A DNA stretch of 64,000 nt, taken from assembly GCF_001552555.1 (NCBI RefSeq), contig NZ_BCRK01000003.1:1-64000 (forward strand), written 5' to 3'. A program made the position numbers and the translations under genes. Positions 1-64,000 of the stretch are shown here, one piece after another (the stretch's first letter is position 1; the number at the start of each line of letters is the position of its first letter). Below the pieces are notes generated by a model. The model was not told the origin of the DNA and did no database searches. It saw only the letters and a list, made by a program, of their open reading frames with translations. Source of the stretch: Nocardiopsis trehalosi NBRC 14201 (GTDB lineage Bacteria > Actinomycetota > Actinomycetes > Streptosporangiales > Streptosporangiaceae).

Positions 1-3000
1 CGCGGCCGCGCGCAGCGCGCCCGCCGCGCGGCCGAGCCGGCCGCCCCGGCGCCCGCCATCGCCGCGGCCCCCGAACCCCTCCGCCTCACCCGCACCCCCG
101 CCGCCGCCCCACCCCGCCCCGAGGCCGCCCCGCCGCGCCCGAACGCCGTCCCCCAGCTGCGCCCGGACCGCCCGGAATGGCCGGCCTGGTCCGACGCCAC
201 CCCCGAGGCCGCCGGGGGCACCCCCCCTGCGGGGGAGGAGACACGCCCCGGCACCGAGCCCGACCGCACCGCCGTCGGCGAGCCCCGGCCCGAGAACGGG
301 CCCGCCCGGGAGGCCGTCCCCGACACGCCGGACCCCTGGCCTGTGTGGGAGCCCGAGCCGGACAACGCAGCCGTCCCGTCCCTCGCCGAGACCACTGCCG
401 CCAGAGCAGAGTCCCCATGGCCGTCCCGTGGACGCGCCGACGCCGAGCCGCCGAGGCCGGACGCGGAGGCCGGCGCCGCGATCGGCGGCAACGGCGTCTC
501 CGGCGTTCCGGACGCCGACGACGATGCCGCCTATGTGGAGTCCCGTCAGCCGTTCCGTGGACGCACCGCCGCTGAGGCGCCGAGGTCGGACGCGGAGGCC
601 GGTGCCGAGGTCGGCCGCAGCGGCGTCTCGGACGCCGATGCCCATGCCGATGCCGACGCCGCCTACGCGGATTCCCCGTGGCCGTCCCGTGGGCGTTCCG
701 GTGCCGCGTCGGGCGACCGCGCGCGGGACACGTCCGGCACGCCGGAGCCCTGGCCCGCGTGGGAGCCGGAGCGAGTGGAGTCCGCCGGCCGCGACGGCCG
801 TTCCACCGCCGCCGGCCGGGAACGCTCCCGGCCGACATGGGAGTACGGGCGCGCCGCCGTCGTGCCGACGCCCACCGCCCCGGAGCGGGAGCGGGCCGGA
901 TCGGGCCGGGAGGCCGCCGCGCACGGCGTCGCCGGGCACGCCGACGCGCCCCGGCCCGTCCGCGAGGGCGCCCGCGACACCGCGCCCCCCGCCGATCGCC
1001 GCACCGGGTACGAGGCCGCCGAGGACCCGTTCCCGTTCGAGGACCACGCGCCGGCCCGCCCGGCGCCCAGGTTCGCCCCGCCCGGCGGCGGCCGCACCCA
1101 CGCCGGCGCCGACGCGGCACACGGCGCCGCGCACCCGGCCCCCGACACCACCGGGGGGCGCGGGCGCGGAGGCGGCCGCGGTATGGGCATCAAGGTGCTC
1201 AACTACTTCGGGTTCGCCCTGCCCAAGGAGGAGCGCCCGGAACGGGGCGACACGCCGTCCTCGGGCCTCCCGGCCGCCGAGCGGACCGAACTCGGCTCCG
1301 CCAAGCACAAGGACGACGCCCCCGCACCGCGCCCGCACGGCCACCGCGCGCGCGGGTACGCCGAAGGGGCGGTCCCCAGCACGGTCGACGACGAACGCGA
1401 AGGGGCCTGGTTCACCGAACTCGGCGCCGCGTCCGGCGCCACCCCGTGGCCGATCGCCTCCAAGGGCGCGGCCTCCCGCCGCGACGACGGCACCGCCACC
1501 CGCCGCCGCGCCGAGGAGATGATGGCGGCCCCCCACCCGGACCCGGCCGCCCCGCACACCGAAGCCGACCGCGCCCGACACGACGCCGCCGTGCCCGCCG
1601 ACGCCCCTGACGCCGACCGCGCCCGGGGGGAGGCGGCCCCGCACGCGGGTGCCGCTGCCACCGACCGCGCTCGTCGGGAGGCCTCCGTGCAGGCGGGCTC
1701 CCCTGACGCCGACGGCGTCCGGCGGGAGGCCGCCTTGGACGCGGGCGCCTGCGACGTCGACCGCGCCCGACCTGACGCCGCCTCGCACGCCGACGCCCCC
1801 GCCGCCGAGTACCCTCCCGGACCCGTCTCCACCGGGTGCCGCCCCGGCGATGCCGCCGCCACGCCCGCCGCCTCCGGCGGCGGCGCTACCACCGAGGATT
1901 CCGCGCGGCGCGGCCGCGACACGGACACGGGCGACCGGAACGGGGCGCCGACCCGGGACCGCGGTCCCGCCGACCGAGGCCACGCACCGGCGGGTACCGC
2001 CTCCGACGTCCCCGACGACGACACGTGGCTCACCGCCCCCGGCCTGCACGACCGCTCCACCCGGGCCGGAACGCGCCCGCACCCCGGCGACGAGCGCGCC
2101 GCCGCCCGTTCGGACTCCTCCGCCCCCACGGACGTCCCCGCCGGTCAGGGCACCCCCGAGCGCACGGGCTCCGGGCCCGCAGACGGGCCGACCGGCGGCA
2201 GGTCCGCCGACGCGCGCGTCGGCGCCGAGTCCGCCCCGGCCCGAGCGGGCAGCGGGTTCCCCGGTGCGAACATTGAGCGTGGAGCCTCTGCGGGGCGCTC
2301 CGAGAGCGGGTCCGCACCCGCTCCCGCGCGCGCCGAGACCGCCCACGGGCGCGCCGCCCCCGGGGTCGGCGCGAACGGGCACCACAGCGAGCCCGGCACG
2401 GCCGCCTTCGAACGCGCGGAGGGCACCGCTCCCGCCGGGCGCGGCCCGCAGCGCCGCCTGCGCGCCCGCGCCCAGGGTGTGGAGGTCGCCCGCCGCCTGG
2501 AGCGCCGCCGCACCGCCGAGTCGGCGCCCACCCAGCCGCAGCGCCGCGCCGACCTCGCCCCGGGACCCTTCACCGACACCGGGCGCGACGCCGCCGCCCC
2601 GGCGCCCCCCGCGCCGACCGCGCCCACCGAAGCGTCCGCGCAGAGCCACGCCCCGACCGACCGCGGTGACACGTCCGCGCAGAGCCACACCCCGACGGGT
2701 CGTGGGGACACATCCGCGCAGAGCCCGACGGGCCGTGGCGACGCGCCGGAAGGACAGCGCGAGCGCGCCCTGCCCCCGGCGCCGCCCGAGCGCGCCCGCG
2801 GTTTCGGCGAGCCGGAACCGCCGGCCCGGGTCGAGCGGCCGCGCCTGGCCGACCGCCCCCGCCGCCGCCCGCACGCCGCCCCCTGGGACCTGCCCGTTCC
2901 GCTGTCGGAGCGGGACGCCACCGCACCGGATTCCGCCCCCGCGTCCGCCACTGGAGCAGCCACGACCGCCGACAAAACGGCCGTGCCCCCATCCACCCGC

Positions 3001-6000
3001 CCGGCCGCCCCCGCCCGCCCCGCCCCTGAGGACACCCGCCCGGCCGCCCCGTCGGCCGGTGGGCCGCACGGTGGCGCACCCGAGTCGGCGCACGGCGCCC
3101 TCTCGACCGGTGCGGTCGCCCCCTCCGGTCCGGCCACCGGCCTGACCGGCACGGACGCTCCCGCCGCCGAAGGCGGCACCACCCCCGCCTCCGGCGCGGA
3201 CCACGGCGGCGCCTCCGCCGGCCAGTCGGCCGACCGCCGGGACGGCGGCGCGGCCCAGGCGCCGACTCCGGGCAGCGGAACCGCCGCGACGGAGCGCAGC
3301 GAGGCGACCAACGCACCGGGCGCGTCCCGGACTCCGGCCGTCGCGAAGCCGCCGCTCCAGCTCGACCACGGCACCGGCGAACACGCGAGCATGACCGACA
3401 CCGTCCGCTCCTTCTCCGCCCCGGAGGGCGCCCCTGCCCCCCGGCGGCCAGACGGTCCCGCCCGCACCCCGCACCCGGCCCGCGACCCCGAGCTTCGGGA
3501 CCGCCCGGCCGACACCGACGCGGCCGCCGCATCCGCGAACGCCACCACGCCCGACCGCAATCGCGACCCCGCTCGCGACACCGATGGCCGTTCCGGCGTC
3601 GCTGCCCGCGTCGGCGGCCCCGAAGCCGCGCCCGCCGGACATGGGCGTCCGGGCGACGACACTCGTACCGGCGGCCCCGACGACATGGCCTCGCCGACGG
3701 CCCGCACTGGCACCGCCGACCGAGGGGACACCACCGCACCCGCAGCGGAGACGGGACGCACCGACAGCGCCGAAAGCGACCGCTCCGAGACCGTCCGCGC
3801 TGCGGACGACGGGCGCATCGGCGATGTGGGCGCGGACCGAGCGATCGGGGCGGATGAGGACACGTCCACTCGGCGCCCGGAAAGCGGGGCCATCGCCTCG
3901 GCGGATTCGGACTCCGGGCACCTGGGCGCCCGGGACGGCCGCTCCGGGGCCGTGCGCGCTGCGGACGACGGGCGCACCGGTGACGCGCGTGCGGACCGTG
4001 AGATCGGGTCGGACGAGAACGTGTCCACCGGTCGCTCGGAAAGCGGGCCTACCGCGGCGTCGGATGCGCGTGCCGGGTACCCGGACACCCCGAACACCTT
4101 GGACGCCCGCTCGTCCACCGACCTCACCGCGCCGGCTGCTGCCGGTGGCGACACCCCGGGCACCGGGGGTGGAGCCGCAGGGGACGGTGGACTCGCCTCC
4201 GCCGTCGACGCTGAGGGCGGGGACGCCCTCCGTGGGGCAGAGCCCACCGCTCAGACCGCGCCCACGTCCGGCGCCGGAGAGGCCGGGCGGAGCGAGGCTG
4301 CCGCGAACGACGTCGGTCGCCACGACGAGAGCACCCCCGAGGCCGTGCCGACCGGGCGTTCCGCGTCGGAATCCACCGAATCCTCGCGCCGGGGTGCCGC
4401 CGCTCTTCGGGACGACCGTTCCGAATCCGGAACGCCGTCGGTCGGAGACACCGAGGCGCCCCCTGGAACGGGCCGCGCGCACGCCGCCGCGCGTGCCGAC
4501 GACCGCCCGATGGACGCGGTCGACGTGCCGGGCGCCGCATCGAGCGGCGGAGCCGAACGGGGCGGGCGTCCCGCGCCGGACGCGGACGTGCGGCCGGAGC
4601 AGGGCTCGGTCGTGCAGGCGGAGCCGGGCTCGGGCGTCGGCGGGCGTCCGCAGACCACGGCGCGCACCGAGGCGGCTCCACCCGCCGAGGAGGTCCATTC
4701 CGGACGCGACGGCGACACCGACCGCCCGGACCGGAATGCGCCGCCCGCGTCGGAGGCCACCGCCGTCTCACCGCACGCCGACACCGTGCCGACCCCCGCC
4801 CACGGCCGCGCGAGCGGAGACGTCCGCGACAGCGGGCCCGCCGCCTCCGACGGGACCGCCGAGGACACCCTCCCGGACCGCACCGACGCCGCACGGCGCC
4901 GCACCGCCGCCACCGCCGCCGGAACGGACCCGTCCGCCACCGGCGGCCCCGCGACGGCGCGTCCGGCGCAGGACGCCGGGCGACCGGACGGCCTCGGGCG
5001 GGTTCCCACCGCCGAAGGCGCGGACGCCTCCGGTCCCGAACGCGAGACCCGCACCTCGGTCTCCGGGGCGGACGCGCCCGGTACCGCCGCTCGCCGGTCC
5101 ACCGGCGCCGAGTCGGCCACCGGCGACCGCGCCGATGCCCCCGCCGATACCGCCGCTCCGCGCCCGGCGCGGGAGGTGCGGTCGGCCGGCGGCCCGGGAG
5201 CGTCCACGGCCGCCGACCCCGCCGCCGGAGGCGCGGACACGCCGCGTACCGAACGCGGCGGCGACGTGTCGCGTACCGAACGTGGTGGCGACGCGCCGCG
5301 CGATGAGCGGCTCGACGTGCTCGACCGCCACCTCAGCCGGACCGATACCCCCGCTCCGCCGCCGCCCCGGTTCGCCCAGGCCGACGGCGAGACCCGGCGG
5401 CAGCCCGCCGGATGGTTCACCGACGCGGCACCGCAGGAGCCCGCCCGCCGCCCCGCACCGCAGGGCCGCCCGGCGGCGGACCCGCGCGCGCCCGGACACG
5501 GCGACGCCCGGACCGCCCCGGACCCCGCCGCCGACCGCCCCGCCCCGACGCGCGGTGACCACGCCGGGCACGCGCCGTCGGCGCCTTCAGCGGCCGCGCG
5601 CGGCGACCGCCCCGCAGGCTCCGCCGCCGGCGGCCGCGCACCCGACCGCGCCGCCCCCGGCGGCTCCGACGTCGCGTCCCGGTCGGCGGATGGCGACCAC
5701 GGTGCCACCGCGCACCGGGCCGCCGGGCAGGACGACCGCCCCGCCGCCTCGAATGGTGCTGGCGCCGCGCCTCGGTCGGCGGGTGGTGGCCACGGTGCGG
5801 CCGCGCACCCGGTCTCCGCGCAGGACGACCGCCCCGCCGCCGCCCCGGATGGCTCCGACGCCGTGTCCCGGCCGTCGGCCGCGTCCGGCGAGGGGCGGCC
5901 CGTCGGTGGCACGGACACCACCCCGCCGCTCGTCATCCCGCGCAAGCCGCCCCTGGAACTCGACCACGGCACCGGCGAGCACGAGAGCTTCGGCGACGTC

Positions 6001-7608
6001 GACGCCCCCCGCCGCCGGACCACGGCGGCCGACCTGGAGGCCGCCGAGGCCGCCGCCATCCGCGCCCGCCTCAACAGGTCCGCGCCGCGCCGCGCCCCCG
6101 AGCGGCCGGCGGAGCGGCCCGGCCGCGCCGACACGCCGCCCGCCCACCCGGCCGAGGACCGGCAGGCCGCCGCCCACCAGGCGCCTGCCCACCCGGCCCA
6201 GGACCGGCCGACCCGGGACCGGTCGGCCGTCGGCCACCAGCCGCCCGCCCGGCCGACCACACCGCCGACCGGGCGGACCGCCGACCCCGACCCCCGCCCC
6301 GCGGCCCCGGACGCGGCCGACCAGGAGCGCTCCTCCCGGCTGTCCCGCACCATGCGCGCCAACCCCACCGGCGCGCAGCCCTCGGCCGCCCCGGACCGCG
6401 CCGACCGCCCCGCCGGGGCCCGGCCGCCGCACGGCGACCGCCCGGCCGACGACGGCGTGTTCACCCGTGTCGCGCAGAACGCCCGCCGGATCAGCCACCT
6501 GTTCGGGCAGACCCCGCCGGGCACGGCGCCCGGCGGCCCCGAGCGGCGGGCCGCCTCCGGGCCCGCCGCCCCCACCGAACCCGACAAGCCGTCGCTCCAG
6601 CTCGACCACGGCACCGGCGAGCAGCAGAGCCTCACCGACACCCCCGGCACCGTCCCGCCCGTCCACCACGAACCGCCCGCCCACACCCAGGACACCCCCG
6701 GCTCGGGCGGCACCCGCGGCTGGCGCCGCCTCGCCCGCGTCGTCACCGGCGGCTCCAGCGCACCCCCCAAGTCCGACCTGCCGCCCGCCGACCTCGAACG
6801 GCTGCGCACCCCCCTCGGCGGGCCCAAGAACGTGGTCGTCCTCGGCTGCACCGGCGGCGCCGGGCAGACCATCACCACGCTGATGCTCGGCCACACCCTC
6901 GCCGCCCACCGCGACGAACGGGTCGTGGCGGTCGACGTCAACCCCGGCACCGCCGGGCTGTCCCGGCGGGTCCGCACCGAGACCCCCGAGACCCTCACCT
7001 CCCTGCTCGCCAACGTCGACGCCGTCCACGGCTACCTGGCGATGCGCCGCTACACGTCGCAGGCCCCGACCGGGCTGGAGGTCGTCGCCACCCTCGACGA
7101 CCCCTATGTGCAGACGCTCGACGACCGCGACTACGCCGGGCTCGCCGGGCTCCTCCGCGCCTACTACGAGGTGGCGGTCCTCGACCCGGCCGCCACCGGG
7201 GTGGCCCGCGCCCTGCCCGTGGTCGACGGGCTCGTGCTCGTCGCCCCCGCCAGCGAGGACGCCGCCCGATCGGTCGCCATGACCTTCGAATGGCTCGACG
7301 GGCACGGCTACGCGGCGCTGCGCTCCCGGGCGGTCGTCGTCATCAACGGGGTGAGCAAGCGCAGCCTCGCCGACGTGGACGAGGCCGAACGCGTCGCCCG
7401 CGGGCGCTGCCGGGCCATCGTCCGGGTGCCGTGGGACGACCACCTCTCCGCGGGCAAGGTCGTGGACGTCGGCGCCCTGCGCGCCACCACCCGCCGGGCG
7501 CACGCCGCCCTCGGCGGGGTCCTCCTGCACGGCCTGGCCGGCGGCACCGGCGCCGGGCCGACCACCCCGGGGACGGGCAACCGCGTCGGACCCGAGGTGC
7601 GGCGGTGA
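1..7608 (+). CDS. giant disordered protein with C-terminal ParA/MinD-like domain (5' end outside window)
   Basis: The frame is open from base 1, so at least 2,535 residues are present and the start lies upstream. About 2,260 residues are Ala/Pro/Arg/Asp/Gly-rich and probably disordered, with few hydrophobic islands (for example around 1183-1218 and 6460-6510). Internal repeats include W-P-x-W/R motifs near the left edge, three 13-residue units at 2635, 2674 and 2713, a 53-residue duplication from 3793, and three copies of a KPxLxLDHGTGE motif. The last ~260 residues (from about 6820) form a ParA/MinD/CpsD-like Rossmann domain. Its P-loop reads CTGGAGQT, so the lysine that binds phosphate is Gln. 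Downstream genes encode a type IV-like secretion apparatus, and this protein probably serves that machine as a positioning or recruitment factor (inference). Alpha/beta fold assignment is solid; biochemical role is unknown. Confidence 0.8.
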   Translation, partial: RGRAQRARRAAEPAAPAPAIAAAPEPLRLTRTPAAAPPRPEAAPPRPNAVPQLRPDRPEWPAWSDATPEAAGGTPPAGEETRPGTEPDRTAVGEPRPENGPAREAVPDTPDPWPVWEPEPDNAAVPSLAETTAARAESPWPSRGRADAEPPRPDAEAGAAIGGNGVSGVPDADDDAAYVESRQPFRGRTAAEAPRSDAEAGAEVGRSGVSDADAHADADAAYADSPWPSRGRSGAASGDRARDTSGTPEPWPAWEPERVESAGRDGRSTAAGRERSRPTWEYGRAAVVPTPTAPERERAGSGREAAAHGVAGHADAPRPVREGARDTAPPADRRTGYEAAEDPFPFEDHAPARPAPRFAPPGGGRTHAGADAAHGAAHPAPDTTGGRGRGGGRGMGIKVLNYFGFALPKEERPERGDTPSSGLPAAERTELGSAKHKDDAPAPRPHGHRARGYAEGAVPSTVDDEREGAWFTELGAASGATPWPIASKGAASRRDDGTATRRRAEEMMAAPHPDPAAPHTEADRARHDAAVPADAPDADRARGEAAPHAGAAATDRARREASVQAGSPDADGVRREAALDAGACDVDRARPDAASHADAPAAEYPPGPVSTGCRPGDAAATPAASGGGATTEDSARRGRDTDTGDRNGAPTRDRGPADRGHAPAGTASDVPDDDTWLTAPGLHDRSTRAGTRPHPGDERAAARSDSSAPTDVPAGQGTPERTGSGPADGPTGGRSADARVGAESAPARAGSGFPGANIERGASAGRSESGSAPAPARAETAHGRAAPGVGANGHHSEPGTAAFERAEGTAPAGRGPQRRLRARAQGVEVARRLERRRTAESAPTQPQRRADLAPGPFTDTGRDAAAPAPPAPTAPTEASAQSHAPTDRGDTSAQSHTPTGRGDTSAQSPTGRGDAPEGQRERALPPAPPERARGFGEPEPPARVERPRLADRPRRRPHAAPWDLPVPLSERDATAPDSAPASATGAATTADKTAVPPSTRPAAPARPAPEDTRPAAPSAGGPHGGAPESAHGALSTGAVAPSGPATGLTGTDAPAAEGGTTPASGADHGGASAGQSADRRDGGAAQAPTPGSGTAATERSEATNAPGASRTPAVAKPPLQLDHGTGEHASMTDTVRSFSAPEGAPAPRRPDGPARTPHPARDPELRDRPADTDAAAASANATTPDRNRDPARDTDGRSGVAARVGGPEAAPAGHGRPGDDTRTGGPDDMASPTARTGTADRGDTTAPAAETGRTDSAESDRSETVRAADDGRIGDVGADRAIGADEDTSTRRPESGAIASADSDSGHLGARDGRSGAVRAADDGRTGDARADREIGSDENVSTGRSESGPTAASDARAGYPDTPNTLDARSSTDLTAPAAAGGDTPGTGGGAAGDGGLASAVDAEGGDALRGAEPTAQTAPTSGAGEAGRSEAAANDVGRHDESTPEAVPTGRSASESTESSRRGAAALRDDRSESGTPSVGDTEAPPGTGRAHAAARADDRPMDAVDVPGAASSGGAERGGRPAPDADVRPEQGSVVQAEPGSGVGGRPQTTARTEAAPPAEEVHSGRDGDTDRPDRNAPPASEATAVSPHADTVPTPAHGRASGDVRDSGPAASDGTAEDTLPDRTDAARRRTAATAAGTDPSATGGPATARPAQDAGRPDGLGRVPTAEGADASGPERETRTSVSGADAPGTAARRSTGAESATGDRADAPADTAAPRPAREVRSAGGPGASTAADPAAGGADTPRTERGGDVSRTERGGDAPRDERLDVLDRHLSRTDTPAPPPPRFAQADGETRRQPAGWFTDAAPQEPARRPAPQGRPAADPRAPGHGDARTAPDPAADRPAPTRGDHAGHAPSAPSAAARGDRPAGSAAGGRAPDRAAPGGSDVASRSADGDHGATAHRAAGQDDRPAASNGAGAAPRSAGGGHGAAAHPVSAQDDRPAAAPDGSDAVSRPSAASGEGRPVGGTDTTPPLVIPRKPPLELDHGTGEHESFGDVDAPRRRTTAADLEAAEAAAIRARLNRSAPRRAPERPAERPGRADTPPAHPAEDRQAAAHQAPAHPAQDRPTRDRSAVGHQPPARPTTPPTGRTADPDPRPAAPDAADQERSSRLSRTMRANPTGAQPSAAPDRADRPAGARPPHGDRPADDGVFTRVAQNARRISHLFGQTPPGTAPGGPERRAASGPAAPTEPDKPSLQLDHGTGEQQSLTDTPGTVPPVHHEPPAHTQDTPGSGGTRGWRRLARVVTGGSSAPPKSDLPPADLERLRTPLGGPKNVVVLGCTGGAGQTITTLMLGHTLAAHRDERVVAVDVNPGTAGLSRRVRTETPETLTSLLANVDAVHGYLAMRRYTSQAPTGLEVVATLDDPYVQTLDDRDYAGLAGLLRAYYEVAVLDPAATGVARALPVVDGLVLVAPASEDAARSVAMTFEWLDGHGYAALRSRAVVVINGVSKRSLADVDEAERVARGRCRAIVRVPWDDHLSAGKVVDVGALRATTRRAHAALGGVLLHGLAGGTGAGPTTPGTGNRVGPEVRR
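3346..3402 (+). repeat. KPxLxLDHGTGE motif, copy 1 (inside giant ORF)
   Basis: Encodes KPPLQLDHGTGEHASMTD. It is one of three near-identical motif copies in a protein that otherwise shows no conserved sequence, and looks like a short linear binding motif. Confidence 0.8.
5944..6000 (+). repeat. KPxLxLDHGTGE motif, copy 2
   Basis: Encodes KPPLELDHGTGEHESFGD. Same core LDHGTGE as copies 1 and 3, with a different flanking tail. Confidence 0.8.
6586..6642 (+). repeat. KPxLxLDHGTGE motif, copy 3
   Basis: Encodes KPSLQLDHGTGEQQSLTD, about 60 residues before the ParA-like domain. Confidence 0.8.
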
Positions 7609-7739
7609 CGCCGCCGGCGGCCGCCGCGCCCCGCCCGGCGGCCCCCTCCGCGCAACCCACCGTCCGACCCCCGGTCCCCGGCGCCCGCACCGCCGCTCCG
7701 GACACCACGCACGCGACCACCCGGGAGGGCACCCGATGA
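7605..7739 (+). CDS. possible 44-aa translationally coupled peptide
   Basis: A 44-codon ORF whose GTG overlaps the TGA of the giant gene (GTGA) and whose TGA overlaps the ATG of the VirB4-like gene (ATGA). A GAGG at 7594-7597 is a plausible ribosome binding site. The peptide is Pro/Ala/Thr-rich without hydrophobic segments, so it may only relay ribosomes between the two large genes. The overlaps at both ends are the only support; codon composition alone cannot separate it from spacer. Confidence 0.4.
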   Translation: MTPPAAAAPRPAAPSAQPTVRPPVPGARTAAPDTTHATTREGTR

Positions 7740-10228
7740 ACGGCAGCAGGGGCGGCAGCCGCCTGGCGGTCCGCTACTTCGACGACCGCGTCCTGCTCAG
7801 CGAGGCCGAGGCGTGGGCGTACTTCCGCCTGCCCACCGTCTCCTACGAGTTCTCCACCCCGGAGGAGCGGGAGGCCCTCGCCACCAACATCACCATCGCG
7901 CTCGCCGCCATCCGGATGAACGACGCCGAAGTGCACCTGCGCGTCGCCCACCGCACCTACCCGGCGGCCGAATGGGCCACCCGGCTCGACCAGACGTCCG
8001 ACTCCGGGCCCGGCTGGTACGACTACCTCGACGAGATGTACCGGCACGTGTGGGCCAAGGACTTCTGGACCAAGGAGATCTACCTCGGCGTCCGGCTCGG
8101 GCAGCGGGGCGGTGTCCGCGGGCAGTTCTCCCAGGGGGTGTTCGGCGGCCTGCTCTCCGCCTACCAGCGCACCGAGCAGGTCCTCGGCATGGAGGACGAC
8201 GCGGTCGACGCCAAGGAGATCGCCCGCTGGTCGGACCAGGCCGAACGCCTCGGCCGCGCCCTCGCCGCCAGCGCCCTGCGCGCCCGCCACGCCACCTCCG
8301 ACCAGCTCGCCTGGCTGTTCCGGCACGCCGTCGCCGGCACCGCCGAGGAGCCGCGCACCTCCGCGGCGGGGCGCCGCACCTGGGGGCGGGGGGAGATCGA
8401 GCAGCTCGTCGACGGGGTCATCCACAACGGGCGGTCCCTGCTCCGGCTGGAGCAGGCCACCGGGTCGACCTACACCGCCCACTTGTCGTTCTCCCGGTTC
8501 CCCGACCTCATGCCGTTCCCCGACGGCGAGCCGTGGCTGCACTACGCCGACTCCCTGCCCTTCCCGGTCGAGGTGTCGCTGCGGATGAAGCTCGTCCCGC
8601 CCGCCAAGGCCAGCAAGGACGTCGGCCGCAAGCTCGCCCACGCCCGCGACATGGACGCGCACATCCGCGAAGCCGGGCAGGAGGCGCCGATCGCCCTCGC
8701 CGAGCAGATCGACGCCGCCCGCATGCTCGAACACGGCATCACCAAGGAGCGGCTGCCGTTCGTGTACGGGTGGCACCGGCTCATGGTGTCCGCGCCCACC
8801 GAGGACCTCCTCGTGCAGCGGGTGGAGGCCGTCGTGGAGCACTACCGCGACATCGGCATCGACGTCACCAATTCCACCGGCGACCAGCTCTCGCTGTTCA
8901 ACGAGTTCCTGCCCGGCGACCGCATCCGCCTCAACGCCTACGCCCAGCGGCAGCCCCTGCGCACCATCGCCGGCGGGATGCCCACCGCCACCGTCGACCT
9001 CGGAGACCGCCGCGACACCGGCATCGGCGGCGGCGGGTGGACCGGGCCCTACATCGGGGAGACCCTGGGGCGGGCCCGCTCCATCGTGCACTTCGACCCG
9101 ATGGTCGCCGCCGCCCGCAACCGGCCCACCGCCATCGCCATCACCGGCGAACCCGGCGGCGGCAAGACCACCCTGGCGCTGCTGCTCATCCACCAGCTCG
9201 CGCTGCGCGGCGTCACCGTCGCCGCCATCGACCCCAAGGGCGACGCCGAGTCGCTCGTCCAGCTGCTCCAGCGGCGCGGCCGCAAGGCCCGCATCATGTC
9301 CCTCGGCTCCGCCCAACCGGGCCTGCTCGACCCGTTCGCGTTCGGCGACGACCTGCCCACCAAGAAGACCATGGCCACCGAGACGCTCCGGCTGCTGCTG
9401 CCGCGCATGAGCGAGGAGCGGGAGTCGGCCATGATCCAGGCGGTCGCGGCGGTCGCCAACCAGCCCCGGCCCAGCCTGGCCAAGGTCGTCACCCACCTGG
9501 AGAACTCCGACGACGCGGCCTCGCGCAACCTCGGCGCGGTGCTGCAGTCCATGTCGGAGATGCGCCTCGCCAGCCTCTGCTTCGACCCGCAGGGCGACGC
9601 CCAGATCGACACCGAGGGGTGGACCACCGTGTTCACCCTCGGCGGGCTCACCCTGCCCGACTCCGCCATCCAGCGCGACGACTACTCCTACGAGCAGCGG
9701 CTCAGCGTCGCCCTGCTGTACCTGGTCAGCCAGTTCGCCCGCCGGCTCATGAACGGGCTCGACCGGCACCTGCCCAAGGCGATCTTCCTCGACGAGGCGT
9801 GGGCGGTGACCTCCACCCCGGAGGGCGCCAAGCTCGTGCCGGAGGTCTCGCGCATGGGGCGCTCCCGCAACACGGCGCTCATCCTGGTCAGCCAGAACGC
9901 CGGTGACCTTCTGAACGAGCAGGTCACCAACTGCCTGTCCAGCGTGTTCGCGTTCAGATCGAGTGAACGGTTCGAGGTGGAGAGCGTCATGGCGCTCCTC
10001 GGGGTCGAACCCTCCGAGGAGCACATGGCCATGCTCCGCAACCTCGGCAACGGCGAATGCATCTTCCGCGACCTCGACGGGCGCGCCGGACGCATCGCCG
10101 TCGACCTGGTGTCCGAGGAACTCCTGCGGTGGCTCGACACCAACCCCACCCGCCAGCGACCCGACGCAGACGACCCCGCGGCCGACGGCGCCCTCGTCGG
10201 CACCGGAACCACCAGGCAGGAGCGCTGA
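7736..10228 (+). CDS. VirB4/TraC-like conjugation ATPase
   Basis: 830 residues, usual for the VirB4/TraC family that powers type IV secretion at the inner membrane. The N-terminal half (1-460) is the family's less conserved docking region. Walker A GEPGGGKT lies at residues 471-478 and Walker B IFLDEAW at about 683-689, followed by a QNAGD sensor-like motif near 720. GGAGGG-type sequence 8-10 nt upstream supports the ATG at 7736, which overlaps the preceding small ORF. It lies directly upstream of a VirB6/TrbL-like gene, as in other actinobacterial conjugation-like clusters. It is the only obvious active motor ATPase in the cluster, because the ParA-like domain upstream lacks its P-loop lysine. 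Confidence 0.88.
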   Translation: MNGSRGGSRLAVRYFDDRVLLSEAEAWAYFRLPTVSYEFSTPEEREALATNITIALAAIRMNDAEVHLRVAHRTYPAAEWATRLDQTSDSGPGWYDYLDEMYRHVWAKDFWTKEIYLGVRLGQRGGVRGQFSQGVFGGLLSAYQRTEQVLGMEDDAVDAKEIARWSDQAERLGRALAASALRARHATSDQLAWLFRHAVAGTAEEPRTSAAGRRTWGRGEIEQLVDGVIHNGRSLLRLEQATGSTYTAHLSFSRFPDLMPFPDGEPWLHYADSLPFPVEVSLRMKLVPPAKASKDVGRKLAHARDMDAHIREAGQEAPIALAEQIDAARMLEHGITKERLPFVYGWHRLMVSAPTEDLLVQRVEAVVEHYRDIGIDVTNSTGDQLSLFNEFLPGDRIRLNAYAQRQPLRTIAGGMPTATVDLGDRRDTGIGGGGWTGPYIGETLGRARSIVHFDPMVAAARNRPTAIAITGEPGGGKTTLALLLIHQLALRGVTVAAIDPKGDAESLVQLLQRRGRKARIMSLGSAQPGLLDPFAFGDDLPTKKTMATETLRLLLPRMSEERESAMIQAVAAVANQPRPSLAKVVTHLENSDDAASRNLGAVLQSMSEMRLASLCFDPQGDAQIDTEGWTTVFTLGGLTLPDSAIQRDDYSYEQRLSVALLYLVSQFARRLMNGLDRHLPKAIFLDEAWAVTSTPEGAKLVPEVSRMGRSRNTALILVSQNAGDLLNEQVTNCLSSVFAFRSSERFEVESVMALLGVEPSEEHMAMLRNLGNGECIFRDLDGRAGRIAVDLVSEELLRWLDTNPTRQRPDADDPAADGALVGTGTTRQER

Positions 10229-10232
10229 AGCA

Positions 10233-12599
10233 ATGAGCCCGAGGTCGACACCCCTGCACCGGTGGATGCCCCGGCCGACGACCGCCGGCCGCAACCTCCG
10301 ACGCCACCTCGTGATGGCGGCCCTGCTCCTGGCCTTCCTCCTCATCCCCGTCGGCACCGCCCAGGCCGCCCCCGTCTGCGAGGGCGAACCGGCCCCCCAG
10401 CCGGAGGCGGCGGGCAGCGGTGCGGACGGGCTGCTGGTGCCGCCGCAGTCGGCGGAGGCGGTGGCGGCGTCCCCTGACGGTGAACTGCCCGACCAGAGCC
10501 TCTACGGACAGTACGGAACGGCGGGTCAGCAATGGCACGTCATTCGCGACTCCTGCGTGGACAAGTTGGGGACCAGCGCGATCGCCACGTTGAGCAACAC
10601 GACGTGGGACTTGTCGAAAACGATCAACCAGTCGACGATCACGGTGTACCAGGCCGCGACGTCCGATGGCCTGCTGGCCAGTTTCAACGGGCTCGTCGAG
10701 AGTGTCGTAGGGGAACTCCGGGAGGGAATCTGGCGGCCTCTGCTTCCCACGGTCATCATTCTGGGAGCGGTGTGGCTCGGTTGGTACGGGCTCGTCCGGA
10801 AACGGGTCACGCTGACGATCGAGAGCGCCGTGTGGATGGTCTTGGCCACCACGCTGGGCATCTGGATCCTGGTCAACCCGGGCCAGATCCTCGGATTGGC
10901 CGGTCAAGTGGTGAACTCGGGCGGCCAACTGGTCAACACCGCGGTCGCGCGCATTTCCGTCTCCGGGGTTGCGACGACGTGCCCGGCCGGGGCTCCCGAG
11001 ATCCAGCAGGCCGACTGGGAGGGCGATAGTGACTTCGCCGTCCGGCGGAACTCCCAGATGCTGTGGACGGGGCTGGTCTGCCAGCCATGGGTGGCGGGTG
11101 AGTTCGGTAGCGGTCCGACGGCCAGCGTCGCCGCACAGGAGTACGGGGTTCCTCTGCTCCAGGCGCAGGGGATCAGCCGTGCGGAGCAGCTCCTGATCGA
11201 ACGCGGCGAAGCGGACGCCACCGAGTTGAGGGAGCAGAAGCAGCAGGAGTACGAGGAGATCGCCTCGGGCATCCAGGACAACTATCCCGAGGTGTACCCG
11301 CTGTTCGAAGGGGATCAGCAGGGGAGCAGGTTCGGTGTAGCGGTCCTTGCCCTGTTCGCAGCGGTTTGCGCCGGAGGCCTCATTCTCGCCGGATCTGTCG
11401 CCCTCATTGTGCTTAAGATCGGTTTCCTGCTCCTCCTTCTCCTCTCACCGATCTTCCTCCTGATCGGCATCCATCCGGGGTACGGCCGCTCGGTCCTGCT
11501 CCGATGGTTCGAGATGGTGCTGGGCCTGCTCCTGAAGCAGGTCTTCGTGATGCTGCTCATCTCCCTGCTCGTGGTGTGCTACGGACTGGTGATGGCGACC
11601 AACCTCGGCTGGGGCCTGCAAATGATCCTGCTCGCCCTGTTCACCCTCGCCCTCTTCGTCTACCGCCGCCCGTTCGCCCACCTGTTCGCGTCGGTGAACG
11701 CCAACACCTTCACCTCGCGCATGGTGAGCGACGCGGTCACCAGCAGCGCCCTCAGCCGCAGCGCCAACGTCCTCCCGCCGGTCGCCTACATGCGCGCCCA
11801 GCGGTGGGGGCTCAAGCGGGCCCCTCAGTTGGCGGCCGCCGCCGGGGCGGTCCCCGCTGCGGGGGCGGCCGGCGTCGGCGCCGACACCCCCGATGCCGGG
11901 CGCGGTGCGGTGGACCCGGGCGACACCGAACCCACCGGCACGCGCGGCACGGCGGCGCGCGCCCGCGGAACCGCCGGCTACGGCCGGGTCCGCGGAAGGG
12001 CCGCACCGCCGCCCCTGCACCTCGGACAGACGGGCGGCGGCGACCCCGGTCGCGGCCAGCCCGCGTCCACGCAGCGCAGCTCCGCCCAGGCGCCACGCCT
12101 GAGCGAGGCCGCGTCGGTCGGCCTCGGCTCCCCGGGGCGGGCCCCCATCCCGCCGCGTCCGTCCGGCGGGTACACCGGCACGGGCGACACCGGGTGGGCC
12201 GCCGTCTTCGGCACCGGATCGGGCAGCGGGCAGCGGGCCGCGTCCGGCGGGGGAGGCGGGCCGTCCGCCCCGGGCGGGGGAGCCGCCGCGGACCGGGCCG
12301 CACCCAGCAGCGGCCAGGGCATCTTCCGGGGCCGATCGGCCACACCGCCGATGGCCGTCCCCGGCAGCGGATCGCGGTGGGGCTCCCCGCGCACCCGCCA
12401 GGACCGGCCCGCCCCGCCCGTGCGGGGCCCGCGCCCCGAGGCGCCCGCGCCCCGCGGCGAGGGCGGCGGCTGGATCAGCGGCTCCGGCCGCCGCAAGGAC
12501 GACGCCCCCATCAGCCCGTTCTGGACCGGTTCGGAACCGCAGCGCCGCCGCGAGCAGCGCCGCGACATCCCGTTCTGGCTCCGCGACGGCGATGACTGA
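10233..12599 (+). CDS. VirB6/TrbL-like polytopic membrane protein
   Basis: 788 residues from the ATG at 10233, 4 nt after the VirB4-like stop, with AGGAG upstream. This start gives a typical signal peptide (Arg/His-rich start, hydrophobic 27-45, likely cleavage near Ala45), while longer in-frame starts run into the preceding gene. Membrane segments are visible at about 170-188, 200-217, 368-412 (two), 428-455 and 464-478. The layout of an external N-terminal domain followed by a membrane core matches the TrbL/VirB6 channel family. Residues after ~530 are a long Gly/Pro/Arg-rich tail ending with two Pro-Phe-Trp motifs (SPFWTG and IPFWLRD), possible docking sites in the cytoplasm. The region 10500-11600 is noticeably less GC-rich in third positions than its neighbours. 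Confidence 0.8.
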   Translation: MSPRSTPLHRWMPRPTTAGRNLRRHLVMAALLLAFLLIPVGTAQAAPVCEGEPAPQPEAAGSGADGLLVPPQSAEAVAASPDGELPDQSLYGQYGTAGQQWHVIRDSCVDKLGTSAIATLSNTTWDLSKTINQSTITVYQAATSDGLLASFNGLVESVVGELREGIWRPLLPTVIILGAVWLGWYGLVRKRVTLTIESAVWMVLATTLGIWILVNPGQILGLAGQVVNSGGQLVNTAVARISVSGVATTCPAGAPEIQQADWEGDSDFAVRRNSQMLWTGLVCQPWVAGEFGSGPTASVAAQEYGVPLLQAQGISRAEQLLIERGEADATELREQKQQEYEEIASGIQDNYPEVYPLFEGDQQGSRFGVAVLALFAAVCAGGLILAGSVALIVLKIGFLLLLLLSPIFLLIGIHPGYGRSVLLRWFEMVLGLLLKQVFVMLLISLLVVCYGLVMATNLGWGLQMILLALFTLALFVYRRPFAHLFASVNANTFTSRMVSDAVTSSALSRSANVLPPVAYMRAQRWGLKRAPQLAAAAGAVPAAGAAGVGADTPDAGRGAVDPGDTEPTGTRGTAARARGTAGYGRVRGRAAPPPLHLGQTGGGDPGRGQPASTQRSSAQAPRLSEAASVGLGSPGRAPIPPRPSGGYTGTGDTGWAAVFGTGSGSGQRAASGGGGGPSAPGGGAAADRAAPSSGQGIFRGRSATPPMAVPGSGSRWGSPRTRQDRPAPPVRGPRPEAPAPRGEGGGWISGSGRRKDDAPISPFWTGSEPQRRREQRRDIPFWLRDGDD

Positions 12600-12616
12600 C
12601 CCCATGCCGTCCGCGC

Positions 12617-12648
12617 GGTGCGGCGCCCCCCACCGGGGGCGCCGCACC
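12617..12648 (+). terminator. intra-operon hairpin, 14-bp perfect stem
   Basis: Left arm 12617-12630, loop CACC, right arm 12635-12648, with no T-run. It lies in the 95-bp gap between the VirB6-like and VirB8-like genes. It could attenuate transcription or stabilise the upstream mRNA. Confidence 0.6.
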
Positions 12649-12694
12649 CGCCCGACCCGCCACCCCCGTTGCACCTCCTAGGGACCGCCCAGCC

Positions 12695-13345
12695 ATGCCC
12701 AAGTCGCTCTCCGAGGGGCAGCAGCGCCTCGTCTTCGGCGTCCTCGTCGCCGTCCTGGTCGCCTTCGGCCTCTACCTCAGCTTCGGCGGATTCTCCGGCG
12801 GCGACGAGGAGGCGCCGCCGCAGGCCGAGGGCGGTGACGGCGCCGACGGTGGCGGCGGCGAACAGCCCGCCGTCGACCCGCCGAGCCCGATCCCGACCAC
12901 GGCCACCGAGGACATGCGGGTGCTCGACTGGCTCCCCTTCACCGAGGACGAGCTGAAGGGTGCCGCCGCCACCGCCCAGGCGTTCGCCACGGCCTACGGC
13001 ACCATCGACTACGCGGAATCTCCCGAGGACTACTACGCCTCCATGCAGGCCCTGGCCACCGACGACTACGCCGAGACCCTCGCCCAGAGCTCGGGCGCCG
13101 GGGCCCTGTGGCAGGAGATGGGCGAGCAGGAGGCGGTCGCCGAGGGGCGGGCCGACGTCGAGTCCATCCGCGGCTTCGACGACGAGTCCGTGGTGTTCGT
13201 TGTCCGGGCCCAGTCCATCACCGAGGGCTCCGGAGGTGCCGACGAGGACCTCGGCGACTTCGCCGTCACCGTCGTGCGGGAGCGCGGCGAGTGGCGGGTC
13301 TTCGACTTCCAGCCCGCCGACGCCGGAAACCTCGGTGAGGGGTGA
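12695..13345 (+). CDS. VirB8/TcpC-like bitopic conjugation protein
   Basis: 216 residues: a short cytoplasmic start, one membrane helix at about 11-31, an acidic Gly/Pro linker (35-65), and a ~140-residue extracytoplasmic domain with the alternating helix/strand pattern of NTF2-like VirB8/TcpC proteins. The domain ends with the GEWRVFDF strand typical of that fold. VirB8-like proteins are bitopic assembly factors that contact VirB4 and VirB6 partners, both encoded just upstream. No strong ribosome binding site precedes the ATG, and a 14-bp hairpin lies in the gap, so expression may differ from the upstream genes. Family assignment is by topology, length and context, not strong sequence identity. 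Confidence 0.65.
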   Translation: MPKSLSEGQQRLVFGVLVAVLVAFGLYLSFGGFSGGDEEAPPQAEGGDGADGGGGEQPAVDPPSPIPTTATEDMRVLDWLPFTEDELKGAAATAQAFATAYGTIDYAESPEDYYASMQALATDDYAETLAQSSGAGALWQEMGEQEAVAEGRADVESIRGFDDESVVFVVRAQSITEGSGGADEDLGDFAVTVVRERGEWRVFDFQPADAGNLGEG

Positions 13346-13420
13346 TGGCGGCCATCCGACCGGCCCCCGTTCCGGCGCACGTGTTCCACCCGCCCAGCGC
13401 TACCCCCGGCAGGTGACGGC

Positions 13421-14587
13421 ATGATCTCCCTCTTCACGACCGCGGTCCCGGACGACCGCGGCTCCTGCGCGACCCGGCTCGCCATCGGGGTCGGGCTGTT
13501 CATCGCGGGCGTGGTCGGCCTCGCCATGATCGTCATCCCCACCGCGTCGATGAGCCCCGGCATCCTCAACGTCGCGGGCGGGCTGCGGTGCACCGGCGAG
13601 ACCGCCGCCGACCAGGCCGAGAGCAGCGGCTACGCCGAGGACTCCATCCCCGCCAACTACCTGGAGATCTACCGCGAGGTGGGGGAGGAGAAGGGCCTGC
13701 CGTGGAACGTGCTCGCCGGCATCGGGCAGGTCGAGAGCAAGCACGGCCGCTGGGAGGGGCCGGGCATCACGGAGGGCCACAACGACTGGGGCGCCGCGGG
13801 GCCCATGCAGTTCGGCTCCCTCGACGGGTCCGCAGCCGGGAACAGCTGGGGCGGCGAACCGGTCATGGACGCCGACGACCGCCCCGACGAGGGCTACGGC
13901 CAGGACGGCAACGGGGACGGTGTGGTCAGCGTCTACGACCCGGCCGACGCCATCCCCGCCGCGGCGGACTACCTGATCGCGCACGGGGCCAAGGAGGACA
14001 TGCGCCAGGCGGTGTTCGGCTACAACCACGCCTGGTGGTACGTGGACGACGTGATGGGCTGGGCCGAGACCTACGCCGACGGCGACTTCGACACCAGCGG
14101 CTCCATCGAGACCGCGGTGAACTGCGAGGTCAACGAGGACGGGATCCCCGTGGGGCGGGCGCCCAACGAGGCCGCGCAGGCCGTCGTCGACTGGGCCATG
14201 GACCAGCGCGGCAAGCCCTACATCTGGGGCGGTGTCGGGCCGACCGGCTACGACTGCTCCGGGCTGCTGTACAAGGCGTACGAGAGCATCGGGGTGTCCA
14301 TCCCGCGCGTCTCCCAGGACCAGTGGAACTTCGGGCCGCGGGTGCCGGCTGGGGAGGAGCAGCCGGGCGACTTCGTCTTCTTCGACGTGCAGCGCCCGGG
14401 CGAGCCCCCGGGGCCGGGACACGTCGCGATGGTGATCGGCGACGGCCTGATGGTGGAGGCCTGGTGCACCAACTGCGGGCCCATCGCCACCCGTGAGTAC
14501 GATGACCCGAGCCGCGCCGACGTCCTGGGCTTCACCCGGCCCCTGGAACACCCGGACGTCCAGGCCCAGTTGGAGACGCGGGGCTAG
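13421..14587 (+). CDS. VirB1-like bifunctional muralytic enzyme (lytic transglycosylase + NlpC/P60)
   Basis: 388 residues. A membrane anchor spans about 19-41. A lytic transglycosylase domain follows (85-240) with the presumed catalytic Glu105 in GQVESKHG and the GPMQFG motif. A C-terminal NlpC/P60 endopeptidase domain carries Cys279 (YDCSGL) and His334 (GHVAMV). The same pairing is found in CwlT and TcpG-type proteins of Gram-positive conjugative elements, where it opens the peptidoglycan for the secretion channel. AGGTGA lies just upstream of the ATG. It is the fourth secretion-apparatus gene in a row, all on one strand. Confidence 0.88.
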   Translation: MISLFTTAVPDDRGSCATRLAIGVGLFIAGVVGLAMIVIPTASMSPGILNVAGGLRCTGETAADQAESSGYAEDSIPANYLEIYREVGEEKGLPWNVLAGIGQVESKHGRWEGPGITEGHNDWGAAGPMQFGSLDGSAAGNSWGGEPVMDADDRPDEGYGQDGNGDGVVSVYDPADAIPAAADYLIAHGAKEDMRQAVFGYNHAWWYVDDVMGWAETYADGDFDTSGSIETAVNCEVNEDGIPVGRAPNEAAQAVVDWAMDQRGKPYIWGGVGPTGYDCSGLLYKAYESIGVSIPRVSQDQWNFGPRVPAGEEQPGDFVFFDVQRPGEPPGPGHVAMVIGDGLMVEAWCTNCGPIATREYDDPSRADVLGFTRPLEHPDVQAQLETRG

Positions 14588-14624
14588 TCTCCGCGCCCTT
14601 GCCACCCCTTCCCGAGGACGACAC

Positions 14625-15383
14625 ATGCCCGAGAGACAGGCCGAGCGGAGCGAGAAGCAGGGCGTTCACGGCTGGCGTGCCTTCTTCCTGATGTTCGGAT
14701 GCGGGACGGTGGCCGCCTTGGTGATGGTCGGTGGTGTGGTCGGCGTGGTGCGGACCCTTACCTCGGATAGCGGTGTGTCCGGTGGTGAGCCGGGTGTCGT
14801 CGAGTCGCGGCAGCCCAGGGAGACCATGCCACCTGAACTCCTCGATCTATGCGAACTCGTCGAGGCGCAGAGCCTCATGTCCGCCTCCCCCTATAACCGC
14901 ACGGAGGAGGACGACGACTACATGGACACCGCGACTGGAGGCGAGAGCGTCGACCCGCGTACCGTCAGCGACGAATGCGCGTGGGAGGTCACCGCCGGCT
15001 CCGCCAGTGTCTGGCAGTTCGAGCTTTCCTATCGAGCGTTCATCGAGACGGAGGGGCAGGAATCCCTTAGCGAACTGGCCGACGAGGAGTACCGGGGACG
15101 TGTCGATGCATCGGCCGACGAGGTTCCCCGGCCGGAAGCCGAGGGGCCGGTCGTAGGGATGCCCGGTGAGTCGTACTACCGATACCGGACGTCAAAGACC
15201 GGCGGCGACTCCTACGAACTCGTGCGGATCGTCAAGAGCGGTGTCTACGAGGTGCGGCTGAGCGGTCCCGACGAGTCGACGAGCGAGCCCGTGACGGAAC
15301 AGGACTTTCGCCAGGAGTTGCTGCAGGCGACGCCGTTCCTGGACCGCGCCTTTGAACGGCACATCCCCGACGAGGTGGAGTGA
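14625..15383 (+). CDS. membrane-anchored protein of unknown function
   Basis: 252 residues from the ATG at 14625, preceded by GAGGA. A charged 16-residue start is followed by one membrane helix (about 19-43) and an acidic extracytoplasmic domain with two Cys (in LDLCELV and DECAWEV) that could form a disulphide. I do not recognise the family; the pattern resembles actinomycete DUF3558-like surface proteins with paired cysteines. It starts 37 bp after the VirB1-like gene on the same strand and may be the last gene of the secretion operon. Its GC content is lower than that of the flanking genes. Confidence 0.7.
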   Translation: MPERQAERSEKQGVHGWRAFFLMFGCGTVAALVMVGGVVGVVRTLTSDSGVSGGEPGVVESRQPRETMPPELLDLCELVEAQSLMSASPYNRTEEDDDYMDTATGGESVDPRTVSDECAWEVTAGSASVWQFELSYRAFIETEGQESLSELADEEYRGRVDASADEVPRPEAEGPVVGMPGESYYRYRTSKTGGDSYELVRIVKSGVYEVRLSGPDESTSEPVTEQDFRQELLQATPFLDRAFERHIPDEVE

Positions 15384-15928
15384 CCAGCGGGGGATCGGGG
15401 GCCGGTCGCCGCGCGGGCGTTGGTGCCATAGGGACTCACACCTGTTTGTTGAGGCGATGGCCTCGGTGAGGCGACCCGTTGGTCGTCGCAGATGGTCGTG
15501 CTCAGGTCGTGAACACATCGGTGAGTGTCGTCCGGAGTGTCCCCATGCGATCACTCAGGCACGAAAGTCGGTTGTGGCGGCCGGGGCGGGGACCGCGCGG
15601 CGGGCCGTTCGTCAGGTCAACCGGAAGTTCAACGGAAATGGGTGGCGGTCACCCTCGTGATCGCCTTGTCATTCCAGCATGCCCGAATCTGCGAGCACGG
15701 CCGTGGCCGCTTCCGGTCAGCCCCGTAGGGGCCGCTGATCACCCTGTGCGACCCGCCCCCGATCGGTACACTGAAATGCACGTGCATTCGCACATGCATG
15801 AACCCGCCGCGCCAGTGACGCGCCCGCCCGCCGCCGATCCCTTCCGATCCCGTCCTTCCGCTGGTACCGGTAGAGGGTCCACGGCGTGCGAGCGCGCCCG
15901 CTCGCCCCCATCACGTCGGAGGAAACCT
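15384..15928. other. 545-bp intergenic region
   Basis: No convincing gene on either strand. It separates the secretion cluster from housekeeping genes. Its right third holds a promoter-like element and two palindromes (see 15744-15800). The left part has no clear hairpin terminator. Confidence 0.5.
15744..15800 (+). promoter_or_regulatory. putative promoter with palindromic operator
   Basis: CTGTGC (15744-15749), 17-bp spacer, TACACT (15767-15772). A perfect 12-bp palindrome ATGCACGTGCAT (15776-15787) covers the predicted transcription start, followed by CATGCATG (15793-15800). This would drive the small membrane gene at 15929 with a ~150-nt leader. Confidence 0.4.
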
Positions 15929-16114
15929 GTGCACGCGGTCCTCATCGTCGTCGTCATCGTGCTGGTGGCGGCGCTCGCCTCGATGGTCTCCCTGCTGATC
16001 TCCTCGGCCTCGCGGTTGGCGTGGAACGAGTCGGCGGTCATGGCGGCGCGCACGTTCGCCTGCGCCGTGGGGGTGGCGACCGCGCTCGCCGGGGTGCTGT
16101 TCCTCGCGCTGTAG
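15929..16114 (+). CDS. 61-aa membrane protein
   Basis: GTG start at 15929 with an excellent GGAGGA ribosome binding site at 15918-15923. The 61 residues contain two hydrophobic helices (about 3-26 and 43-61) joined by a short Ser/Arg/Glu loop. The longer in-frame ORF upstream lacks a ribosome binding site and is not hydrophobic. Function is unknown; two-helix proteins of this size often bind larger membrane complexes. The gene is isolated from its neighbours by 545 and 170 bp. Confidence 0.7.
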   Translation: MHAVLIVVVIVLVAALASMVSLLISSASRLAWNESAVMAARTFACAVGVATALAGVLFLAL

Positions 16115-16284
16115 GCCACGGCCCCGACCGGCCGCCCCCGCGCTGCGCCTCCAGGCGCGCCGGCGGTGCCTACCGTCCCCTTCCCGCCCGTCCTTCACCG
16201 TCCCCGCAACGGCCCGCCGCCCCCGGACCGTCCCCGCCGCGTGGTACCCAACAAGTGCACACCACCGCACGCGAAGGGACCCCG

Positions 16285-16698
16285 ATGACTCCAGAGCAGT
16301 TCGTCGACGTCGCCCTCTGGTTCCCGGAGTCGGTCGAGACCGAGCCGTTCGCCCCGGGCACCCCCGTCTACAAGGTCGCGGGCAAGATGTTCGCCCTGCT
16401 CTCCGACGACGGGCGCGGACCCGCCCGGGTCTCGCTGAAGTGCGAACCCGGCCTCGCCCTGGACCTGCGCGCCCAGTACCCGGGTGTGCTGCCCGGGTAC
16501 CACCTCGACAAGCGGCACTGGAACACCGTGGTCCTCGACGGCGGCGTGCCCGACGACGAGGTGGTGGAGATGGTGTGGCACTCCTACCGCCAGGTCGTGA
16601 AAGGGCTGCGCCGGGCCGACCGCGACCGCCTCCTCGCGGTCCTCGGCGACGACATGCCCGACCTGCCCCCGCCGACCGAGGCGGGCGGGTCCTCCTGA
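16285..16698 (+). CDS. MmcQ/YjbR family protein
   Basis: 137 residues, matching the usual length of the MmcQ/YjbR family (CyaY-like fold, often called DNA-binding but of unsettled role). Family marks are FVDVALWFPESVETEPF at the start, KVAGKMFALLSDD, LKCEPGLALDLRAQYPGVLPGYHLDKRHWNTV and a C-terminal SYRQVVKGL helix (each seen as shorter conserved blocks). The ATG at 16285 has GAAGGGA upstream and fits the family start. It stands alone between unrelated genes. Confidence 0.85.
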   Translation: MTPEQFVDVALWFPESVETEPFAPGTPVYKVAGKMFALLSDDGRGPARVSLKCEPGLALDLRAQYPGVLPGYHLDKRHWNTVVLDGGVPDDEVVEMVWHSYRQVVKGLRRADRDRLLAVLGDDMPDLPPPTEAGGSS

Positions 16699-16939
16699 GA
16701 GCACGGCGGAACGCCGCGCCCGGCAGACCTGGTCGCCCGATCAGGCCGACCCGCCCGCCCCCTCCGTTCCCTCCCGCCCGCCCCACAGCCCCGATCGGGC
16801 GGACCCACCTGACGGGACGCGGCGAACGCCGTGCCCGGCTACCCCGCCCGTCCGCCGACCGCGCCCGGCCTCCTGATGGCCACCGCGACGCCCTCCGCCG
16901 CCCCAGCACCCGGATCGGCGCGCCCGCCCGCTGCCGCCG

Positions 16940-18121
16940 CTACGGCAGCGCCACCGCCACCACCTGCGTCCGCTGCGAGGCGGAGAAGTTGTCGTCGCTC
17001 ACCAGCACCAGCGTGCGCTCCCCGGAGGGCAGGTCGGGGCCCCAGGTCATCCCCTCGATGTTGTCGACGTGCTCCAGGCCCAGGTCGTCGAGGTCGGCGA
17101 CCAGCTCCTTCTCGACCAGGCGCGGCGCACGGCGCGCGTCCTCGATCGACCGGAGCCGGGAGATATCGGTCGCCCCGCGCAGGTCCGCCCGGTAGATCCG
17201 GACCTCGTTGCCGACCCCCGCGACGTAGGCGCGCTCGACGACGAGCAGGCGACCGGGGTGCTCCGGGTCGGCCAGGATCTCGCTCACCCCGTTGTCGTAG
17301 GCTCCGCCGGCGGGTTCGGGCTCGGCGAAGACGGGGTCGACCGGGTAGCCGTACTGGGCCGTCCGGCGGCCCTGCCGGTCGCCGACGCTGAACCGGACGA
17401 CGGCGCCCTGGTCGGGCGTCGCCACGGGGCCGTCCTGCAGCAGCGGGCCCTCCATCGACGTGACGAACCGGCCGTGCGGGGCGAACGTCAGCCCCTCGAA
17501 GGTGAGGTTGGCGCGCGGGCCGCGGTCGCCGTCGTCCATCCGCAGGTTGCGGGGGGTCGGCAGGACGCGCCGCGTGCGCCCGTCCCGGTCGGCGGCCCGG
17601 ACCTGCGGGTCGAGCAGGACGGGGGTGTCGCCGTCGAGCCGCCGCTCGCCCTCCGTGGTCCACCACACGCCGCCGGTGGCGGGGTCGATCCGGATGGACT
17701 CGGGGTCCACGGCCCCGCGACCGCACGTCGCGGAACGGGGCGGGCAGGGGCGCTGCCCGGCGCCGGCCGCGGACAGCGGCGGGTAGGGGGCGCCGTCGGC
17801 GTCGCGGAGGGTGTGCACACCGGTGACGTCGACCGCGCCGACGCCGGACGCGTCGACCTGGATGTCGGCGGTGTAGAAGCGCGCGGGATTGCGATCGGAC
17901 CGGTCGTCGCTGATGAGCACGTAGTCACCGGTGCGGGGGTCGCGGTCGATGCCGGACAGGCCGCCGAGGGCGGTGCCCTCGACCTCGGTACCGTGCGGCA
18001 CCGTGACGGCGCCCAGCAGGCGCGGCGCGTCCGCCTCATCGGCGTGGGCGGAAGCGGGGACGGCGGCGGCGCCGAGGGCGAGGACACCCGCGGCGAGCAG
18101 GCGAACGGAGGTGATGGGCAT
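16940..18121 (-). CDS. secreted esterase-like/phytase-like beta-propeller protein
   Basis: 393 residues from the ATG at 18121, which has GGTGGG at a proper distance; an alternative ATG is at 18130. A signal peptide (about 1-28, ending ASAHA) exports it. The body carries GTALGGLSGIDRD, YVLISDDRSDRNPARFY, GGVWWTTEGE and NIEGMTWGP motifs, the repeated blades of the esterase-like/phytase-like family (PF13449). These motifs resemble those that bind metal or phosphate in phytases, but the true substrate in actinomycetes is unclear. A tandem repeat region follows upstream of its start. Confidence 0.72.
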   Translation of the reverse strand: MPITSVRLLAAGVLALGAAAVPASAHADEADAPRLLGAVTVPHGTEVEGTALGGLSGIDRDPRTGDYVLISDDRSDRNPARFYTADIQVDASGVGAVDVTGVHTLRDADGAPYPPLSAAGAGQRPCPPRSATCGRGAVDPESIRIDPATGGVWWTTEGERRLDGDTPVLLDPQVRAADRDGRTRRVLPTPRNLRMDDGDRGPRANLTFEGLTFAPHGRFVTSMEGPLLQDGPVATPDQGAVVRFSVGDRQGRRTAQYGYPVDPVFAEPEPAGGAYDNGVSEILADPEHPGRLLVVERAYVAGVGNEVRIYRADLRGATDISRLRSIEDARRAPRLVEKELVADLDDLGLEHVDNIEGMTWGPDLPSGERTLVLVSDDNFSASQRTQVVAVALP

Positions 18122-18176
18122 ACCGCCCATCCCACCACGATTCCGTTGCCCTTACCTGTCCGCGCGGTGACATGTC

Positions 18177-18359
18177 GGTACCCCGGCATGCCCGCCCCTG
18201 CGGGCGATCGAGTCCGCTGCCCGGCCGCCGCCGCGCCACGTTTCCTCGGGGACCCGACAGCGGACCGGTGCCCCGGACGCCCGCCCCTGCGGGCGATCGG
18301 AACCCGCTGTCCGGCTGCCACCGGCCCCGGCCCCTGCCTCAGCGGACCCGACAGCGGGC
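18177..18359. repeat. two tandem ~90-bp degenerate repeats
   Basis: Unit 1 is 18177-18266 and unit 2 is 18267-18359. Both start GGTRCCCCGG, contain the same CGCCCCTGCGGGCGATCG block (a small CGCCC/GGGCG hairpin) and end GACCCGACAGCGG. They fill the gap between the kinase stop and the phytase-like gene start, both on the minus strand. Confidence 0.75.
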
Positions 18360-18379
18360 ATCCCGACGGCCGGACCCGC

Positions 18380-19438
18380 TCATCCCCGTGGGAGCAGACG
18401 GCTCCACTCGCGGGCGGGGCGGGGGAGTCGGACGGCGACCTGGGTCCACTCCTCCGCGAGGAGGGCGCGGACCGCCGCGCCTCGGTCGACCCGGCCGCCT
18501 CCGGGCTCCGGCCCCCGGCCGGCCACCGCGAGGGCGCGGTCGAGGAGTTCCGTGGAGTCGGGCCGGTCGCCGGGGGACTTCGCCATGGCGGCGAGGACCA
18601 GGTCCTCCAGCGCGGGGGAGAGGCGGTCGAGGTCGGGCTCCTCCGCCAGCACCCGGCGGGCGAGCTCGCGCGGGTGGCCGTGGCCGAAGGGGTCGTGGGC
18701 GGCGGCGGCGAACGCGACCAGGCACCCCCACAGGAACACGTCCGACCGGTCGGTGACCGGTTCCCGGCGGTACTGCTCGGGGCTGATCCAGCCGGGGGTG
18801 CCGACACCGTCGGCGGGGCCGTGGGCGGTGCCGTCGCCGGCGGGGGCGGGGTCGGCGGAGATGCGGAGGGTGCGCAGCCGCCGGCGGAACCGGCGCACCC
18901 GCATCCACCGCGTCGGGTCTTCGCCGTCGGTAGGGCGGGCGATACCGAAGTCGAGCACCTTGGGGCCGACCGGTGAGATGACGACGTTGCTCGGCTTGAG
19001 GTCGCGGTGCACGACCCCGGCGGCGTGGATCGCGCGCAGCGCCTCGGCGGCGCCGACCGCCAACCCGTTCAGCATGCCGCCCCGCAGGGGCCCGTGCCGC
19101 TCGACGTGGTGCCGCACCGTGGGGCCGGGCACGTACTCGGTGACGAGCCACGGCACCTCGGCCTCGACGTCGGCCCGGACGAACCGCGCCACACACCCGC
19201 TGTTGACCCGCGCCAGCAACCGGGCCTCGTGCGCGAACCGGCGCCGGAACGCGGGGTCGGCCGCGTGCTCGGCGTGCACGACCTTCACGGCGAGGTACCC
19301 GTCGACGCCGTCCGCCACCCCGGCGTACACGGTGCCCATCCCGCCGGCCCCGATCCGCCCGACCAGCTCGAACCCCCCGACCCGCCGCGGATCCCCCTCC
19401 CCCAACCGCCCCAACCGCCGCACCCCGCGCGCCTTCAC
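18380..19438 (-). CDS. soluble Hanks-type Ser/Thr protein kinase
   Basis: 352 residues from GTG at 19438, chosen because GGAGG stands 7 nt upstream and the kinase domain begins soon after. Motifs in order: Gly-rich loop GAGGMG (30-35), Lys52 in AVKVVH, catalytic HRDLKPSN (Asp146), DFG (163-165), and GTPGWISPE in the activation segment. An Arg-rich stretch (RRFRRRLRTLR) follows DFG. There is no membrane helix or PASTA sensor, so it is a cytoplasmic kinase, unlike PknB. It is divergent from recD2, with which it shares a 280-bp intergenic region. Confidence 0.9.
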   Translation of the reverse strand: MKARGVRRLGRLGEGDPRRVGGFELVGRIGAGGMGTVYAGVADGVDGYLAVKVVHAEHAADPAFRRRFAHEARLLARVNSGCVARFVRADVEAEVPWLVTEYVPGPTVRHHVERHGPLRGGMLNGLAVGAAEALRAIHAAGVVHRDLKPSNVVISPVGPKVLDFGIARPTDGEDPTRWMRVRRFRRRLRTLRISADPAPAGDGTAHGPADGVGTPGWISPEQYRREPVTDRSDVFLWGCLVAFAAAAHDPFGHGHPRELARRVLAEEPDLDRLSPALEDLVLAAMAKSPGDRPDSTELLDRALAVAGRGPEPGGGRVDRGAAVRALLAEEWTQVAVRLPRPAREWSRLLPRG

Positions 19439-19718
19439 AGCGAGGCCTCCGCATCCGGGGCGTGGGTGGAGGGAACCGGCCGTGCCGATCGGCCGTGCGG
19501 ACAGAGGGGTACCGCGCGCATGGGGCCGTCCAAGGCGTCGTCGGGGATCGTGCGGGGATTCTACGCGGCCGCGCGCGGCCGCCGGTGGCGGCAGCGGTCC
19601 CGCTCCGACTGGCGGGACGTCGGCGGGGCGCGGTAGGAACGATGCCGGGCCCCGCCCGCGGCGCACGCGGCCGCCGGGGCGGGCAGGGCGGGCAGCGGCA
19701 GCGCGGAGGGGGCGGACG

Positions 19719-22430
19719 GTGGCACAGGCGCGCGGGGCCGGTGGGGCTCCGGGGGTGTTGGAGGGGGTGTTGGAGAGGATCACCTTCGCCAATGAGGAGA
19801 CCGGGTACACCGTGGCGAAGGTCGATGGGGGGCGTGGCGGGGATCTGGTGACCGTGGTGGGGGCGCTGCTGGGGGCGCAGCCGGGGGAGTCGCTGCGGAT
19901 GCGGGGGCGGTGGGGTTCGCACCCGCAGTACGGGCGCCAGTTCCACGTCGACGACTACACCACCGTGCTGCCCGCCACGGTGCAGGGCGTCCGCCGGTAC
20001 CTGGGGTCCGGGCTGGTCAAGGGCATCGGCCCGCGGTTGGCCGAGCGGATCGTGGACTACTTCGGGGTCGACGCGCTCGACGTCATCGAGCACACCCCCG
20101 AGCGGCTGATCGAGGTCCCCAAGCTCGGCCCGAAGCGCACCCGGCTCATCACCGAGGCGTGGGAGGAGCAGAAGGCCATCAAGGAGGTCATGGTCTTCCT
20201 CCAGGGCATCGAGGTGTCGACGTCGCTGGCAGTGCGCATCTACAAGAAGTACGGCGACGCGTCCATCACCGTGGTGCGCGAGGAGCCCTACCGGCTCGCC
20301 TCCGACGTGTGGGGCATCGGCTTCAAGACCGCCGACACGATCGCCCGCGCCGTCGGCATCCCGCACGACAGCCCGCAGCGGGTGATGGCCGGCATCCAGT
20401 TCACGCTCTCGGAGTCGACGTCGGACGGCCACTGCTACCTGCCCCAGGAGCGGTTGATCGCCGACGCGGTGAAGATCCTCCAGGTCGACTCCGGCCTGGT
20501 CATCGAGTGCCTGGCGGAGCTGGTGGCGCAGGAGGGGGTCGTGTCCGAGCGGGTCCCCGGCCCCGACGGGGAGCCGGTGACCGCCGTGTACCTGGTGCCG
20601 TTCCAGCGGGCCGAGGTGGCGCTGGCGGCGCAGCTGCGGGCGCTGCTGCGGGCCCCCGAGGACCGGCTGGGGGCGTTCACCGGCGTCGACTGGGAGCGGG
20701 CGCTGGGGTGGCTGCGGGAGCGCACCGGCGCCGACCTGGCGCCCGCGCAGGAGGCCGCCGTGCGGCTGGCGCTGACCGAGAAGGTCGCGGTGCTCACCGG
20801 CGGCCCCGGGTGCGGCAAGTCGTTCACGGTGGCGTCGGTGATCCGGCTGGCGGCCGCGAAGCGGGCGAAGATCATCCTCGCCGCCCCCACCGGCCGGGCG
20901 GCCAAGCGGATGACCGAGCTGACCGGGCACGAGGCGTCGACCGTCCACCGCCTGCTGGAGCTGAAGCCCGGCGGCGACGCCACCTACGACCGCGACCGCC
21001 CGCTCGACTGCGACCTGCTCGTGGTCGACGAGGCGTCCATGCTCGACCTGCTGCTGGCGAACAAGCTCGCGAAGGCGGTACCTCCCGGGGCGCACCTGCT
21101 GCTGGTCGGCGACGTCGACCAGCTCCCGTCGGTGGGCGCCGGCCAGGTGCTGCGCGACCTGCTCGCGGCCGGGGCCCCGGCCGAGGAGGTCCTGGAGGGC
21201 CTGCCCGAGGACGGTATCGAGTCGGGCACCGGTGTGGTGGGCGGAGCCGTGTCGGGCGGCGAGGACGCCGGTGTTCCGGCCGGCGGCCGCCGGCCTGTCG
21301 GCGGCCGAGCCGGAGGCGGCGCCGAGTCGGGCGCCGGTGTGGTGGGTGGGGCCGTGCCGGGCGGCGAGGACGCCGGTGTTCCGGCCGACGGTGGACGCGG
21401 ACCTGGTGGCCAGGTCGTGGCCCGGGTCGGTCCCGGCCCCGATTTCCTGTCCGATGCCGGACCCGTGCCGCTCGCCGGCTCCGGCTCCCGTTCCGGCTTC
21501 GAGGGCGATCGCGCCGACGAGGGGGCCGCCGCGGTGGGTGCGCCCGGCTCGGCCGATGCGCACGACGGGCACCGGCAGCACGGGCAGCACCCTCAACGCC
21601 CAGCGCACACGACGCAGCCCGCTCGTCCGGCGCGCGCGTCCGGCCGGTCGGGTGGTCGAGCGGCAGCCGGGATCCCGCACGTGCGGCTGACGCACGTGTT
21701 CCGCCAGGCGCAGCAGTCCGGGGTGGTGGTCAACGCGCACCGGGTCAACACGGGCCGCCCGCCCGAGACCGAGGGGATGTCCGACTTCTTCCTGTTCGCC
21801 TGCGAGGAGACCGACGCCGCCGCGGAGCTGACGGTCGACGTGGTGGCGCGTCGCATCCCGCGCAGGTTCGGACTCGACCCGCGGCGCGACGTGCAGGTGC
21901 TGACCCCGGTGCACCGGGGCCCGGCCGGCGCGGGCAACCTCAACACGCTCCTCCAGGAGGCGCTGACCCCGGCGCGCGAGGGCGTGCCCGAGCGCCGGTT
22001 CGGGGGCCGGGTGTTCCGCGTCGGCGACAAGGTCACCCAGGTCAGGAACAACTACGACAAGGGAGCGAACGGCGTCTTCAACGGCACACTCGGTGTCATC
22101 ACAGGTATCGACTCCGACGAGCAGCGGCTCACCGTACGCACCGACGAGGACGAGGAGGTGCCGTACGAGTTCGCCGAACTGGACGAGCTGGCGCACGCCT
22201 ACGCGGTCACCGTCCACCGTTCGCAGGGCAGTGAGTACCCCGCCGTGGTGATCCCGGTCACGACGAGCGCCTGGATGATGCTCCAGCGGAACCTGCTCTA
22301 CACCGCCATCACGCGCGCGAAGCGGCTGGTCGTCCTGGTGGGCTCGCGCCGGGCGATCGCCCAGGCGGTGCGGAACGCGACCGCCGGACGGCGCCACACC
22401 GCCCTGGCGCACCGGCTGGCCGACCTGTGA
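19719..22430 (+). CDS. recD2: RecD2-type ATP-dependent DNA helicase with repetitive insertion
   Basis: 903 residues from GTG at 19719 with GGAGG 9 nt upstream. The N-terminal OB-like part and helix-hairpin-helix repeats (about 85-200) identify the RecD2/TraA branch rather than RecD of RecBCD. Walker A GGPGCGKS is at 361-368, then DEASML, VGDVDQLPSVG, and C-terminal YAVTVHRSQGSE. Roughly residues 485-648 are a low-complexity Gly/Ala/Arg/Pro insertion between VGDVDQLPS...VLRDLL and the RLTHVFRQA motif, a junction that is normally a few residues in this family. The insertion contains a 35-residue direct duplication (21219-21393). RecD2 unwinds DNA with 5'-3' polarity in repair. Confidence 0.9.
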   Translation: MAQARGAGGAPGVLEGVLERITFANEETGYTVAKVDGGRGGDLVTVVGALLGAQPGESLRMRGRWGSHPQYGRQFHVDDYTTVLPATVQGVRRYLGSGLVKGIGPRLAERIVDYFGVDALDVIEHTPERLIEVPKLGPKRTRLITEAWEEQKAIKEVMVFLQGIEVSTSLAVRIYKKYGDASITVVREEPYRLASDVWGIGFKTADTIARAVGIPHDSPQRVMAGIQFTLSESTSDGHCYLPQERLIADAVKILQVDSGLVIECLAELVAQEGVVSERVPGPDGEPVTAVYLVPFQRAEVALAAQLRALLRAPEDRLGAFTGVDWERALGWLRERTGADLAPAQEAAVRLALTEKVAVLTGGPGCGKSFTVASVIRLAAAKRAKIILAAPTGRAAKRMTELTGHEASTVHRLLELKPGGDATYDRDRPLDCDLLVVDEASMLDLLLANKLAKAVPPGAHLLLVGDVDQLPSVGAGQVLRDLLAAGAPAEEVLEGLPEDGIESGTGVVGGAVSGGEDAGVPAGGRRPVGGRAGGGAESGAGVVGGAVPGGEDAGVPADGGRGPGGQVVARVGPGPDFLSDAGPVPLAGSGSRSGFEGDRADEGAAAVGAPGSADAHDGHRQHGQHPQRPAHTTQPARPARASGRSGGRAAAGIPHVRLTHVFRQAQQSGVVVNAHRVNTGRPPETEGMSDFFLFACEETDAAAELTVDVVARRIPRRFGLDPRRDVQVLTPVHRGPAGAGNLNTLLQEALTPAREGVPERRFGGRVFRVGDKVTQVRNNYDKGANGVFNGTLGVITGIDSDEQRLTVRTDEDEEVPYEFAELDELAHAYAVTVHRSQGSEYPAVVIPVTTSAWMMLQRNLLYTAITRAKRLVVLVGSRRAIAQAVRNATAGRRHTALAHRLADL
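21219..21393 (+). repeat. ~70-bp direct repeat within recD2 insertion
   Basis: Copies at 21219-21288 and 21324-21393 (offset 105 bp, exactly 35 codons) encode ESGTGVVGGAVSGGEDAGVP and ESGAGVVGGAVPGGEDAGVP. In-frame expansion keeps the helicase intact. Confidence 0.8.
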
Positions 22431-23260
22431 TGACCGACCTCTGACCACCCTCTGATCGACGGGCCGTCCGCCGCCTGGGCGGGGTCGGGGCGTCGTGCCG
22501 GGGGGCGTTGTGGGTGTTTCGGGGGGTCGTGGGGGTGTTGTGTCGATCCGGGGTTGGAGTGGGTTCCGGTACCGGCTCGGTCGTCGGGCGGTAATCGGGC
22601 CTCCGTATCGGGCCGGCGGCCGGGCCTCTGCGCGGGTTTTCCGCGAAGCCGCCCGCAGGGCTTCGGCATCGGGTTCTCGCGTCGGCGCCGCCGAGGGTCT
22701 TCGCTGCGGGCCGCCCCTCAGGGCGCAGCTCGGTCCGGCACGGTGCCCCCGCCCGGGTGTCGGTCCGCAGCTTTCCCCCGCTGGAAGCGGGCCGGTATCG
22801 AGGCGCGGCGGCGCCCCGGTCGACGGGCGATCCCCCGATAGCGCCCATACGCCATCAATGCCGCCAACCGCGATGAGTCGTATTTGTCGTTATTCTGCGC
22901 TTCGTCTTTATGCCGTCATACCCGACTTATCGGGCGGGCGTCTGCTGTGCGCCGATAATTCGCGCGGATTCGTGCGTCCGGACAAATGAAAACACCGCCC
23001 GTGTCCCCTAACGTTGTTCAGGCGACACCGCGGGGCCGACCCCCTCTCCCGGCACCCGGTGTCGCCCGGCCGCGCTGCGTCCGTCCTCTCCCGGACGCGG
23101 TCCGCGGCCCGGTCAGGGCCGCCGTCCCGCCGGGGTCGGTTCGGCCCCGCCCCCTCCTGTGTCGCGGAAAGGGCGGGACGGCGGTCCTGGTCGCACGCGT
23201 GTCCCCCAGGGCTCATCTCGACTTTTTCGAGTTTCCGCCCCGCGGGCCCTGACGTGTGAA
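22431..23260. other. intergenic region with AT-rich stretch
   Basis: No supported gene. 22850-22990 is strikingly AT-richer than the rest of the window (GTCGTATTTGTCGTTATTC type sequence), as expected for regulatory DNA. A small inverted repeat CTCGA/TCGAG flanks a T-run near 23218-23232. ORFs here lack ribosome binding sites and family character. Confidence 0.45.
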
Positions 23261-23470
23261 TAGGCTCCCCTTGTGAGTCGGAAACCCGGGCGGATTCTGC
23301 GGAACCGGCGTCGGTGTCGGTATTCGCCGACGGCGCTCCGCGGCCTCGGCCCCCGGTGCGCGCCGCGCGCCGGGGCCTCCGCCCGCCTCCGGTTCCACCC
23401 CGCGCCGCCCCTCGTGGTCGGCGCTCCGGGACTTCCTTCCCCCGGCGCTGCGGTCGCGCCGGGCCAGTAG
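23261..23470 (+). CDS. possible leaderless 65-aa ORF in its own transcription unit
   Basis: TAGGCT at 23261-23266 is followed after 6 nt by GTG at 23273, the spacing of a leaderless gene. The ORF 23273-23470 encodes 65 residues, very Arg/Pro/Ala-rich and basic at the start (SRKPGRILRNRRRCRYS). Two strong hairpins follow within 15 bp. The boundaries look like a complete unit, but the peptide has no recognisable fold, so the product could instead be a structured RNA. Coordinates here include the -10 element. Confidence 0.35.
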
Positions 23471-23484
23471 CCACCCCGGACGCT

Positions 23485-23557
23485 GACGCTCTTTCCACTC
23501 CCCCCGGAGAGCGTCGGCACCCCTCGGGCGCCGGCCCACCGGTCGGCGCCCGAGGGG
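23485..23557 (+). terminator. tandem hairpins
   Basis: Hairpin 1: GACGCTCT (23485-23492) pairs with 23508-23515. Hairpin 2: 13-bp perfect stem 23520-23532 with 23545-23557, loop 12 nt. They follow the stop of the small ORF. Confidence 0.6.
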
Positions 23558-23798
23558 CCAGCCCGTCCCGGCACCCCGCCCGCTCTGCTCGTCCCGGCCG
23601 ACCCGGCCGGCCCCACCCGCGCGGCCGTGCCCCCGCGTGACCGCGCCGTGACGTTGTGATCGAATGGTGACCTTTTCCGGGAAACCCGTTTGCGGTGGTC
23701 GGCGTCGGGGGTATGAGCCACGCTGGCGGCGGGACTCCCGCCGCTCTCCCCGCCCCGCGGCCCCACCACCGCGGGACCGCACGGAAAGGCCAGCACTC
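23558..23798 (+). promoter_or_regulatory. promoter and hairpin-rich leader of the 97-aa gene
   Basis: TTTGCG (around 23690) is separated by 17 bp from TATGAG (around 23713). The ~70-nt leader that follows holds two hairpins, GCGGCGGG/CCCGCCGC and CCCGCGG/CCGCGGG. A palindrome TTTCCGGGAAA lies at 23674-23684 just upstream of the -35. Confidence 0.4.
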
Positions 23799-24092
23799 GT
23801 GGGTACCCTCTCGTGGCTCAACGGCTCCGCCCCGACCTCCCCCGCCGACGCCGTCCGGCGCCTGCACGGCCACCTCGCGGCCACCGGCGCGCAGCGGATG
23901 TACGCGGGTGAGCGGTCGTCGGTGGCGCTGCTGTCGGTCCGCGCCGGGCTCACCGTGTGGTGCATGCGGGGCGCGTTCCACTGGCGCGACGAGCAGGGCG
24001 AGGCCCGCACCCACCCCGCCGCCGACCCCGAGGGCGCCGCGCGCCGCCTCACCGGCGCCCACCACACGGGCCGCGAGCGCACCGCCGCCTGA
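23799..24092 (+). CDS. conserved-looking hypothetical protein, 97 aa
   Basis: GTG at 23799 with GGAAAGG about 10 nt upstream; the longer ORF upstream reads Arg-rich noise. The protein has a helical first half (SPADAVRRLHGHLAATG) and a beta-like central block (SVALLSVRAGLTVWCMRGAFHWRDEQG) ending with RLTGAHHTG. I do not recognise a family; the pattern of short strands suggests a small soluble alpha+beta protein. It ends 37 bp before the Nudix gene, which has its own promoter. Confidence 0.65.
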   Translation: MGTLSWLNGSAPTSPADAVRRLHGHLAATGAQRMYAGERSSVALLSVRAGLTVWCMRGAFHWRDEQGEARTHPAADPEGAARRLTGAHHTGRERTAA

Positions 24093-24117
24093 CCGCGCCG
24101 GGCGTCGACCGCCCCGC

Positions 24118-24123
24118 TACGGT
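24118..24123 (+). promoter_or_regulatory. -10 element TACGGT for leaderless Nudix gene
   Basis: TACGGT ends 6 nt before the GTG at 24130, with no ribosome binding site in between, so transcription likely starts at the first codon base. Confidence 0.5.
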
Positions 24124-24129
24124 TGCCCC

Positions 24130-24537
24130 GTGAGCGACCCCCAGATCGTCGTCGGCGCCGCTATCATCCGCGGCGGCGCCCTGCTCGCCGCACAGCGCGC
24201 CCAGCCGCCGTCGCTGCGCGGCCGCTGGGAGCTGCCCGGCGGCAAGGTCGATCCCGGCGAGACCGACATCGAGGCCCTCGTCCGCGAGTGCCGCGAGGAA
24301 CTCGGCGTGTGCATCCGGCCGCTGCGGCGCATCGGCGGCGACGTCGCGTTCCCGCGCCGCCCGCAGGGCCCGTCGGCGGTGCTGCGGGTGTGGACCGCCG
24401 ACCTGGTCGACGGCGAACCCGCGGCGCTGGAGCACCTCGCGCTGCGCTGGCTGCGCGCCGAGGCGCTGACCGACGTCGACTGGCTCCCCGCCGACGTCCC
24501 CTTCCTCGACGCGATCCGCCCGCACCTCGGCGGCTGA
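24130..24537 (+). CDS. Nudix hydrolase (MutT-like)
   Basis: 135 residues. The Nudix box runs from [10 protein letters not shown] through REELGV (about 42-65: G-x5-E-x7-RE-x2-EE-x-G), with the metal-binding REXXEE glutamates intact. Ending in [16 protein letters not shown], it resembles small MutT/CTP pyrophosphohydrolase proteins that clean oxidised or non-canonical nucleotides from the pool. GTG is chosen because it starts the family's first strand (IVVGAAII) and follows a leaderless -10 element. Confidence 0.88.
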
Positions 24538-24908
24538 CTCCGCCGACCGCCGGTGGCGCCACCATTCGGCGCCTTGGCCGGCCGGCCCCGTTCTCCGGGG
24601 CGCCTCGGCTCGATCCCGCCCCCGGGCGTCGCTCCGTCTTCCGTGACCGGCCCGCACCCGCGCTCCGGCCCGGCCGCGCCGCCGGCCGTCCCGCCGTACG
24701 CCCGCTCCGCCCCTGGTGGGAGCACGTGCCTCCGCCGTCCGGCCCGTTCGCGCGCCCGCCGCCCGCGCCCCCGGTTCTCCGCCGTGCCGCCGCCCCGCCG
24801 TCGGCCGCCCGCCCCCGCGACACCCCGGGGGCCCGGTGCCAGCACATAAACTGAGAATCGTCCGCGGGTGCCGCGGTACTTCCCAGCAGATGAGATCGAG
24901 ACTTTCGC
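24538..24908 (+). promoter_or_regulatory. typA upstream region
   Basis: 371 bp without a supported gene. TAAACT at 24847-24852 is the best -10 element and would give a ~50-nt leader for typA. The GC-rich part to its left shows nothing clear. Confidence 0.4.
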
Positions 24909-26795
<1,887 letters not shown>

Positions 26796-26810
26796 CCCGT
26801 CCGGTCCGGC

Positions 26811-26839
26811 GGCGGCCGGGGCACCGCGCCCCGGCCGCC
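26811..26839. terminator. bidirectional hairpin between typA and hydrolase
   Basis: 12-bp perfect stem 26811-26822 / 26828-26839, 5-nt loop, between convergent genes. Confidence 0.75.
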
Positions 26840-26858
26840 GGCTCCGGCCGGCCCCGCG

Positions 26859-27782
26859 TCAGCCCGCCGCCACCGCCGCGCGCCCGGTGTGGGCCAGGAC
26901 CGCCTCCGCCAGCGGGGCGTGCGCCTCGGCCGGCAGCGTGTGCCCCATGCCCGGCACCTCCAGGTACTCCGCGCCGGGGATCTCGGCCGCGATCAGCCGC
27001 CCGTGCCCCGGCTTCACCGGTTCCTCGGACCCCTCCACGACCAGGGTCGGCGCGGTGATCCCGCCCAGCGCGTCCTCCGGTTCGAAGTGGGGGTGGCCGG
27101 CCGCAGCCCGCCGGTGGTTGGCCTCCGACCCCGGCACCCGGGCCCGGTCGTAGAGCCGCTCCTCCACCGCCCGCTGCGCGTCGGCGTCGAACGGCAGCGC
27201 CGGGCCGTGCAGCACCCGCGCCACCTCCACCTGGAAGTCGACGTACTCCGCGCGGGTGGCGGGCGGCGGTGCGGTGGCCGCCCGCTGGAACAGCTCGGTG
27301 AACGCGGCCTTCGGCGGCGGCAGCGCGCCCGCGTCCTGCGGTTCGCCCATCAGCGCCCGCAGCACCACCTCGCCCTCGCGGCGGCCCAGCGGCGACGCGC
27401 CGATGACCGTCAGCGTCGCCACCCGCTCGGGGCGGGTGACGGCGATCCACTGGCCGAGCAGGCCGCCCGCCGAGTGACCCACGATGTGCGCCGCGCCGAT
27501 CCCGAGGGCGTCGAGCAGGCCGATCGCGTCGTCGCGGATGTCGGTCCACGTGTAGGGGTGGGCGTCGAAGTCCACGGCGGTGGACCGCCCGGTGTCGCGG
27601 TGGTCGTAGCGGATGACCCGCCGCCCGCCCGCCGCCAGTCGGCCGACGAACGCGTCGGGCCACACGTGGCCCTGCGACATCGACCCCATGATGAGCAGGA
27701 CCGGCGGGCCGTCCGGGTCGCCGAACTCCTCGACCCACAGCTCCACGTCGCCGATTTCGACCGTTCTCCCCGTTGCCGTCAT
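26859..27782 (-). CDS. alpha/beta hydrolase
   Basis: 307 residues from ATG 27782, which has GGGAGG 8 nt upstream; the much longer ORF in this frame is a shadow of the LuxR gene. Oxyanion/HG-type segment LLIMGSMSQ, nucleophile Ser104 in GHSAGG, and His281 in GMGHT are present. The site where an Asp completes the triad reads GSEEP, with Glu254 where Asp is usual. The sequence resembles the esterase/TAP-like hydrolases of actinomycetes; substrate unknown. The LuxR gene upstream on the same strand ends in its own hairpin, so this gene probably has its own promoter (TAGGGG near 27820). Confidence 0.88.
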   Translation of the reverse strand: MTATGRTVEIGDVELWVEEFGDPDGPPVLLIMGSMSQGHVWPDAFVGRLAAGGRRVIRYDHRDTGRSTAVDFDAHPYTWTDIRDDAIGLLDALGIGAAHIVGHSAGGLLGQWIAVTRPERVATLTVIGASPLGRREGEVVLRALMGEPQDAGALPPPKAAFTELFQRAATAPPPATRAEYVDFQVEVARVLHGPALPFDADAQRAVEERLYDRARVPGSEANHRRAAAGHPHFEPEDALGGITAPTLVVEGSEEPVKPGHGRLIAAEIPGAEYLEVPGMGHTLPAEAHAPLAEAVLAHTGRAAVAAG

Positions 27783-27861
27783 GCGTGTGGCCTCCCGTTT
27801 CCCGTTCCGTCCTGCGATGCCCCTACTCTCCCGCGCCGGGCACGGGGCGGCATCCGTAGGA

Positions 27862-27886
27862 CCACGGGGGTCTACGGGGCCCGTGG
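27862..27886 (-). terminator. hairpin at the LuxR stop codon
   Basis: CCACGGG (27862-27868) pairs with CCCGTGG (27880-27886), 11-nt loop, overlapping the end of the LuxR gene. Confidence 0.45.
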
Positions 27887-30800
27887 TGCGGGCTCCGCCC
27901 CGGTACCGGCGGCGGACACCATGCGGGCGAGTTCGGTCCGCGTGGCCACCCCGAGCTTGGGATACGCCTTGTACAGGTGGTATTCGACGGTGCGCGGGCT
28001 GAGGAACAGCCGGGCGGCCACCTCCCGGTTGGACGCCCCCTCCGCGACCAGGCGGGCGATGCGCAGCTCCTGCGGGGTGAGCGCGTCGAGCGCGGCGGGC
28101 GCGGCCCGCTCCGGCGCCTCCCCGGCCGCGCGCAGCTCCGCCGCCGCCCGCCGCTCCCACGGGGCCATGCCGAGCCGGCCGAACGCCTCGGCGGCGGCCC
28201 GCAGGTGCGGCCGCGCCTCGGCGGCCCGGCGGGCGCGGCGCAGCCGCTCCCCGAGCAGCAGTCCGGTGCGGGCCCGGTCGACCTCGGCGCCGCCGTCGCC
28301 GGCGAGGAGGTCCAGCGCCTCCGCGTAGCGGTCGGCGGCGGCCGCGTCGTCCTCGGCGACCAGGCCGTGGCAGCGGGCGCGCATCGCGCGGGCGCGCGGG
28401 GTGGCGGCGCCCGCCGACCAGCCGTCCAGGAACGCGGCGGCGGCGCGGGCGGCCCCGTGGTCGCCCGCCGCCACCGCGGCCTCCACCCGGTCGGCGGTCG
28501 ACCCCCACACCGTGATGGGGTGCCCGGCGCCGGGGCCGGCCGCCGCGATCGCCGTCAGCCGCTCGTGGGCGGGGGCGAACCGGCCCAGGCCCAGGTCGAG
28601 CAGTGCCAGGGCGTAGGAGGCGATGGACGCGCGCAACCCCACCCGGTGCGGGATCGCGGTCGCCAGCGCCGCGTGGGCCCGCTCCCGGCACGCGTCCTCG
28701 CGGCCGCGCAGGGCGTCCACCATCGCCAGGTTGGCCAGGTGGGCGGCGGCGGAGTTGACGTATCCGGCCTCGCGGGCCAGCTCCAGGCCCTCCTCGGCGA
28801 CGGCGGCGCTCAGCGACAGCCGCCCGTTCATGCGCTCGCCGGTGGCGACCAGCTCCAGGACCGCGGGCAGGGTGCCCGACATGCCCGACATGCGGGCGAT
28901 CTGTCCCGCCCGTTCGACGTACACCGCCGCCGCGTCGGCCTCCCCGAGGTGGCTGGCCGCCGTCCCCGCCCACAGCAGCTCCGCCGCCCCGGCGCCGTCC
29001 GGCAGCGCCGCCAGCGCCCGGCGGACCCGGTCGGCGCCCCGCTCCGGAGCGCCGCCGCGCAGCTCACCGATGCCGGCGAGCACCTCCCGCAGGTAGGCGG
29101 TCGACGGGTCGGCCGGGGCGGGCAGGCCGGCCGCGCGGCGGCCGAGGTCGACCGTCGCGGCGAGGTCGCCGACGTGCGAGGCGGCCTCCGCCGCGTCGGC
29201 GAGCAGCGCCAGCGCACGTTCGGGGTCGCCGCCCTCGGCGGCCCGTTCGGCGGCGGCGCCGAAGACGCGCAGCGCCTCGGCGGCGTCGCCGGAGTGCACC
29301 TCGAACCGGCCGTGCAGCCGGTCCAGGTCGGCGCGCAGCCTGGGGTCGCGGGCGTCGGCGCGGGCCGCCGCGAGCCGGCCGCGCGCCAGGCCGGGGCGGC
29401 CGCCGAGCCAGGCGGTGCGGGCGGCCTCGGCCGACCTGCGGGCGCGCTCCTCGGGGTCGGGGGTCAGGTCGGCGGCGCGGGCGAAGGCGTCGGCGGCGTC
29501 GGCGAAGCCGCCCCGGTCCCGGTCGCGGGCGGCGGCCGCGGCGAGCGCCGTCGCGGTGCCGGCGTCGGGGGCGGTCGCGGCGGCGGCGCGGTGCCGGGCG
29601 GCGCGGTCGGGGTCGCCCGCCGCGTCGAAGGCGTCGGCGAGCGCGGTGTGGGCCCGCCGCCGCAGCACGGGGCCGGCGGCCGTGGACACGGCCGAGCGCA
29701 CGAGCGGGTGGCGGAAGCGGAGCGCGGCGCCGTCGGTGGCGACCAGCCCGGCCGCCTCGGCCGCGTCGAGGGCGTCGGGGCCGGCGCCCAGCCGCCGGGC
29801 GGCGTCGCGGACCGGCCCGGGGGCGCCGCCGCCCAGGGCGGCGGCGAGGAGCGCGCGCCGGGTGGGGTCGGGCAGCCGCGCCACCGCCGCGCCGAACAGG
29901 TCGTCGGCGGCCGTTCCCCCGGGCAGCGGGTCGGGCAGCGGGGCGGCGCCGGTGAGCTGGTCGGCGGTGAGCAGGTCCGCGGCCTCGCCCACGGCGAGGG
30001 GGTTGCCGCCGGTCAGTTCGGCGACGCGGGCGGCCACCCGGGGGTCCGGCGGGACGGCGGCGCGGTCGGCGAGGACGGCGGCCGCCGCCGCGGTGTCGAG
30101 GCGGGGGACGGCGAGGTCGGGCAGGCCGCGCAGCAGGTGCCGGGCGTCGGGGGTGTCGCGGACGGCCACCAGCAGGCCGACGCCCTCGCCGGAGAGGCGG
30201 CGCGCGGTGAACAGGAGCGCGTCGGTGGAGGCGCGGTCGCACCACTGGACGTCGTCGACGAGGCAGAGGACCCCGCTGTCGGCGGCGGCCTCGGTCAGCA
30301 GCGAGAGCACCCCGGCGGAGACGAGGAAGCGGTCGTCCGTGCGGGCCTCGGCCAGGCCGAGCGCCCCGCGCACGGCGTCGCGCTGTCCAGCGGGCAGCGC
30401 GTCGGCCAGGTGGGCGACCGGCCGCAGCAACTGGTGGAGCGCCGAGAACGCCAGCCCGGATTCGGCCTCGACCCCGGAGGCCCGCAACACCCGCACCGCC
30501 CCACCGCCTCCACGCCCACGGCCGCCGGGACCGTCGGCCGGCCCTGCGCCGAGGGCGCCGCCCGGTCGAGCGTCGGGGGCGCTCACCGGGCCGGGCGCCG
30601 TGCGCCGGCCCTGGCCGCCGGTGGCGGCGGCGCGCGTGGAGCGCTCGGCGCCGTCGTCGGCCGCACGGCCGTCCGTGCGGCCGGGACCGGCGGCACCGGC
30701 CGCGCCCGTATCGGCGGCGCCCGGACCCCCACCCGGTTCACCGGGTCCGGCCGCCAGTTCGGCGGCGTGGTCGAGCAGCGCCGACTTCCCGGCACCGGGG

Positions 30801-30943
30801 TCGCCGCGCAGCACCAGTACCCGCCCGGCCCCGCCGCGCACCCCGTCGACCAGCTCGCGGACGGCCGCACACTCGGCCGTCCGTCCCCGCAGCTCCGTCA
30901 TCTCCCTCGGCGCCGGCCCCGCACCGTCGCCGCCCCCTCTCAT
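27872..30943 (-). CDS. large LuxR-type (LAL) transcriptional regulator
   Basis: 1,023 residues. N-terminal AAA/STAND ATPase with Walker A GDPGAGKS (47-54) and CLVDDVQWCD as Walker B; helical TPR-like middle; C-terminal LuxR helix-turn-helix (LTPQELRIARLVAEGASNRE onwards, last ~60 residues). Length and order match the LAL family, which activates metabolism or antibiotic genes on ligand binding. Residues ~65-150 are a Gly/Ala/Pro-rich insertion just after Walker A. ATG 30943 is preceded at 8 nt by TACAGT, so the mRNA is probably leaderless; an internal Met15 is the alternative start. Confidence 0.9.
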   Translation of the reverse strand: MRGGGDGAGPAPREMTELRGRTAECAAVRELVDGVRGGAGRVLVLRGDPGAGKSALLDHAAELAAGPGEPGGGPGAADTGAAGAAGPGRTDGRAADDGAERSTRAAATGGQGRRTAPGPVSAPDARPGGALGAGPADGPGGRGRGGGGAVRVLRASGVEAESGLAFSALHQLLRPVAHLADALPAGQRDAVRGALGLAEARTDDRFLVSAGVLSLLTEAAADSGVLCLVDDVQWCDRASTDALLFTARRLSGEGVGLLVAVRDTPDARHLLRGLPDLAVPRLDTAAAAAVLADRAAVPPDPRVAARVAELTGGNPLAVGEAADLLTADQLTGAAPLPDPLPGGTAADDLFGAAVARLPDPTRRALLAAALGGGAPGPVRDAARRLGAGPDALDAAEAAGLVATDGAALRFRHPLVRSAVSTAAGPVLRRRAHTALADAFDAAGDPDRAARHRAAAATAPDAGTATALAAAAARDRDRGGFADAADAFARAADLTPDPEERARRSAEAARTAWLGGRPGLARGRLAAARADARDPRLRADLDRLHGRFEVHSGDAAEALRVFGAAAERAAEGGDPERALALLADAAEAASHVGDLAATVDLGRRAAGLPAPADPSTAYLREVLAGIGELRGGAPERGADRVRRALAALPDGAGAAELLWAGTAASHLGEADAAAVYVERAGQIARMSGMSGTLPAVLELVATGERMNGRLSLSAAVAEEGLELAREAGYVNSAAAHLANLAMVDALRGREDACRERAHAALATAIPHRVGLRASIASYALALLDLGLGRFAPAHERLTAIAAAGPGAGHPITVWGSTADRVEAAVAAGDHGAARAAAAFLDGWSAGAATPRARAMRARCHGLVAEDDAAAADRYAEALDLLAGDGGAEVDRARTGLLLGERLRRARRAAEARPHLRAAAEAFGRLGMAPWERRAAAELRAAGEAPERAAPAALDALTPQELRIARLVAEGASNREVAARLFLSPRTVEYHLYKAYPKLGVATRTELARMVSAAGTGAEPAPRAP

Positions 30944-30951
30944 CCGCCCGG

Positions 30952-30957
30952 ACTGTA
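30952..30957 (-). promoter_or_regulatory. -10 element TACAGT for leaderless LAL gene
   Basis: Reads TACAGT on the minus strand, 8 nt before the ATG at 30943. Confidence 0.45.
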
Positions 30958-31018
30958 CCGCCCACCGGGCCGCCCGCGCGCAGGCGCCCCGCCGAACGGC
31001 TCCGGCGATCGGACCCGG

Positions 31019-31954
31019 TCAGGCCTCGGGTGAGCGGAGGGGGTCCAGCACCGACATGAAGTTGTCGCCGCCGTGGCCCCGGGCGGCGGCGCGGGCCGCC
31101 AGGTCGGCGAGGGCGCGCGGCAGGGAGGAGTCGATGCCGCGCTCGTCGCCGGCGCCGATCACGTGCTCCAGCGCCGTCCGGTTCATCTCCAGCGTGCCCT
31201 GCGCTCCGGGGAAGCGCCCGCGGTCCACATCGGGGGCGGCGGCGGTGATGATCGGGTGTACGACGGACGGCAGGAACCAGCCGACGGCGAGGTCCGCGAA
31301 CTCCTCGACGCGGACCCCCGCCGTCCCGGTCAGCGCGGCGGCGTGCAGGAAGCCGGTCACCGTGGCGTACATCAGGCCCAGCAGCGCCGTGTTCTGCAGG
31401 ACGGCCAGCCCCGGGTCGGCCCCCAGGTGGCGGGGGCCGCCGAGGGCGTCGAGCACCTCACGGTGGGCGTCGAAGACGGCGCCGGGCCCGCTGTAGAGGA
31501 CGACGGAGTCCGGGCCGCCGATGACGTGCGGCGGCACCATGATCGCCCCGTCCAGGTACGCCGCCCCCCGCGCGGTCGCGTCGGCGGACGCGGCCGCCGC
31601 CTCGGCCGGGGTCCCGGAGGCCAGGTTGACCAGGGTCCGGCCGCCGAGGTCGACGCCGGAGAGCACCGACGCGAGGGCCGCGTAGTCGGCGAGGGCGACG
31701 ACGGCGACCGGGCTCGCGGCCAGGGCGGCGGCCGCCGTCGGCGCCGTCCGGGCACCTCGGGCGGCGACGTCCGCGGCCTTCGCCGCGGTCCGGTTCCACA
31801 CGGTCACGGGATGGCCCGCGCGCAGCAGCGCGTCGGTGAGGGCGGTGCCGATGGGGCCGAGGCCCAGGACGGTGACGGGTTCACGATCGGCGGCGGGGGC
31901 GGGGGCGGGGGCGGGGGAGGGCGCGGCGGAGGCGCCGGCGAACGGGGCGGTCAT
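31019..31954 (-). CDS. imine-reductase-like NAD(P)-dependent oxidoreductase
   Basis: 311 residues. After a disordered Ala/Pro start, the Rossmann fold begins with VTVLGLGPIGTALTDALLRA and VTVWNRT; NLASGTPAEA and a helical C-terminal half (dimer domain) follow. This is the beta-hydroxyacid dehydrogenase/imine reductase (IRED) superfamily; the WNRT motif indicates NADPH preference. It is divergent from a MerR gene with a palindrome in a 20-bp promoter spacer, so it is probably MerR-controlled. Substrate not predictable. Confidence 0.82.
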   Translation of the reverse strand: MTAPFAGASAAPSPAPAPAPAADREPVTVLGLGPIGTALTDALLRAGHPVTVWNRTAAKAADVAARGARTAPTAAAALAASPVAVVALADYAALASVLSGVDLGGRTLVNLASGTPAEAAAASADATARGAAYLDGAIMVPPHVIGGPDSVVLYSGPGAVFDAHREVLDALGGPRHLGADPGLAVLQNTALLGLMYATVTGFLHAAALTGTAGVRVEEFADLAVGWFLPSVVHPIITAAAPDVDRGRFPGAQGTLEMNRTALEHVIGAGDERGIDSSLPRALADLAARAAARGHGGDNFMSVLDPLRSPEA

Positions 31955-31960
31955 GCCGCG

Positions 31961-32008
31961 ACGCTACGGTCTCACATCGATGTGAGGGTCAAGCCGTATC
32001 CTGTGACC
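31961..32008. promoter_or_regulatory. MerR-type bidirectional promoter and operator
   Basis: Minus strand: -35 TTGACC (31992-31987), 20-bp spacer, -10 TAGCGT (31966-31961), then 6 nt to the ATG at 31954. The spacer holds the perfect 16-bp palindrome CTCACATCGATGTGAG (31971-31986). Plus strand: TATCCT (31997-32002) is 6 nt before the merR ATG. Long spacers with a central dyad are the hallmark of MerR activation. Confidence 0.75.
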
Positions 32009-32404
32009 ATGGTCCGCATGGGTATCGGTGAACTGTCGCGCCGCTCCGGGGTCAGCCCGCGGCTGCTGCGCTACTACGAGGAGCAGGGCCTGCTCGCGCC
32101 GGAGCGGCTCGCGAGCGGGTACCGCGCCTACACGGAGGACGACGTCGACACGGTCCGGCGCATCCGGATGCTGCTCGCCGCCGGCCTGAACACGGCCACC
32201 ATCGCCGGGGTGCTGCCGTGTGTGACCGACACGGACGGCGCGCTCGCCCCCGGGTGCGCGGGGGTGGCCGACGACCTGCGGCGCGAACGCGCCCGGCTCG
32301 ACCGGGCCGTGGCCGACCTGCTGGCGGCCCGCGACACCCTCGACGGCATCCTCACCGGCGCCCCCGCCGGCGAGGCGGCGCGCCCTTCTCCCGTCGACGC
32401 CTGA
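32009..32404 (+). CDS. MerR family transcriptional regulator (1)
   Basis: 131 residues. N-terminal MerR helix-turn-helix (GIGELSRRSGVSPRLLRYYE), then the wing and a coiled helix. PCVTDTDGALAPGCAGV provides two Cys (in PCVTD and PGCAG) in the region where some MerR proteins bind metal or redox ligands, though there is no full metal motif. Likely regulates itself and the divergent reductase. Leaderless start. Confidence 0.92.
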   Translation: MVRMGIGELSRRSGVSPRLLRYYEEQGLLAPERLASGYRAYTEDDVDTVRRIRMLLAAGLNTATIAGVLPCVTDTDGALAPGCAGVADDLRRERARLDRAVADLLAARDTLDGILTGAPAGEAARPSPVDA

Positions 32405-32418
32405 CCGACGCCCGGCAG

Positions 32419-32458
32419 CGGGGCCGGACCGGCCCCGGCCGACGGGGCCGGGGGCCGG
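32419..32458. terminator. overlapping GC hairpins between merR and carbonic anhydrase
   Basis: GGGGCCGG/CCGGCCCC (32419-32436) and a competing CCGGCCCC/GGGGCCGG pair follow in the 60-bp convergent gap. Confidence 0.5.
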
Positions 32459-32465
32459 GCGGGGG

Positions 32466-32966
32466 TCAGTCGTCCTCGTCCTTGACCTCGTGGAGGCGGC
32501 CGGTGCGGACGTCGAACACGAACGCCCGGATGTCGTCGTCGTGCGGAATCGCCGGGTCGAGGCGGATGCGGCGCACACACTGCCGCACCTCCGCGTAGGG
32601 GTCGGGGAAGGTCTCGGCGGCCCAGTCGGGGCGCACGCCGGTCTCCTCCTGGATGCGCCGCTTGAACTCGGTCTCGTCGAACGTGGTCATCCCGCACTCG
32701 GTGTGGTGGATGAGGATGATCCGGTTCGTCCCGAGTTCGCGCTGGCTGACCGCGAGGCTGCGCCGGGTGTCGGCGGTGACCGTGCCGCCCGCGTTGCGCA
32801 TGATGTGCGCGTCCCCCTCCTTCAGCCCCAGCAGCGCGTAGGGGTTGAGGCGGGCGTCCATGCACGCGACGACGGCGAGCCGCTGGGCGGGGCGGCCGGA
32901 CTCTCGGGGTTCGAAGGTGCGCGCGTACTCCTCGGCGCGGGCCAGGACGCCGTCCGTGTCGGTCAT
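32466..32966 (-). CDS. beta-class carbonic anhydrase
   Basis: 166 residues, the size of mycobacterial Rv1284-type enzymes. Zinc ligands Cys35 (ACMDARLNP), His88 and Cys91 (HHTECGM) and the Asp37/Arg39 dyad are present. It interconverts CO2 and bicarbonate in the cytoplasm. GAGGAG lies just upstream of the ATG. Convergent with the MerR gene. Confidence 0.93.
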   Translation of the reverse strand: MTDTDGVLARAEEYARTFEPRESGRPAQRLAVVACMDARLNPYALLGLKEGDAHIMRNAGGTVTADTRRSLAVSQRELGTNRIILIHHTECGMTTFDETEFKRRIQEETGVRPDWAAETFPDPYAEVRQCVRRIRLDPAIPHDDDIRAFVFDVRTGRLHEVKDEDD

Positions 32967-33181
32967 GGGTTCTCCTCGTCGGGCGCCGCGCTGCCGTCGG
33001 CGCGCGGCGGGTAGGTCGGACGGCGGAATTCTACGGGGGCCGGCCTCCCACGGCGGGAGAAGGGCACGTGGCGTGCGGCGGCGCCGAGGGTGGTCACGGC
33101 AGGACCAGGCTGGGCGCCGACCCGGCCGTCCGCCGCGCGGGAGAATGCCTCCGCTCCCCGTTCCCCCTGTGAAGGACCGCG

Positions 33182-33667
33182 ATGTACCGACGCCGCCTCG
33201 TGCCGCTGTGCACCGCCGTCGCGGCCCTGGCCGCCGCCACCGCGTGCGGCGGCGACGCCCCGGGGACCGCGCCGCAGACCGAGTCCACGGCGTCGGCGCC
33301 CTCGCCGAGCCCGTCCCCGGACCCGTCCGCCCCGCCCGCCGACGCCGACCCGGCACCGCCGGGGTCCGAGCGGTCCCCCGATGCCCTCGCCGACCATCCG
33401 CTCGCGGGCTCCTGGGAGGGGCCCGTCAACAGCGACGGTTCCGTGCCCGAGATCACCGTGGCGCCCGTCGGCACCGCCGAGCTGCTGTCGAGCGGGCACA
33501 CCTGCCAGGGCCGCACCGAGCCGCTGGGCGGCGAGTACCGCATCGAGTTCGGCCGGTGCGTCGTCCCGCTCCCGCCGGGCCGGGAGCGCCTGGTCGAGGG
33601 CGGTGACACCATGGAGATCGTGATCGACGGCGTGTCCGAGGAGTGGGTGCGCGTCGACGGCCCGTGA
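33182..33667 (+). CDS. lipoprotein of unknown function
   Basis: 161 residues. Lipobox ATAC at Cys22 after a standard signal sequence gives a lipid-anchored surface protein. A Pro/Ser/Ala/Asp linker (25-70) leads to a ~90-residue beta-rich domain (LAGSWEGPVNSDG to WVRVDG) with two Cys (TCQGR and RCVVPL) that may pair. Family not recognised. GAAGGA is upstream of the ATG. Confidence 0.8.
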   Translation: MYRRRLVPLCTAVAALAAATACGGDAPGTAPQTESTASAPSPSPSPDPSAPPADADPAPPGSERSPDALADHPLAGSWEGPVNSDGSVPEITVAPVGTAELLSSGHTCQGRTEPLGGEYRIEFGRCVVPLPPGRERLVEGGDTMEIVIDGVSEEWVRVDGP

Positions 33668-33718
33668 GCCGCCCCGGCCGTGCCCGTCGCCACCGCTCCG
33701 GCCCAGCCGTCTCCGGCC

Positions 33719-34168
33719 CTACCGCTCCCGGGCCCCGCTGACAGTGGATACCGGCGCCTCCGGGTCCGTCCCGTCGCCGGGTGGGGGAACCGCCGGGACC
33801 GGGGCGGGCGCCCCGGCGCGGACGGTGGCGAGGTAGTCCGCGACCGCGTCGCGGTTGCGGGTGAGGCAGGAGATCCGGTCGTCCATGCGGGCGAGTTCGT
33901 GTTCGAGCGTGGCCAGCATCTCCGGCGTGGGGTCGGGGAAGTGGATCGTGCACGGCCGGTCCAGGCAGGGCAGGACCAGCCGGATGAGCCGGGTGGGCAG
34001 GCCCGAGTCGAGCAGCCCGCGGATCTGCCGCACCCGGTCGACCAGCCGCTCGTCGTAGTCGCGGTACCCGTTGGGCAGGCGGTCGGGGGCGATCAGCCCC
34101 TGCTCCTCGTAGTACCGCAGCAGCCGCCGCGGCGTCCCCGTCCGCTCCGACAGCTCCCCGATGCGCAT
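33719..34168 (-). CDS. MerR family transcriptional regulator (2)
   Basis: 149 residues from ATG 34168, with GGGAGG 8 nt upstream. MerR helix-turn-helix MRIGELSERTGTPRRLLRYY, then a helical dimerisation part and a Pro-rich tail. LPCLDRPCTIHFPDP matches the Cys-containing loop of the first MerR, so the two are of one subfamily. Divergent from the MFS exporter and probably its regulator. Confidence 0.92.
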   Translation of the reverse strand: MRIGELSERTGTPRRLLRYYEEQGLIAPDRLPNGYRDYDERLVDRVRQIRGLLDSGLPTRLIRLVLPCLDRPCTIHFPDPTPEMLATLEHELARMDDRISCLTRNRDAVADYLATVRAGAPAPVPAVPPPGDGTDPEAPVSTVSGARER

Positions 34169-34193
34169 GTGACCGGCCTCCCACTCCACCGCA

Positions 34194-34232
34194 TTGACCT
34201 TCACATCAATGGCAGGGTCTGAGCATACGGGC
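34194..34232 (+). promoter_or_regulatory. MerR-type promoter of the MFS gene
   Basis: -35 TTGACC (34194-34199), 20-bp spacer, weak -10 TGAGCA (34220-34225), 7 nt to ATG. The spacer starts TTCACATCAATG, closely matching the CTCACATCGATG of the other MerR promoter. On the minus strand TATGCT (34227-34222) can serve the merR gene. Confidence 0.6.
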
Positions 34233-35477
34233 ATGAGCGACGCCCCTCCCCGCACCGTCCACCCCGTCCACCCCGCCCGTCTCGCCCGTCTCGCCGAGGG
34301 CGGCGGCACCGGCCGCCTCCCCCTCGCCGCCCTGCTGGCGCTGTCCACCACCGTCTTCGCCACCAGCCTCACCGAGACCCTGCCCGCCGGGGTGCTGCCC
34401 GCCATGGCCGGCGACCTCGGCGTCGGCACCTCCACCATGGGCCAGTCCGTCACCGTCTACGCCCTCGGCACCGCCCTGACCGCGATCCCGCTCGCCGCCG
34501 CCACCGCGGCCTGGCGCCGCCGCCGCCTCCTGCTGGCGGCGGTGGTCGCGTTCGCCGTCGCCAACACCGTCACGGCCGTGTCCGCCGACATCACCCTCAC
34601 CCTGGTGGCCCGGTTCGCCGCCGGGATGGCCGCCGGCCTGGCGTGGGCGCTGCTCGCCGGGTACGCCCGGGGACTTGCCCCCGCGCATCTGCGCGGGCGG
34701 GCGGTCGCCATCGCCATGGCCGGGGTACCGGTGGCCCTGTCCCTGGGGGTGCCCGCCGGGACCCTGCTCGGCGGGGTGCTCGGCTGGCGCTGGGCGTTCG
34801 GCCTGATGACCGTGCTCACCGTGGTCCTCGTCGGCTGGATCGCCCTCGCGGTCCCGGACCGGCCGGGCACGGGACGCGCCGCCCGCCCCGCCGTCCGGGC
34901 GACCCTGGCGGTGCCGGGGGTGGCCCCGGTGCTCGCCGTGACCCTCGTGTTCGTGCTCGCGCACACGGTCCTCTACACCTACGTCGCCGTGTTCCTCGGC
35001 CGCGTCGGCATGGCCGGGCAGGTCGACCGGGTGCTGCTCGTGTTCGGCGTGGCGTCGCTGGTCAGCGTGGCGGTCGTGGGCGCCCGGGTCGACCGGCGGC
35101 CGCGCGCGCTCACCATCGCCGCCACCCTGCTCGTGGCGGCGGGCGCCGCCGCGCTCGCGGCGCCGGCGCTCGGCCCCGCCGGGGTCTACGCGGCGGCGGC
35201 GCTGTGGGGCCTCGGCTGGGGCGGCGCCCCCACGCTGCTGCAGACGGCGGTCGGCGACGCGGGCGGCCGCGCGGCCGACACCGCCCAGGCGATGCTCGTC
35301 AGCCTGTGGAACGCGGCCATGGCGGGCGGCGGGGTGGTCGGCGGGCTGCTGCTCGACCGGTTCGGCGCTGCGGCCCTGCCGTGGACGGTGCTCGCGCTGG
35401 TGCTGCCGTCGGCGGCCGTGGTGGTGGCCGCGCGCCGCAACGGGTTCCCCGCCGCGCGGGCGGCGTCCGACGGGTGA
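34233..35477 (+). CDS. MFS drug/metabolite exporter
   Basis: 414 residues with about 12 membrane helices, of the DHA1 (12-helix, AraJ/Cmr-like) type. The ETLPAGVLPAMAGDLGV helix 1-2 region and AYARGLAPAHLRGRAVAIA loop are typical. ATG 34233 is chosen since longer forms start inside the promoter. Probably a proton-driven efflux pump switched on by the adjacent MerR protein. Confidence 0.9.
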   Translation: MSDAPPRTVHPVHPARLARLAEGGGTGRLPLAALLALSTTVFATSLTETLPAGVLPAMAGDLGVGTSTMGQSVTVYALGTALTAIPLAAATAAWRRRRLLLAAVVAFAVANTVTAVSADITLTLVARFAAGMAAGLAWALLAGYARGLAPAHLRGRAVAIAMAGVPVALSLGVPAGTLLGGVLGWRWAFGLMTVLTVVLVGWIALAVPDRPGTGRAARPAVRATLAVPGVAPVLAVTLVFVLAHTVLYTYVAVFLGRVGMAGQVDRVLLVFGVASLVSVAVVGARVDRRPRALTIAATLLVAAGAAALAAPALGPAGVYAAAALWGLGWGGAPTLLQTAVGDAGGRAADTAQAMLVSLWNAAMAGGGVVGGLLLDRFGAAALPWTVLALVLPSAAVVVAARRNGFPAARAASDG

Positions 35478-35498
35478 CCCCCGCCCGCCGCCCGGGCG

Positions 35499-35531
35499 GC
35501 CGGGGGCCGGGCGTGTCGCCCGGCCCCCGGC
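35499..35531. terminator. 15-bp-stem hairpin between convergent genes
   Basis: Perfect stem 35499-35513 / 35517-35531, loop TGT, between the MFS gene and sdhB. Confidence 0.8.
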
Positions 35532-35535
35532 GGGG

Positions 35536-36339
35536 CTACTCGTCGAGCCCGGTGGAGGGGCGGCGGGTGTTCGGCACGATCGGGGTATCGGCGCCCTTGC
35601 GCAGCCCGATGCGGCTGCCCAGCCACACCAGCGGGTCGTACTTGCGGTCGGCCACCCGCTCCTTCAGGGGGATCAGCGCGTTGTCGGTGATCTTGATGTG
35701 CTCGGGGCACACCTCCGTGCAGCACTTGGTGATGTTGCAGTAGCCCAGCCCGAACTCGTCCTGGGCGATCATCCGCCGGTCGGCGGTGTCCTCCGGGTGC
35801 ATCTCCAGCTCGGCGGCGCGCATCAGGAACCGGGGGCCGGAGAAGTGCTCCTTGTTCTCCTCGTGGTCGCGGATCACGTGGCACACGTTGTTGCACAGGA
35901 AGCACTCGATGCACTTGCGGAACTCCTGCGAGCGCTCCACGTCGACCTGCGCCATGCGGAAGTCGCCCGGCGCCGTGGCCGGGTCGGGCGTGAACGAGGG
36001 GATCTCGCGGGCCTTCTGGTAGTTGTACGACACGTCGCACACCAGGTCGCGGATGACCGGGAAGGTGCGCATCGGCGTGACGGTGATGGGCTCCTCGGGT
36101 TCGAACGTGCTCATCCGCGTCATGCAGGACAGCCGCGGCCGCCCGTTGATCTCCATGGAGCACGACCCGCACTTGCCCGCCTTGCAGTTCCACCGCACGG
36201 CCAGGTCGGGCGCCTGCGTGGCCTGCAACCGGTGCAGGATGTCGAGGACGACCTCGCCCTCGTTGACCTCGACCTCGTACTCGGCGAGCGCGCCCTCGCC
36301 GTCGCCGCGCCACACGCGGAACATGCGCTTGGTGGTCAT
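35536..36339 (-). CDS. sdhB: succinate dehydrogenase iron-sulfur subunit (Sdh1 type)
   Basis: 267 residues. [2Fe-2S] ligands CKAGKCGSC with a further SC in LSCMTR; [4Fe-4S] and [3Fe-4S] ligands in CIECFLCNNVC and YCNITKCCTEVCPEH. It passes electrons from the flavoprotein to the membrane quinone site. ATG overlaps the TGA of the flavoprotein gene (ATGA), so translation is coupled. Same gene order (membrane-A-B) as mycobacterial Rv0249c-0247c. Confidence 0.95.
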   Translation of the reverse strand: MTTKRMFRVWRGDGEGALAEYEVEVNEGEVVLDILHRLQATQAPDLAVRWNCKAGKCGSCSMEINGRPRLSCMTRMSTFEPEEPITVTPMRTFPVIRDLVCDVSYNYQKAREIPSFTPDPATAPGDFRMAQVDVERSQEFRKCIECFLCNNVCHVIRDHEENKEHFSGPRFLMRAAELEMHPEDTADRRMIAQDEFGLGYCNITKCCTEVCPEHIKITDNALIPLKERVADRKYDPLVWLGSRIGLRKGADTPIVPNTRRPSTGLDE

Positions 36340-38252
36340 TCGTCCGCCTCCTTCGCGGTCTCCGCAGGGGCCGCCGCGGCAGCGGGCAGCTCCTCCTCGG
36401 TCAGGTACTTCGCCAGCTCGCCGCGCTCGAACAGCTCCAGCAGGTCGGGCCGGAGCGGGTCGAGCGGCTGCCGGCGCAGCGCCACCCCGTCGCCGCGCAG
36501 CGACGCCACCAGGTTGATCCGCCGCCACTCCGGCGACATCGACGGGAAGTCGTCGCGGGTGTGCCCGCCGCGCGACTCCTCGCGCTCCAGCGCGGCCCGC
36601 GCGATCGCCTCCGACACCATCAGCATGTTGCGCAGGTCCAGTGCCAGGTGCCAGCCCGGGTTGTAGACCCGGCCGCCCTCGGCGCGCACGCCCGCCACCC
36701 GCTCGCGCAGCTTCTCCAGCGACTCCAGCGCCTGCGCGATCTCCGGCCCGCGCCGGATGATCCCGACCAGGTCGTTCATCGTCTGCTGCAGCTCCTGGTG
36801 CAGCGCGTAGGGGGACTCCCCGGTGTCGCGGCGCAGCGGGGCCGCGGCCTCCTCGGCCGCCGCCGCGACGTCGGCCTCACTCACCCGGGGCCGCTCACCG
36901 CCGAGCCCGTCGAGGTAGGCGGCCGCGCCCAGGCCGCACCGGCGCCCGAACACCAGCAGGTCCGACAGCGAGTTGCCGCCCAGCCGGTTGGACCCGTGCA
37001 TGCCTCCGGCGACCTCGCCCGCCGCGAACAGCCCCGGCACCAGCGCCGCCCCGGTGTCGGCGTCGACCTCGACCCCGCCCATGACGTAGTGGCAGGTCGG
37101 CCCGACCTCCATGGGCTCCGCCGTGATGTCGACGTCCGCCAGCTCCTTGAACTGGTGGTGCATCGACGGCAGCCGCCGCATGATCTCCTCGGCGGGCAGC
37201 CGGGTGGACACGTCGAGGAACACGCCGCCGTGCGGCGACCCGCGCCCCTCCTTCACCTCGTTGTTGATGGCCCGCGCGACCTCGTCGCGGGGCAGCAGCT
37301 CGGGGGGCCGCCGGTGTCCGCCGGGGTCGGTGTACCAGCCGTCGGCCTCGTCCTCGGTCTCGGCGTACTGCGACCGGAACACGTCGGGCACGTAGCGGAA
37401 CATGAACCGCTCGCCCTCGCTGTTGCGCAGCACCCCGCCGTCGCCGCGCACCGACTCGGTGACGAGGATGCCCTTCACCGACGGCGGCCAGACCATCCCC
37501 GTGGGGTGGAACTGGACGAACTCCATGTTGAGCAGGGTCGCCCCGGCGCGCAGCGCCAGCGCGTGGCCGTCGCCGGTGTACTCCCAGGAGTTGGAGGTGA
37601 CCTTGAACGACTTGCCGATGCCGCCGGTGGCGAGGATGACCGCGGGCGCCTCGAACAGCACCGTGTCGCCGGTCTCGCGCACGTAGCCGAACGCCCCGGC
37701 GATCCGCTCGCCGTCCTTGAGCAGCTCGGTCACCGTGGTCTCGGCGAACACCTTCAGCATGGCCTCGGGGTCGCCGAACTCCGCGGCGTCGGCCTGCTGG
37801 AGCTGCACCACCCGCTGCTGGAGGGTGCGGATCAGCTCCAGTCCGGTGCGGTCGCCGACGTGCGCCAGGCGCGGGTACTCGTGCCCGCCGAAGTTGCGCT
37901 GGCTGATCCGGCCGTCCTTGGTCCGGTCGAACAGCGCCCCCCAGTACTCCAGCTCCAGGATGCGCTCGGGGGACTCCTTGGCGTGCAGCTCGGCCATGCG
38001 GGGGTTGTTGAGGAACTTGCCGCCGCGGATGGTGTCGCGGAAGTGCACCCGCCAGTCGTCGCGGGAGTTGACGTTGCCCAGGGCGGCGGCCGCGCCGCCC
38101 TCGGCCATCACCGTGTGGGCCTTGCCGAACAGCGACTTGGAGATGATCGCGGTCCGCTTGCCCTGCTGGCGCGCCTCGACGGCGGCGCGCAGCCCGGCGC
38201 CGCCGGCGCCGATCACCACCACGTCGTAGGTGTGCCGTTGAATCTCGGACAT
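36336..38252 (-). CDS. sdhA: succinate dehydrogenase flavoprotein subunit (Sdh1 type)
   Basis: 638 residues. FAD-binding GAGGAGL (15-21), covalent FAD site His46 in GKAHTVMAEGG, and QFHPTGM and the HGSNRLGGNSLSDLLVFG motif of succinate dehydrogenases/fumarate reductases. Very similar in motif detail to mycobacterial Rv0248c. Oxidises succinate on the cytoplasmic face. Confidence 0.96.
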   Translation of the reverse strand: MSEIQRHTYDVVVIGAGGAGLRAAVEARQQGKRTAIISKSLFGKAHTVMAEGGAAAALGNVNSRDDWRVHFRDTIRGGKFLNNPRMAELHAKESPERILELEYWGALFDRTKDGRISQRNFGGHEYPRLAHVGDRTGLELIRTLQQRVVQLQQADAAEFGDPEAMLKVFAETTVTELLKDGERIAGAFGYVRETGDTVLFEAPAVILATGGIGKSFKVTSNSWEYTGDGHALALRAGATLLNMEFVQFHPTGMVWPPSVKGILVTESVRGDGGVLRNSEGERFMFRYVPDVFRSQYAETEDEADGWYTDPGGHRRPPELLPRDEVARAINNEVKEGRGSPHGGVFLDVSTRLPAEEIMRRLPSMHHQFKELADVDITAEPMEVGPTCHYVMGGVEVDADTGAALVPGLFAAGEVAGGMHGSNRLGGNSLSDLLVFGRRCGLGAAAYLDGLGGERPRVSEADVAAAAEEAAAPLRRDTGESPYALHQELQQTMNDLVGIIRRGPEIAQALESLEKLRERVAGVRAEGGRVYNPGWHLALDLRNMLMVSEAIARAALEREESRGGHTRDDFPSMSPEWRRINLVASLRGDGVALRRQPLDPLRPDLLELFERGELAKYLTEEELPAAAAAPAETAKEADE

Positions 38253-38343
38253 TCGCCTGTCTTTCGCTCGCGCGGTACTCGCGGTGCCGGGCGCCCCGTC
38301 GCGGCGGGCGCGCGGCCGCCGTGGCGTCCGCGTCGGGAGGGGG

Positions 38344-39162
38344 TCAGTTGTAGATGCGCAGGTCGGTGACCGTCCCGCTGGCCACCAGGGCGACGTAGAG
38401 GTCGGTCAGCATGAGGGTGCCGAGGGTGATCCAGGCGAACGTCATGTGCCGGGTGTTGAGCGCGGAGATCCACGTCCACAGGCGGTAGCGCACCGGGTGG
38501 CGGCCGAAGCTGCTCAGCCGCCCGCCGAACGCGTGCCGGCAGGAGTGGCAGCTCAGCGTGTACGCCCACAGCAGCACCACGTTGACGATGAGCACCAGGT
38601 TGCCCACGCCCAGCCCGAAGCCGCCGTCGGCGCCGTGCAGCAGCGCGACCACGGCGTCGTAGGTGTTCACCAGGGAGATCAGCACCGCGATGTAGAAGAA
38701 GTAGCGGTGCAGGTTCTGGCCGATCATCGGGAACCGGGACTCGCCGGTGTAGCGGGCGTGCGGTTCGCGGACGGCGCAGGCGGTGGGGGACTGCCAGATC
38801 GAGCGGTAGTACGCCTTCCGGTAGTAGTAGCAGGTGAACCGGAACAGCAGCAGGAACGGCAGGCTCACCAGCGCGTAGGGCAGGAACCAGGGGAACTCGA
38901 ACGGGAGGGTCCCGAACACCGCCGACCCGGGCGCGCACGACGCCGACAGGCACGGCGAGTAGAACGGCGTCAGGTAGTGGTATTCGGCCACCCAGTAGTG
39001 GTCCTGCTGGAACACCCGCGCGGTGGCGTATATGACGAAGGTGGCCAGCCCCAGGGTGGTCAGCAGGGGGCCGACCCACCAGCGGTCGGTGCGGAACGTG
39101 CGTTGTGCTATTCGGGCGCGCTTCAGGCCGGAGCGTTCCGGCGGGGGCAGCGTCGATGTCAT
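38344..39162 (-). CDS. sdhC: succinate dehydrogenase membrane anchor (Rv0249c-like)
   Basis: 272 residues with about five membrane helices and several His (HRYFFYI, CHSCRH, NTRHMTFAW) that may ligate haem. A cysteine-rich loop (PCLSASCAPG) lies outside. It resembles the single-chain Rv0249c anchor rather than classic SdhC/SdhD pairs. The role follows from motif style and from its place just upstream of sdhA. Confidence 0.88.
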   Translation of the reverse strand: MTSTLPPPERSGLKRARIAQRTFRTDRWWVGPLLTTLGLATFVIYATARVFQQDHYWVAEYHYLTPFYSPCLSASCAPGSAVFGTLPFEFPWFLPYALVSLPFLLLFRFTCYYYRKAYYRSIWQSPTACAVREPHARYTGESRFPMIGQNLHRYFFYIAVLISLVNTYDAVVALLHGADGGFGLGVGNLVLIVNVVLLWAYTLSCHSCRHAFGGRLSSFGRHPVRYRLWTWISALNTRHMTFAWITLGTLMLTDLYVALVASGTVTDLRIYN

Positions 39163-39722
39163 TTCCCGGCGTCTCCATCTCGGGCGGAGACCGGTCCGGT
39201 GGATCGCCTCGGTGCGCGGGGTCGCGCTCCGCCCCGCGTTCCGCCGATTCGCCCGCGCGGGCCGGCCGCGTTCCGCAGTGCACCCGGCCCGCGAGGCGGA
39301 CCGGCTGGATCGTCGCGTGTTTGGCCCCGTGCCGCCGGCGCGGACGGGCCGATCCGCACCGCGCGGAAATGGCGCGGACGGCTCAGGGAAGCCACGTTAG
39401 GCCGGGGCGATCACGATAACAGCAAGAAATTTACGCGAAATGGATGTGAAAAATGCCACTCTCGGGAATGCGCACCGAGCGGTTTATTCCCTTGTGGGGG
39501 AAAAGTGTTTTATGTGCCTAATGTGAATGATGGTGACATTGAGGCGGTTGGGGCTGATGCGTCGCTTTTTCCGAGCGGGAAAGTAAGCCCAGCCTTCATT
39601 TGCGGAATCTATCGGAAACGGCGGCGAATTCGGTCCGACCGCGTTCCGCGCGCCGGGTGATCCGCGTCCCATCCGGGTCCACCGGCCCCCTGGCCCATGT
39701 GCCGGCCCGGCCCCACCGGCCC
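39163..39722 (-). promoter_or_regulatory. 560-bp region upstream of the Sdh1-type operon
   Basis: 39400-39610 is AT-rich compared with the window and holds no supported gene. TAACGT (39399-39394, minus) is the best -10 element for the operon and implies a ~230-nt leader. A TTTCC/GGAAA inverted repeat (near 39570) and an AATGT/ACATT pair (39520-39540) could bind regulators. The region also lies downstream of the LysR gene. Confidence 0.4.
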
Positions 39723-40673
39723 TCACGCCGTCAGCGGCGCGATGACCTCCAGGTCCTCGCCCAGCTCGTCGCGCGTCAGGTGGGTCAGGTAGGTCATCAG
39801 GTGGCGGCGGAACGCCTTGGCGGTGTGCGAGGGGTCGACGTCCTTGCGGTGCGCGAGCGCGATCGTGCGCAGCAGCCGCGGCCGCGCCAGCGGCACCCCC
39901 TGCAGCCCCGGCCGGTTCTTCAGCACCATGCTCGGCACCACCGCGATGCCCAGCCCCGCCTCCACGAACCGCAGCACCGCGTCCATCTCGCCGCCCTCCA
40001 CCGCCAGGTGCGGCTCGAACCCCGCCGCCCGACAGGCGTGCAGCGTCGCCTCGCGCACGTCGTAGCCGCGGCGGAACATCACCAGCGGCCGGTCGCGGAG
40101 TTCGGTGATCCGCATGGACGCCCCGTCGACGGCGGGGGAGGGGGCGCCGGCCGCGCTGACCACCACCAGGTTCTCCCGCAGGATGGGCGTGGTGACGAAC
40201 GCGGGGTCGCTGCTCTGCAGCGGGAGGATGATCAGGGCGAGGTCGAGTTCGCCCTTGCCGAGCGCGCGGATGAGGTCGCGCGACCCGCTCTCCTCCACCT
40301 GCAACTCGATGCCGGGGAACCGGCCGTGGAACCCGGCGAGCGCGTCGGCCAGCAGCCCCGCGCACAGCGAGGGGGTGGCGCCCAGCCGGACCCGGCCCCG
40401 CCGCATCCCCGCCAGCTCCTGCACCTCGCGGCGGGCGGTCTCCAGGTCGGTGAGGATGCGCTGGGCCAGCGGGAGCAGGGCCTCGCCGGCCGGGGTGAGT
40501 GTGATATTTCCCCGGGCGCGGCGGAACAGGGGCGCCCCGAGGTCCTCCTCCAGGGCCCGGATCTGCTTGCTCAGCGACGGCTGTGCGACGCGGGAAAGCT
40601 CGGCTGCGCGGGTGAAATGCCGCGTCTCGGCCACCGCGAGGAAGTAGGCCAGCTGCTGGAACTGCATGCCCAT
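39723..40673 (-). CDS. LysR family regulator
   Basis: 316 residues: N-terminal winged helix (FQQLAYFLAVAETRHFTRAA.. SRVAQPSLSKQI), then a periplasmic-binding-protein-like effector domain. It sits between the two succinate dehydrogenase operons, divergent from sdhCAB, with a T-N11-A palindrome at its own start codon, so it probably regulates itself and sdhCAB. Effector unknown (a dicarboxylate is a reasonable guess). Confidence 0.93.
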   Translation of the reverse strand: MGMQFQQLAYFLAVAETRHFTRAAELSRVAQPSLSKQIRALEEDLGAPLFRRARGNITLTPAGEALLPLAQRILTDLETARREVQELAGMRRGRVRLGATPSLCAGLLADALAGFHGRFPGIELQVEESGSRDLIRALGKGELDLALIILPLQSSDPAFVTTPILRENLVVVSAAGAPSPAVDGASMRITELRDRPLVMFRRGYDVREATLHACRAAGFEPHLAVEGGEMDAVLRFVEAGLGIAVVPSMVLKNRPGLQGVPLARPRLLRTIALAHRKDVDPSHTAKAFRRHLMTYLTHLTRDELGEDLEVIAPLTA

Positions 40674-40738
40674 AGCCTACGGCTATGGTCACCAGCGTTC
40701 CTATGACTTAGACGGCCGCGTTTATCAAGTCCTAAAGT
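40671..40738. promoter_or_regulatory. LysR operator and leaderless sdhC promoter
   Basis: CATAGCC-TAC-GGCTATG (40671-40687) is a perfect dyad containing T-N11-A and overlaps the LysR ATG. TAAAGT (40733-40738) is 8 nt before the sdhC GTG at 40747, so sdhCAB is probably leaderless. Confidence 0.7.
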
Positions 40739-40746
40739 GACAGGTT

Positions 40747-41457
40747 GTGGCGAACAGTACCCTGACCAAGCAGCGATCAGAGGCGTTCAGGTCCTCGGTG
40801 GCCCTCAAGTACGCGATGGCGGCCTCCGGAGCGATCCTCGTTCTGTACCTGATCGTGCACATGTACGGCAACCTGATGATCTTCGGAGGTCAGACGACCT
40901 TCGACACCTACGCACACCATCTGCGCGAGATCGGCGAGCCGATGCTCCCGCACGAGGGCTTCCTGTGGATCGTGCGCGTGGTCCTCCTGGCGGCGGTCCT
41001 CGTGCACGCCTACGCGGCCTTCGTCCTCTGGAACCGCGCGAAGAAGGCCCGTCCCGCCGGGCAGCGCTACCAGGTGAAGAAGAGCGCGCAGACCCCGTCG
41101 CGCCGCTACGCGACCCAGACCATGCGCTGGGGCGGCGTGATCATCATCCTCTTCGTGATCTACCACATCCTCCACCTCACGACCAACGACATCGCCCCGG
41201 GCGGCGCCTCCGACAGCGCCTACCAGCGGGTCGTCAACGGTTTCCAGATCTGGTGGGTGACGCTGAGCTACCTCGTCGCGATGCTGGCCGTCGGCCTGCA
41301 CCTGCGCCACGGCGTGTTCAGCGCGCTGTCCACCCTCGGCGCCAACCGGGCGAGCCGGCAGCGGGCGCTCCGCAACGCCTCGACCGCCATCGCGGCGCTG
41401 ATCACGGTGGGCTTCCTGCTCCCGCCGTTCTCCGTTCTCTTCGGGCTGGTGAGCTAA
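40747..41457 (+). CDS. sdhC: succinate dehydrogenase cytochrome b subunit
   Basis: 236 residues with five membrane helices, the single-chain dihaem cytochrome b of the Bacillus/Wolinella type. Candidate haem His residues are in LIVHMYGN, VLVHAYAA, IYHILHL and LHLRHGVFS. Reduces menaquinone. Starts with GTG; its TAA directly abuts the ATG of sdhA. Confidence 0.93.
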   Translation: MANSTLTKQRSEAFRSSVALKYAMAASGAILVLYLIVHMYGNLMIFGGQTTFDTYAHHLREIGEPMLPHEGFLWIVRVVLLAAVLVHAYAAFVLWNRAKKARPAGQRYQVKKSAQTPSRRYATQTMRWGGVIIILFVIYHILHLTTNDIAPGGASDSAYQRVVNGFQIWWVTLSYLVAMLAVGLHLRHGVFSALSTLGANRASRQRALRNASTAIAALITVGFLLPPFSVLFGLVS

Positions 41458-43394
<1,937 letters not shown>

Positions 43395-43398
<4 letters not shown>

Positions 43399-44141
43399 AC
43401 ATCACCCTGCGCGTTTGGCGCCAGAAGGCCCCCGGCGACGAGGGCCGGATGGTCACCTACCAGGTCGAGGACGTGTCGCCGGACATGTCGTTCCTGGAGA
43501 TGCTGGACGTCCTCAACGAGAAGCTCACGCTGGCCGGCGAGGACCCGGTGGCGTTCGACCACGACTGCCGCGAGGGCATCTGCGGCGCGTGCGGTGTCGT
43601 CATCGACGGCGTCGCGCACGGGCCGGAGCGCACCACCACGTGTCAGCTGCACATGCGCAGCTTCTCCGACGGCGACGTGATCACCGTCGAGCCGTGGCGG
43701 GCCAAGGCGTTCCCGGTCATCAAGGACCTGGTGGTCGACCGGGGCGCGCTGGACCGGATCATCCAGTCCGGCGGGTTCATCAGCGCCCCGACCGGTACCG
43801 CGCCCGACGCCCACGCCATGCCGGTGCCCAAGGCCGACGCCGACCGCGCGTTCGACGCCGCGACCTGCATCGGCTGCGGCGCGTGCGTGGCGGCGTGCCC
43901 GAACGCCTCGGGCATGCTGTTCACCGCCGCCAAGGTCACCCACCTCGGCATGCTCCCGCAGGGGCAGCCGGAGCGGCAGGCCCGCGTGGTGAACATGATC
44001 AACCAGCACGACGAGGAGGACTTCGGCGGTTGCACCAACATCGGTGAGTGCGCGGCGGTCTGCCCGAAGGGCATCCCGCTGGACACCATCTCGCAGCTGA
44101 ACCGCGACCTCCTGGGCGCCCTGGCGAGCGGCAAGGCGTAA
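43395..44141 (+). CDS. sdhB: succinate dehydrogenase iron-sulfur subunit (second complex)
   Basis: 248 residues. Cluster ligands: [10 protein letters not shown] and TTTCQLHM for [2Fe-2S]; [12 protein letters not shown] and [16 protein letters not shown] for the other two. GTG at 43395 overlaps the sdhA stop. Completes the sdhCAB operon, followed by a strong terminator. Confidence 0.95.
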
Positions 44142-44175
44142 CCCGCCCCCCCGTTCCGCCGGTTGCGGATTGGAC

Positions 44176-44228
44176 GGCCGGGCCCTCCACCCCCCTCACC
44201 TTGGGGGAGGGCCCGGCCTTTCCCGTTC
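44176..44228 (+). terminator. sdhCAB terminator
   Basis: 13-bp perfect stem 44176-44188 / 44216-44228, with an inner CCCCC/GGGGG pair and a following TTTCCC. Confidence 0.85.
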
Positions 44229-44269
44229 CCGGGGTCCGCGCGTACACCCGGAACGGGGGTTGGGGATGG

Positions 44270-44758
44270 TCAGGACAGCAGCCGCAGCCACCGCGCGGCC
44301 AGGCTGTCGGGGGCGGGTTCGACCATCGGGGCGAGCGGGGGCATCGGGCCCGGCGGGGCGTCCCACCGCAGGGTGAAGTGGACGCCGTTCCCGGTGGGCA
44401 GGACGCCCCAGGCGTGGGCGAGGGCGTCGACCAGGATCAGGCCCCGGCCGCCCTCGCGGTGGAACGTGGCGGGGCGGGCGGCGATCCGGGTGCCGGGCAG
44501 CGCCGCGCGGTTGGTGACGTCGGCCCGGAGCAGGCCGCGACCGACGTGCAGCGAGATGCCGTAGACGCCGCCGGGGGCGCCGCTGAGCGTGTGCCGGACG
44601 GCGTTGGTGGCGACCTCGCTGACGAGCAGTTCGGCGGTCTCGATCACCTCGGCGGGGACGTCGGTGTTCGGTGTAGCCCGCAGCATGGCGACGGTCCACC
44701 GGCGGGCCCGGCCGACGCTGTCGAGCGTGCCGGGGAAGGGAGCGGTGTAGGCGCTCAT
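44270..44758 (-). CDS. RsbW-like ATP-binding regulatory protein
   Basis: 162 residues from ATG 44758. GHKL/HATPase fold: N box ELLVSEVATNAVRH, and GRGLILVDALAHAWG as G1 block. Such small anti-sigma-like kinases accompany XRE-DUF5753 and DUF397 genes in WhiJ/AbaA-type loci of actinomycetes. It is divergent from the XRE gene here. Confidence 0.9.
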   Translation of the reverse strand: MSAYTAPFPGTLDSVGRARRWTVAMLRATPNTDVPAEVIETAELLVSEVATNAVRHTLSGAPGGVYGISLHVGRGLLRADVTNRAALPGTRIAARPATFHREGGRGLILVDALAHAWGVLPTGNGVHFTLRWDAPPGPMPPLAPMVEPAPDSLAARWLRLLS

Positions 44759-44989
44759 CGGGTCGCCCCCGTCCACAGGACATAACGCCGAATTCGCGCC
44801 GCACGCCGCGAAGCCGTCCGGGGATGCCGCATTTGTGCAGTAGCGTGATGCATGGATTCCTCGCCTGGCCAATCAGGTGTCGGATCAAGGCCCTGTCCGG
44901 CGCGGCGAACGCCGGGCGGGGCCGCTGCCGTTCGGTCGGCAGTGATGCAACACTCCACTACCAGGCTGCAGTTCTCCAGGGATATCTCC

Positions 44990-45033
44990 TTGCTGCGAAC
45001 TTCTGTGGTTCAGTATGGTGATCAGTAATCACC
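44990..45033 (+). promoter_or_regulatory. promoter and operator of the XRE-DUF397 genes
   Basis: -35 TTGCTG (44990-44995), 18-bp spacer, -10 TATGGT (45014-45019). GGTGAT-CAGTA-ATCACC (45017-45033) overlaps the -10 and the expected start, a likely site for the XRE repressor. The remainder of 44759-45056 shows nothing else firm. Confidence 0.6.
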
Positions 45034-45056
45034 TGGTTCTAGGGAGTGATGGAACC

Positions 45057-45861
45057 GTGGTCAAGCATCCTCCCGCCTGGATTCGGTTCGGCGGAGAAGT
45101 GCGACGTGCTCGCCTGCAGACGGGTATGTCGCAGGAACACCTCGCTAAATCGATCCCCCTGAGTCAGAGCATGCTGAGTGGTATCGAGCTTGGCAGAAAA
45201 GGCGCAAAAAGGGACCACGCGGAGGCGATCGACGTCACTCTCAACGCCAAGGGAAAGCTGCTCCGAATCTGGGATTCGCTGAATACGAGCCCTGCTCATC
45301 CCGACTGGTTCCAGGGAGCACTGGCTCTTGAGCGACGGGCGATCGAGATACGCGAGTATCAGATGGTCGTGATGCCGGGCCTGCTGCAAACGGAGGACTA
45401 CGCGCGCGCTCTGATTCGACCGGCGCAGCCGTGGGCGTCGTCTGCCAGGTCGAGGAATTGGTTCGCGCGCGCATGAGTCGGCAGGACCTCCTTGCCGCCC
45501 CTGATCGGCCGCTCAGTTGGTTCGTTATAGACCAGGTCGTCATCGATCGGGTCACAGGCGACACAGCAGTGATGAGAGATCAGTTGGACTTCCTGCTGAA
45601 GCTGGTCGATGAGTACGCCATCCGCTTCCAGATCGTGCCGAACGCCACGGCTCTGCATCCCGGCCTGGCGGGAGCCATCCGGATCATGAGCTTCGATGAC
45701 CGTCCTACGATCGTGTACACGGAGCACGCGCTGGGTGGCGTGCTGTCGGACCAGGACGAAGCGGTACGCCACTGCACGGCGATCTTCTCCGCCCTTCAAT
45801 CCGAAGCGATGTCCCCGGGTACTCTGCCGAGTTCATCCGCGTACGGAAGGAAGCCCTATGA
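45057..45861 (+). pseudogene. XRE-DUF5753 (WhiJ-like) regulator broken by two frameshifts
   Basis: GTG 45057 (GGGAG upstream) opens an XRE helix-turn-helix (SQEHLAKSIPLSQSMLSGIE) and the first part of DUF5753 (PGLLQTEDYARALIR). The frame stops at 45476, but the DUF5753 sequence continues in another frame from ~45440 (QVEELVRARMSRQDLLAA..). It then shifts again within CCCCGGG at 45813-45819, after which the usual family C-terminus SAEFIRVRKEAL ends with TGA at 45859-45861, overlapping the next ATG. Each shift equals one missing base. The full coding length (~268 aa) fits the family, so either the gene is freshly inactivated or the sequence has two indel errors. Confidence 0.75.
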
Positions 45862-46184
45862 ACGCCGGCGGCTTCGCCTGGCACAAGTCCAGTTACAGCA
45901 GTGGCAACGGTGGCAACTGCGTTGAGGTCGGTTGGAGGAAATCGAGCTACAGCGGGGGCGACGCCAATTCCTGCATCGAGGTGGCGGATGTCCTCTGCGC
46001 GTGCGACGCCACCTGGCACAAATCCAGCCACAGCGGCAACCAGGGCGGGGACTGCGTCGAGGTTGCCGAGGGGCGCCGGTCGGTCCTCGTCCGGGATACG
46101 CAGAACCGGGGCCTCGGCCACTTGGGCTTCCCCGCCACCGAGTGGGCATCATTCCTGCGTGAGGTGAAGAACGGGGGCCTGTAA
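45858..46184 (+). CDS. triple-motif DUF397 protein (1)
   Basis: 108 residues. Normal DUF397 proteins (~60 aa) have one WxKSSxSxxxGxxCVEV motif and a C-terminal VxVRDs..PxEWxxFLxxVK part. Here the N-terminal motif occurs three times (Trp8, Trp26, Trp53), followed by one C-terminal part (VLVRDT, EWASFLREVK). Cys21, 39, 47, 49 and 66 are present. ATG overlaps the XRE stop (ATGA), implying translational coupling. DUF397 proteins act with WhiJ-like regulators; function is likely as antagonist or partner. Confidence 0.85.
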   Translation: MNAGGFAWHKSSYSSGNGGNCVEVGWRKSSYSGGDANSCIEVADVLCACDATWHKSSHSGNQGGDCVEVAEGRRSVLVRDTQNRGLGHLGFPATEWASFLREVKNGGL

Positions 46185-46198
46185 GGAGGAGCATCGCA

Positions 46199-46525
46199 AT
46201 GGGCCACGGCCTTCTGACCTGGCGTCAGTCCAGTTTCAGCGGCAACCAGGGGGGCAACTGCGTGGAAGTCGGGTGGCGTAAATCCACCTACAGCGGGGGT
46301 GACACCGGCGCCTGCGTCGAGGTGGCGGATGCCCTCTGCGTGTGTGACTCCTCTTGGCGCAAGTCCAGTCACAGCGGTGCCAGCGGTGGGAACTGCATCG
46401 AGGTCGCCGAAGAGGATCGGTCGGTCCTCGTCCGGGACACGCAGAACCGGGACCTCGGGCATCTCGGCTTCCCCGCCACCGAGTGGGCGTCGTTCCTGCG
46501 TGAGGTGAAGTCCGGCGTCCTGTAG
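46199..46525 (+). CDS. triple-motif DUF397 protein (2)
   Basis: 108 residues, a tandem paralogue of the preceding gene. The three WxxSSxSxxxGxxCVEV motifs again begin at Trp8, Trp26 and Trp53, with Cys21, 39, 47, 49 and 66 and the same C-terminal part. GGAGGA stands upstream of the ATG. Identical length and motif register show recent duplication of an already triplicated form. Confidence 0.85.
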   Translation: MGHGLLTWRQSSFSGNQGGNCVEVGWRKSTYSGGDTGACVEVADALCVCDSSWRKSSHSGASGGNCIEVAEEDRSVLVRDTQNRDLGHLGFPATEWASFLREVKSGVL

Positions 46526-46528
46526 AGG

Positions 46529-47191
46529 TCACACACTCTGGTCGAAGACGTGGGCGCGGACCCAGGCGTGCATGGCGATCGCCGCCGCCGCGCCCGCGTT
46601 GATCGACCGGGTCGAACCGAACTGGGCGATCGACAGCACCGCCCGGCACACCTTCCGGGCCTCCTCCGAAAGCCCCGGCCCCTCCTGGCCGAACACCAGC
46701 ACGCACGCGCGCGGCAGGGGGTACATCTCCAGCGGCACGGCCCCGGGCAGGTTGTCCACGCCGATGACCGGGAGGTCCCGCTCCTCCGCCCACGCCACCA
46801 GCGACGCGGTGTCGGGGTGGTGGTGGACGTGCTGGTACCGGTCGGTCACCATCGCCCCGCGCCGGTTCCACCGCCGCCGGCCCACGATGTGCACGGCCTC
46901 GGCGCCGAACGCGTTCGCCGTCCGCACCACCGAGCCGATGTTGAAATCGTGCTCCCAGTTCTCGACGGCCACGTGGAACGGGTGGCGGCGGGTGTCGAGG
47001 TCGGCCACGATCGCGTCGTGCCGCCAGTACCGGTACCGGTCCACGACGTTGCGCCGGTCGCCCCCGGCCAGCAGCTCGGGGTCGTAGCGCCCGTCCTCGG
47101 GCCACGGGCCCTCCCACGGGCCCACCCCGACCTCGGGGCGCGCGAGGTCGCCGTCATCGGCGGCTGCGGGAGAAACGGACTTCTTGCTCAC
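46529..47191 (-). CDS. SpoU/TrmH family RNA 2'-O-methyltransferase
   Basis: 220 residues. SPOUT motifs: NIGSVVRTANAFGA (motif 1), FGQEGPGLSEEA (motif 2) and SINAGAAAAIAM (motif 3), forming the AdoMet-binding knot. Methylates tRNA or rRNA ribose; which site is not visible. The first ~60 residues are an extension. It ends 3 bp from the DUF397 gene on the other strand. Confidence 0.92.
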   Translation of the reverse strand: MSKKSVSPAAADDGDLARPEVGVGPWEGPWPEDGRYDPELLAGGDRRNVVDRYRYWRHDAIVADLDTRRHPFHVAVENWEHDFNIGSVVRTANAFGAEAVHIVGRRRWNRRGAMVTDRYQHVHHHPDTASLVAWAEERDLPVIGVDNLPGAVPLEMYPLPRACVLVFGQEGPGLSEEARKVCRAVLSIAQFGSTRSINAGAAAAIAMHAWVRAHVFDQSV

Positions 47192-47285
47192 CGGCCCCAG
47201 CTTAAACGCGCCCGCCCGCCCGCTGCGCCGGTGACCTCCCCGCCACCTCGATCGGGAGGCGCGGGGGAGAGGCGGGACGGGCGGG

Positions 47286-47663
47286 TCAGCGCAGTTCGAT
47301 GCCGCCGTGGATGTCGCGGGCCTGGATCAGCGTGCCCGACACGTCGCCGTACACCGTGTTCACCACGTGCCCGGAGGCGTCGGTGAAGTGCGGGCGGAGG
47401 TCGGCCAGCAGGCGGCGCACCTGGGGGGGTCGGCCTCCTCGGCGGCGGCCAGGTGCCCGGCCAGCTCGCTGACCAGGACCGGGTCCTCCCCGTCGTCGTC
47501 GCGGGCGGCCTCCAGCTCGGCACGGGCGTCAGGGGCGTCGGCGAAGCGGGTGCGCAGTACGCCCCGCAACCGCTTCACGGCGACCCGCGCCCCCTCGGTC
47601 AGCGACTCCTGCGACCTTCCCGGCGACGGCGGCGGCGACGGTGAGGGTGAACTCATCGACCAT
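47286..47663 (-). pseudogene. frameshifted ~125-aa protein with C-terminal QARDIHGG repeat-like motif
   Basis: The plausible product starts at ATG 47663 (MVDEFTLTVAAAVAGKVA), changes frame near 47608-47613, continues as a helical part (ESLTEGARVAVKRLRGVL..ELEAARDDDGED), then shifts back in a G7 run at 47423-47429 and ends VYGDVSGTLIQARDIHGGI ELR at 47286. All three pieces are in order and join smoothly. The two shifts compensate each other, so they may be sequencing errors, true decay, or slippage. The end motif resembles RHIM-like/BASS amyloid-signalling motifs of actinomycete immune proteins (inference). Confidence 0.6.
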
Positions 47664-47789
47664 GGAGGGCTCCCGGGGTAGGGGGTGCTCCGGTCGCGCG
47701 GGCGCGGACCGGCTCCGCACCGCCTTCCCCACCCCCACGACCCGGCCACGACCGGTCACGCGTCCCCGGGGATACCGGGGCGGGGTGGC

Positions 47790-48389
47790 TCAGGGGCGCA
47801 GGGCGTGGGTGACGGCGCGGGTGGCGGCGGTGCGGACGGCCTCCGGGGGGTCGCCGCGGCCGAGGGCGGCGGCGGTGGCGCCCATGACCGCGCCGACGAG
47901 GGAGCCGACGACCATGGCGGCGGCGACCTCGTCCAGCTCCTCGGGGAACGCGGCCGCGAGTTCGGCGGCCAGCGCCGCCTCGGTGGCGCGGAGCAGGCGC
48001 AGCGCCGCCGACTGGAGGTCGGGCGTTGCCGCGACCAGGCGCATCCGCTCGGGGGTGAGGCCGAGGAGGTCGAGGTCGCCGGGGTCGGTGGCGAACGTCT
48101 CGCGGACCACCCGGCGCAGCACGGTGTCGACGGTGTCGCCGGGCGCGCGTTCGCGGATGACCCGCAGCGCCAGCTCGCGGCGGGCCGGGGTGTCGGCGAA
48201 GACGATGTCCTCCTTGCCCGCGAAGTAGCCGAAGAAGGTGCGCGGGGCGATGCCCGCCGCCGCGGCGACCTGGTCGACCCGGGTCTCCTGGTACCCCTGC
48301 TCCAGGAAGAGCCGCAGGCCCTCCTCGATGAGCGCCCGCCGGGTGCGCGCCTTCTTCCGCTCCCGCCAGCCCTGTTCCACCTCCGCCAT
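47790..48389 (-). CDS. TetR family repressor
   Basis: 199 residues. Helix-turn-helix RRALIEEGLRLFLEQGYQ..TRVDQVAAAAGIAPRTFFGYF followed by a helical ligand-binding domain of usual length. Divergent from an SDR gene with a 35-bp near-perfect palindrome between them, so it most likely represses both. Confidence 0.92.
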   Translation of the reverse strand: MAEVEQGWRERKKARTRRALIEEGLRLFLEQGYQETRVDQVAAAAGIAPRTFFGYFAGKEDIVFADTPARRELALRVIRERAPGDTVDTVLRRVVRETFATDPGDLDLLGLTPERMRLVAATPDLQSAALRLLRATEAALAAELAAAFPEELDEVAAAMVVGSLVGAVMGATAAALGRGDPPEAVRTAATRAVTHALRP

Positions 48390-48408
48390 GTCGGCAGCCT
48401 ACGGCATT

Positions 48409-48443
48409 CACTGCGTAAATGCATCCATTGCATTTTTGCAGTG
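48409..48443. promoter_or_regulatory. 35-bp TetR operator
   Basis: Arms CACTGCGTAAATGCA (48409-48423) and TGCATTTTTGCAGTG (48429-48443) are complementary except for two central-arm positions, spacer TCCAT. It lies in the AT-rich gap between the divergent TetR and SDR genes. Confidence 0.8.
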
Positions 48444-48501
48444 ACTGTGTTTTTCTCGGGGTCCTGCGCCGCGCCGCGGCGCACCACAACGGGAGGACAC
48501 C

Positions 48502-49464
48502 ATGGGGCACCTGGACGGGCGGATCGCCGTCGTCACCGGAGCGGGCAACGGCATCGGGCGCGAGCACGCCCGCTACTTCGCGGCGGAGGGCGCGTCCGTG
48601 GTCGTCAACGACCCCGGGGTGGCCCCCGACGGGTCGGGCGGCGACCCCGGCGTCGCGGCCCGCGTGGTCGCGGAGATCACCGCAGCGGGCGGCACCGCCG
48701 TCGCCAGCACCGACAGCGTCGCCGACCACGAGGGCGCCCGGCGGGTGGTCGCCACCGCCGTCGAGGCGTTCGGCGACCTGCACGCCGTCGTGGCCAACGC
48801 CGGCATCCTGCGTAACGCCCCGTTCCTGGACATGACGCCGGCCGACCTCGACGCCGTCCTCGGCGTGCACCTCACCGGCACGTTCGCCGTGGCCCAGGCC
48901 GCCGGGCGGTACTGGCGCGGCCGGCACGCCGCCGGGGACGCGGCGGACCGCAGCATCGTGACCACGGCGTCCGGGTCGGGGCTGTTCACCCCGCTGCCGA
49001 CGCAGGCGAACTACGCGTCGGCCAAGGCCGGCGTCGCCGCGCTGACCACGGTGGCCGCCCTGGAGCTGCGCCGGTACGGGGTCCGGGTCAACTGCTACGC
49101 GCCCTCGGCGCACCGCACCCGGCTCACCCGCGACGTGCCGGGCATGGCGGCCGGGCCGCGCGCGGACGGGCACGACCCCTTCGACCCGCGCGCCAGCTCC
49201 GCCCTCGTGGCCTACCTGGCGTCCGCCGACTGCCCGCTGACCGGCCAGGTCTTCCAGGTGCACGACCGCACGGTGCGCGTCGCCCAGGGGTGGAGCGTGC
49301 GCGGCGAGGTCGCGGCGGACCGGCCGTGGACGGTCGACACGCTGGCCGAGGCGCTGGCCGCTACCGATTTGGAGGACCCGGAGGCCCCGCTGCTCCGCGC
49401 CATGGGCGCCCTGGACGACCCTGACCGCGCCCGCGCGGCCGTCCGCGCGCTGCTCGGCGGGTGA
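48502..49464 (+). CDS. short-chain dehydrogenase/reductase
   Basis: 320 residues. GAGNGIG cofactor motif (13-19), NDPGVAPDGSGGDP loop after strand 2 (as in (R)-hydroxyacyl-CoA dehydrogenases of MFE-2 type), VANAGI, and catalytic Tyr171/Lys175 (YASAK). C-terminal extension (~80 residues) beyond the SDR core. GGGAGG is upstream of the ATG. Probably acts on a hydroxyacyl or related lipid substrate under TetR control. Confidence 0.9.
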   Translation: MGHLDGRIAVVTGAGNGIGREHARYFAAEGASVVVNDPGVAPDGSGGDPGVAARVVAEITAAGGTAVASTDSVADHEGARRVVATAVEAFGDLHAVVANAGILRNAPFLDMTPADLDAVLGVHLTGTFAVAQAAGRYWRGRHAAGDAADRSIVTTASGSGLFTPLPTQANYASAKAGVAALTTVAALELRRYGVRVNCYAPSAHRTRLTRDVPGMAAGPRADGHDPFDPRASSALVAYLASADCPLTGQVFQVHDRTVRVAQGWSVRGEVAADRPWTVDTLAEALAATDLEDPEAPLLRAMGALDDPDRARAAVRALLGG

Positions 49465-49559
49465 GCCCGTGATCGGGCGGGGTGCGGGGCAGGGGAGCCG
49501 GCGGCCCGGCCGCCCGTGCCGGCCCGGCGGCCCGGCGACCCGGGCGGTGGGCGGGCGCC

Positions 49560-49588
49560 CCGTCCCGCGTGGGCGTGACGCGGGACGG
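49560..49588. terminator. 11-bp-stem hairpin
   Basis: CCGTCCCGCGT (49560-49570) pairs with 49578-49588, 7-nt loop, between convergent SDR and DUF3054 genes. Confidence 0.75.
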
Positions 49589-49624
49589 CCCGGGAGCGCC
49601 CGGTGGTCGACGCGCCCCGGCGGC

Positions 49625-49999
49625 TCAGGCGGCGGGCGTGCGGCGGCGGAGCACCAGGGCGGCGACGCCGCGCCAGCCCAGCAGGGTGGCGGCCAGGAAG
49701 AGCGTGGTGACGATGGCGAACGACAGCGGGGTGTCCTCGCCCGCGACGTCGCGCAGCACCAGGGCCGCCGCGACGGTGATCGCCCAGATCCCGACCCCGT
49801 AGGGCACCACCCGGGCGGGGGCCCGCCACGCCGTGGCGACCACCCAGCCGATGGCCAGCCCGGCGACGAACGGCCACCCGGTGTCGACGATCCCGGCCGG
49901 GGTCAGCCCCTCGGCGTGGTTGGCGCGGCCGATGACCACGAACGCGAGGACGCACACGACGTCGATGGCGGCGGCGACGGGGACCGGAACGGAACGCAT
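49625..49999 (-). CDS. DUF3054 membrane protein
   Basis: 124 residues with four membrane helices. AAIDVVCVLAFVVIGRANHAEG followed by TGWPFVAGLAIGWV are the conserved parts of DUF3054. Function unknown. The start ATG 49999 fits the family; the longer ORF in this frame continues through a repeat region. Confidence 0.88.
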   Translation of the reverse strand: MRSVPVPVAAAIDVVCVLAFVVIGRANHAEGLTPAGIVDTGWPFVAGLAIGWVVATAWRAPARVVPYGVGIWAITVAAALVLRDVAGEDTPLSFAIVTTLFLAATLLGWRGVAALVLRRRTPAA

Positions 50000-50650
50000 A
50001 CCGCCCAGGTTAAGGGGGCTCTCCGGGGCGCTGCGACCAGGGTCGGGCCGCCCCGCTGCGGACGCCGCCCGGACCGGTGGGCCGGGGAACCGGTTCGGCG
50101 GCGCTCCGGGAGCGATGGTCTCGGAGCGGGGCACTGCCCGGTGGCGTGGTGGGGGTGGTTCTTCGGCCCTGGCGTGCCTCTGTGGGCGCGGTCCGCTGGC
50201 CGGGGAGGCATGGGGGTGGAGACGGTGGCGGGCCCGGTTCCGGGTCGGGGCGCGGGGCCGGTGGCGCCGGTGGGGCGGAGGGGCTTCGGGAGTGGTGGTC
50301 CCGGTGCGGGGCGCTGCTCGGCCGTGTGGTGGGGGTGGTTCTTCGGCCGGGCGTGGTTCCGTGGGGCGGTTCGCCGGCCGGGGCCATGGGGGTGGAGACG
50401 GCGGCGAGCCCGGCGACAGGTTGGAGTGGCGGGGCCGGCGACGGGTCGGGGTGGCGGGGCCGGCGACGGGTCGGGGTGCGGGACGGGTGGCGCCGGTGGG
50501 GTGGACCCGGGTGGACGGGCGCTCTCCGGCGGGGTGTCCGAGGCGCTGTGCCGGGGGTCGGCGTCGGCTCACGCGTGCCGGGGCGGCGGGTCTAGCCTGG
50601 GGCGGTCGCGCGGCACGGGGCCGCGGAATCCATGATCGAAAGGGGTCGCC
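50000..50650. other. 651-bp repetitive intergenic region
   Basis: No supported gene. It is dominated by the ~180-bp direct repeat (50101-50460) and shorter GCCGGCGACGGGTCGGGGT repeats (50415-50480). A TAGCCT (50593-50598) element and AAAGGGG ribosome binding site near the right edge serve the next gene. Confidence 0.6.
50101..50460. repeat. two ~180-bp direct repeats
   Basis: The block GGGGGTGGTTCTTCGGCC occurs at 50151-50168 and 50331-50348, exactly 180 bp apart; CATGGGGGTGGAGACGG recurs at 50209 and 50385. The units are diverged between these blocks. Confidence 0.8.
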
Positions 50651-51571
50651 ATGCGCGTCCTCGTGGCGGGTGCGACCGGTGCGGTCGGCCGCCTGCTGGT
50701 GCCGATGCTCGTCTCCGCCGGGCACGAGGTGACGGGCACCTCGCGCTCCGACGCCGGGGCCGAGCGGGTGCGCGCCCTCGGGGCGCGCGGGGTGCGGGCC
50801 GACGCCCTCGACCGCGCGGGCCTGCACCGGGTGGTGGCCGAGGCCGCCCCCGACGCGGTGGTCCACCAGCTCACCGACCTCGCGGGCGCCGACGGCGCCG
50901 CCAACGCCCGGCTGCGCCGCGAGGGCACCCGCAACCTGGTCGACGCGGCCCGCGCGGCGGGCACCGGACGGGTGATCGCCCAGTCCATCTCCTGGGCCTA
51001 CGCGCCCGGCACCGGCCCGGCCGAGGAGGGGGAGCCGCTGGACATCGGGGCGGAGCCGCCCCGCTCCGGCATGGTGGCCGCCGTCGCGGAGCTGGAGGAG
51101 GCGGTCCTCGGATTCGGCAACGGGGCCGGCACCGGATCTGGCACCGGGATCGGCAACGGGGCCGACATCGGGGTGGTCCTCCGCTACGGCATGCTCTACG
51201 GGCCGGGCACCTGGTACGCGCCGGGCGGCGCGGTCGCCGCCGCGCTGGCGGGCGAGCCGGGCCCGCCCTTCCTGGGCAGCCTGGCCGCCGACGACGCGGT
51301 CGGCTCCTTCGTGCACGTCGAGGACGCCGCCGCGGCGGCGGTCGCCGCTCTCGACTGGCCCGCCGGTCCGGTCAACGTGGTCGACGACGAACCGGCGGCG
51401 GCGCGTGAATGGCTGCCCGTCCTCGCCGGCGCCCTCGGCGTCCCCGCGCCCGCCCCCGCGAGCGGCGCGGCGGGCTGGCAGCGGGGCGCGTCGAACGCGC
51501 TCGCGCGCTCGCGGGGGTGGCGGCCGCGGTGGCCGAGTTGGCGCACCGGCTTCCCCGCGTCGGCGGCCTGA
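50651..51571 (+). CDS. NAD-dependent epimerase/dehydratase-like protein
   Basis: 306 residues. Extended-SDR start MRVLVAGATGAVGRLLVPML (GxxGxxG), then HQLTDLAG and VLRYGMLYGPGT. In the place of the usual YxxxK are residues around SGMVAAVAELE, so the catalytic Tyr is not obvious and the protein may bind NAD(P) without classic epimerase chemistry. A Gly/Thr/Asn-rich stretch (51115-51170) with a 36-bp internal repeat interrupts the fold. GGGG ribosome binding site upstream. Confidence 0.8.
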   Translation: MRVLVAGATGAVGRLLVPMLVSAGHEVTGTSRSDAGAERVRALGARGVRADALDRAGLHRVVAEAAPDAVVHQLTDLAGADGAANARLRREGTRNLVDAARAAGTGRVIAQSISWAYAPGTGPAEEGEPLDIGAEPPRSGMVAAVAELEEAVLGFGNGAGTGSGTGIGNGADIGVVLRYGMLYGPGTWYAPGGAVAAALAGEPGPPFLGSLAADDAVGSFVHVEDAAAAAVAALDWPAGPVNVVDDEPAAAREWLPVLAGALGVPAPAPASGAAGWQRGASNALARSRGWRPRWPSWRTGFPASAA

Positions 51572-51876
51572 CAGAGGCGTCCATCGGTGTCGGCGCGGGC
51601 CGGTCGCCGGTTCTCGTGCCCGCCGCCCCGGTGGTCCCGCGCCCGCTCCCACGAACGGGGCGGCGAGCCGGTGGCGGGCGAACGGGCTCGTGAGTCCGCC
51701 GCGCGGCCGGGGTGCGGCGTGTCCTCCCGCGCCGACGGTCTGCGTCGGGGGCGGGATCGACCGTTGTTCGACCCTCCCGCCTCTGAGGCCGGTCGCGGTC
51801 GGCGTCCTACGGGTCCCGCCCTCGGGAGCGGCCGTGCGGGGGCCCGGGGCGCCGCACGCCCCGGGCCCCCGGCGGG
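51572..51876. other. 305-bp intergenic region with bidirectional terminator
   Basis: Only the hairpin at 51838-51870 stands out; the rest shows no gene or motif. Confidence 0.6.
51838..51870. terminator. 13-bp-stem hairpin
   Basis: GGGGGCCCGGGGC (51838-51850) pairs perfectly with 51858-51870, loop of 7, 6 bp before the transporter stop. Confidence 0.8.
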
Positions 51877-53214
51877 TCAGGCCGCGCCGGCGGTGACGTC
51901 GTCCAGGGAGGTGCCGCGCGTCTCGCGGGCCAGCAGGAGGGCCACCAGGGTGATCACCGCCGCGACGATGAGGTACCCGCCCACCGCCCACAGCCCGAAC
52001 TCGGCGGCCAGCCAGGTGGCGGCGTAGGGCGCGAGGGAGGCGCCCAGCAGGCCGCCCAGGTTGTAGGCGATGGACGCCCCGCTGTAGCGCACGTTGGTCG
52101 GGAACAGCTCGGGCAGCAGCGCCCCCATCGGGCCGAAGGTGAGCCCCATCAGGGACAGCCCGATGACCAGCGTCGCCAGCACCAGCACGGTCGACCCGGA
52201 CCCCAGCATCGGCCCGAGGGCGGCGCCGAACACGATGATCGCGACGGTGATCACGATGAGCGTGGAGCGGCGGCCGTAGCGGTCGGCGATCAGCCCGGCG
52301 ACGGGCGTCAGCAGGCCGAAGAACACCACGCCGATGAGCAGCAGCACCAGGAACTCGGTGTAGGCGTAGCCCAGGCCGTCGGGGCTGGTGCCGTAGGACA
52401 TCGTGAACACGGTCATCAGGTAGAACAGCACGTAGGTCGCCACCATGATGAGGGTGCCGAGCACGATGGAGCGGGTGCTGGTGCGGAACACCTCCAGAAC
52501 GGGGGTGCGCGCCCGCCCGCCCGAGGCGAGGACCTTGGCGAACGCGGGGGTCTCGTGCAGGCTCAGCCGCACCCACAGGCCGACGATGATCAGCACGGCC
52601 GACAGCAGGAACGGCACCCGCCAGCCCCACGCGAGGAACGCCTCCTCGGAGAGCGTGCCCGACAGCGTGAGGAACACCCCGTTGGCCAGGAAGAACCCGA
52701 TGGGGGCGCCGAGCTGGGGGAACGTCCCGTACAGGGCGCGCTTGGCGCGCGGCGCGTTCTCGGTGGCGAGCAGGGCGGCGCCGCCCCACTCCCCGCCGAG
52801 GCCCAGCCCCTGCCCGAACCGGCACAGCGCGAGCAGCAGCGGGGCGATGACGCCGATCGCGGTGTAGGTCGGCAGCAGGCCGATGAGCACCGTCGACACG
52901 CCCATGGTGAGCAGCGAGGCGACGAGGGTGGCCTTGCGCCCGATGCGGTCGCCGAAGTGGCCGAAGAGCGCGGAACCGACCGGCCGGGCCACGAACGCGA
53001 TCGCGAACGTCGCCAGCGACTGGAGGGTGGCGGCGGTGTCGTCGCCGGACGGGAAGAACAGGTGCGGGAAGACGAGGACCGCGGCCGTCGCGTAGACGTA
53101 GAAGTCGTAGAACTCGATCGAGGTCCCGACGAGGCTGGCGGTGATGACGCGCGCCGGGCGGTTCACCGGTGGCGCCTCGGGGTCCCGTTCCCCGGCGGAT
53201 TCCTGCACTGACAC
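51877..53214 (-). CDS. MHS-family MFS transporter (proline/betaine- or organic-acid:H+ symporter)
   Basis: 445 residues from GTG 53214: GGGAGG sits 8 nt upstream and a TACTAT -10 element lies at 53255-53250, which excludes the ATG at 53253. About 12 membrane helices; GTSIEFYDFYVYATAA in helix 1, FGHFGDRIGRKA between helices 2 and 3, and GFFLANGVF are marks of the metabolite:H+ symporter family (ProP, ShiA, KgtP). Substrate not predictable. Confidence 0.92.
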   Translation of the reverse strand: MSVQESAGERDPEAPPVNRPARVITASLVGTSIEFYDFYVYATAAVLVFPHLFFPSGDDTAATLQSLATFAIAFVARPVGSALFGHFGDRIGRKATLVASLLTMGVSTVLIGLLPTYTAIGVIAPLLLALCRFGQGLGLGGEWGGAALLATENAPRAKRALYGTFPQLGAPIGFFLANGVFLTLSGTLSEEAFLAWGWRVPFLLSAVLIIVGLWVRLSLHETPAFAKVLASGGRARTPVLEVFRTSTRSIVLGTLIMVATYVLFYLMTVFTMSYGTSPDGLGYAYTEFLVLLLIGVVFFGLLTPVAGLIADRYGRRSTLIVITVAIIVFGAALGPMLGSGSTVLVLATLVIGLSLMGLTFGPMGALLPELFPTNVRYSGASIAYNLGGLLGASLAPYAATWLAAEFGLWAVGGYLIVAAVITLVALLLARETRGTSLDDVTAGAA

Positions 53215-53435
53215 GTCCGCTACCTCCCGCTTTGCGAAGTTCAACCGGTTCATAGTACGCCCGGTCGACTGGCATGCGAGACGTAGTGTCCACCATGTGG
53301 GACGAACGTGGGAGGTGTTCCGCCGTTCCCGTGCGGCCGTCCGGACCCGCCCCGCCGCCGGCCGGCGCGCAAGGGGATGGATGGGGCAGGGACACGCCGG
53401 CCGGCCTCGCGCTCCGCACCGGCTCCGATGCGCGA

Positions 53436-53464
53436 GTCCCCGGCGCCTCACGCGGAGGCGCCGG
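53436..53464 (-). terminator. protease terminator
   Basis: CCCCGGCGCCTC (53436-53447) pairs with 53453-53464, 5-nt loop, just beyond the protease stop. Confidence 0.75.
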
Positions 53465-53489
53465 GGTGGTCAGGGAGGGCCGGACCGGG

Positions 53490-54638
53490 TCAGCCGGTCA
53501 GCAGCGTGGCGCCGAACTCCTCCAGGATCGGGTTGACCGGCTGGAAGTACGTCGTCCCGCCGGAGGTGCAGTCGCCCGACCCGCCGGAGGTGACGCCCTG
53601 CGCCTGGTCGCCGCTGAGCCACGAGCCGCCGGAGTCGCCGGGCTCGGCGCAGACGTCGGTCTGGGTCAGACCCGAGACCGTGCCCTCGGGGTAGGACACC
53701 GACTGGTTGTGCGCCTCGATCACGCCGCAGTGCCAGCCGGTGGTGGAGCCGGAGCGGCAGACGGACGCGCCCTCGGGCGACTCCGCCGAACCGGCGACGG
53801 CCACCGTGCCGCCCGCGTAGTCGTTGACCGCCGCGACCGGGGTCCAGTTGCCGTCGGCCTCGACCACGCCCATGTCGCTGCCCGGGAAGACCGACCCGGT
53901 CACGGTCCCGGTGCCGCTGCCGTCCTGGGTGCCGACCGGGGTGCCGGTCTCGCCGCAGTGGCCGGCGGTCACGAAGCCGGTGGTGGTCGCGAAGCCGACC
54001 GAGCACCGGCCGCTGCCGTCGATGATGTAGGGGTCACCGCCGACGATGTCGGCGTAGAGCCGCGGCTCCTCGTCGGTCTCCTCGACCGTCACCGCGTCGG
54101 CGGGCACGCCCGCTGCGGCGGCGAACTCCTCGGCGGCCGCGGTCGCGCCCTCCAGGGCGGTGATCACCACGGTGTCGGAGGCGGTGTCGGGGTACCACCC
54201 GGCGATGCCCTCGTCCAGGGTGGCGCCCTCGGCGTTCAGGTCCGCGACCATGGCGTCGAGGGCGTCCTCGCCGCGGGTGACGACCCGGGCCTCGGCGCCG
54301 GCCGCGCGGACGTCGTCGGCGGCGGCCGCGTCGGTGACGGCGACCGTCAGCTCGCCGGTGGCGATGTCGAACCGGCTGCCGCCGAAGGCGTCGCCCAGGG
54401 CGGAGCGCAGGTCGGCGTCGATCGCGCGGGCCTCGGCCTCCTGGGCCACCAGGTCGGTGGCCTCGGCCTCGGTCAGGCCGAGGTCGCGCTGGAGCGCGGT
54501 CAGCTGCTCGGCCGCCACCTCCGGCGTGGTGTCGGCGGCGGCGGTGGCCGCGCCGGTCGTCACGGCGACGGCGCCGCCGACCAGGCCGAGCGCGAGGGCG
54601 GAGCCGCCCAGCGCTCGGGCAAGGGGGGACTTTCGCAC
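53490..54638 (-). CDS. secreted chymotrypsin-like serine protease (streptogrisin/NAPase type)
   Basis: 382 residues from GTG 54638. Signal peptide (~1-34), pro-region that folds the enzyme (~35-195), mature protease from about ADIVGGDPY (residue 196, 187 aa). Catalytic His227 (TAGHC), Asp255 (SDMGVV), Ser336 (GDSGGS), with Cys pairs as in alpha-lytic protease. Closest in motif to Nocardiopsis NAPase-like enzymes. Extracellular protein degradation. A hairpin follows the stop. Confidence 0.95.
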   Translation of the reverse strand: MRKSPLARALGGSALALGLVGGAVAVTTGAATAAADTTPEVAAEQLTALQRDLGLTEAEATDLVAQEAEARAIDADLRSALGDAFGGSRFDIATGELTVAVTDAAAADDVRAAGAEARVVTRGEDALDAMVADLNAEGATLDEGIAGWYPDTASDTVVITALEGATAAAEEFAAAAGVPADAVTVEETDEEPRLYADIVGGDPYIIDGSGRCSVGFATTTGFVTAGHCGETGTPVGTQDGSGTGTVTGSVFPGSDMGVVEADGNWTPVAAVNDYAGGTVAVAGSAESPEGASVCRSGSTTGWHCGVIEAHNQSVSYPEGTVSGLTQTDVCAEPGDSGGSWLSGDQAQGVTSGGSGDCTSGGTTYFQPVNPILEEFGATLLTG

Positions 54639-55044
54639 AGTGCCTGCCCTTTCTTCGGTGTGGCAAGGGCGGGACCCGCGTTAACGAGCGGGGACTCAAC
54701 GTGGATCCCGGTCCGCCGGCGCCCGTGGGGCGCGGCGGGTTCACCGACGTTCGGTAAACGATTCGCAACCATAAGTCAGATGTGCCGATCGCGACAGGCC
54801 CCGTCACGGGGGGTGAAGTCGACATCTGTCGAATTCCCGGTGATCCTCCGTGACGGCCGGACCGCGCTCGGCGACCCCGGGCGCGCGAACTCCGACGTGA
54901 GTCCGGAGTTACCGGCGCGTACGCGCGGCAACGGAACGGAGGACCGACGGAAAAGCAAGAGGGTGAGCGTGGCCGGATGCGGACGGAAAAGCCCGGGTCG
55001 GCAGGACAACCGACCCGGGCCCCGGGGCACCGGAACCGCCCCCG
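54639..55044 (-). promoter_or_regulatory. protease upstream region
   Basis: 406 bp. Minus-strand TGTCGC (54796-54791), 17 bp, TATGGT (54773-54768) form a plausible promoter. The dyad ACCGA-CGT-TCGGT (54743-54755) lies just after the predicted start and may be an operator. The right edge holds the S9 peptidase terminator (54991-55020). Confidence 0.5.
54991..55020 (-). terminator. rho-independent terminator of S9 peptidase
   Basis: 11-bp perfect stem (54991-55001 / 55010-55020), 8-nt loop, followed on the minus strand by TTTTCC. Confidence 0.85.
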
Positions 55045-57213
55045 CTACGCCTCGGGGCCGCCCCGCAGCGCCCCCTTCAGGAACTCCACCTGCAGCAGCA
55101 GCAGGTTCTCGGCCGTCGTCTCCTCCGACGCCATGTGCGTGATCCCCGACAGCGGCAGCACCGAGTGCGCCCGCCCCGCCGCCAGCAGCGCCGTCGACAG
55201 CCGCTGCGTGTGCGCGAACACCACGTTGTCGTCGGCCAGGCCGTGGATCAGCAGCAGCGGCCGGTTCGGCTCCGCCCACCCCTCCAGCAGCGACGACCGC
55301 CGGTACGCCGCCTCCTGCTCCTCGGGCAGGCCCAGGTAGCGCTCGGTGTAGTGGGTGTCGTACAGCGTCCAGTCGGTCACCGGCGCCCCCGCCACCGCCG
55401 CGTGGAACACGTCGGGCCGGCGCAGCACCGCCAGCGCCGCCAGGTACCCGCCGAACGACCAGCCGCGGATGGCCACCCGCCCCAGGTCCAGGCAGCCGAA
55501 CCGCTCGGCGGCGTCGTGCAGCGCCGCCACCTGGTCCTCCAGCACCGGGCCCGCCAGGTCCAGGTGGATCTCCTGCTCCCACTCCGGGCCCACGCCCGGC
55601 GTGCCGCGCCCGTCGGCGACGACCACCGCGAACCCCTGCTCGGCGAACCACTGCGAGGTGAGGAACGCCGACCGGGCCGCCAGCACCCGCTGCGCGTGCG
55701 GACCCCCGTACGGGTCGAGCAGCACCGGCAGCGGCCCCGACCCCTCCTCGTACCAGGACGGCAGCACCAGCGCCGACGGCACGCCCCGCTCGCCCGCCGC
55801 CCAGAACCGCACGCGCGGAGCGGGCAGGTCCGGCACCTCGGCGGCGCTGGCGATCTCCGCCACCACGCGCCGGTTGTCCGTCCCCGCGCCCGCCACCACG
55901 GCGGTGCGCACCCCGTCGGTCGACAGGTCCCGCCGCTGCACCACCAGCGTGCCGGCGCGCAGCCGGCCCGAGTGCACCCCGCCGCCCTCGGGCGCGTCCG
56001 GGAACTCTACCTGCGCACCGGTCCCCGCGCGCAGGTCGAACAGCCAGAGCACCACCTCGCCCGGCCGGCCCGCCGGCGACGCCGAGCACAGCGCCAGCTC
56101 GCCGTCGACGTCCACGATCCCGCGCAGGTAGAGGTCCTCGGGGCCGACCGCCCGGTCGCCCACGTAGAGCCGGCGCGGCCCGCCCCCGGGGCGGCCCAGC
56201 CACACCGGCGACCCCGACGCGGTGAAGTCGGGCACGCCCGGGACGATCTCCACCCACACGTCGTCGGTCTCGCGCCGGGTGGCGAACACCAGCCCGGTGC
56301 CCGGGTCGGCGCTGAACACCGACAGCGTGCGCTGGTCGCGGCTCTGCGCGCTGAACACCACCGTGGGCGTGCCGTCGGGGCCCGTGGTCCACCCGGCGCG
56401 CACCAGGTAGGGCAGCTCCGCGCGGTCCCAGTCGATCCACACCGGGGCGGGCGGCCCGGCGTCCGCGCCGCCGCCGGCCTCCAGCACGGCCAGCCGGACC
56501 TCGGCGTTGGGGGTGCCCGCGGCGGGGTAGGCCACGGTCTGCGGCTCCGCCTCGGGGTGGGCGGGGTCGGCGATCGTCCACCGCCGCACCGGGGAGTCGT
56601 CCACCCGGGCCGCCAGCAGCGAGCCGCCGTCGGGCGCCCACCACAGGCCCCGGTACCGGCTCATCTCCTCGGCCGCGACGAACTCCGCCAGCCCCCACAC
56701 CACGTTCTCGCCGTCGGGCTCGGCCAGCGCCCGGTCGCCCGCGCCGTCGGTGCCGACGACCCGCACCGCGCCCCCGCTGACGTAGGCCACCGCGTCCCCG
56801 CGCGGGCTGATGGCCGGATCGACCACCGGGGCCGCTGCGGGCAGCTCGCGCGGCGCCGCGTCCGCGTCGGCCAGGTCCACGCAGTACAGCCGGCCCGACA
56901 GGGTGAACGCCGCGCGGGTGAAGGCCTCGTCGACCGTGTAGGCGACCACGCCGCCGCCGGTCTCGCGCAGCCGTTCGCGGCGCGCCCGCTCCTCCGGCGG
57001 CAGGTCCTCGTCGTCGGCGCCGATCGCGCGCGGGTCGGCCACCACCCGCTCCCGTCCGGTGCCGGTGTCCAGCACCCACAGGCACGTGGCGGTGTCGGTG
57101 CCGTCGCGGCCGCGCAGGAACGCCACCCGCCGGCCGTCCGGGGAGATCTGGAACGCCCGCGGCACCCCGAGCGTGAACCGCCGGGTCCGGGCCTGCTGCC
57201 GAGGAAAACTCAT
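55045..57213 (-). CDS. S9 family prolyl oligopeptidase / dipeptidyl peptidase
   Basis: 722 residues from ATG 57213 (alternative ATG 57231). N-terminal beta-propeller (about 1-470), DPP-IV-type [12 protein letters not shown] glutamate motif (contains the two Glu that bind the substrate amino end), and catalytic domain with Ser586 (GWSFGG), Asp661 (LADDNV) and His693 (GITHM). The double-Glu motif marks the S9B dipeptidyl peptidase IV type. No signal peptide, so a cytoplasmic enzyme processing short peptides, perhaps those released by the secreted protease next to it. Confidence 0.92.
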
Positions 57214-57320
57214 GTGCCGATTGTGGCGCATGCCCGCCTTCCGGCGTGCGGAGCGGCGCACCAGGTCGGCGCGGAGACGCGCCGCACGCCGTGTCCCTGG
57301 GTCGGCGCCGCCCCGCCCGG

Positions 57321-57326
57321 TAGGGT
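57321..57326 (+). promoter_or_regulatory. -10 element TAGGGT for leaderless mshB
   Basis: Ends 7 nt before the mshB ATG with no ribosome binding site. Confidence 0.55.
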
Positions 57327-57333
57327 CACGACC

Positions 57334-58194
57334 ATGACCGACCGCAGACTCCTGCTGGTGCACGCCCACCCCGACGACGAGAGCATCGTCACCGGCGCCA
57401 CCATGGCCGCCTACGCCGCCGCCGGCGCCGAGGTCACCCTCGTCACCTGCACGCTGGGCGACGAGGGCGAGGTCATCGGCGACGAGTACGCCCACCTCAC
57501 CAGCGACCGCGACGACGCCCTCGGCGAGCACCGCGTCGGCGAACTCGCCAAGGCGTGCGTGGCGCTGGGCGTGCGCGACCACCGGTTCCTGGGCGGGGCC
57601 GGCCGCTACCGCGACTCCGGGATGATGGGTTCGCCCACCAACGACCACCCCGGCTGCTTCTGGCGCGCCGACGTGGACGAGGCCGCGCAGCTGCTGGTCG
57701 ACATCGTCCAGGAGGTGCGGCCCGACGTCATGGTCACCTACGACGCCAACGGGGGCTACGGCCACCCCGACCACATCCAGGCGCACCGGGTGGCGCTGCG
57801 CGCCTTCGACCTGGCCGCCGACCGCACCCGGCCGGGCAGCCCGTGGGGGGTCCGCAAGCTGTACGCGGTGGCCCACCCCCGGTCGGTGCTGGAGGCGTCG
57901 GTCGAGCGGCTGCGCCGCGACCCCGGCCCCTTCACCGCGCCCGAGGGCATCGAGGACATCGCCCCCGGCACCCCGGACTCCCTGGTCACCACCCGCGTCG
58001 ACGGGTCGGCGCACTGGGCGGCCAAGGCCCTGGCCATGCGCCGGCACGCCACCCAGGTGACCGTCGACGGGGAGCTGTTCGCGCTGTCCAACGGTATCGC
58101 CCAGGAGATCAGCGGCGTGGAGTACTTCACCCTGCTGCGCGGCCCGGCCCCGCGCCGGGGCCCCGACGGCCACGAGACCGACCTGTTCGCCTGA
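57334..58194 (+). CDS. mshB: N-acetyl-GlcN-Ins deacetylase MshB (mycothiol synthesis)
   Basis: 286 residues. Zinc-binding HAHPDDES motif at 10-17, [11 protein letters not shown], and [12 protein letters not shown] giving the third ligand His. Matches MshB rather than the conjugate amidase Mca by start and length. It removes acetate in the second step of mycothiol synthesis. Followed by a DUF6113 gene, a common actinomycete pairing. Confidence 0.92.
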
Positions 58195-58202
58195 CCGCGC
58201 CC

Positions 58203-58226
58203 CGCCCGGCCGTCCGAGGCCGGGCG
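58203..58226 (+). terminator. mshB hairpin
   Basis: CGCCCGGCC (58203-58211) pairs with 58218-58226, 6-nt loop. Confidence 0.6.
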
Positions 58227-58259
58227 ACCTGGTCGGCCGGGGCCGCCGCGCCCGTCGCG

Positions 58260-58265
58260 TAGGCT
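58260..58265 (+). promoter_or_regulatory. -10 element TAGGCT for leaderless DUF6113 gene
   Basis: Ends 6 nt before the GTG at 58272. Confidence 0.5.
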
Positions 58266-58271
58266 GCCCCC

Positions 58272-58706
58272 GTGTCGGTCTCCACCTCTCCGGGCGCCGG
58301 GTCGCCCGCGGCCCCCGCCGCCCCGCGCGGCCCCGCGCGGGCGGTCGCCGCCGCCGGCTACACCGTGCTCCCGCTGCTGGGCCTGGCCGTCGGCGTGGTC
58401 GGCGGCCCCGCCGCCCACTGGCTGTCCTGGCTCTGGCTCACCGGCACCCCCGGGCGGCTGCTCGCGGGGACCGGCCTCGCGGTCGGCCTCGTGCTGCTGT
58501 TCGCCGGGTGCCGCGCGGCCGGCTGGGGCATGGGCTCGCGGCTCGGCGCCGGGCTGTTCGCGGTCGGCTGGACCGCCGCGGCGCTGGCCCTGGTGGGGTT
58601 CACGTCGGGCGGCGACATCCTGCTGACCAACGGGGGGCTCGACAGCGCCGTGCTGTTCGGCGGCGTGTTCGCGGTGGCCCTCGCCACCGTGCTCACCCCC
58701 CGCTGA
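58272..58706 (+). CDS. DUF6113-like membrane protein
   Basis: 144 residues: disordered Ala/Pro start, then four membrane helices (GYTVLPLLGLAVGVVGG, LLAGTGLAVGLVLLFAG, AGLFAVGWTAAALALVG, AVLFGGVFAVALATVL). Adjacent to mshB as DUF6113 genes commonly are. It ends near-convergent with the M50 protease gene. Function unknown. Confidence 0.75.
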   Translation: MSVSTSPGAGSPAAPAAPRGPARAVAAAGYTVLPLLGLAVGVVGGPAAHWLSWLWLTGTPGRLLAGTGLAVGLVLLFAGCRAAGWGMGSRLGAGLFAVGWTAAALALVGFTSGGDILLTNGGLDSAVLFGGVFAVALATVLTPR

Positions 58707-58713
58707 CCACCGC

Positions 58714-59700
58714 TCAGGTCACCCAGAACCGGAACAGGATCTCGCCGAAGCCGATGTCGATCTGCGGCAGCCCGACCGCCGCGAACAGGCCGAGCACCGC
58801 GTTGAGGAACGCCAGGTTGACCGGCGCCAGCCACAGCACGCCGAACACCGCGATCACCCCGAACAGCCCCCACGTGCGGTCGACCCCGGCCACCCGCTCC
58901 GGCAGGTAGGGGGCCAGCGCCGCGAACCCGTCGAACCCGGGAATCGGCAGCAGGTTGAGCAGCGCCGCGGTCAGGTTGAGGTAGCACAGGTACATCAGGC
59001 CGACGATCAGCCAGTTGTCGGTGACCGACCCGGCCGGGACCAGGACCGCCACCACCGCCGCGAACGCCGCCGCCAGCACCAGGCTCACCGCCGGTCCGGC
59101 CAGGGCGACCAGGGTGCGCCGGCCCCGCCCCGGCACCCGGCGCGGGTCGACGTGGGCCGCCGCCGGGCCGGTGATCCCGATCCCGCCGAGCACCAGGAAC
59201 GCCACCGGCATCAGCAGTCCGGCGAACAGCCCGCTGTAGCCGAACGGATTGAGCCGCAGGTACGCCCCGCCGCGCTGGGTGCGGTCGCCGGACAGGTGGG
59301 CCGCCAGGGCGTGCCCGAACTCGTGCAGCGCCAGCGACGCGATCCACCCGCCGAGCATGAACACGAACGGCAGGTAGACGGTGGTGGCGTCGCCGGTCCA
59401 GTCGACCTCGGCGCGGGTCCAGGAGAACCAGCCGGCCAGCCCCGTCACGCCGAGCAGCAGCACGAACACCGGGCTGGGCAGCAGGTCGGCGGCGCCTGCG
59501 GCGGTCCGCTCGGGGGCGGCCGCCTCGGCGTCCCCGGCGGTGGCCTCGGAGGCGTCCCCGGTGCTCCCGGCGGCCTCGGTGGCCTCGGCGGCGGGGTCGG
59601 GCGCCGCGGCGGTCGCGCCGTCCTCGGCGGCGAGCGCCGTGCGGGACGGCCGCTCGTCGGAGCGGGCGGGCTCCGGCTCGGTCGGCTCAGGCGTGGACAT
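58714..59700 (-). CDS. M50 (site-2-protease-like) membrane protease
   Basis: 328 residues. A 75-residue acidic disordered start precedes about six membrane helices. Zinc site HEFGH (His126, Glu127, His130) and the second motif NLLPIPGFDGF with its Asp. Intramembrane proteases of this class cut anti-sigma factors or similar membrane proteins; the substrate is unknown here. Confidence 0.9.
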   Translation of the reverse strand: MSTPEPTEPEPARSDERPSRTALAAEDGATAAAPDPAAEATEAAGSTGDASEATAGDAEAAAPERTAAGAADLLPSPVFVLLLGVTGLAGWFSWTRAEVDWTGDATTVYLPFVFMLGGWIASLALHEFGHALAAHLSGDRTQRGGAYLRLNPFGYSGLFAGLLMPVAFLVLGGIGITGPAAAHVDPRRVPGRGRRTLVALAGPAVSLVLAAAFAAVVAVLVPAGSVTDNWLIVGLMYLCYLNLTAALLNLLPIPGFDGFAALAPYLPERVAGVDRTWGLFGVIAVFGVLWLAPVNLAFLNAVLGLFAAVGLPQIDIGFGEILFRFWVT

Positions 59701-59825
59701 ACGGCTCCAGCGGGTCGCGTGGGTGGTGGGCGGCGCGGGCGCGCGGCGGGCCCGGCCGCGGCCGGGGCGCGCGCCCCGGCGTCGCCTCCCAGGCTAGGCG
59801 CCCGCGCCGGTGCCGCCGCACCGGG

Positions 59826-61157
59826 TCAGATGGAGGCGGGCGGCGTGGTGGCCGACAGGTGCATGGCCGTCAGCGCGAACGACCGGCCCGCCTTGGTGAG
59901 GTGGTGGGAGCCGCCGCCCAGCAGGTCGCCGCCGACCACGAACCCCAGGGTCTCCAGCAGCCAGGTGATGGTGATGAGCACCGACTGCACCTGCTGGGTG
60001 TCGGGCGCCGAACCCCCGCCGTCGCCGCCCCAGCCGGCCTCGGTCAGGATGATCCGGGCCTCCTCGGCGATGGTGGTGTCCTCGTCGCGCGCGTGGCTGC
60101 CGGTGGCCCGGGGCGAACGCGACAGCAGCAGCCCCAGCAGGGTCTCGGTGGCGGCCTGGGCGAAGCCGTCGGTGTCGAGCGCCCCCTCGGCGACGGCCCG
60201 CCACAGCGCCGCGGTGTCGCTGTGCAGCTGGCGGCCCCGCCGGGTCAGCACCAGCCGCCGCCCCGACCGGCGCACCGCCCGCATCGTCCGCAGCAGCTTG
60301 TGCAGCGCGATGAGCTGCATGACGTCGGTCTCGCTGCGCGGCGGCGACGGCGACGTGGCCCACTCGAACTCCGCGCACAGCTCCCGCACGACCGTGGGGG
60401 AGATGTAGCCGATCTGGGTCAGCCCGATGCCCTCGTCCGCGTAGTCGAGCAGGCGGCGCACCGGCGCCAGCGCCGCCGCCGCGTTGTGCGGGGGCTCGGC
60501 CCCGCTGATGAGCCGGCCCAGCAGCGGCCACAGCCGCTGCCGGTGCGGGTGCGACGGCGACCCCAGCCACCCGCGCACGCGCTCCTCGCGGATGCGGTCG
60601 AGCCGGCTGCGCCCCTGGGCGTCGGGTTGGGTGAGGAAGGCGCGGGCGTGCTGCTCCTGCGCGGTGCGCCAGCCCCGCGACCCCGGGCGGACGTCCTGCA
60701 GGGCCACCGCGATCTCCAGCGACGCCGACGCGGCGCGGTACGCCTCGATCTCGGCGCTGCCCAGCGCGGTGCCCCAGGTCAGCTCGGGCAGATCGGGGGG
60801 TTCGACCCCCGAGGCGCGCACCGCCCGCCGGTACGCCTGGAGGCCGGAGTCGTGGCTGACGGTGTAGGCGGCCAGGACCTCGCGCGTGGTGTCGGACGCG
60901 CAGATGGCGGCGTAGCGGTCGAGGTCGAGCAGCGTGAACAGGCGGCCCAGCGACCGCGCGGCGAACAGCCGCTCACCGGAGTCGCTGGCGAACCGGACCG
61001 GCAGCACGTACCAGCAGAACTCCTGGACGTCGTGCTGGGTCAGGGACTCCAGGCTCTGCCCGGCGGTCAGGGAGGACAGGGCGTGCTCGGCGACCCGGGC
61101 CGCCCGGGCGTCGAGCCGGGACAACTGCGCGAGGGCGGACGCGACGGTCTCCTGCAT
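59826..61157 (-). CDS. hypothetical protein with winged-helix-like repeats
   Basis: 443 residues, no signal or membrane segment. First half helical (DARAARVAEHALSSLTAG..., FCWYVLPVRF). From ~240 the sequence IGLTQIGYISPTVVRELCAEF, then DVMQLIALHKLLRTMRAVRR and RLVLTRRGRQL resemble the helix-helix-wing modules seen C-terminal to plasmid pRiA4b ORF-3-like domains; a second module is SVLITITWLLETLGFV..HHLTKAGRSFA. Family name not recognised. Possibly DNA-binding (inference). Confidence 0.72.
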   Translation of the reverse strand: MQETVASALAQLSRLDARAARVAEHALSSLTAGQSLESLTQHDVQEFCWYVLPVRFASDSGERLFAARSLGRLFTLLDLDRYAAICASDTTREVLAAYTVSHDSGLQAYRRAVRASGVEPPDLPELTWGTALGSAEIEAYRAASASLEIAVALQDVRPGSRGWRTAQEQHARAFLTQPDAQGRSRLDRIREERVRGWLGSPSHPHRQRLWPLLGRLISGAEPPHNAAAALAPVRRLLDYADEGIGLTQIGYISPTVVRELCAEFEWATSPSPPRSETDVMQLIALHKLLRTMRAVRRSGRRLVLTRRGRQLHSDTAALWRAVAEGALDTDGFAQAATETLLGLLLSRSPRATGSHARDEDTTIAEEARIILTEAGWGGDGGGSAPDTQQVQSVLITITWLLETLGFVVGGDLLGGGSHHLTKAGRSFALTAMHLSATTPPASI

Positions 61158-61239
61158 GGCGTGAACCCACCACCTCCCCAGTCAGGGCGGCCGCCACCGC
61201 GGCGGCGGCCGGGTCTCCCCGAGCGCGGACGCGCCGGTG

Positions 61240-61274
61240 TCAGCCGTCAGCCGTCGGCCGTCGGCCGTCCGCCG
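61240..61274. repeat. five 7-bp tandem repeats at gene 3' end
   Basis: TCAGCCG x2, TCGGCCG x2, TCCGCCG from 61240. The stop codon of the minus-strand gene lies inside unit 2, so a change in unit number would alter the C-terminus. Confidence 0.75.
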
Positions 61275-61510
61275 GCCGACCGGCGGCGCGGCGGCTCCCG
61301 GGGCACGATCTTGCTCGCGACGATATCGTCCGCCGTGACCTCCGTCACGCGTCCGTCGCGGCGCCGCACCAGGATCACGCCCTCCCGCCATGATTCCAGG
61401 ACTCCGACGATATCCCGGAACCCGCCCTCGGGCAGCCTGACGCGCAGGGTGGCGCGCCGCCCGACGTCGGCGGACGTCACCTCGGCGGTGAAACGCGAGA
61501 CGAACCCCAC
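61247..61510 (-). CDS. small SH3-like domain protein (Rv0428c N-terminal type)
   Basis: 87 residues from GTG 61510 (GGGGGT 7 nt upstream). SADVGRRATLRVRLPEGG, DIVGVLESWREGVILVRRRDG and EVTADDIVASKIVP resemble the SH3-like domain found before the GNAT domain in mycobacterial Rv0428c. The GNAT part is absent, so the protein is either a stand-alone form or a remnant. It is divergent from fdxA. Confidence 0.7.
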   Translation of the reverse strand: MGFVSRFTAEVTSADVGRRATLRVRLPEGGFRDIVGVLESWREGVILVRRRDGRVTEVTADDIVASKIVPREPPRRRSAGGRPTADG

Positions 61511-61684
61511 TTGATCGACCCCCAATTGCGCGGTAAAGCGCGACGAGCGCAATACTGGAAACTGCGAATCGCGTATGAGCGGCCCGGCGGAATCCGCGTG
61601 CCGGCCTCCCGGCACCGCCCAGGCTATGTCACAGCGCAGAGACACACACGCGGTCAACGTGGCGAAGACCGAAGAGGAGTGGAC

Positions 61685-62008
61685 GTGACCTACGTCATCG
61701 CGCAGCCCTGCGTCGACGTGCTCGACAAGGCGTGCATCGAGGAGTGCCCCGTCGACTGCATCTACGAGGGCAAGCGCATGCTGTACATCCACCCGGACGA
61801 GTGCGTCGACTGCGGCGCCTGCGAGCCGGTCTGCCCCGTGGAGGCCATCTACTACGAGGACGACCTCCCCGACCAGTGGTCGGGCTACTACAAGGCCAAC
61901 GTCGAGTTCTTCGACGAACTCGGCTCCCCGGGCGGCGCGTCCAAGGTCGGCCAGATCGACGCCGACCACCCGCTGATCGTGGCCCTGCCCCCGCAGAGCG
62001 AGGGCTAG
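61685..62008 (+). CDS. fdxA: 7Fe ferredoxin
   Basis: 107 residues from GTG 61685 with GAGGAG upstream. Cys9, 17 and 50 fit the [3Fe-4S] site and Cys21, 40, 43 and 46 the [4Fe-4S] site, the spacing of Azotobacter-type ferredoxin I; Cys25 is the extra cysteine. General electron carrier. Precedes dapC, a common actinobacterial order. Confidence 0.95.
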   Translation: MTYVIAQPCVDVLDKACIEECPVDCIYEGKRMLYIHPDECVDCGACEPVCPVEAIYYEDDLPDQWSGYYKANVEFFDELGSPGGASKVGQIDADHPLIVALPPQSEG

Positions 62009-62014
62009 GCCTCC

Positions 62015-62039
62015 GGCGGCGCGGCACGCCCGCGCCGCC
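62015..62039 (+). terminator. fdxA hairpin
   Basis: GGCGGCGCGG (62015-62024) pairs with 62030-62039, 5-nt loop. Confidence 0.65.
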
Positions 62040-62248
62040 CCCGGACCGGCCCGCACCCGGGCCCGTCCGCCCCGGCGCCCCGGGGGACCGGCGCACCGCC
62101 CCGCCGGGCGGTGCCGCCGCACGGGCGCCGCAGCCCCGGCCGCATGCGCCGGGGCGGATTCCGCACGCCGCGGCCGGGCCGCGGGCCGCGACCACGCCGC
62201 CCGCGGCCCGGCGCGCGCCGCACTTCACGACATGGGGGAACGCGAGAC

Positions 62249-63376
62249 ATGGCCGATCGGCGACGCGTGGTGGACCGGCTCCCGACCTTCCCGTGGGACC
62301 GGCTGGCGCCGCACAAGGCCACCGCCGCGGCCCACCCCGACGGCATCGTCGACCTGTCCGTGGGGACCCCGGTCGACCCGGTGCCCGAACGGCTGCGGGA
62401 GGCGCTGGCCGCCGCCGCCGACGCGCCGGGCTACCCGACCACCCACGGCACCGCGGCGCTGCGCGCGTCCGCCGCCGGCTGGCTGGGCCGCCGGCACGAG
62501 GTCGCCGTCGACCCGGTCGACGTGCTGCCGGTCGTCGGCACCAAGGAGCTGGTGGCCTGGTTGCCGACCCTGCTCGGCCTGGGCCCGGGCGACACCGTCG
62601 TCCACCCCGAACTGGCCTACCCCACCTACGACATCGGCGCCCGGCTGGCCGGCGCCACCCCGGTGGCGGCGGACGGTCTGACCGCGCTCGGCCCGGCGCC
62701 GGTCGGCCTGGTGTGGATCAACTCGCCGGCCAACCCCACCGGGCGGGTCCTCGGGGTCGACCACCTGCGCAAGGTCGTGGCGTGGGCGCGCGAGCGGGGG
62801 GCCGTCGTGGCATCCGACGAGTGCTACATCGACCTGGGGTGGGAGGGCCCGCGCCCGGTGTCGGTGCTGCACCCCGACGTGTGCGGCGGCTCCCACGAGG
62901 GGCTGCTCGCCGTCCACTCGCTGTCCAAGCGGTCCAACCTGGCCGGGTACCGCGCCGGGTTCGTCACCGGCGACCCCGCCCTGGTCGCGGAGCTGCTGGC
63001 GGTGCGCAAGCACGCCGGGATGATCGTCCCCGCGCCCGTGCAGGCCGCCATGGCCGCCGCCTACGACGACGACCTGTCGGCGCGCGAGCAGAAGGACCGC
63101 TACGCCGCCCGGCGCGACCGGCTGCGCACCGCGTTCGAGCGCGCCGGGTGGACCATCACCCACTCCGAGGCCGGGCTGTACCTGTGGGCGGCGGCGCCGC
63201 AGCCGGGCGCGGGCGACGGCTGGGCCGCGGTGGCCGCGCTGGCCGAACTCGGCATCCTCGTGGCGCCCGGCGACTTCTACGGCCCGGCCGGCGCCGGCCA
63301 CGTGCGGGTGGCGCTCACCGCCACCGACGAGCGGGTGGCCGCCGCCGCCCAGCGCCTGGAGAACGCGGCGGCCTGA
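62249..63376 (+). CDS. dapC: succinyldiaminopimelate aminotransferase
   Basis: 375 residues from ATG 62249 (GGGGGAA upstream). Fold-type I aminotransferase: SVGTPVDPVP start, GTKELVAWLP, NSPANPTGR, SDECYIDLGW, and PLP Lys227 (HSLSKRSNLAGYRAGF). This matches DapC/ArgD-like enzymes encoded beside fdxA in actinobacteria. Lysine and meso-diaminopimelate synthesis. Confidence 0.93.
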   Translation: MADRRRVVDRLPTFPWDRLAPHKATAAAHPDGIVDLSVGTPVDPVPERLREALAAAADAPGYPTTHGTAALRASAAGWLGRRHEVAVDPVDVLPVVGTKELVAWLPTLLGLGPGDTVVHPELAYPTYDIGARLAGATPVAADGLTALGPAPVGLVWINSPANPTGRVLGVDHLRKVVAWARERGAVVASDECYIDLGWEGPRPVSVLHPDVCGGSHEGLLAVHSLSKRSNLAGYRAGFVTGDPALVAELLAVRKHAGMIVPAPVQAAMAAAYDDDLSAREQKDRYAARRDRLRTAFERAGWTITHSEAGLYLWAAAPQPGAGDGWAAVAALAELGILVAPGDFYGPAGAGHVRVALTATDERVAAAAQRLENAAA

Positions 63377-63386
63377 CGGCCGCCGC

Positions 63387-63402
63387 GCCGGGCGCGCCCG
63401 GC
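63387..63402. terminator. 16-bp palindrome between convergent genes
   Basis: GCCGGGCGCGCCCGGC lies in the 32-bp gap between dapC and the transglycosylase-like gene. Confidence 0.45.
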
Positions 63403-63408
63403 CCGCCG

Positions 63409-64000
63409 CTACTCCAGCACGACCTCGCCCGCCGGGGCCGCGTCGGGCACGGTGACCCAGCCGTCGGCGCCGTCGGCCGCGGTCCAGCGCTGGTCGCCGT
63501 AGGTCACCGACGCCAGCCCGTACACCTTGGCGTTGGCCACCGCCCACTGCGCCATGGCCCACCCCACGTCGCCGGTGGCGCGGGTGCCCGCCATCGTGAC
63601 GGAGTCGGGCTCCACCCCGAACACCCGGGTGATCTCGGCGGCGGCGCCCTCCACATCGGGCTCGCCCATCTCGTCCAGGATGAGTTCGCACGACACCGCC
63701 GGGCCCTCGCCGCCGGTGAACGCGGCCGACATGACCCGCGACAGCTGCTCGTGCTGGTCGTAGGCGAAGCCGTCGGCGCTGCGCTGCACCGCCTGCGCCG
63801 CCTCGTACACGGGGATACCGGTGTAGTCGGGGACCTCGACGAGCTTGTCGTAGAACGCCCCCGTCGCGTACACCGGGTCCATCAGCTCCTCGGGCGCGCC
63901 CCACTCCTGCGACGGGCGCTGCTGGAACAGGCCCACGGAGTCGCGGTCGCCGTAGTCGATGTTGAAGAACTTGGACTCCTGCCACACCGTGGCGTAGGCG
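63409..64000 (-). CDS. transglycosylase-like actinomycete protein (5' end outside window)
   Basis: At least 197 codons are in the window; the frame stays open to base 64000. AYATVWQESKFFNIDYGDRD and SVGLFQQRPSQEWG resemble the lysozyme-like fold of a widespread actinomycete protein often labelled as heavy-metal transporter; the QES Glu would be catalytic. VYEAAQAVQRSADGFAYDQHE is another conserved stretch. Probably an exported peptidoglycan hydrolase. Confidence 0.75.
   Translation of the reverse strand, partial: AYATVWQESKFFNIDYGDRDSVGLFQQRPSQEWGAPEELMDPVYATGAFYDKLVEVPDYTGIPVYEAAQAVQRSADGFAYDQHEQLSRVMSAAFTGGEGPAVSCELILDEMGEPDVEGAAAEITRVFGVEPDSVTMAGTRATGDVGWAMAQWAVANAKVYGLASVTYGDQRWTAADGADGWVTVPDAAPAGEVVLE

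Follow-up and report, generated by a model that had tools for sequence, protein, structure and literature searches.

The first gene of the window (the whole stretch of DNA that was analysed, 64,000 nucleotides of Nocardiopsis trehalosi NBRC 14201) encodes the greater part of a protein in which a VirB3-like membrane subunit, TcpE, is fused through a very long, disordered and modular tail to a ParA/MinD-fold domain that has lost both P-loop lysines. This fusion lies in a chromosomal operon for a conjugation-type type IV secretion system (T4SS) and is conserved across the order Streptosporangiales; a literature search for a TcpE-ParA fusion found no description of one. The architecture suggests that the fusion is a way of anchoring or regulating such machines. 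We read the cluster as a chromosomal T4SS of the conjugation type that has been domesticated and in which the VirB3 subunit carries a degenerate ParA domain at the end of a long cytoplasmic tether, and put the probability of this reading at about one half. A giant disordered protein with a ParA-like domain beside a T4SS-like cluster had been predicted from the window, and this was borne out by residue composition, FoldIndex, AlphaFold2 and Foldseek, and by the Pfam matches of the neighbouring genes. The features are given below in window coordinates, unless contig C196 is named.

1..7608 (+): gene for TcpE, disordered region and probable pseudo-ParA; open frame of 2,535 codons, 5'-truncated by the contig edge
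C196:10754-11201: missing first ~138 codons, including the TcpE domain; joins window 1-34 in frame
1..6717 (+): disordered A/P/G/R/D/T-rich tail, ~2,240-2,250 residues (composition, FoldIndex, AlphaFold2 of a short orthologue)
1195..1221 (+): conserved island VLNYFGFAL
2452..2469 (+): conserved island RRLR[GA]R
2866..2886 (+): conserved island RPHAAPW
3358..3381 (+): [QE]LDHGTGE motif, copy 1
5314..5364 (+): conserved island VLDRHL...DTPAPP
5956..5979 (+): [QE]LDHGTGE motif, copy 2
6466..6489 (+): conserved island RVAQNARR
6598..6621 (+): [QE]LDHGTGE motif, copy 3, nearest the ParA domain
6718..6735 (+): GWRRLA segment immediately before the ParA fold
6781..7605 (+): ParA/MinD-fold domain (Pfam CbiA, 1e-4, just under the cut-off; AlphaFold2; Foldseek)
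6844..6870 (+): degenerate P-loop GCTGGAGQT, the KGGVGKT lysines replaced by T and Q
7736..10228 (+): VirB4-type ATPase, TcpF-like (AAA_10, 1e-65; P-loop GEPGGGKTT intact)
10233..12599 (+): VirB6/TrbL-like polytopic protein (PF04610, 4e-7; start at 10233)
12695..13345 (+): second VirB8-like membrane protein, assigned by position and topology (no Pfam match)
13421..14587 (+): VirB1-like wall hydrolase, SLT-like plus NlpC/P60 (PF00877, 2e-19)

The frame across 1..7608 contains no internal stop and runs off the left edge of the window, whose first base is also the first base of contig C3 in a 368-contig assembly; frameshifts splitting the frame, a possibility raised in the original prediction, are not present. 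GC content is highest at the third codon position throughout (0.81-0.98), and BLASTP matched orthologues in frame within the tail and at both ends of the window protein, so that the frame is coding; together with the frame-consistent conservation this rules out a chance GC-rich frame. A 1,566-residue antisense ORF over the same interval can most likely be put down to the same composition, as a mirror-frame artefact. The gene is real and unbroken, truncated by the contig edge alone.

In 20 related genomes (two of them with the gene cut by a contig end) the N-terminus of the ORF is a membrane domain, VDLPTYTNIWRIEKRLYKLYD..., which matches Pfam TcpE (PF12648) with E-values of 1e-18 to 7e-22. TcpE is single-copy in the N. 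trehalosi genome and is located at C196:10754-11071 (E 1.9e-22 for the window gene's own N-terminus). The last 34 bases of contig C196 are identical to window positions 1-34, this 34-mer has no other occurrence in the assembly, and the frames join, giving a protein of about 2,673 residues with TcpE at ~1-102, the disordered tail to ~2,375 and the ParA domain from there to the C-terminus. The fusion of a disordered region to ParA had been recognised correctly, whereas the TcpE end, lying outside the window, could not be seen. In known systems the gene directly ahead of VirB4 encodes TcpE, which is identified as the probable homologue of VirB3 (PMC12857230). The tail is therefore a C-terminal extension of a VirB3-like subunit and an integral part of the machine, not a neighbour of it. 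A VirB3-type subunit is usually a membrane protein some 100 residues long. By topology reasoning from its two transmembrane helices and the flanking basic residues, both ends of TcpE, and with them the tail, are predicted to be cytoplasmic, which would place the ParA head on a cytoplasmic tether.

Upstream of the gene, C196 carries ychF, a TcpC protein (PF12642, 2e-13; a VirB8-like component) and a 110-residue membrane protein in the VirB2 position. The gene order is TcpC, VirB2-like, TcpE~tail~ParA, VirB4, VirB6, VirB8-like and wall hydrolase; the fusion gene is the third of the cluster, and not its first component as had been proposed, and VirB4 is the next T4SS gene after it. The VirB4-, VirB6-, VirB8- and VirB1-like genes expected downstream all follow, the last as an NlpC/P60 plus SLT hydrolase. 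The NCBIfam model nearest to the VirB4 is TcpF (3e-73, under the curated cut-off of that exception model), and the VirB6/TrbL-like protein has a C-terminal tail that looks disordered. The TcpC/TcpE/TcpF machinery of pCW3, an MPF-FA T4SS, likewise has TcpE (PF12648) upstream of a TcpF-like VirB4, together with TcpC (PF12642), VirB6 and a wall hydrolase, and ConC of ICEBs1 and OrfE of ICESt3 are members of the TcpE family. Compared with that machinery, the cluster described here is chromosomal and vertically conserved, its TcpE bears a tail and a ParA domain, and it has no linked coupling protein of the TraG type. The search for coupling proteins covered this type (TraG-D_C, PF12696), as distinct from the FtsK type, to which TcpA belongs; PF12696 is missing from several whole genomes that carry the cluster, and the match in the N. 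trehalosi genome sits on another contig, unlinked to it. Among the collinear operon genes there is no relaxase or mobile-element gene, and the flanks are made up of housekeeping genes.

A contig scan of relatives gave 80 loci, nearly all named, from Nocardiopsis, Streptomonospora, Thermobifida, Marinactinospora, Actinomadura, Nonomuraea, Microbispora, Streptosporangium and others. Sixty of them hold a complete single ORF with TcpE and ParA domains, and the two are thus fused in 60/60 assessable loci of Streptosporangiales; the fusion is genetic evidence for the VirB3-VirB4 base and a ParA-like module working in one place. Contig ends cut another 16 loci, and four look split; these four were candidates for separate TcpE and ParA genes in some chromosomes, a possibility rejected because they show Ns or an apparent single frame change in draft assemblies. 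The ParA domain alone, the arrangement that would have spoken against a fused giant protein, is encoded in none of the 80 orthologous loci. Within the reach of the flanks, operon order is collinear in all 60 complete loci, and the housekeeping gene ychF adjoins the operon in 37 of them; the chromosomal location is vertically conserved across Streptosporangiales. The extreme length noticed at the outset is genuine, the window protein being longer than every one of the 60 complete orthologues (785-2,137 residues, median 1,191) and about twice as long as that of the nearest relative (L102; 1,382 residues). The tails range from several hundred residues to the roughly 2,250 of the window protein.

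The PF12648 domain was detected in 27 of 296 sampled genomes of the class, all belonging to one family, of which 27 of 28 listed members carry it; in the remaining one (G003) a contig edge truncates the gene. The fusion is also present in a single genome (G025) belonging to a second family of the order. This distribution bears on the cmdABCDEF operon of Streptomyces, likewise a chromosomal VirB4-containing membrane operon of hyphal actinobacteria, with the genes SCO4126-4131. The cmd operon, whose cmdB encodes a VirB4-like membrane ATPase, is needed for normal sporulation and chromosome segregation, and its deletion leads to anucleate spores and aberrant branching (PMC2782261). The TcpE~ParA cluster might be the Streptosporangiales counterpart of cmd, a T4SS-like membrane complex serving aerial growth, septation and segregation in sporulation; its ParA tether would then connect it with the chromosomes. 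We consider this unlikely, because PF12648 was found in none of the 296 sampled genomes outside the one family and the gene contents differ as far as they are described, the two systems being likened by description and not by sequence.

Related clusters, with VirB4 proteins 75-79% identical, are found on three Nocardiopsis plasmid records (NZ_CP080600.1, NZ_CP074136.1 and NZ_CP099838.1; L098, L099). On the two plasmids examined (from Nocardiopsis sp. MT53 and N. exhalans) TcpE is a separate gene for 158-169 residues directly before VirB4, and a canonical KGGVGKT ParA adjoins the VirB6 and VirB2-like genes. The tail is thus dispensable in some versions of the machine, and ParA, here present in trans, is again tied to it. 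The plasmid copies nest inside Nocardiopsis in the VirB4 tree (99/98; one plasmid row is long-branched), which makes a chromosomal origin of the plasmid system most likely and disfavours that system as the ancestor of the chromosomal one. The plasmid ParA, considered as an unfused form of the fused domain, was found to belong to the canonical paralogue clade instead (98/91). MOB-suite typed the Nocardiopsis plasmids with the T4SS cluster as non-mobilizable. The occurrence of homologous clusters on plasmids would be in line with an ordinary integrated conjugative element in which a gene fusion arose by chance, but this is very improbable, given that the collinear operon keeps its housekeeping neighbourhood throughout Streptosporangiales, that a linked TraG-type coupling protein is lacking, and that the plasmid VirB4 copies nest within the chromosomal clade.

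Residues 1-2260 of the window frame are rich in A, P, G, R, D and T (A 21%, P 13%, G 12%), aromatic and aliphatic residues being very scarce. FoldIndex is below zero at 86% of the linker positions, against 0% at the N-terminal and 2% at the C-terminal end. AlphaFold2 predicted secondary structure at both ends of the shortest orthologue and an unstructured linker (pLDDT ~33) in a model of low overall confidence, which therefore supports disorder in a qualitative sense. Local tandem duplications with units of 48, 159, 93 and 39 bp are visible in the ORF. The tail is modular; in the Nocardiopsaceae its conserved islands are collinear (NYFGF, RRLRxR, PHAAPW, LDHGTGE, DTPAPP, LDHGTGE, RVAQNARR, LDHGTGE, GWRRLA), with the full set absent from some members, and the length differences among orthologues are due to spacers and not to islands. 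One to six copies of LDHGTGE are present in each of the 32 clade-defining Nocardiopsaceae sequences and in the window protein; in the N. trehalosi genome the motif is encoded in the TcpE~ParA gene only, and 7e-6 occurrences would be expected from composition.

The fused C-terminal domain has a ParA/MinD fold according to AlphaFold2 (pLDDT 87; two plasmid rows were left out of the alignment used for folding), and its best Foldseek matches are ParA (3ea0, E 2e-10), FleN, FlhG, Soj and MinD. The original prediction was therefore right about the fold, yet it did not see that the P-loop lysines are lost. In 80/80 loci the P-loop reads GC[TA][GS][GS]AGQ[TS], with T or A in place of the first and Q in place of the second lysine of the deviant Walker A motif (KGGxGK[ST]), and this replacement of both lysines makes it likely that the domain is a pseudo-ATPase; the loss of the lysines by itself does not exclude nucleotide binding. 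In the same alignment KGGVGKT is intact in the separate ParA paralogue of the genome and in the plasmid ParA proteins, and the fused domains form one clade (support 100/100). FleN/FlhG, MinD and Soj, which share the fold and by analogy point to the positioning of large assemblies, are active ATPases with no fused transmembrane anchor, whereas the fused domain is membrane-tethered and probably inactive.

The tail could also be pictured as a condensate or brush scaffold, or as an entropic barrier, on the cytoplasmic face, the ParA domain being a vestige retained for folding or stability. The several-fold variation in length, with the nearest relative at about half, the strongly biased composition and the growth of the tail by local tandem duplication would all agree with such a role. 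However, the tail motifs are collinear and conserved, and the ParA domain, with a mean column identity of 52-54% and a P-loop Gln that is invariant among the fused forms, hardly looks like a vestige; we regard a pure scaffold or barrier as quite improbable.

The separate paralogue (G000:C13; L009:9411-12101, minus strand) lies near a seryl-tRNA synthetase gene, has a long Pro/Gly/Ala-rich N-terminus and is of the same type as the plasmid-borne ParA. It is this protein, and not the fusion, that has the layout of a Pro-rich start before a KGGVGKT ParA, and no ESX genes were seen among its examined neighbours. The likeness to EspI that had been drawn for the giant protein is therefore superficial. 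EspI and other Pro-rich actinobacterial ParA proteins do share with the fusion a disordered Pro/Ala-rich region and a ParA fold, but the fusion has T4SS and housekeeping genes and no ESX genes around it, begins with a TcpE membrane domain and has its P-loop lysines replaced.

The C13 ParA is a candidate partner of the fused pseudo-ParA. ParA/MinD proteins position flagella, and VirC1 does so for T-DNA. The dead ParA head might accordingly heterodimerise with the canonical Pro-rich paralogue, so that the pair would act as an ATP-dependent positioning switch and the tail as a mere spacer. An intact paralogue of the same ParA type in the same genome, 39-40% identical to the fused domain, the canonical ParA of the plasmid-borne clusters, and a fused domain with a fold of the MinD/FlhG/FleN kind are all consistent with this. 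Paralogues of the C13 type are, however, also present in groups without detected PF12648, and must therefore do another job too; a switch of this kind appears rather doubtful to us.

Other conjugation-type systems, the domesticated archaeal Ted system among them, also come with proteins of the ParA/VirC1 type (PMC9905601). VirC1 of Agrobacterium and the VirC1/ParA-like protein of Ted are thus ParA/MinD-family members that go with a conjugation-type system, which in the case of Ted is chromosomal (domesticated) like the cluster described here; both are separate proteins, whereas here the domain is fused to a VirB3-like subunit and has lost its P-loop lysines. In the reading that we prefer, that of a domesticated T4SS with a tethered ParA head, TcpE would lie in the membrane next to VirB4, its C-terminus facing the cytoplasm, and each assembled machine would consequently show several long tethers, each ending in a ParA-like head. 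This head would no longer cycle with ATP and may serve as a constitutive docking module. Its partner would most plausibly be the canonical ParA paralogue, the nucleoid or a substrate complex, and capture of that partner would position the machine or feed substrate to it. The tail motifs, above all [QE]LDHGTGE, might be additional binding sites whose number sets the valence, with the spacers between them free to lengthen. As in archaeal Ced and Ted, the domesticated apparatus would probably handle the host's own DNA or protein and would rather not be the transfer system of a mobile element. We suggest only tentatively that such a machine, present order-wide in actinobacteria of which many are hyphal, links the T4SS channel with a ParA partner or with the position of the chromosome, and that it may help to move DNA during sporulation or from one hyphal compartment to another.

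In archaea, conjugation machinery has been reported to be domesticated for the transfer of the host's own DNA, and the authors of that report knew of no other organisms (PMC9905601). A chromosomal conjugation-type system kept through an actinobacterial order, including the tractable Thermobifida and Nocardiopsis, would be a candidate for such domestication in bacteria. The natural length series of 785-2,673 residues, in which the motifs stay collinear, lets tether length and motif number be tested directly.

Some further observations concern the vicinity of the operon. A gene for a transmembrane protein without Pfam match (window 14493-15383) overlaps the end of the hydrolase gene; in the first ortholog set it was detected behind the hydrolase in loci of the Nocardiopsaceae type and in no others. 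In several Nocardiopsis (L114:7711-9793, and the same place in L121, L122 and L137) the T4SS operon is interrupted between the ParA end and VirB4 by two genes, one inverted and encoding a PhyH dioxygenase (PF05721) that looks like an ectoine hydroxylase, the other encoding a secreted GmrSD_C/HNH-type nuclease-like protein (PF07510), which could be a substrate or a passenger. Farther downstream, at window 18552-22430, a RecD2-like helicase frame of 1,292 residues has its first helicase domain match (OB_YrrC) from residue 403; either the protein has a long N-terminal extension or its true start lies further downstream.
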